From Comamonadaceae bacterium (GTDB taxonomy: Bacteria; Pseudomonadota; Gammaproteobacteria; Burkholderiales; Burkholderiaceae): DNA of 18,918 bases. Position numbers and translations under genes: made by a program. Positions 1-18,918 of this stretch are shown piece by piece; positions within the stretch are counted from its first letter, which is position 1, and each line of letters starts with the position of its first letter. The stretch is taken from positions 1-18,918 of the forward strand of contig CANCGU010000025.1 of NCBI GenBank assembly GCA_947377705.1. The letters run 5' to 3'. The notes under the pieces were generated by a model. That model had not been told where the DNA came from. It saw only the letters and a program-made list of their open reading frames with translations, and ran no database searches.

Positions 1-755
1 GCAAATGTCAAATCATCGGGTGCCACATACTTGCCATCCGCGTTTTGCAACTGCATGAAAGTCATGTTGTTCTTTTTCACGTAGGCGTATTCCACGTAAC
101 CCAAAGAGCCTTTGACGCGGTTCACGTTCGCAGCAACGCCTTCATTGCCCTTGCCACCCACTGAAGAAGCCGCTGGCCACTTCACGGCAGCGCCCTTGCC
201 CACAGTGGCAGACCAGTCTTTGCTGACCGATGTCAAGTAGTCGGTAAAGTTGAACGTGGTACCAGAACCGTCTGCGCGGTGCACCACAGTGATGGCTTGT
301 TCTGGCAATTTTTTACCTGGGTTCAAAGCCGCGATCTTGGGGTCATTCCAGTTGGCAATCTTGCCCATGAACATCTCAGCCAACACAGGGCCAGTAATGC
401 GCAATTCGCCGGGCTTGAAACCTTCCAAGTTCACGACAGGCACGGTGCCGCCGATGATGGCTGGAAACTGAACCAAGCCTTCTTTTTCAAGATCCTCACC
501 AGACATAGGCGCGTCAGTCGCACCAAAAGTCACGGTCTTGGCTTTGATTTGACGGATACCGCCAGAAGAACCAATGGATTGATAGTTCAAGCCGTTACCG
601 GTCGCCGCTTTGTAGCCTTCAGCCCACTTGGCGTAAATAGGGAATGGAAAGGTCGCGCCTGCGCCTGTGATATCGGCAGCGAAGGCAGAACCCATGGCCA
701 ACGTTGCCATTGCAGCGGCAGCCACGGATTTGATGAATGTGCGTTTCGTGTTCAT
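1..755 (-). CDS. pstS: Phosphate ABC transporter substrate-binding protein PstS (partial, 3' end beyond window)
   Basis: This is the periplasmic phosphate-binding protein that feeds the PstCAB importer. It reads leftward from ATG at 755, and the C-terminal part lies outside the window, leaving 251 codons. The N-terminus is a signal peptide: a basic start (MNTKR), an alanine-rich core and a cleavage site near residue 26 (AFA/AD). The mature protein opens with [13 protein letters not shown], the PstS hallmark. [17 protein letters not shown] and the phosphate-binding loop [10 protein letters not shown] follow in the expected order. A Shine-Dalgarno (AAGGAA) precedes the ATG. A Pho-box-like site lies 45 to 65 bp upstream, so control by PhoB under phosphate starvation is likely. 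The gene diverges from an arsenic operon. The family call is firm; only the carboxyl end is unseen. Confidence 0.95.
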
Positions 756-800
756 GTGATTCCTTCAATTGGTTAGAACAGCAACGACTTTAGCCAGCCA

Positions 801-820
801 TTGTGACGAAACTGTGACAA
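801..820 (-). promoter_or_regulatory. Pho-box-like PhoB site upstream of pstS
   Basis: Read on the minus strand, TTGTCAC-AGTT-TCGTCAC gives two 7-mers resembling the PhoB repeat (CTGTCAT/C) with the expected 4-bp spacer and 11-bp period. A third GTCA lies 9 bp further upstream (about 821-827). The site is 45 bp from the pstS start, a usual position for a Pho box. It is a consensus match by eye, not a scored site. Confidence 0.6.
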
Positions 821-829
821 ATATGACGA

Positions 830-863
830 TTGCTCAATTCAATATTTCAAGTATTATTGGAAT
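830..863 (+). promoter_or_regulatory. arsR promoter with overlapping ArsR operator
   Basis: TTGCTC (830-835) and TATTAT (852-857), 16 bp apart, fit a sigma70 promoter. An imperfect inverted repeat, CAATA at 840-844 against TATTG at 855-859, covers the spacer and the -10 box. This is where an ArsR dimer would block RNA polymerase. The predicted transcription start falls at or next to the arsR ATG (864), and no Shine-Dalgarno is visible, so the transcript may be leaderless. Confidence 0.5.
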
Positions 864-1205
864 ATGAAAAACCAACAAATACCTGAAGTACAAGCAGTCG
901 AAGCCTTGGCCGCACTGGCCCAAGCCCAACGTTTGCGCGCTTTTCGTGCCTTGGTGGTGGCAGGTGCCGAGGGACTCACCCCCAGCGCCTTGGCCGCTTT
1001 GTTGCAGCTCGCCCCCAGCGCTTTGTCGTTTCATCTGAAAGCTCTGAGCCATGCGGGCTTGGTCAGTGCTGAAGCCTCTGGCCGTAACTTGATTTACCGC
1101 GCTGAGTTTGCGCGCATGAACGACTTGCTCACCTACCTCACCCAAGACTGTTGCCAAGGCCAATCGTGTGCCGTGGTACCCGAAGCTGCCAAAGCTTGTT
1201 GCTAA
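864..1205 (+). CDS. arsR: ArsR-family arsenite-responsive repressor
   Basis: This is a 113-residue winged-helix repressor that should release the ars operon when it binds As(III). Residues 12-85 form the ArsR/SmtB fold, with recognition-helix residues around SALSFHLKALSHAGLV (52-67) and the wing following (SGRNLIYR). The classical ELCVCDL metal site of plasmid ArsR is absent. The cysteines sit at the C-terminus instead: Cys96, Cys97, Cys102 and a terminal pair Cys112-113. That layout resembles the Acidithiobacillus ferrooxidans ArsR site (Cys95, Cys96, Cys102), so As(III) sensing is inferred. The gene opens an operon of four genes. The ATG directly follows the operator and has no ribosome-binding site. 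I found no better downstream start that keeps the first helix. Confidence 0.92.
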   Translation: MKNQQIPEVQAVEALAALAQAQRLRAFRALVVAGAEGLTPSALAALLQLAPSALSFHLKALSHAGLVSAEASGRNLIYRAEFARMNDLLTYLTQDCCQGQSCAVVPEAAKACC

Positions 1206-1236
1206 TTTTGTTGCTGATGGAACGAAAGGAAACCCC

Positions 1237-1668
1237 ATGAACGTCGAAGAATTTTTAGGTTTGTTAGAAGCCCATCCACACCAAGGCATGCGCCTCGTGT
1301 TGCCCAATGGCGAAACGGTGGCGCCGCACTTTCACATCACCGAAGTGGGTCATGTGACCAAGCGCTTCATGGACTGCGGCGGCACACGACGCCAGCTAGA
1401 GAGCTGCCTGCTGCAAGTCTGGGTACACAGCGATGTAGACCACCGTTTAAAAACCAGCAAGCTCGCCAACATCTTGCGCATCGCGGGCGATGTGCTGCCC
1501 TCGCTCGACTTGCCTGTGGAGATTGAGCACGAAGTTGGTGTGGTGTCGCAATACCCCGTCACCGCTGGCAGTAGCGACGGCCATACCTTGACCTTGACCA
1601 CAGCTCTCAAGCACACCGCTTGCTTAGCCATGGATGTGTGCTGCGCACCCAGTGGCGGCTGCTGCTGA
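1237..1668 (+). CDS. DUF6428 family protein in the ars operon
   Basis: This protein has 143 residues. The ATG at 1237 is chosen because AAAGGA lies 7 bp before it; a longer in-frame reading would overlap arsR. It resembles DUF6428, a family of unknown function that I recall beside arsR and arsenate reductase genes. Visible traits are the early motif HFHITEVG (31-38), MDCGG around Cys47, and a cysteine-rich tail with Cys129, Cys135-136 and Cys142-143. There is no signal peptide and no membrane helix, so it is probably cytoplasmic. Its place between arsR and the arsenate reductase, plus the Cys pairs, suggests arsenite or metal binding, but this is inference. The gap to arsR is 31 bp, consistent with one transcript. 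Confidence 0.8.
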   Translation: MNVEEFLGLLEAHPHQGMRLVLPNGETVAPHFHITEVGHVTKRFMDCGGTRRQLESCLLQVWVHSDVDHRLKTSKLANILRIAGDVLPSLDLPVEIEHEVGVVSQYPVTAGSSDGHTLTLTTALKHTACLAMDVCCAPSGGCC

Positions 1669-1723
1669 TTGCTGACAAGCCTCGAATTCACATCCACCAA
1701 CCACCTCTGACCTCATTCACCGC

Positions 1724-2236
1724 ATGACCACTTTGAACGTTCTCTTTTTATGCACGCACAACTCTGCGCGCAGCATCTTGTCTGAAGCCTTGCTCAACCA
1801 CATGGCCACAGGCGCCAGTGGCACACGCTTCAAAGCGTTTTCGGCCGGCAGCAGCCCGCGCGCGAACCAACAACCCAACCCACTGGGGCTTCAAGTGTTG
1901 AAGTCCGCCGGCATTGACACCTCGTACCTCAGCAGCAAAAGCTGGGACGTTTTTGCCAAGCCCGACGCGCCCCACATGGATTTGGTCATCACCGTGTGTG
2001 ACAACGCCGCTGGCGAGGTCTGCCCCTACTGGCCGGGCCAGCCCGCCACCGCGCACTGGGGCTATGCCGACCCATCCGCTGTAGAAGGCACAGACGAAGA
2101 CCGCCTGCAAGCGTTTCGCCACACCCTGTACCTGATTCAAAAGCGTTTGCAACTGTTGGTGGACTTGCCCGCCGACAAGCTGCAAAAAGCCATGTTGCAA
2201 CATACGGCCAAAGAACTCAGCCAGGACCACCCATGA
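1724..2236 (+). CDS. arsC: Arsenate reductase, low-molecular-weight phosphatase type
   Basis: This protein reduces arsenate to arsenite in the cytoplasm for export by the next gene product. The 170-residue protein has the phosphatase-fold loop Cys-X5-Arg near the N-terminus (CTHNSAR, Cys10 to Arg16). The pair Cys92 and Cys100, in VCDNAAGEVCPYWPG, is typical of arsenate reductases of this fold rather than protein tyrosine phosphatases. Asp116-Pro117 (YADPSAVEG) supplies the usual general acid. Which thiol partner regenerates it (thioredoxin or glutaredoxin) cannot be told from sequence. There is no strong ribosome-binding site before the ATG, and a 55-bp gap separates it from the DUF6428 gene. 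The stop overlaps the exporter start (ATGA), implying translational coupling. The family is distinct from the ArsC of plasmid R773. Confidence 0.92.
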   Translation: MTTLNVLFLCTHNSARSILSEALLNHMATGASGTRFKAFSAGSSPRANQQPNPLGLQVLKSAGIDTSYLSSKSWDVFAKPDAPHMDLVITVCDNAAGEVCPYWPGQPATAHWGYADPSAVEGTDEDRLQAFRHTLYLIQKRLQLLVDLPADKLQKAMLQHTAKELSQDHP

Positions 2237-3255
2237 ATTTCTTTGAACGCTATCTCACCGCTTGGGTCGCCCTGTGCATCGTCGTTGGCATTGCGCTGGG
2301 GCAATGGCAGCCTGAGTTTTTTCAAGCCATTGGCAGCTTGGAGTACGCACAAGTCAACTTGCCCGTGGGTTTGCTAATTTGGGTGATGATCATTCCCATG
2401 CTGGTGAAGGTGGACTTCGGTGCTTTGCACGAAGTGCGCCAGCACATCAAAGGCATTGGCGTCACGCTGTTTGTGAACTGGTTGGTCAAGCCGTTTTCGA
2501 TGGCGCTGCTGGGCTGGTTTTTCATTCGCTACTTGTTTGCGCCACTCTTGCCTGCTGACCAAATTGACAGCTACATCGCGGGCCTGATTTTGTTGGCCGC
2601 TGCGCCCTGCACGGCCATGGTGTTTGTGTGGAGTCGGCTCACCAACGGCCACCCTTTGTTTACGCTTTCGCAAGTGGCCTTGAATGACGCCATCATGGTG
2701 GTGGCGTTTGCGCCGCTGGTGGCGTTCTTGCTGGGGCTGTCGGCCATCATCGTGCCGTGGGACACGCTCATCACCTCGGTGGTGTTGTACATCGTCATTC
2801 CGGTGGTGTTGGCGCAGTTGTGGCGCAAAGCGTTGCTGGCCCAAGGCGCAGACAAGTTTGATGCTGTCATGGCACGCATTGGCCCATGGTCTATCGCGGC
2901 ACTCCTTGCAACGCTGGTGTTGTTGTTTGCGTTTCAAGGCGAGGCGATTTTGAAGCAGCCGATGGTCATTGCTTTGTTGGCGGTGCCCATCCTCATCCAA
3001 GTGTTGTTCAACTCAGCTTTGGCTTACTACCTGAACCGCGCGGTAGGCGAATCACACAGCGTGGCCTGCCCTTCGGCCTTGATTGGTGCGTCTAATTTCT
3101 TCGAGCTAGCGGTGGCGGCAGCCATCAGCTTGTTTGGTTTTGAGTCCGGCGCTGCACTGGCCACGGTGGTGGGCGTGCTGATTGAGGTACCTGTCATGTT
3201 GCTGGTGGTGCATGTGGTGAACCGCAGCAAAGGGTGGTACGAGCGGACACCTTGA
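2233..3255 (+). CDS. acr3: ACR3-family arsenite efflux transporter
   Basis: This inner-membrane carrier expels As(III) and ends the detoxification route begun by the reductase. Its 340 residues hold about ten hydrophobic segments. The ACR3 signature AAAPCTAMVFVWS contains the conserved cysteine (Cys126), and GASNFFELAVAA contains the conserved glutamate (Glu291). Both are residues known to matter for transport in this family. It is not the unrelated ArsB type, though some annotations name it arsB. The start overlaps the reductase stop by four bases, with AGGA as ribosome-binding site inside the upstream gene. I see no clear terminator after it; the next gene starts 46 bp on. Confidence 0.94.
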   Translation: MNFFERYLTAWVALCIVVGIALGQWQPEFFQAIGSLEYAQVNLPVGLLIWVMIIPMLVKVDFGALHEVRQHIKGIGVTLFVNWLVKPFSMALLGWFFIRYLFAPLLPADQIDSYIAGLILLAAAPCTAMVFVWSRLTNGHPLFTLSQVALNDAIMVVAFAPLVAFLLGLSAIIVPWDTLITSVVLYIVIPVVLAQLWRKALLAQGADKFDAVMARIGPWSIAALLATLVLLFAFQGEAILKQPMVIALLAVPILIQVLFNSALAYYLNRAVGESHSVACPSALIGASNFFELAVAAAISLFGFESGAALATVVGVLIEVPVMLLVVHVVNRSKGWYERTP

Positions 3256-3301
3256 ATGACCACCGCAGCCCCAAGGTCGGCTTGAATTTCTAGAATGTGC
3301 C

Positions 3302-3826
3302 ATGCGTTTGTTTTTGAATATGCTGGGTTTTCAAACTGCCTGGTGGGCTTGCATCGCGGGGGTTGGGCGCGGCTTTGAAATACCAGCCTTGCTGTATGGC
3401 TTGGTGCTGGCGGGGCTGCATCTGCGGTTTGTCCACCAGCCGGGCCAAGAGACCAAGTTGGCTGTGCTGGCTCTGGTCGTCGGTATGGCGGCTGACACAC
3501 TGCTGCAAATGACATCGGTCATTGGTTTTTACGGCTGGGCCCTTGGCCCCTTGAGCCCGTTTTGGCTGTGGCTGTTGTGGGCTTTGTTTGCCATGACCTT
3601 GAACACCTCCTTGGCGTTTTTACAAAACCACACCCTCTGGTTATCAGCGGCGGCGGGGTTGGTGTTTGGCCCGCTCACCTACTATGCTGGTGCACAACTA
3701 GGCGCCGCGTCATTTGACAACACCGCTGTTCACTTAGGTGTTTTGGCCATCACTTGGGGCTTTGCACTTCCCGTTTTGGTCTACGCGGCCAAGCACTTTT
3801 TCACACCACCCAAAGGTATTTCATGA
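3302..3826 (+). CDS. DUF2878 membrane protein
   Basis: This is a 174-residue integral membrane protein with about five to six hydrophobic helices. The features are those of DUF2878: an N-terminal helix starting LFLNMLGFQTAWW, a middle part rich in Trp and Leu (SPFWLWLLWALFAMTLNTSLAFL), and a last helix before a basic tail. Function is unknown. In other proteobacteria I recall DUF2878 beside DUF3833, cyclopropane fatty acid synthase-like and photolyase genes in stress-induced clusters, and here the partner DUF3833 overlaps it by four bases. TAGAAT (3291-3296) just ahead of the ATG could be a -10 box, but no matching -35 box is seen. There is no Shine-Dalgarno. Read-through from the ars operon is also possible. 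Confidence 0.82.
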   Translation: MRLFLNMLGFQTAWWACIAGVGRGFEIPALLYGLVLAGLHLRFVHQPGQETKLAVLALVVGMAADTLLQMTSVIGFYGWALGPLSPFWLWLLWALFAMTLNTSLAFLQNHTLWLSAAAGLVFGPLTYYAGAQLGAASFDNTAVHLGVLAITWGFALPVLVYAAKHFFTPPKGIS

Positions 3827-4368
3827 TCAACCGTCGCACGCTTTTACTCAGTGGTATGGCCACCACCGCCCTCGCAGGACTCAGCGGCTGTGCCAGCCCC
3901 ACGGTCGACGATTACGCCAGTCAAAAACCCGTGCTCGATTTGCGCACCTACTTCAATGGCGTGGTGGATGCATGGGGCATCTTCACCGACCGCAACGGCA
4001 AAGTGGTCAAGCGTTTCACCGTCGAGATGAAATGCCAATGGCAAAACGACCAAGGCATCTTGGACGAGGACTTTGTCTACTCAGACGGCACCAAAGAAAA
4101 ACGCATTTGGAAACTCACCGATAAAGGCAATGGCGCTTATGTCGGCACCGCTGGCGATGTGGTGGGCGTGGCCGAAGGCCAAACCAAAGGCAATGCGTTC
4201 AACTGGCGCTACACGCTGGCCCTGCCTGTAGACGGCACTGTGTTGAATGTGCAAATGGATGACTGGATGTATTTGATGAACGACCGCGTCATGCTCAACA
4301 AAGCACGCATGACCAAACTGGGCATCCATCTGGGCGATGTCACGCTGTCCTTCACGAAGAGGGCTTGA
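3823..4368 (+). CDS. DUF3833 family lipoprotein
   Basis: This is a 181-residue protein with a lipoprotein signal peptide. NRRTLLLSG at the start resembles a twin-arginine motif, and the lipobox LSGC puts the lipidated cysteine at residue 23. The body matches DUF3833: LDLRTYFNGVVDAWGIF, then FTVEMKCQW, LDEDFVYSDGTKEKR and NWRYTLALPVDG. The fold is presumably an all-beta lipocalin-like barrel anchored in the outer or inner membrane; this is inference and no function is established. The start ATG overlaps the DUF2878 stop (ATGA), so the two are translationally coupled. An upstream in-frame start would make an implausible N-terminus without a signal peptide. Confidence 0.85.
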   Translation: MINRRTLLLSGMATTALAGLSGCASPTVDDYASQKPVLDLRTYFNGVVDAWGIFTDRNGKVVKRFTVEMKCQWQNDQGILDEDFVYSDGTKEKRIWKLTDKGNGAYVGTAGDVVGVAEGQTKGNAFNWRYTLALPVDGTVLNVQMDDWMYLMNDRVMLNKARMTKLGIHLGDVTLSFTKRA

Positions 4369-4414
4369 CATCGTGGGCTTTCAAAAAATTGTGCACCGTG
4401 TGTTGGCTAACTCA

Positions 4415-5005
4415 ATGGCTTGCTTCAAAGATTGTTTGAAGGCTGGCGTCTTGGTAGGCATCATGGCATCCGCGATCGCCAGCACCACCGCTCAGGCCAG
4501 CGAACTGTCAGACCAACTGCAATCCTCAGATTATGTTTTGCTGATGCGCCACACCCGGGCCCCCGGAATTGGTGACCCTGCCAACTACACCTTGGATGAC
4601 TGCAAAACCCAACGCAACCTCAGCGACGAAGGGCGCAAACAAGCGGTGGCGGTCGGCAACTGGCTCAAAAAACAAGGCGTGCAAACTGCCAACGTGCACA
4701 CCCGTGCCTGGTGCCGATGCAAAGACACGGCTGAACTATTGAAGTTGGGGCCCGTGAAGGTTGAGCCTGCTCTGGCTTCATTTTTTGATGACATGGCGCA
4801 AGCCAAAGCCCAAAACCAAAAGCTGGAGAAATTCATTGCCACCCAACTCAAAACCAAAGGCAAACAAGCTCTGATTTTGGTGACCCACCATGTGAATATT
4901 TACGAGTTCATGGGCGAGAACATCGCCTCGGGAGACATGGTGGTGGCCAAGGTCAACTCAAATGGCAAGATGGTTGCCTACAAGCTGATACCGAGGCCAA
5001 ACTGA
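4415..5005 (+). CDS. Secreted histidine phosphatase family protein
   Basis: This protein belongs to the histidine phosphatase (phosphoglycerate mutase-like) superfamily. LLMRHTRAPG carries the catalytic Arg-His, although the usual RHG glycine is Thr. RNLSDEGRKQA is the typical second motif, and LVTHHVNI near the end holds the second catalytic His. The ATG at 4415 gives a 28-residue signal peptide (cleavage near AQA/SEL), so the enzyme should be exported. A GTG at 4373, four bases after the DUF3833 stop and preceded by AAGAGG, is a rival start and would add 14 residues. The substrate is unknown. The last 48 bp overlap the 3' end of the convergent response-regulator gene. Family call is sure; start is not. 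Confidence 0.82.
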   Translation: MACFKDCLKAGVLVGIMASAIASTTAQASELSDQLQSSDYVLLMRHTRAPGIGDPANYTLDDCKTQRNLSDEGRKQAVAVGNWLKKQGVQTANVHTRAWCRCKDTAELLKLGPVKVEPALASFFDDMAQAKAQNQKLEKFIATQLKTKGKQALILVTHHVNIYEFMGENIASGDMVVAKVNSNGKMVAYKLIPRPN

Positions 5006-5728
5006 ATCCACAGAAGGTTTTGACACCGCAGCTTGACAGAAGCTGCTGTCGCTAGGGTCCACATAGCGCGGCAGCAAGTAGCCGCAGCGCTTGATGTTGC
5101 GAACCGGGAGTAGGTCATGGCTGATTTTTTTACGCAGCCGATGTATATAAACCTCAGCGGCGGTGGTGTTCAAGGTCATATTGTCCGGCGCGATGTCTTG
5201 AATCAAGCGCTCTTTGGGAATGATTTGCCCTACCCGCTTGAGCAAAATATCTAACACCTGCGCCTCGCGCGGCGTTAAATCTAAGGCCACACCCGAGATG
5301 CACGCTTGCTGCGTCGCGTGGTTGAAACTCAACGCGCCGTAATGACACACCGACGCGGTCATGCCTTGGCGACGTCGCGTCAATGCGCGAACTTCCGCAC
5401 AAAAAATCGCCCCATCCCATGACACAGGCAGACATCGGTCAAAACCTAAGTCCAACAAATCGGGGGCAAATGCCATGTGTTGATCTGGCACAAGCGCTAG
5501 GCTTGCCACACGCTGCGCTGCACATGTTTGAAGCATGAAGCTGCTGGTCAAGTTCATCACTGCGGGGGTGAGATGGGCGACCATCAGGTCCAAATGGCGC
5601 GAACGCCAGAGCGTTGCATCGTTCGACAACACGTCGTAGCGCGCCACCCTCGCCCCCATGCTCTCGAGTGTGTGGCGCAGCTGATCCGCCAGCATGTCGT
5701 CTTGCACAAAGAGCGCGACATCAAGCAT
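4958..5728 (-). CDS. OmpR-type response regulator with degenerate receiver
   Basis: This protein has 256 residues. The C-terminal half (about 125-230) is an OmpR/PhoB winged helix: LTPREAQVLDILL, IPKERLI, TAAEVYIHRLRKKI, then CGYLL. The N-terminal half follows the receiver fold and keeps an acidic pair (Asp10, Asp11). The phospho-acceptor position is His52 in place of Asp (DLMVAHL), and the conserved Lys of the KP motif is missing (LPVSWD). It therefore probably does not take phosphate from a kinase, and no kinase gene is near. The ATG overlaps the MpaB-like stop by eight bases and has a perfect GGAGGT at 5736-5741. The 3' end overlaps the convergent histidine phosphatase gene. About 26 residues trail the DNA-binding domain. 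Target genes are unknown. Confidence 0.85.
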   Translation of the reverse strand: MLDVALFVQDDMLADQLRHTLESMGARVARYDVLSNDATLWRSRHLDLMVAHLTPAVMNLTSSFMLQTCAAQRVASLALVPDQHMAFAPDLLDLGFDRCLPVSWDGAIFCAEVRALTRRRQGMTASVCHYGALSFNHATQQACISGVALDLTPREAQVLDILLKRVGQIIPKERLIQDIAPDNMTLNTTAAEVYIHRLRKKISHDLLPVRNIKRCGYLLPRYVDPSDSSFCQAAVSKPSVDSVWPRYQLVGNHLAI

Positions 5729-6626
5729 GGCTTACACCTCCCCGCACACGTTGGCGTGCAATGGCGGACACACCTTGTTGGTTGAGCATCCATTGCACCG
5801 GCTCACCCGACAACTGCACCGCCAAGCGCGTAGCTTGTTTTTTCACAGCACACACAGACGGCTGACGCAACAGTGCCAGCACCCACGGAGGCATGACATC
5901 AAAGGCGCTTTGCAAAATCAGCGCCATCCAAGGTTTGTCCCACACGTCCACAGGGTAGGCCTGAATGACTTGCAAAATCTCTTGCGCCCGCGCATCAAAG
6001 CGCAGCACATCGGCAAAGCCCAACAACTCGGCCTGCGTGGCGGCATAGGTCAATGGCAAATCAACCGCGCCCAACAAGTGCCCGATTCGGGCCATCTCTG
6101 CGATGTACTGGTCACAGGCTGGTGGCGACAACGGTTCTTTGGCCAAGTGTTGGTAAGCCGCCAAAAACGAAGTGACCTCGACCAAGTGCACCCAGCGAAT
6201 CAACTCGGGCTCATTGGCCACATAGGGTCGGCCTTGCAGATCGGTGCCACGGATGTTGGCGTGGATGGTGTTGACGCGGCGAATGACATTGAGCGCCAAG
6301 GCTTCGCTGCCATAGGTAGTGGCCGCAACAAAGTAAGCCGTGCGCCCCAAGCGCTCTTTGAGCTTGTGGCGAAAGTCCGAGTGGTCCCACACCGCAGCCA
6401 AGGCACGGGGATGCAAAGACTGCACGATGAGCGACGACAAGCCGCCCACCATCATGGCGGTGAAGTTGGCATGCACCTGCCACGCCACAGACTCTGGGCC
6501 AAACAAACCGGCATCGCCCTGCGGTGTGGCGAAGTCGGCCAGCGAAGCCGTCGAACCTGTGATGGCACGCACACGTTCTCCAATGGCATTGAGCGCCAAG
6601 GTTCTGAGTGCGTGGGCAAAAGACAT
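5721..6626 (-). CDS. MpaB/DUF2236 oxygenase-like protein
   Basis: This is a 301-residue member of the oxygenase MpaB family (DUF2236), which includes the fungal MpaB' enzyme and the heme rubber oxygenase Lcp. Seen here are FGPESVAWQVHANF (42-55), LHPRALAAVWDHSDFR (71-86), VNTIHANIRG (118-127) and ELIRWVHLVEVTSF (141-154). By analogy with Lcp, His122 might be a heme ligand; that is inference, and the substrate is unknown. The ATG at 6626 follows the six-cysteine gene stop by 20 bp. A longer reading would run through that gene in another frame and lacks family residues. There is no signal peptide. Its last codons contain the ribosome-binding site for the response regulator. It is the largest protein of a five-gene leftward operon. 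Confidence 0.85.
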   Translation of the reverse strand: MSFAHALRTLALNAIGERVRAITGSTASLADFATPQGDAGLFGPESVAWQVHANFTAMMVGGLSSLIVQSLHPRALAAVWDHSDFRHKLKERLGRTAYFVAATTYGSEALALNVIRRVNTIHANIRGTDLQGRPYVANEPELIRWVHLVEVTSFLAAYQHLAKEPLSPPACDQYIAEMARIGHLLGAVDLPLTYAATQAELLGFADVLRFDARAQEILQVIQAYPVDVWDKPWMALILQSAFDVMPPWVLALLRQPSVCAVKKQATRLAVQLSGEPVQWMLNQQGVSAIARQRVRGGVSHA

Positions 6627-6646
6627 GGTGGGCAGTGGGTGGCGGC

Positions 6647-6844
6647 TCAAGTCTTGTGATCGGCTGAGGCGCTTGTCGCCTCTGGCGCAGATGGCGCTTG
6701 GGGCCCGGTGGCATGCGCAGCAGTCACAGCATCTGACTTTGGGAAGCACATTTTTTCGCCATCCCAGCGCTGGCCACACCAGCACAAGCCGTCAGCATTG
6801 ATGATGCAGGTTCCGGTGCCGCAGCACCTTGGGTCTTCGCTCAT
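6647..6844 (-). CDS. Small six-cysteine protein, uncharacterised
   Basis: This 65-residue protein is kept because it fits a co-directional operon with 16 and 20 bp gaps and has a dense, orderly cysteine pattern. Six cysteines lie within residues 7-33: CC at 7-8, Cys13, CWC at 21-23 and Cys33, with DGLCWCGQRWDGEKMC as the core. The tail (about 36-65) is Ala/Ser/Pro-rich and looks disordered. I recall similar short proteins in betaproteobacteria annotated as hypothetical, but I cannot name a family. Binding of zinc or an iron-sulfur cluster is possible from the pattern alone. The ribosome-binding site is weak. No signal peptide is seen. Confidence 0.68.
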   Translation of the reverse strand: MSEDPRCCGTGTCIINADGLCWCGQRWDGEKMCFPKSDAVTAAHATGPQAPSAPEATSASADHKT

Positions 6845-6860
6845 AGAGGACTTTCAGGAT

Positions 6861-7148
6861 TTAACAGTTGGCGCGTCGGTGGTCGGCAATGGCGTGGTCG
6901 TCAAACTTCATGTCAGGGCTTCGCAGCGCACGGTGCTTGGTGGTCCGACCCTTCATGCGCATGCGCCAGAGCCGAAATGAGCTGGGATTGAGCTCGGCAC
7001 GCATGAGGCGAATCACCTCGGATTCGCTCAAGCCCATGCGCTCGTAAATCGTTTCAAAGGTGGTGCGGTCTTCCCACGCCATCTGAATCACGGCAGACAC
7101 ATCACCGGGGCTCAAGTTGGCAAGACGTTGGCTAGAGCTGAGTTGCAT
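6861..7148 (-). CDS. TIGR03643/DUF2805 family protein
   Basis: This is a 95-residue protein. Residues 12-72 match the small family TIGR03643 (DUF2805): LSPGDVSAVIQMAWEDRTTFE, then GLSESEVIRLMRAEL, SSFRLWRMRMKGR and TTKHRAL. The helical pattern resembles a helix-turn-helix, so nucleic acid binding is conceivable, but no function is known to me. In other bacteria I recall this family next to photolyase/cryptochrome genes, which fits the photolyase pair 5 kb away. The gap to the upstream Rrf2 gene is 29 bp, and no strong Shine-Dalgarno is visible. About 20 residues beyond the family core end in an unpaired cysteine. Confidence 0.82.
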   Translation of the reverse strand: MQLSSSQRLANLSPGDVSAVIQMAWEDRTTFETIYERMGLSESEVIRLMRAELNPSSFRLWRMRMKGRTTKHRALRSPDMKFDDHAIADHRRANC

Positions 7149-7177
7149 GATGTGCTTGACCGTCTGAATGGGAATCT

Positions 7178-7702
7178 TCAGGCCATCATCATGGAGAGCT
7201 GAAACACCGAGTTGGGTGCCTTGGGCATGAGAGGTGCCACCATGGGTTTGAACTTGAAGCGGCCCATGGTTTGCACAAACGAGCGCGCTTCTTCGTCACG
7301 CGACTCATCCACAAAATCGGCCAAGGTGAAGTTGCTGAGTGTGGCTTTGACGATTTGCTCTAAGCCGATTTCATAGCTGGCAGGCGTTGATTTGTCTTCA
7401 TGCAGGTCGTCTGTCGCCTCGGCGGGCACAGAAGACGGGGCACCCAAAGTGCATTCAAACACCGAAGCGATGTCCCATATGGAAATCAGCGAGGTGTCGC
7501 CCAAAATCATGTAGCCGCCGCCCGGACCTTTCATGGCCCCCACGATGTTGTGTGCCTTGAGCGGCTTGAGGATGTTCTCGAGGTAGGAGATCGACAAGTC
7601 GAGTCTGGGCGACAACTCGGTGGTCGTGACATAGCCTGCGTGGCGTTGACCCGCTAAGTAGACACACACCTCAATGGCGTTGATGGTTCTCTTGGAAATC
7701 AT
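7178..7702 (-). CDS. Rrf2-family transcriptional regulator without Fe-S cysteines
   Basis: This 174-residue protein starts with the Rrf2 winged helix: ATG ISKRTINAIEVCVYLAG, then SISYLENILKPLKAHNIV (recognition helix region) and the wing GPGGGYMIL near residue 60. Members such as IscR and NsrR hold an iron-sulfur cluster on three closely spaced cysteines. Here only two isolated cysteines are present (Cys13, and Cys83 in FECTLG), so cluster sensing of that type is unlikely and the signal is unknown. The C-terminal 80 residues do not match anything I recognise. AGGAG lies 8 bp ahead of the ATG. It leads a leftward operon and probably regulates itself through the repeats at 7717-7749. Confidence 0.88.
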   Translation of the reverse strand: MISKRTINAIEVCVYLAGQRHAGYVTTTELSPRLDLSISYLENILKPLKAHNIVGAMKGPGGGYMILGDTSLISIWDIASVFECTLGAPSSVPAEATDDLHEDKSTPASYEIGLEQIVKATLSNFTLADFVDESRDEEARSFVQTMGRFKFKPMVAPLMPKAPNSVFQLSMMMA

Positions 7703-7716
7703 GATTCAAACTCCTG

Positions 7717-7749
7717 TTGCGTAGAATTTTGACCTATTAATCTACGCAA
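7717..7749. repeat. Perfect 9-bp inverted repeat, candidate operator
   Basis: TTGCGTAGA (7717-7725) and its exact reverse complement TCTACGCAA (7741-7749) are separated by 15 bp, with arm centres 24 bp apart. The arms flank the predicted rrf2 transcription start. A further copy of the right arm lies at 7791-7799. The likely binder is the Rrf2 or the MerR regulator encoded on either side. Confidence 0.65.
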
Positions 7750-7767
7750 TAGCTAAATTAATTTCAA
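7739..7767 (-). promoter_or_regulatory. Predicted sigma70 promoter of the rrf2 operon
   Basis: On the minus strand, TTGAAA (7762-7767) and TAGATT (7739-7744) are separated by exactly 17 bp. The predicted start, about 7 bp downstream of the -10 box, falls between the two arms of the TTGCGTAGA inverted repeat, whose first arm overlaps the -10 box. This layout suits autorepression. Confidence 0.5.
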
Positions 7768-7787
7768 AATCACTATTTATCGACACA

Positions 7788-7800
7788 TAATCTACGCAAT
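7788..7800 (+). repeat. Second copy of 13-bp direct repeat TAATCTACGCAAT
   Basis: The same 13 bp occur at 7738-7750, 50 bp upstream. This copy begins inside a possible merR -10 box, CATAAT (7786-7791), and covers the predicted merR transcription start. A protein that reads the rrf2 operator could therefore also control the MerR-like gene. Confidence 0.55.
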
Positions 7801-7820
7801 TCCTACTCAATAACCTCATT

Positions 7821-8804
7821 TTGAACACCACTGTCCTTCCCTCGACCGCCCTGTACCGCATTGGTGCGGTGTCTAAAACCACGGGCATCCCCGTGTCCAC
7901 CTTGCGCATTTGGGAAACCCGCTATGGCGCGTTCAGCCCCGTCAAGACCGAAGGCAAGCAACGCTTGTTCGCCGAACACGATGTTTCCAAGGCGCTTTTA
8001 CTCAAACAGTTGTCGCAAAACGGCCATGCCATCAGCACCATTGCCAACCTCGACCTGGGGCAACTGCGCCGCATCAGCAACCTGCCGCACAACACACCCC
8101 AAACCTTGGCAGTACCGGGTCAGCCCGTGTCGCTGGCGGTGGTGGGCCTGAGCATGGCCAATCGCATCGAGTCCAAAAAGTTTGTCGCAGGCTTGAAGCA
8201 AAACCAAATCAAAGTCACCGACGTGTTGATCGACCTGGCCACTGCTGCCGACGCTCAATTGCCACAGCAGCCACAGGTGTTGTTGGTCAAGGTCAACACC
8301 TTGCAAACCACGGTGCACGCCGACATTGCGGCGCTGGTGGCCAAACACCAATTCGCACAAACCATCGTGGTGTACAACTTTGCGCCCGAGGCCGTGGTGC
8401 AAGCCATGAAATTTTCGGGCCTCATCGTGCGGCGCGAACCCATCTCGGACATCGAACTGGCCGAGTTGCTGCAATCGGTGTTGTTTGTCGACTCTGCGCG
8501 TGCGCAAGAGTTTGGTACCACGGGATCGGTCATTGCGGCTCGCAAGTATTCAGACGCCACCCTGAGCCGCGTGGCTGGCATTTCAACCAATGTGCTGTGC
8601 GAGTGCCCACGCCATGTGGCCGAGCTGATTGCCCAACTCGCCAGCTTTGAGGAATACAGCCAAGAATGTTTGAACCGCAACGCAGAAGACGCCCACTTGC
8701 ACGCCTATCTGCGGTCAATTTCAGGCTCTGCACGTTCACTGTTTGAAAACGCTTTAGAGAAAATTGCGGCGCATGAGGGAATTGATCTGAGCGAAGGCGT
8801 GTAG
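7821..8804 (+). CDS. MerR-family regulator with B12-domain-like sensor lacking the cobalamin motif
   Basis: This protein has 327 residues. The MerR DNA-binding domain (11-75) shows LYRIGAVSKTTGIPVSTLR and WETRYGAF...GKQRLF, the style of the CarH/LitR light-responsive group. The middle (about 104-220) has the alternating strand-helix pattern of a B12-binding domain, but the Asp-X-His-X-X-Gly cobalamin motif is absent; the equivalent stretch reads VVGLSMANRIESKK. The last 90 residues carry CECPRHVAELIAQLASFEEYS (CECP at 260-263) and look helical. The start is TTG at 7821, since upstream in-frame codons soon meet a stop and the domain begins at residue 11; no Shine-Dalgarno is visible. It diverges from the rrf2 operon and faces an uncharacterised gene. 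Role in photolyase control is inferred from position. Confidence 0.85.
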   Translation: MNTTVLPSTALYRIGAVSKTTGIPVSTLRIWETRYGAFSPVKTEGKQRLFAEHDVSKALLLKQLSQNGHAISTIANLDLGQLRRISNLPHNTPQTLAVPGQPVSLAVVGLSMANRIESKKFVAGLKQNQIKVTDVLIDLATAADAQLPQQPQVLLVKVNTLQTTVHADIAALVAKHQFAQTIVVYNFAPEAVVQAMKFSGLIVRREPISDIELAELLQSVLFVDSARAQEFGTTGSVIAARKYSDATLSRVAGISTNVLCECPRHVAELIAQLASFEEYSQECLNRNAEDAHLHAYLRSISGSARSLFENALEKIAAHEGIDLSEGV

Positions 8805-8829
8805 CCCATAACTAGCGCGAAAGCGCAAC

Positions 8830-9570
8830 CTAAGCCGTCCGCAATGCCTTCAACCATAGATGATCGATGTCACTGAGTTTGGTTTTATCAAACTCATCCG
8901 TGTGCTCCCAATAACGCCCCGACGCCACCATGTAGCCCAAGTCTTGCTCGGCCTGCAAGGCGCGTGCAACTGCTGCTGGGTCGATTAACGCGCGTTGCGC
9001 TTGCATCAGCTGTTGACACAAGTCAGGCGTTGCCAAATCACGCCTCGCCGCACGCGGAAACAACAAACGCGATTCAGGCAACTCAGACAAATTCACCACC
9101 GCACAGTCATTCGCCAGTGCCAACGCCATGAAACGCGCCGACTTGGCCTCGAGCGACTGCAAGGTCACATCCACCCGCAAAGGGTCCGGCGTACCTTGGC
9201 CATAAAAGTGACTGCTTTCGCCCAAGGCTGCCCCGTAAACCATGTCGCATCCGAAGAACGCCATCAGGTCGGGCTTCAAAGCGCCCAAAGCCCAATAGCC
9301 CGCCGTAAAAGCCATGGTGCCGCCCGCATACACAAACCCGCCAAAGCTGTTTTGCTGCGGCACAAATTCGGCAGCAGCAATCCGTTGTTGCGAAGGCTTC
9401 AAAGGCGTGGGCGGCAAACGCTCAGACGCAAAGTCTTCGGGGTACACCAAATAGTCCCAGTCAGGTGTAATCTGCCATGCGTTGTTGATGGCCACACGCT
9501 GAGCAAAGAGCGACAGGTCCCAATCTTTGGCCTGCACGGCGTCGGGTGCACTGCCTATGAGCAACACCAT
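8830..9570 (-). CDS. Uncharacterised protein, Rossmann-like (DUF115-like at best)
   Basis: This is a 246-residue cytoplasmic protein that I cannot place with confidence. ATG at 9570 is chosen over GTG at 9588 because AGAGGA sits 7 bp before it and the protein then starts directly at the first strand, VLLIGSAPDA, a glycine-containing nucleotide-binding-like loop. Other landmarks are VAINNAW (32-38 in the longer reading), DYLVYPEDF, FGGFVYAGGTMAFTAGYW and LMAFFGCDMVYG, then SHFYGQGTPDPLR. The order (GSAPD, INNAW, YAGGT, FGCDM) recalls DUF115/MptE-like sugar or nucleotide-sugar enzymes, but this is a weak analogy. No membrane segment or signal peptide is seen. It converges with the MerR gene and diverges from the photolyase operon, with which it may share an operator. 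Confidence 0.75.
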   Translation of the reverse strand: MVLLIGSAPDAVQAKDWDLSLFAQRVAINNAWQITPDWDYLVYPEDFASERLPPTPLKPSQQRIAAAEFVPQQNSFGGFVYAGGTMAFTAGYWALGALKPDLMAFFGCDMVYGAALGESSHFYGQGTPDPLRVDVTLQSLEAKSARFMALALANDCAVVNLSELPESRLLFPRAARRDLATPDLCQQLMQAQRALIDPAAVARALQAEQDLGYMVASGRYWEHTDEFDKTKLSDIDHLWLKALRTA

Positions 9571-9626
9571 TTTTAAATCCTCTGCCACGCGATGTCCGTT
9601 TCTTGAGCGCTTTTAAAACAGCAGCG

Positions 9627-9656
9627 ATCCTAGAGCCTTGCGATAGCCATTGCCAA
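9627..9656 (-). promoter_or_regulatory. Predicted promoter of the leftward uncharacterised gene
   Basis: On the minus strand, TTGGCA (9651-9656) and TAGGAT (9627-9632) are spaced by 18 bp. The -35 box overlaps the left arm of the palindrome at 9653-9667, so a protein bound there could block this promoter. Confidence 0.35.
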
Positions 9657-9667
9657 CCAAAGGTTGG
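9653..9667. promoter_or_regulatory. Palindrome CCAACC-AAA-GGTTGG between divergent genes
   Basis: This is a perfect 6-bp inverted repeat with a 3-bp centre, and it extends imperfectly on both sides (ATT...AAT). It lies 50 bp before the photolyase operon and overlaps a possible rightward -35 box TTGGAA (9664-9669), paired at 18 bp with AATAAC (9688-9693). It also overlaps the leftward -35 box. It is a candidate operator for both transcripts; the binder is unknown. Confidence 0.4.
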
Positions 9668-9716
9668 AATGCATTTCTAAAATGAAAAATAACATGCCCC
9701 GAACGAAAGACTGACC

Positions 9717-10079
9717 ATGACCACCGAAGCACGTAACGTTTTAGGCACGGCCCTGGTGCCCTGCTCTTACGACCCGCTCACGGGCTACTACCGCGACGGC
9801 TGCTGCAACACGGACGAGAACGATCAAGGCAGCCATGTGGTGTGCGCCAAAGTTACGCAAGCGTTTCTTGATTTCTCGCTGCAACGCGGCAACGATCTAA
9901 TCACCCCGCGCCCAGAACACCGCTTTGCGGGCCTCAAAGCCGGAGACCGCTGGTGCTTGTGTGCCCGCCGCTGGCAAGAGGCTTTTGACGCAGGCGTGGC
10001 CCCGACTGTGGTGCTGGAATGCACGCACACTAAAGCCCTTGAATTTGTCACGCTGGAGCAATTGCAGTCATGCGTTTGA
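9717..10079 (+). CDS. DUF2237 family protein
   Basis: This is a 120-residue cytoplasmic protein with all the marks of DUF2237: NVLGTALVPCSYDPLTGYYRDGCC (7-30), then GSHVVCAKVTQAFLDF, RGNDLITPRPEHRFAGLKAGDRWCLCARRW and a final VVLECTHTKALEFVTL. The family length is about 120-130 residues, so this is complete. Its conserved cysteines (Cys16, the CC pair at 29-30, and CLC near residue 81) hint at metal or redox chemistry, but no function is established. It is the first gene of the rightward photolyase operon. The 10-bp overlap with the next gene (ATGCGTTTGA) supports co-translation. GAAAGA before the ATG is a weak ribosome-binding site. Confidence 0.88.
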   Translation: MTTEARNVLGTALVPCSYDPLTGYYRDGCCNTDENDQGSHVVCAKVTQAFLDFSLQRGNDLITPRPEHRFAGLKAGDRWCLCARRWQEAFDAGVAPTVVLECTHTKALEFVTLEQLQSCV

Positions 10080-10750
10080 AAACACACACACTCCTCGCCG
10101 TGCTGGGCGGGTTTTTAGGAATGGAGTCGGCCATGGCGATTGAAGAACCCCGTTACGACGTGCGCATGTCGCAAGCCCCCTTTGAACTGCGCCATTACGC
10201 GCCCGTCTTGATTGCCCAAACCATCGTCGAGGGCGACATGGATGCAGCATCCAGCAAGGGCTTTCGCTTGATTGCCGATTACATCTTTGGCAACAATATG
10301 GCGGCAGGCTCAGAACCCAATGCGCAACCTAGCGCCAATCAAGCCGCCAAGATTGCCATGACCGCCCCTGTGACCGTGGAGCCCCAGTCTTCGAAAATTG
10401 CCATGACAGCGCCCGTCACACTTGAGCCGCAAACAGCGAACATGGCCGGTGCTCAAGCATGGCGCGTTCACTTTGTGATGCCCAGCCAATACACCTTGGC
10501 CATCATCCCAAAGCCCAACAACAGCGCCGTGACATTGCACGAGTTGCCGAGCAAATACATGTTGGTGCACCGTTACTCGGGCTTCAACACTGTGGCGCGG
10601 GTGCAAGAAAAAACCGACGAGACCTTGGCTTGGGCCAAGCAACAGTCTCTGAAAGTGGTGGGCACACCCCAGCTGTCGCGCTATGACCCACCTTGGACGC
10701 TGCCCATGTTCAGGCGCAACGAAATCATGGTGGAGGTGGCTGCCCCATGA
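10070..10750 (+). CDS. SOUL family heme-binding protein, exported
   Basis: This is a 226-residue SOUL/HBP-family protein. Residues 1-23 are a signal peptide (cleavage near AMA/IEE), so it should act in the periplasm or at the membrane. The mature part begins EEPRYDVRMSQAPFELRHY, as in SOUL proteins, and ends with SRYDPPWTLPMFRRNEIMVEV, the family C-terminus. The conserved KIAMTAPVT motif occurs twice (94-102 and 109-117), part of a 15-residue tandem repeat. Relatives bind heme or other tetrapyrroles; whether this one does is not visible in sequence. GGAG lies 11 bp before the ATG, inside the DUF2237 gene. The next gene starts four bases before its stop, so the operon is compact. Confidence 0.88.
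   Translation: MRLKTHTLLAVLGGFLGMESAMAIEEPRYDVRMSQAPFELRHYAPVLIAQTIVEGDMDAASSKGFRLIADYIFGNNMAAGSEPNAQPSANQAAKIAMTAPVTVEPQSSKIAMTAPVTLEPQTANMAGAQAWRVHFVMPSQYTLAIIPKPNNSAVTLHELPSKYMLVHRYSGFNTVARVQEKTDETLAWAKQQSLKVVGTPQLSRYDPPWTLPMFRRNEIMVEVAAP
10349..10438 (+). repeat. 45-bp tandem duplication inside the SOUL gene
   Basis: Two adjacent 45-bp units encode KIAMTAPVTVEPQSS and KIAMTAPVTLEPQTA. The proteins differ at only three of 15 positions, whereas the DNA differs at many third positions. This points to an old duplication kept by selection rather than a recent slip. Confidence 0.7.
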
Positions 10751-11445
10751 ACACGCAACTTCCAACTTCACAAAAAGCGTGTATCGAACTGCGCGACCTT
10801 CACCTGAACGCCAACATTGGCACCTACGGCCCCCATGATGTGGTGCCCGATGCCCACATGCTTGACCTCACGCTGTGGTTGTCGCCCGCGTTGGTGTTGA
10901 TCGCGCAAGACGGCATGTCTCATGTGTTTGACTACGACCCCTTGGTGGCCGAGATCGACCGCCTCGCCGCTGATGGCCACTACGAAACGCAAGAGCGCCT
11001 CGTCACGCGCATCGTCCATGCCTGCGCGGCCTACCGCGAAATAGAAGCCCTGGACATCGGCTTGTGCAAGTCACCCGTGCGCCAAGGCTCGGGCGCCCTG
11101 GGCGTGCGCGTGTCGGTGGATGCCCACACGCTCAACACCTTGCGCCACATTGAATCCACAGACGTGCAACAGGCGATGACTGCCCTCTCGGGGTGGACGC
11201 TAGACACGCACCCACAGCATCACACGTCTTGCCTGTCCAAAAGCTGGACGCTGCCTAGCTTCGAGGCGGCAGTGGCACGGTTCAACCAAATCGCCCAACT
11301 CGCCCAAACCCAAGACCACCACCCCGAAGTGCTGTCGAGCTACACGCAGTTACAGGTGCGCATTTGGACCCATGATGCGGCAGGCCTGACGCACAAAGAT
11401 TTCACCCTCGCCCAAGCCATCGACCAACTGAGCACCGCCCCATGA
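10747..11445 (+). CDS. FolB-like dihydroneopterin aldolase fused to pterin-4a-carbinolamine dehydratase
   Basis: This 232-residue protein carries two pterin domains. Residues 11-134 follow dihydroneopterin aldolase (FolB): CIELRDLHLNANIGTYG, FDYDPLVAEIDRL, ETQERLVTRIVHAC and the lysine motif LCKSPV (Lys108). Residues 138-229 are a 4a-carbinolamine dehydratase (PCD): LPSFEAAVARFNQIAQLAQ, the catalytic HHPEV (191-195), then WTHDAAGLTHKDFTLA. In the aldolase part, the catalytic glutamate (Glu22 in Staphylococcus aureus FolB) aligns with His30 in my hand alignment, so aldolase activity is doubtful. ATG at 10747 has GGAGGT 9 bp before it. The stop overlaps the next start (ATGA). Beside two photolyase genes, a role in pterin supply or recycling is inferred. 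Confidence 0.85.
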   Translation: MNTQLPTSQKACIELRDLHLNANIGTYGPHDVVPDAHMLDLTLWLSPALVLIAQDGMSHVFDYDPLVAEIDRLAADGHYETQERLVTRIVHACAAYREIEALDIGLCKSPVRQGSGALGVRVSVDAHTLNTLRHIESTDVQQAMTALSGWTLDTHPQHHTSCLSKSWTLPSFEAAVARFNQIAQLAQTQDHHPEVLSSYTQLQVRIWTHDAAGLTHKDFTLAQAIDQLSTAP

Positions 11446-11789
11446 AGTACCTCCAAAAACTCGATGGCTTTCAACGCTCACCCGCGGGCTTGGAGTGGCA
11501 AATTTGGAAAAAGTTGCACATTATTTTGGCCGTGGGCACGGCACTACCGCTGCTGGCCAGTGCCGGTGCATATGTGCTGGATGGGCTGGACACCGCCACA
11601 CAAAACGCACGCGCGGTGGAGCAGTTTTTTTATGTGATGCTCGGCGTGGTCATGCTGCACTGGACACTGGTGCTGACGCTGGCCATTGGCTGCGTGATCG
11701 TGATGTTGATGAAAGGCCCTGCCTACGTGGCCGACGCCTACGAGATGGAGGAGCTGCCCCTTGGCTCAGAAAAATACCTTCAAAGGTAA
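11442..11789 (+). CDS. Two-helix membrane protein, uncharacterised
   Basis: This is a 115-residue protein I do not recognise. Two hydrophobic segments are plain: about 26-46 (IILAVGTALPLLASAGAYVL) and about 63-90 (FFYVMLGVVMLHWTLVLTL then IGCVIVMLM). A short polar linker lies between them, and the tail is acidic (DAYEMEELPLGSEK). A His (residue 72, MLHWT) lies within the second helix. It starts four bases before the upstream stop and overlaps the following DUF2256 gene by 29 bp. It is clearly part of the photolyase operon; a role as membrane anchor or partner is possible but unsupported by any motif. Confidence 0.75.
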   Translation: MKYLQKLDGFQRSPAGLEWQIWKKLHIILAVGTALPLLASAGAYVLDGLDTATQNARAVEQFFYVMLGVVMLHWTLVLTLAIGCVIVMLMKGPAYVADAYEMEELPLGSEKYLQR

Positions 11790-11928
11790 CAAGCAAAGCC
11801 TGCCCAGCAAGCCTTGCAAAACCTGCGGGCGAGACATGACATGGCGCAAGGCTTGGGCCAAAAATTGGGCGCAGGTGTTGTACTGCTCGGACGCTTGCCG
11901 CAAAAATAAATCAGCCACGACCTCATGA
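11761..11928 (+). CDS. DUF2256 zinc-ribbon microprotein
   Basis: This 55-residue gene starts at TTG with GGAGG 9 bp upstream and lies partly inside the previous gene in another frame, so simple gene callers may miss it. The protein matches DUF2256: KPCKTCGRDMTWRKAWAKNW (17-36), then VLYCSDACRKNK. Four cysteines (Cys19, Cys22, Cys42, Cys46) form a CX2C...CX3C zinc-ribbon pattern. The family is known for small size and, as I recall, for sitting next to photolyase/cryptochrome genes, as it does here. Its stop TGA overlaps the next ATG (ATGA), so it is translationally linked to the photolyase-like gene. Function is unknown; nucleic-acid or protein binding is inference. Confidence 0.85.
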   Translation: MAQKNTFKGNKQSLPSKPCKTCGRDMTWRKAWAKNWAQVLYCSDACRKNKSATTS

Positions 11929-13502
11929 GTTACGAGCTGGTTTGGTTCAAGCGTGACCTGCGCTGGCAAGACCATGCGGCCTTGGCCCAAGCGGCACAGC
12001 GCGGGCCTGTGCGCTGCATTTATGTGGTGGAGCACGAACTGTGGCTGCAGCCCGACGCGGCCTTGCAGCACTTTGAGTTTGTGCGTGAATCCTTGCAAGC
12101 CCTCGATGAAGCGCTGCGTTTGCAAGGCGGCTGCGTTGAAGTGCACACGGGTGAACTGCCCGACGTGCTGAGCCGCATTTGGAGCGAAGCCCCTTTTCGC
12201 CAACTGCACGCACACCAAGAAACTGGCAACGGGTTTACCTATGCACGCGACCTGAGGGTGGGCGCATGGTGCCAAGCGCACAACGTGGGGTGGCACGAGT
12301 ACCCACAGTTTGGCGTGGTGCGCAAACTGAAAAACCGCAACCTGTGGCAACCCGCTTGGGAGCGGCACATGGCCGAGCCTATGCAAGATGTGGGTGAATT
12401 GCGGTTTTGGCATTCCAACGCATTGCCCCGGTCTTGGTGCACGCCTTTGCACATGCAAGCCCCTGCACACCTGGAACACAACCCACCGCTGCGTCAACGC
12501 GGTGGGCGCCCCTTGGCCGTAGACACTTTGCACAGTTTTTTGCATGCCCGCAGCTTGGGCTATCGCGGCGGTATTTCGTCGCCGTTGTCGGCGCCCGATG
12601 CGTGCTCGCGTTTGTCGGCTTACTTGGCGTGGGGCTGCATCAGCATGCGCGAGGTGGTGCAGCACACGCGGGCACACATCGCGCAGCTTCCCCCCAGCGC
12701 CAGCCGTCACCGCGCAGGCTTGACGGGATTCATCAGCCGTTTGTATTGGCACTGCCACTTCATCCAAAAACTCGAGAGTGAACCGGCCATCGAATGGCAA
12801 AACATGCACCGCGGCTACGACGGTTTGCGTGAACACGATTTCAACGAAGCCCACTTCGAAGCCCTCAAAGCCGCGCGCACAGGCTGGCCCATGGTGGACG
12901 CGTGTGTGACCATGCTGCGCGAAACGGGCTGGCTGAACTTTCGCATGCGCGCCATGCTGGTGTCGGTGGCAGCCTACCCGCTGTGGCTGCACTGGCGGCC
13001 CGTGGGCGAGTGGCTGGCCACGCAGTTTTTAGACTATGAGCCAGGCATTCACTGGAGCCAGTTGCAAATGCAATCGGGCACCACAGGCATCAACACCACA
13101 CGCGTGTACAACCCCATCAAACAAGCGCAAGACCACGACCCCCATGGCCGCTTTGTGCGGCAGTGGCTGCCTGCCCTGCGCCAAGTGCCCGACACCTGGC
13201 TGTTTGAGCCTTGGCTCATGCCGCACACCATGCAAGCGCACGTCGGTGTCTTTGTGGGCAACGAGCTAGACCGCGCATTACCCGAGCCCGTGGTCGACTT
13301 GGCGCAAGCCACACGCGAGGCCAAACAGTTACTGCACAGCCGACGCCAAACCGACGAGGTCAAAGCCGCCAAAAAAGCGGTAGTGGACAAACACGCCTCG
13401 CGTAAAAACTGGGGCAGAACAACACGCAACAACGCAAGAGCCTCAGCCGACAAAGCACAAGCAGCTCAAGCGGCCAAGGCACAACTTAGTTTTGATTTTT
13501 AA
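11925..13502 (+). CDS. Photolyase/cryptochrome-like flavoprotein
   Basis: This is a 525-residue member of the photolyase/cryptochrome superfamily. It begins YELVWFKRDLRWQDH (antenna-domain Rossmann start, 3-17). The FAD domain shows SPLSAPDACSRLSAYLAWG (219-237), ARTGWPMVDACVTMLRETGW (317-336) and LDYEPGIHWSQLQMQSG (369-385). The last replaces the canonical DWELGVNNGNWQW region, and the usual HNRLR is NFRMR, so it belongs to a side branch and may be a photosensor rather than a CPD repair enzyme. Residues from about 460 to 525 form an Ala/Lys/Arg-rich tail. It starts four bases before the DUF2256 stop, with no clear ribosome-binding site. Repair activity is undecided. Confidence 0.88.
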   Translation: MSYELVWFKRDLRWQDHAALAQAAQRGPVRCIYVVEHELWLQPDAALQHFEFVRESLQALDEALRLQGGCVEVHTGELPDVLSRIWSEAPFRQLHAHQETGNGFTYARDLRVGAWCQAHNVGWHEYPQFGVVRKLKNRNLWQPAWERHMAEPMQDVGELRFWHSNALPRSWCTPLHMQAPAHLEHNPPLRQRGGRPLAVDTLHSFLHARSLGYRGGISSPLSAPDACSRLSAYLAWGCISMREVVQHTRAHIAQLPPSASRHRAGLTGFISRLYWHCHFIQKLESEPAIEWQNMHRGYDGLREHDFNEAHFEALKAARTGWPMVDACVTMLRETGWLNFRMRAMLVSVAAYPLWLHWRPVGEWLATQFLDYEPGIHWSQLQMQSGTTGINTTRVYNPIKQAQDHDPHGRFVRQWLPALRQVPDTWLFEPWLMPHTMQAHVGVFVGNELDRALPEPVVDLAQATREAKQLLHSRRQTDEVKAAKKAVVDKHASRKNWGRTTRNNARASADKAQAAQAAKAQLSFDF

Positions 13503-13512
13503 AAGCCCACAC

Positions 13513-15060
13513 ATGACCACCCCACGCAAACGCCTCATCCTCATCTTGGGCGATCAACTCGATGAAAACGCCTCCGCCCTGGCCGACTTCGACCCAGCGC
13601 AAGACACCGTGTGGATGGCCGAGGTGCTGGAAGAGTCCACGCACGTCCCCTCGTCCAAGCAACGCACCACGGTTTTCCTGAGTGCCATGCGCCACTTCGC
13701 CGCGCACCTGCAAGCCCGCGGCTGGCCCATGGTGTACAGCCAGCTCGACGACGCAGACAACACGGGCACCTTGGCCGGTGAGCTGAGCAAAGCCATTGCC
13801 CAAGTGCAACCCCAGCTCTTGGTGATGACCGCCCCCGGCGATTGGCGTGTGTTACAAAGTCTGCGTGCGGTGGCACAACAGCATGATTTGCCACTGGAAA
13901 TCAAAGACGACACGCACTTCTTCAGCACGGTGCGCGACTTTGCCGCGCATGCCGAAGGACGCAAACAGCTGCGGCTTGAATATTTCTACCGCGAGCTACG
14001 CCAGAAAAATGGCATTCTGATGGCGGGCAAAAAACCCATAGGCGGCCAATGGAACTTTGATGCCGACAACCGAGGCAGCTTTGGCAAACAAGGCCCCGAC
14101 TTGCTGCCCTCACCCACACGCGTGACTCCCGACGCCATCACCCAAGACGTGATGCGTTTGGTGAGTGACAAACTCGCGAATCACCCCGGCTCCATCACAC
14201 AGTTTGGCTGGCCTGTCACACGTCAGCAGGCTCTGGTGGCTCTGGATGAATTTATCACCCACCGACTGCCCAGCTTTGGGTTGTACCAAGATGCGATGTG
14301 GGAAGGCGAAGTGTGGCTGTACCACTCGCACTTGTCGTGCGCCTTGAATTTGAAGCTACTTAACCCGCGCGAGGTGTTGGCTGCCGCGGAGACAGCTTTT
14401 CACAAAGGCCACGTCCCGCTAGAAGCGGTGGAAGGTTTTGTGCGGCAAATTTTGGGCTGGCGTGAATACGTGCGTGGCATTTACTGGACGCACATGCCCG
14501 AGTACGCCAAAGGCAATGCCCAGCAAGCGCACGAACCGCTGCCCGAGTTTTATTGGACGGGTGACACAGAGATGGCCTGCTTACGCGATGCCATCACACA
14601 AACCCTGCAACATGGCTATGCGCATCACATTCAACGCTTGATGGTGACCGGTCTTTACGCCTTGCTGTTGGGGGTGGAACCCAAACAAGTGCACCAGTGG
14701 TACCTCGGCGTGTATGTAGATGCGGTGGAATGGGTAGAGCTGCCCAACACGCTGGGCATGAGCCAGTTCGCCGATGGTGGGCTGATGGCCAGCAAGCCTT
14801 ATGTGGCCAGTGGCAAATACATAGACCGCATGAGCAACCATTGCAAAGGTTGCCGCTTCAACCCTGCCGAATCCATAGGCGACAAGGCCTGCCCCTTCAC
14901 CACCTTGTATTGGGATTACCTAGACCGACACGCCGACATGCTGGCCAAAAATCCGCGCATGTTGATGCAACTGAAAAACCTCAACCGCCTCACGCCTGAG
15001 CAACGCGAGGCCATTGCCACGCAGGCACAAACACACCGCACCCAATCACCCGCTCAATAA
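13513..15060 (+). CDS. phrB: Iron-sulfur bacterial cryptochrome/photolyase (FeS-BCP)
   Basis: This 515-residue protein belongs to the FeS-BCP group (Agrobacterium PhrB, Rhodobacter CryB), which repairs (6-4) photoproducts or acts as a light sensor using FAD, a ribityllumazine antenna and a [4Fe-4S] cluster. RLILILGDQLDENASAL opens the antenna domain, LEYFYRELRQKNGILM and GGQWNFDADNR are group motifs, and SHLSCALNLKLLNP leads the FAD domain. Cys356, Cys444, Cys447 and Cys460 have the same spacing (88, 3, 13) as the PhrB cluster cysteines 350, 438, 441 and 454. ATG at 13513 begins at the first strand; a TTG 21 bp upstream is less likely. It is the last gene of the operon, 10 bp after the flavoprotein. 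The gene symbol is by family. Confidence 0.93.
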   Translation: MTTPRKRLILILGDQLDENASALADFDPAQDTVWMAEVLEESTHVPSSKQRTTVFLSAMRHFAAHLQARGWPMVYSQLDDADNTGTLAGELSKAIAQVQPQLLVMTAPGDWRVLQSLRAVAQQHDLPLEIKDDTHFFSTVRDFAAHAEGRKQLRLEYFYRELRQKNGILMAGKKPIGGQWNFDADNRGSFGKQGPDLLPSPTRVTPDAITQDVMRLVSDKLANHPGSITQFGWPVTRQQALVALDEFITHRLPSFGLYQDAMWEGEVWLYHSHLSCALNLKLLNPREVLAAAETAFHKGHVPLEAVEGFVRQILGWREYVRGIYWTHMPEYAKGNAQQAHEPLPEFYWTGDTEMACLRDAITQTLQHGYAHHIQRLMVTGLYALLLGVEPKQVHQWYLGVYVDAVEWVELPNTLGMSQFADGGLMASKPYVASGKYIDRMSNHCKGCRFNPAESIGDKACPFTTLYWDYLDRHADMLAKNPRMLMQLKNLNRLTPEQREAIATQAQTHRTQSPAQ

Positions 15061-15091
15061 AAAGCCCCCCAAGCTTGAAGGCTTGGAGGGC
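15059..15091 (-). terminator. Rho-independent terminator of icd
   Basis: On the minus strand, an 11-bp stem (GCCCTCCAAGC with GCTTGGGGGGC, one mismatch) and a 6-nt loop are followed by TTTTT. It ends transcription of icd 27 bp after the stop. The T-run overlaps the end of the convergent photolyase gene (its TAA is 15058-15060). On the plus strand no T-run follows, so it would work poorly for phrB. Confidence 0.85.
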
Positions 15092-15103
15092 GTGGAAGGC
15101 CTG

Positions 15104-15118
15104 AGCCTCAGTGAGGCT
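15104..15118. repeat. Short inverted repeat at the icd stop codon
   Basis: AGCCTCA-G-TGAGGCT is a perfect 7-bp inverted repeat with a 1-bp centre, touching the icd stop. It lies between the stop and the terminator and may stabilise the icd mRNA 3' end. The tiny loop makes the RNA hairpin lose one or two pairs. Confidence 0.4.
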
Positions 15119-17349
15119 TAGACGCTAGCCAAAGCTGCGTTGAACGTGGCGCTTGGGCGCATCACGGCTTCGAGCTTCTTGGCATCGGGCAGGTAGTAAC
15201 CGCCGATGTCTACGGGCTTGCCTTGCACCGCATTGAGTTCGTCCACGATCTTCTTCTCGTTGTCGGTCAGATTCTTCGCCAAAGGTGCGAACTTGGCAGC
15301 CAAGTCAATGTCCTCGGTTTGCGCGGCCAACTCTTGGGCCCAATACATGGCCAAGTAGAACTGGCTGCCACGGTTGTCGAGCTGACCTGTTTTGGGTGAT
15401 GGGTTTTTGTTGGTGTCCAACAATTTGCCGGTCGCTGCATCCAAGGTCTTGGCCAATACAGTGGCTTTGGCGTTGCCGTTTTTCAGACCCATGTCTTCGA
15501 AAGACACGGCCAAGGCCAAGAACTCACCCAGTGAATCCCAACGCAAGTGGTTTTCTTCCACCAACTGTTGCACATGCTTTGGCGCAGAACCGCCAGCGCC
15601 TGTTTCGTACATGCCGCCACCGGCCATCAAAGGCACGATGGACAACATCTTGGCCGAGGTACCGAGTTCCATGATGGGGAACAAGTCGGTCAAGTAGTCA
15701 CGCAAGATGTTGCCGGTCACCGAGATGGTGTCCAAGCCACGGCTCACACGCTCCAAGGTGTAACGCATGGCGCGCACTTGAGACATGTGCTCAATTTGCA
15801 GGCCTTGGGTGTCATGGTCTTTGAGATACAGGTCGACCTTTTTGATCAACTCGTTCTCGTGTGGGCGGTAGGGGTCCAACCAGAAGATGGCAGGCATGCC
15901 CGAGTTGCGTGCGCGGGTCACAGCCAACTTCACCCAGTCACGGATGGCCGCGTCTTTGACTTGGCACATACGCCAGATGTCGCCTTCTTCCACGTTTTGG
16001 CTCAACAAGACTTCGCCTGTGGCCAAGTCGGTGATGTTGGCCACGCCGTCTTCTTGAATTTCGAACGTTTTGTCGTGTGAACCGTATTCTTCGGCTTGCT
16101 GCGCCATCAAGCCCACGTTAGGCACGGTGCCCATGGTCTTGGGATCGAAGTTGCCGTGCCACTTGCAGAAGTTGATCATCTCTTGGTAGATACGGGCAAA
16201 AGTCGACTCAGGCATCACAGCCTTGGCGTCCTTCAAGCGACCATCGGCACCCCACATCTTGCCGCCGTTGCGAATCATGGCAGGCATAGAAGCGTCCACG
16301 ATGATGTCGTTAGGCGAATGGAAGTTGGTGATGCCTTTGGCCGAGTCCACCATGGCCAACTCTGGGCGGTGCTCGTGGCACGCATGCAGGTCGCGCTTGA
16401 TTTCGTCTTGCTGGCTTTGTGGCAAGGTGGCAATCTTGTTGTACAGATCGGCCATGCCGTTGTTCACGTTCACGCCCAAATCGTCAAACAATTTGGCGTG
16501 CTTGGCGAAGGCTTCTTTGTAGAAAATCTTCACGCAGTGGCCGAACACGATGGGGTGAGACACCTTCATCATGGTCGCTTTGACGTGCAAAGAGAACATC
16601 ACGCCTGTTTTGTGCGCGTCTTCGATTTCTTTTTCGTAGAACTCGACCAAGGCTTTTTTGCTCATGAACATGCTGTCGATGATTTCTTTGTCGAGCAAAG
16701 AAACTTTGGGCTTCAACAGAATGGTTTTGCCGCTCTTGGTGATGAGTTCCATCTTCACGTCACGGGCTTTGTCCAAAGTCAAAGACTTTTCACCGTGGTA
16801 GAAGTCGCCGTGGTGCATGTGTGATACGTGCGAGCGAGAGGCTTGGCTCCACTCGGCCATGCTGTGTGGGTTTTTACGCGCAAACTCTTTCACAGCGCGG
16901 GGAGCCCGGCGGTCAGAGTTACCTTCGCGCAAAACGGGGTTCACCGAGCTACCGATGCACTTGGCATAACGGGCTTTGATGGCTTTGTCTTCGTCGGTGG
17001 TGGGCGCATCTGGGTAATCAGGCAAGGCATAGCCTTTCGATTGCAACTCTTTGATGGCGGCGGTCAACTGGCCCACAGACGCGCTGATGTTAGGCAGCTT
17101 GATGATGTTGGCTTCTGGCTTCAAAGTCAGCTTGCCCAAGTCGGACAAGTTGTGTGACACGCGCTGAGCTTCGGGCAACAGGTCTGAAAACTCACCCAAG
17201 ATGCGGGTCGCCACAGAGATGTCGCTGGACACCACGTCGATGCCAGCAGGTGCGGCAAAGGTACGAATGATTGGCAAGAACGAAGCAGTCGCCAACAAGG
17301 GGGCTTCGTCAGTCAGGGTGTAAACAATTTTGGATTTTTCAGCAGCCAT
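15118..17349 (-). CDS. icd: NADP-dependent isocitrate dehydrogenase, monomeric type
   Basis: This TCA-cycle enzyme converts isocitrate to 2-oxoglutarate and CO2 and makes NADPH. At 743 residues it has the size of the monomeric class (about 740), not the 415-residue dimeric class. The substrate motif [17 protein letters not shown] (134-150) gives Ser134, Asn137, Arg141 and Arg147, with the same spacing as the Azotobacter vinelandii enzyme. Other marks are [35 protein letters not shown] and [16 protein letters not shown]. The start at 17349 agrees with the family N-terminus ([16 protein letters not shown]), with a weak GAGA-type ribosome-binding site. It is a single-gene transcript with its own terminator. 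Some annotations call this class icd2. Confidence 0.96.
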
Positions 17350-17545
17350 TGCTCGGTCTCATTCTCTGTTTGGATAGGGTGAAAAAATACAGGTCAGGGC
17401 CTGCATTATCCACGGCACTTTAGCCCACCCGCCCCTGCGCTTTGCTTACACCCTTTGCTCAGCCCAATCCCTTATTCCGATTTGGCATATATGTAGAACA
17501 AAGAAATCGTTGGTTTCGGCATAAAGAGCACCTACAGTCCACGCC
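17350..17545. other. Divergent intergenic region between icd and the TSUP gene
   Basis: These 196 bp must carry the promoters of both genes. GATAAT on the minus strand (about 17405-17410) is a fair -10 box for icd, but I find no good -35 box. On the plus side the AT-rich stretch around 17486-17515 (CATATATGTAGAACAAAG) is where a sulfur regulator such as CysB might bind, but I can recognise no certain motif. No RNA gene or terminator is seen. Confidence 0.3.
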
Positions 17546-18337
17546 ATGCAAGATTTTGGTTTCGTATTCGCTGGTTTTTTTGTGGGCTTGGTCGTGGGCT
17601 TGACCGGGGTGGGCGGCGGCTCCCTGATGACGCCCATTTTGATTTTCTTCTTTGGCGTCAAGCCCTACATGGCAGTCGGCACCGATTTGCTATTTGCGGC
17701 CTTCACCAAGGCTGGCGGCACGTTCAGCTTTGCCCGTCAGCGCATCGTGCCTTGGCGCGTGGTGATGGCCCTGTGCGCAGGGAGTATTCCCGCCTCAGGT
17801 CTCACGCTTTGGGTGCTCCACAACATTGGCCCCTCAGACCCCGCCGTCGAAAAAGTCATGAAGCTCACGCTGGGTCTGGCCCTGCTGCTGACCGCCAGCG
17901 CCATGCTGTACAAAGTGATTCGCGGCAAACAAGCCCCTGTGGTGCTGGCTGAAGAAAACTTACGCCAAGCCACAGAGCCCGGCCACTGGGCCTTGCCCGT
18001 CTTGTTTGGCGCGGCCATTGGTACCTTGGTGACCCTCACGTCCGTGGGTGCTGGCGCCATTGGCGTGACGGTGCTTATGATCCTGTACCCACAGTTGCCA
18101 CTGTCACGCATCGTGGCGGCTGACATTGCCTATGCCGTGCCATTAACTTTGGTGGCCGGCTTAGGGCACGCTTCGTTAGGGTCGGTCGATTGGCCTTTGT
18201 TGGGCTTGTTGCTCGCAGGCTCCTTGCCCGGCATTTGGGTGGGTTCTCGCCTGATGCACAAAACGCCTGAGCGTGTGATTCGTTCCATTCTTTCTGTGTT
18301 GCTGGCATGGGCTGGCAGCAAATTGGTTTTTGCTTAA
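17546..18337 (+). CDS. TauE/SafE (TSUP) family sulfur transporter
   Basis: This is a 263-residue membrane permease of the TSUP family (TauE/SafE), which move sulfite, sulfonates or related anions. About eight helices fall in two similar halves. The first opens FVGLVVGLTGVGGGSLMTP (13-31) and the second carries TLVTLTSVGAGAIGVTVL, the two glycine-rich repeats of the family. AVGTDLLFAAFTKAGG is also typical. The gene ends 21 bp before a sulfite reductase gene, so one operon and a substrate of sulfite or sulfate are likely, though inferred from context. ATG at 17546 starts at the first helix; no strong ribosome-binding site is visible. Confidence 0.92.
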   Translation: MQDFGFVFAGFFVGLVVGLTGVGGGSLMTPILIFFFGVKPYMAVGTDLLFAAFTKAGGTFSFARQRIVPWRVVMALCAGSIPASGLTLWVLHNIGPSDPAVEKVMKLTLGLALLLTASAMLYKVIRGKQAPVVLAEENLRQATEPGHWALPVLFGAAIGTLVTLTSVGAGAIGVTVLMILYPQLPLSRIVAADIAYAVPLTLVAGLGHASLGSVDWPLLGLLLAGSLPGIWVGSRLMHKTPERVIRSILSVLLAWAGSKLVFA

Positions 18338-18358
18338 TTTTTTCGTTTGAGTTCTTAG

Positions 18359-18918
18359 ATGTATCAATACACCGCCTTCGATCAAGAGTTTGTCAAAGCA
18401 CGCGCTGCGCAGTACCGCGACCAACTCACCCGCAACTTGGCTGGCAAATTGGCCGATGACGATTTCCGCCCCTTGCGTTTGCAAAATGGCTGGTATGTGC
18501 AACGCTACGCCCCCATGCTGCGCGTGGCCGTGCCTTACGGTGAACTCAACAGCGCGCAGTTGCGCGTGTTGGCCCAAATTGCCCGCGACTACGACACCCC
18601 TTCGGCTGAGTTGATTGAACGCGCGCAAAGCACGCAAGACAAGATTGGTGGCACTTCATCCAGCTCAATTACTGCTCCGAAGCTGACCACCAACTACGGC
18701 CACTTCACCACCCGTCAAAACGTGCAGTTCAACTGGATTCCCTTGGACAAAAGCGCCGACGTGATGGAGCTGTTGGCCAGCGTCAACCTGCACGGCATTC
18801 AAACCAGCGGCAACTGCATTCGCAACATCACCAGCGACGAGCGTGCCGGCATTGCGGTGGACGAAGAAGTCGACCCACGCCCCTACGCCGAAGTGCTGCG
18901 CCAGTGGAGCACCTTGCA
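18359..18918 (+). CDS. cysI: Nitrite/sulfite reductase, hemoprotein subunit (partial, 3' end beyond window)
   Basis: The first 186 codons of a siroheme-dependent sulfite reductase for assimilatory sulfur reduction are seen; the gene leaves the window. The sulfite reductase ferredoxin-like half-domain is clear: FRPLRLQNGWYVQRYAPMLRVAVPYG (residues 37-62), TNYGHFTTRQNVQFNWIPL and LHGIQTSGNCIRNITSDERAGI, the motif just before the siroheme domain. The order and wording match cysI-type nitrite/sulfite reductases of Burkholderiales; nitrite reductase cannot be ruled out without the C-terminal half. The cluster cysteines and siroheme domain lie outside. It follows the TSUP gene by 21 bp in the same direction, forming a sulfur operon. 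Confidence 0.9.
   Translation, partial: MYQYTAFDQEFVKARAAQYRDQLTRNLAGKLADDDFRPLRLQNGWYVQRYAPMLRVAVPYGELNSAQLRVLAQIARDYDTPSAELIERAQSTQDKIGGTSSSSITAPKLTTNYGHFTTRQNVQFNWIPLDKSADVMELLASVNLHGIQTSGNCIRNITSDERAGIAVDEEVDPRPYAEVLRQWSTL

Follow-up and report, generated by a model that had tools for sequence, protein, structure and literature searches.

Introduction

Several described photolyase clusters resemble the locus reported here. The likeness to the LitR clusters of Pseudomonas and Burkholderia lies in a MerR gene close to photolyase, cryB, pterin genes of the folE/folX type and genes for uncharacterised proteins; for class II LitR in Pseudomonas, phrB, cryB and folE are light-inducible (PMC9758184, in its available part). 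The MerR-phr operon of Vibrio cholerae likewise joins a MerR-like gene, a photolyase gene and a gene of unknown function, and is induced by blue light (PMC5241685, available excerpt). In Synechococcus sp. PCC 7335, an operon inducible by UV-B likewise has two photolyase-family genes with overlapping reading frames (excerpt of PMC9649867), and in E. coli K-12 the small gene ybgA overlaps the start of phr by 4 bp, much as a small gene overlaps a photolyase-family gene here.

Among the small proteins of the locus, g1 belongs to DUF2237, which was described as a phototrophy-linked protein whose knock-out weakens phototaxis in Synechocystis (PMC5932025, accessible part). DUF2256 was merely counted among frequent small proteins in the part of PMC11796252 at hand and is also named in PMC4047054; within the open-licence PMC literature, no paper containing both terms, DUF2256 and photolyase, was found.

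Results

The window, that is the whole stretch of 18,918 nucleotides analysed, carries seven genes, g1 to g7, all on the + strand at 9717-15060. A preliminary description had proposed a compact operon of these families, and reading-frame coordinates bear it out: the junctions from g1/g2 to g5/g6 overlap by 10, 4, 4, 29 and 4 bp, and g6 and g7 are separated by 10 bp. The family names agreed with Pfam and, for g7, with a PDB match. The features are as follows.

6861..7148, - strand: DUF2805 protein (Pfam PF10985)
7178..7702, - strand: Rrf2-family regulator, divergent from the MerR gene (Pfam PF02082)
7717..7810, unstranded: putative operator with the inverted TTGCGTAGA/TCTACGCAA and, at 7792-7810, the tandem 11-bp repeat CTACGCAATTCCTACTCAA
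7821..8804, + strand: MerR regulator, LitR-like, 327 aa (Pfam MerR_1, MerR)
9642..9716, + strand: g1 leader; by pairwise alignment it resembles the region before CRY-DASH in locus L014 up to about 9696, then a DUF2237 leader
9717..10079, + strand: g1, DUF2237 protein, 120 aa (Pfam PF09996, E=2.6e-54)
10070..10750, + strand: g2, SOUL-family protein, 226 aa (Pfam PF04832, E=1.5e-39)
10747..11445, + strand: g3, fusion of a FolB-like domain and a predicted pterin-4a-carbinolamine dehydratase (PCD), 232 aa (Pfam PF02152, PF01329)
11442..11789, + strand: g4, small protein, 115 aa, two hydrophobic segments (by eye), conserved MKGPAYVADAY motif
11761..11928, + strand: g5, DUF2256, 55 aa, TTG start (Pfam PF10013, E=1.1e-18; CxxC...CxxxC)
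11925..13502, + strand: g6, flavoprotein of the photolyase/cryptochrome family, divergent clade, 525 aa (Pfam PF03441, PF00875)
13513..15060, + strand: g7, FeS-BCP / prokaryotic (6-4) photolyase by similarity, 515 aa (Pfam PF04244, best PDB match 9hnk)

The position of the g5 start codon is occupied by ATG in L014 and by GTG in L015; since both align with the TTG of the window, the 29-bp overlap is common to these two loci. Between 9580 and 15200, two promoter-like matches were counted (shuffle mean 1.8) and 15 terminator-like ones (shuffle mean 8.5, sd 3.1), the strongest of which lies on the minus strand at 15091-15064, where it would end the convergent IDH gene. The window contained no Rfam family over gathering score and no tRNA.

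Conservation of the neighbourhood was inspected in 80 loci collected via g6, with gene content taken from profile searches; among them, L013 and L045 come from the cultured Limnohabitans strains B9-3 and Jir61. Because the same proteins are encoded in relatives, the gene set is more than chance. Around g6 these families recur in varying order; DUF2256 stands immediately upstream of g6 in 26 of the 80 loci, a DUF2805 homologue lies within 5 kb in 17, and in 20 g6 has no tested partner in its run. The order expected to be conserved was thus half confirmed: a few close relatives keep it, and beyond them it is reshuffled. A single fixed seven-part system, which the preliminary description had suggested, did not hold: all seven families are uninterrupted in only three loci (with the FolB-PCD fusion in one of these), and DUF2237 is mostly unlinked to photolyases. 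Furthermore, in the six closest loci reaching both FolB and PCD, the two are separate in five (L009, L011, L012, L014 and L015) and fused in L010. Genes of the umuC/umuD type stand between FolB and PCD in three loci. CRY-DASH heads the operon in L014 and L015 and is absent from L009, L011 and L012; the g1 leader is possibly the scar of a lost CRY-DASH gene, one of two readings of its alignment. Taken together, the relatives suggest a mix-and-match kit for life in light.

In sampled Pseudomonadota genomes, 19 of 42 DUF2256 loci had a photolyase gene no more than 1.5 kb away, as did one of 46 DUF2237 loci. The other 23 DUF2256 loci were without photolyase. The gene clusters inspected around these photolyase-free copies mostly had the appearance of overlapping reading frames.

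Links to phototrophy were counted in 200 Burkholderiales genomes; all these counts are raw and ignore kinship. Genomes with a photosynthetic reaction centre carried g6 in 20 of 27 cases, versus 19 of the 173 without, and DUF2237 in 25 of 27, versus 61 of 173. DUF2237 was found in 30 of the 39 genomes with g6, versus 56 of the 161 others. When only reaction-centre-free genomes were considered, it was present in 12 of 19 with g6, versus 49 of 154 without (p=0.008, kinship again ignored).

The g7 protein scored 1.5e-75 with Pfam DPRP and matched 9hnk over residues 8-510 (E=8e-163), that is nearly full length, as it did the solved 3zxs, 4dja and 5kcm; 7ykn was matched as well. The cysteines of its MAC, CKGC and ACPF motifs, which presumably bind an iron-sulphur cluster, align with those of 9hnk. 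Four conserved cysteines are also spoken of in the available part of PMC9426592. No distinctive feature was seen in the g7 sequence relative to this family, and g7 looks like a (6-4) photolyase, with a predicted repair activity. We take the family to include PhrB of Agrobacterium and CryB of Rhodobacter.

The g6 protein matches FAD_binding_7 (1.5e-57) and DNA_photolyase (3.7e-19). It was compared with class I CPD photolyases and with CRY-DASH and fits neither. Its active site was inspected in a MAFFT alignment of 85 members, 79 close (the window and 78 loci) and 6 distant, using E274, W277, N341, M345, N378 and W384 of E. coli photolyase, which we take to be lesion- or flavin-contact residues. 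Four of them, E274, N341, M345 and N378, are replaced by R, F, A/S and H in 79/79 close and 6/6 distant members, W277 is retained, and W384 has no equivalent (L, M or H in close members; V, I, C or F in distant ones). Several contact residues of class I CPD photolyases are replaced in this clade. Its own R272, F339, H376 and M382 are invariant or nearly so, and H376 would lie close to flavin N5; the W382 column was uninformative, as MAFFT also placed a gap there in 13 DASH controls. On the CRY-DASH profile TIGR02765, g6 reached 127.8 bits, below the cut-off of 317, versus 401-436 bits for five DASH proteins of relatives. An AlphaFold model built with 16 close sequences had a pLDDT of 66.9, and its FAD region was poor. 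Two candidate kinships were discarded: ten phage records shared 21-29% identity and none fell near the g6 clade, and marine Synechococcus Phr1 is likened to V. cholerae cryptochrome (PMC9426592, available part).

For g1, the solved relatives 2lq3, 4ioh and 3ush bear molecule names that give no function, and g2 showed a weak match to heme-binding protein 2. By eye, the N-terminus of g2 resembles a signal peptide. The g3 fusion unites Pterin_4a (1.3e-24) and FolB (3.8e-10) matches in a single protein. Its C-terminal part scored 86.5 bits on the Pfam pterin dehydratase profile (cut-off 26) and stayed below the cut-offs of the NCBIfam equivalogs (best 69 vs 80). The motif there is DHHPE in nine of ten distinct sequences and NHHPE in L170, and four residues ahead of its first H the window has Q, at a position where E, K, D or H is presumably usual. 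As we take HHP to be the motif of pterin-4a-carbinolamine dehydratase, motif and curated Pfam score together mark this part as a predicted member. The N-terminal part passed Pfam FolB (40.7 bits, cut-off 31.8) and reached only 20.2 bits on the FolB equivalog TIGR00525 (cut-off 72); it appears FolB/FolX-like, FolB being a candidate identity. In Pfam, g4 stayed below every family cut-off (MgtE, a weak match, reached 17.5 bits against 27.6), and it had no match in plasmids. Its homologues occur in 10 of 300 Burkholderiales genomes; elsewhere, photolyase is linked to g4 in one of ten loci, and no consistent partner was seen in the nine of ten loci examined.

Upstream, the divergent Rrf2/MerR pair lies within 1.2 kb in 18 loci as well as in the window. 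Tandem 11-bp repeats numbered 21 in 88 sequences versus 1 in one shuffle. Eighteen of them precede MerR, the window included, and one directly precedes the eight-gene operon of L012. Before g1 of the window such a repeat is absent, and g252, on the opposite strand, stands between MerR and g1. The MerR protein had no Pfam match to the B12-binding domain expected of class I alone; LitR classes II-V are described as devoid of all or part of that domain (PMC9758184, available part). It matched CarH 5c8d over residues 7-69 only (E=2.3e-5), and GlnR 4r4e better (1.7e-6). A relative in Burkholderia anthina (33.9% over 95% of the length) has folE, DUF2878, a photolyase and a sigma factor nearby, and one in Caballeronia (31.9% over 99%) adjoins folE; class III, the class of the B. 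multivorans LitR, is a candidate placement for the MerR protein. For a third relative, in Methylomagnum (37% over 65%), neither photolyase nor folE is annotated at a distance of up to 7 kb.

Of the other candidate sites, all but the last one given here were set aside. The class II LitR site TGTACA-N12-TGTACA was not enriched (9 matches with at most three mismatches, versus 6.75 expected), and TGTACA alone occurred 6 times versus 2.4 expected (6 of 200 shuffles reached 6), always inside long reading frames. A sigma-E motif described for V. cholerae, TGATC-N18-CGTAT (PMC5241685, available excerpt), gave 80 matches in the loci and window versus 88 in one shuffle. The palindrome CCAACCnnnGGTTGG before g1 is exact in the window and L014, and with one mismatch was counted 18 times versus 16 in a shuffle (sites on both strands). 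The window, L009, L011 and L014 alone have exact copies of GATAGCCATTGC, which is kept as a candidate site; its one-mismatch counts were 15 vs 7.

Discussion

We consider it probable that g1-g7 form a modular cluster for light response and photorepair in Comamonadaceae, probably freshwater ones, and that it most likely belongs to the regulon of the upstream LitR-like MerR regulator. Of the light-repair or light-sensing role first proposed for these genes, the link to light is supported by the neighbourhoods, the upstream MerR gene with its tandem repeats, the phototrophy links and the literature on LitR and DUF2237; the single fixed machine is not supported.

We infer that the seven genes are co-transcribed and induced by light. 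In the dark MerR, perhaps with the divergent Rrf2 protein, would repress promoters bearing the tandem 11-bp repeats; light would lift this repression, and the products would work side by side. The g7 enzyme would mend (6-4) photoproducts, whereas g6, with its remodelled lesion pocket, may have another lesion as target or act as a sensor. The FolB-PCD fusion could produce or regenerate reduced pterins serving as antenna or cofactor, and the SOUL protein could capture heme or porphyrin outside the cytoplasm, leading to less photosensitised damage. The DUF2256 zinc ribbon may cooperate with photolyase-family proteins, and DUF2237 may be a widespread protein of the light lifestyle.

Alternatively, streamlining of a compact genome may have gathered unrelated stress genes by chance, photolyase and DUF2256 being the only functional pair. 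Seven families uninterrupted in just three of 80 loci, and DUF2237 and g4 scattered elsewhere, are what such an origin would leave, but the same families rejoin g6 in varied orders, MerR-type repeats precede the L012 operon, and DUF2237 and g6 co-occur across genomes, reaction-centre-free ones included (kinship ignored), so that we regard it as unlikely. Still less probable, in our view, is a light-sensing system with g6 as cryptochrome-like sensor, the small proteins relaying its signal and g7 a passenger. The replacement at the E274, N341, M345 and N378 positions in every aligned g6 member agrees with it, as does the lowered phototaxis of the Synechocystis DUF2237 knock-out (PMC5932025, accessible part); however, none of the seven proteins contains a Pfam output domain, and in relatives the cluster includes CRY-DASH and umuC/umuD-type genes, whose families are those of repair genes.

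The light-response and photorepair cluster leaves room for a more specific proposal, which we put forward tentatively: g6 might represent an uncharacterised photolyase/cryptochrome class tied to photosynthetic Burkholderiales and often encoded right after DUF2256, repairing a lesion or sensing light by a chemistry that the known classes do not share; DUF2256 would be its dedicated zinc-ribbon partner, and DUF2237 would belong to the same light response. DUF2237, DUF2256, the g4 family and the divergent photolyase clade gain one testable setting, light, and the proximity of DUF2256 to photolyase is a direct lead to DUF2256 function. Freshwater photoheterotrophs are probably abundant, and if so, the repair kit they carry is important for their survival where the water is sunlit.

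Each described system differs from this locus. Relative to the LitR clusters, the gene set (DUF2237, SOUL, FolB-PCD, g4, DUF2256 and g6) and the operator-like repeat are different, and binding and light response of the window's MerR protein are predicted. The V. cholerae operon has three genes, VCA0056-VCA0058, and DUF2237, SOUL or a pterin gene are not named in the available excerpt of PMC5241685; that of Synechococcus sp. PCC 7335 has two genes only (PMC9649867, excerpt). The accessible part of PMC5932025 gives no photolyase operon setting for DUF2237, whereas g1 has one. Finally, the small gene preceding phr in E. coli K-12 encodes DUF1722 and the photolyase is a canonical CPD enzyme, whereas here DUF2256 precedes a member of a divergent clade.

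Organization of the operon

The seven genes (g1 to g7) occupy 9717-15060 of the + strand. Their first five junctions overlap by 10, 4, 4, 29 and 4 bp in turn, and the sixth has a 10-bp gap. Gene coordinates and family matches thus confirmed the one-direction, seven-gene operon of the preliminary description. The features concerned are:

7821-8804, + strand: MerR gene
9717-15060, + strand: in order, DUF2237 (g1), SOUL (g2), FolB-PCD fusion (g3), small protein with two hydrophobic segments (g4), DUF2256 (g5), photolyase-family flavoprotein (g6) and FeS-BCP photolyase (g7)
after g7, convergent: isocitrate dehydrogenase gene

The start codon of g5 is TTG, at a position where relatives have ATG or GTG. 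Elsewhere, at 864-3255, a 113-aa ORF (ArsR-like, as a guess) is followed in a row by DUF6428, LMW phosphatase and SBF transporter genes (Pfam for these three), presumably an arsenic-resistance operon from its appearance.

The gene set is modular among relatives

A scan for g6 relatives, with one genome per species, gave 452 encoding places, of which the best 80 (64-93% identity) were kept. Their record titles are mostly Comamonadaceae or Burkholderiales, plus Limnohabitans and Polynucleobacter, with many metagenome bins; we take these bacteria to be freshwater organisms. All seven families occurred uninterrupted and in the window order in three of the 80 loci (L010, L012 and L015, the last with a CRY-DASH gene preceding the run). 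Of the three, L010 alone carries the FolB-PCD fusion. FolB and PCD are two genes in L012, L015, L009, L011 and L014, the separate PCD of L015 being confirmed by a Pfam match. L009 and L014 also contain all seven families, with FolB and PCD split by opposite-strand genes of the umuC and umuD types, which match Pfam IMS and Peptidase_S24; L011 is arranged similarly, but without a g4 match. For L008, which is the nearest relative, the contig is short and begins at DUF2256.

At least 1 kb of flank was present upstream in 73 of the 80 loci and downstream in 75. DUF2256 immediately preceded g6 in 26 loci, and g7 immediately followed it in 17. The tested families lying no more than 5 kb from g6 were DUF2237 and g7 (18 loci each), DUF2805 (17), MerR and Rrf2 (16 each), CRY-DASH (14), a histidine-phosphatase family (13), FolB (10), SOUL and PCD (8 each) and g4 (7), counts from which short or divergent genes may have escaped; in 20 of the 80 loci, the g6 run had none of the tested families. 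Because of these partner counts, we consider the gene set modular and the window order a local form. The proposal that the operon forms a single light-repair or light-sensing system is partly supported: the results favor a light role, but not a single fixed system.

Several neighbors deserve mention. The umuC- and umuD-type genes lie within the cluster in close relatives (L009:6589-9154, also L011, L013 and L014), joining SOS repair to photorepair genes; a UvrC/Cho-like ORF was identified by eye in L009, where a Pfam search gave no match. DUF2805 (6861-7148 in the window), directly downstream of g6 in 7 of the 80 loci, is another small photolyase-linked family. An MpaB/rubber-oxygenase-family protein is encoded on the minus strand at 5721-6785, and in L071 and L072 a homologue immediately precedes g6. 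A minus-strand 252-aa ORF at 8830-9588, without Pfam match, is kept at the same place in L009, L011, L012, L014 and L015.

A CRY-DASH gene at the head of the operon in two relatives

In L014 and L015, the gene preceding DUF2237 is CRY-DASH (TIGR02765, 433 and 426 bits; cut-off 317), and the first bases of the L010 contig match the end of the L014 gene. As far as about 9696, the g1 leader matches the L014 sequence that precedes the CRY-DASH start; past that point it matches the L014 CRY-DASH/DUF2237 spacer. When the L014 DASH protein was searched against the window, g6 was the sole match, at 26%. Loss of CRY-DASH in the window lineage is the simpler reading of this junction. Since L009, L011 and L012 also have no CRY-DASH before DUF2237, the gene may instead have been gained in the other loci. 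At 9642-9696, GATAGCCATTGC and a CCAACC-GGTTGG palindrome precede g1, in common with the L014 CRY-DASH promoter region.

Active-site residues of g6 and possible functions of the other products

Among solved structures, the best relatives of g6 are distant (2e0i, E=1.6e-32). A MAFFT alignment was made of E. coli photolyase, 13 DASH proteins, 79 close clade members (78 loci plus the window) and 6 distant, plasmid-encoded members; residue positions (E274, W277, N341, N378, W384 and others) are in the literature numbering of the E. coli enzyme. In all 85 clade members aligned, E274 is replaced by R, N341 by F, M345 by A or S and N378 by H. W277, R342, R344 and D372 are invariant in this set, and W359 is kept in 79/79 close and 5/6 distant members. 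W384 is not kept in the aligned members, nor did any Trp align reliably at W306. The 13 DASH proteins all keep E274, W277, N341 and N378, and 12 keep W384. The W382 column is uninformative because MAFFT placed a gap there in g6 and DASH alike; an ungapped reading by hand against 2e0i puts L380 at W382 and M382 at W384. Given the residue changes, g6 is unlikely to be a canonical CPD photolyase; it may nonetheless be a DNA-repair enzyme. It belongs to a large clade: the protein search gave at least 8000 candidates at E<=1e-40, a figure that may take in other photolyase classes.

By family, g7 is assigned as a (6-4) photolyase. The SOUL protein, which has a signal-like start, may bind porphyrin outside the cytoplasm. 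The FolB part of g3 is divergent (20 bits versus a 72-bit cut-off) and shares with relatives an FDYDPL stretch, a TQE motif and a K-x-PV pattern, in an alignment whose L015 row is an out-of-frame extraction artefact; the PCD part keeps the HHP signature. One possible role of the two parts is to provide reduced pterin, for an antenna or other uses. MTHF is the antenna of DASH and class I photolyases.

Linkage to photolyases and to phototrophy

Of 299 Pseudomonadota genomes sampled, 66 encode DUF2256; among 114 genomes of the class, 13 have it above cut-off. For 42 loci (13 from the class sample and 29 from the Pseudomonadota sample, the best 30 of 68 with one shared), a photolyase-family gene lay within 1.5 kb of DUF2256 in 19 and none in 23, whereas only 1 of 46 DUF2237 loci (17 + 29 from two samples) had one at that distance (Fisher p=7e-7, with genomes not independent). 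In L170:1207-1860, from a 1.3-Mb genome, DUF2237 and PCD are adjacent on one strand with no photolyase nearby.

Among 200 Burkholderiales genomes, g6 was scored present in 39 (match of at least 38% identity; another 10, whose matches were all in the 27-33% range, were scored as lacking it). It occurred in 20/27 genomes with a photosynthetic reaction centre versus 19/173 without (p=2e-11), and DUF2237 in 25/27 versus 61/173 (p=1e-8), both uncorrected for kinship. Of 37 genomes selected from the 80 g6 loci, 20 had a reaction centre and one a rhodopsin; the L008 genome has a reaction centre, and none was seen in that of L010. According to PMC5932025, 17% of all prokaryotes have DUF2237, against 72% and 66% of those with photosystem or rhodopsin genes, and a knock-out in Synechocystis moves less in a phototaxis assay.

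The MerR regulator and comparison with LitR clusters

A Pfam search of the MerR protein (7821-8804) gave no B12-binding match. Its match to CarH is confined to the N-terminal part and is outscored by the match to GlnR. Relatives with 32-34% identity over 95-99% of the length were found in Burkholderia anthina and Caballeronia. The B. anthina gene has folE, a sigma factor, DUF3429, an SDR, DUF2878 and a photolyase nearby; the Caballeronia gene adjoins folE, with a sigma factor close by. A third relative, in Methylomagnum, had no such neighbors. DUF2878 is thus common to the B. anthina cluster and the window, where it lies with DUF3833 and histidine phosphatase genes at 3302-5005; a DUF2878-DUF3833 pair also stands just before DUF2256-g7 in L089.

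The space between the MerR gene and the divergent Rrf2 gene contains TCTACGCAA-type repeats. Across 88 sequences (1.32 Mb), CTAYKCAANNNCTAYKCAA with at most one mismatch was matched 21 times, versus once in one mononucleotide shuffle: 18 times before MerR (window included), once directly before the L012 DUF2237 operon and twice elsewhere. CarH sites are described as tandem 11-bp repeats. No tandem repeat of this type precedes g1 in the window, which counts against a simple regulation story.

According to PMC9758184, class III LitR proteins are found mainly in Burkholderia, and class II proteins take part in the induction of phrB, cryB and folE by light in Pseudomonas. We read the operon as probably a new form of the light clusters of LitR type; its divergent photolyase clade merits experimental study.
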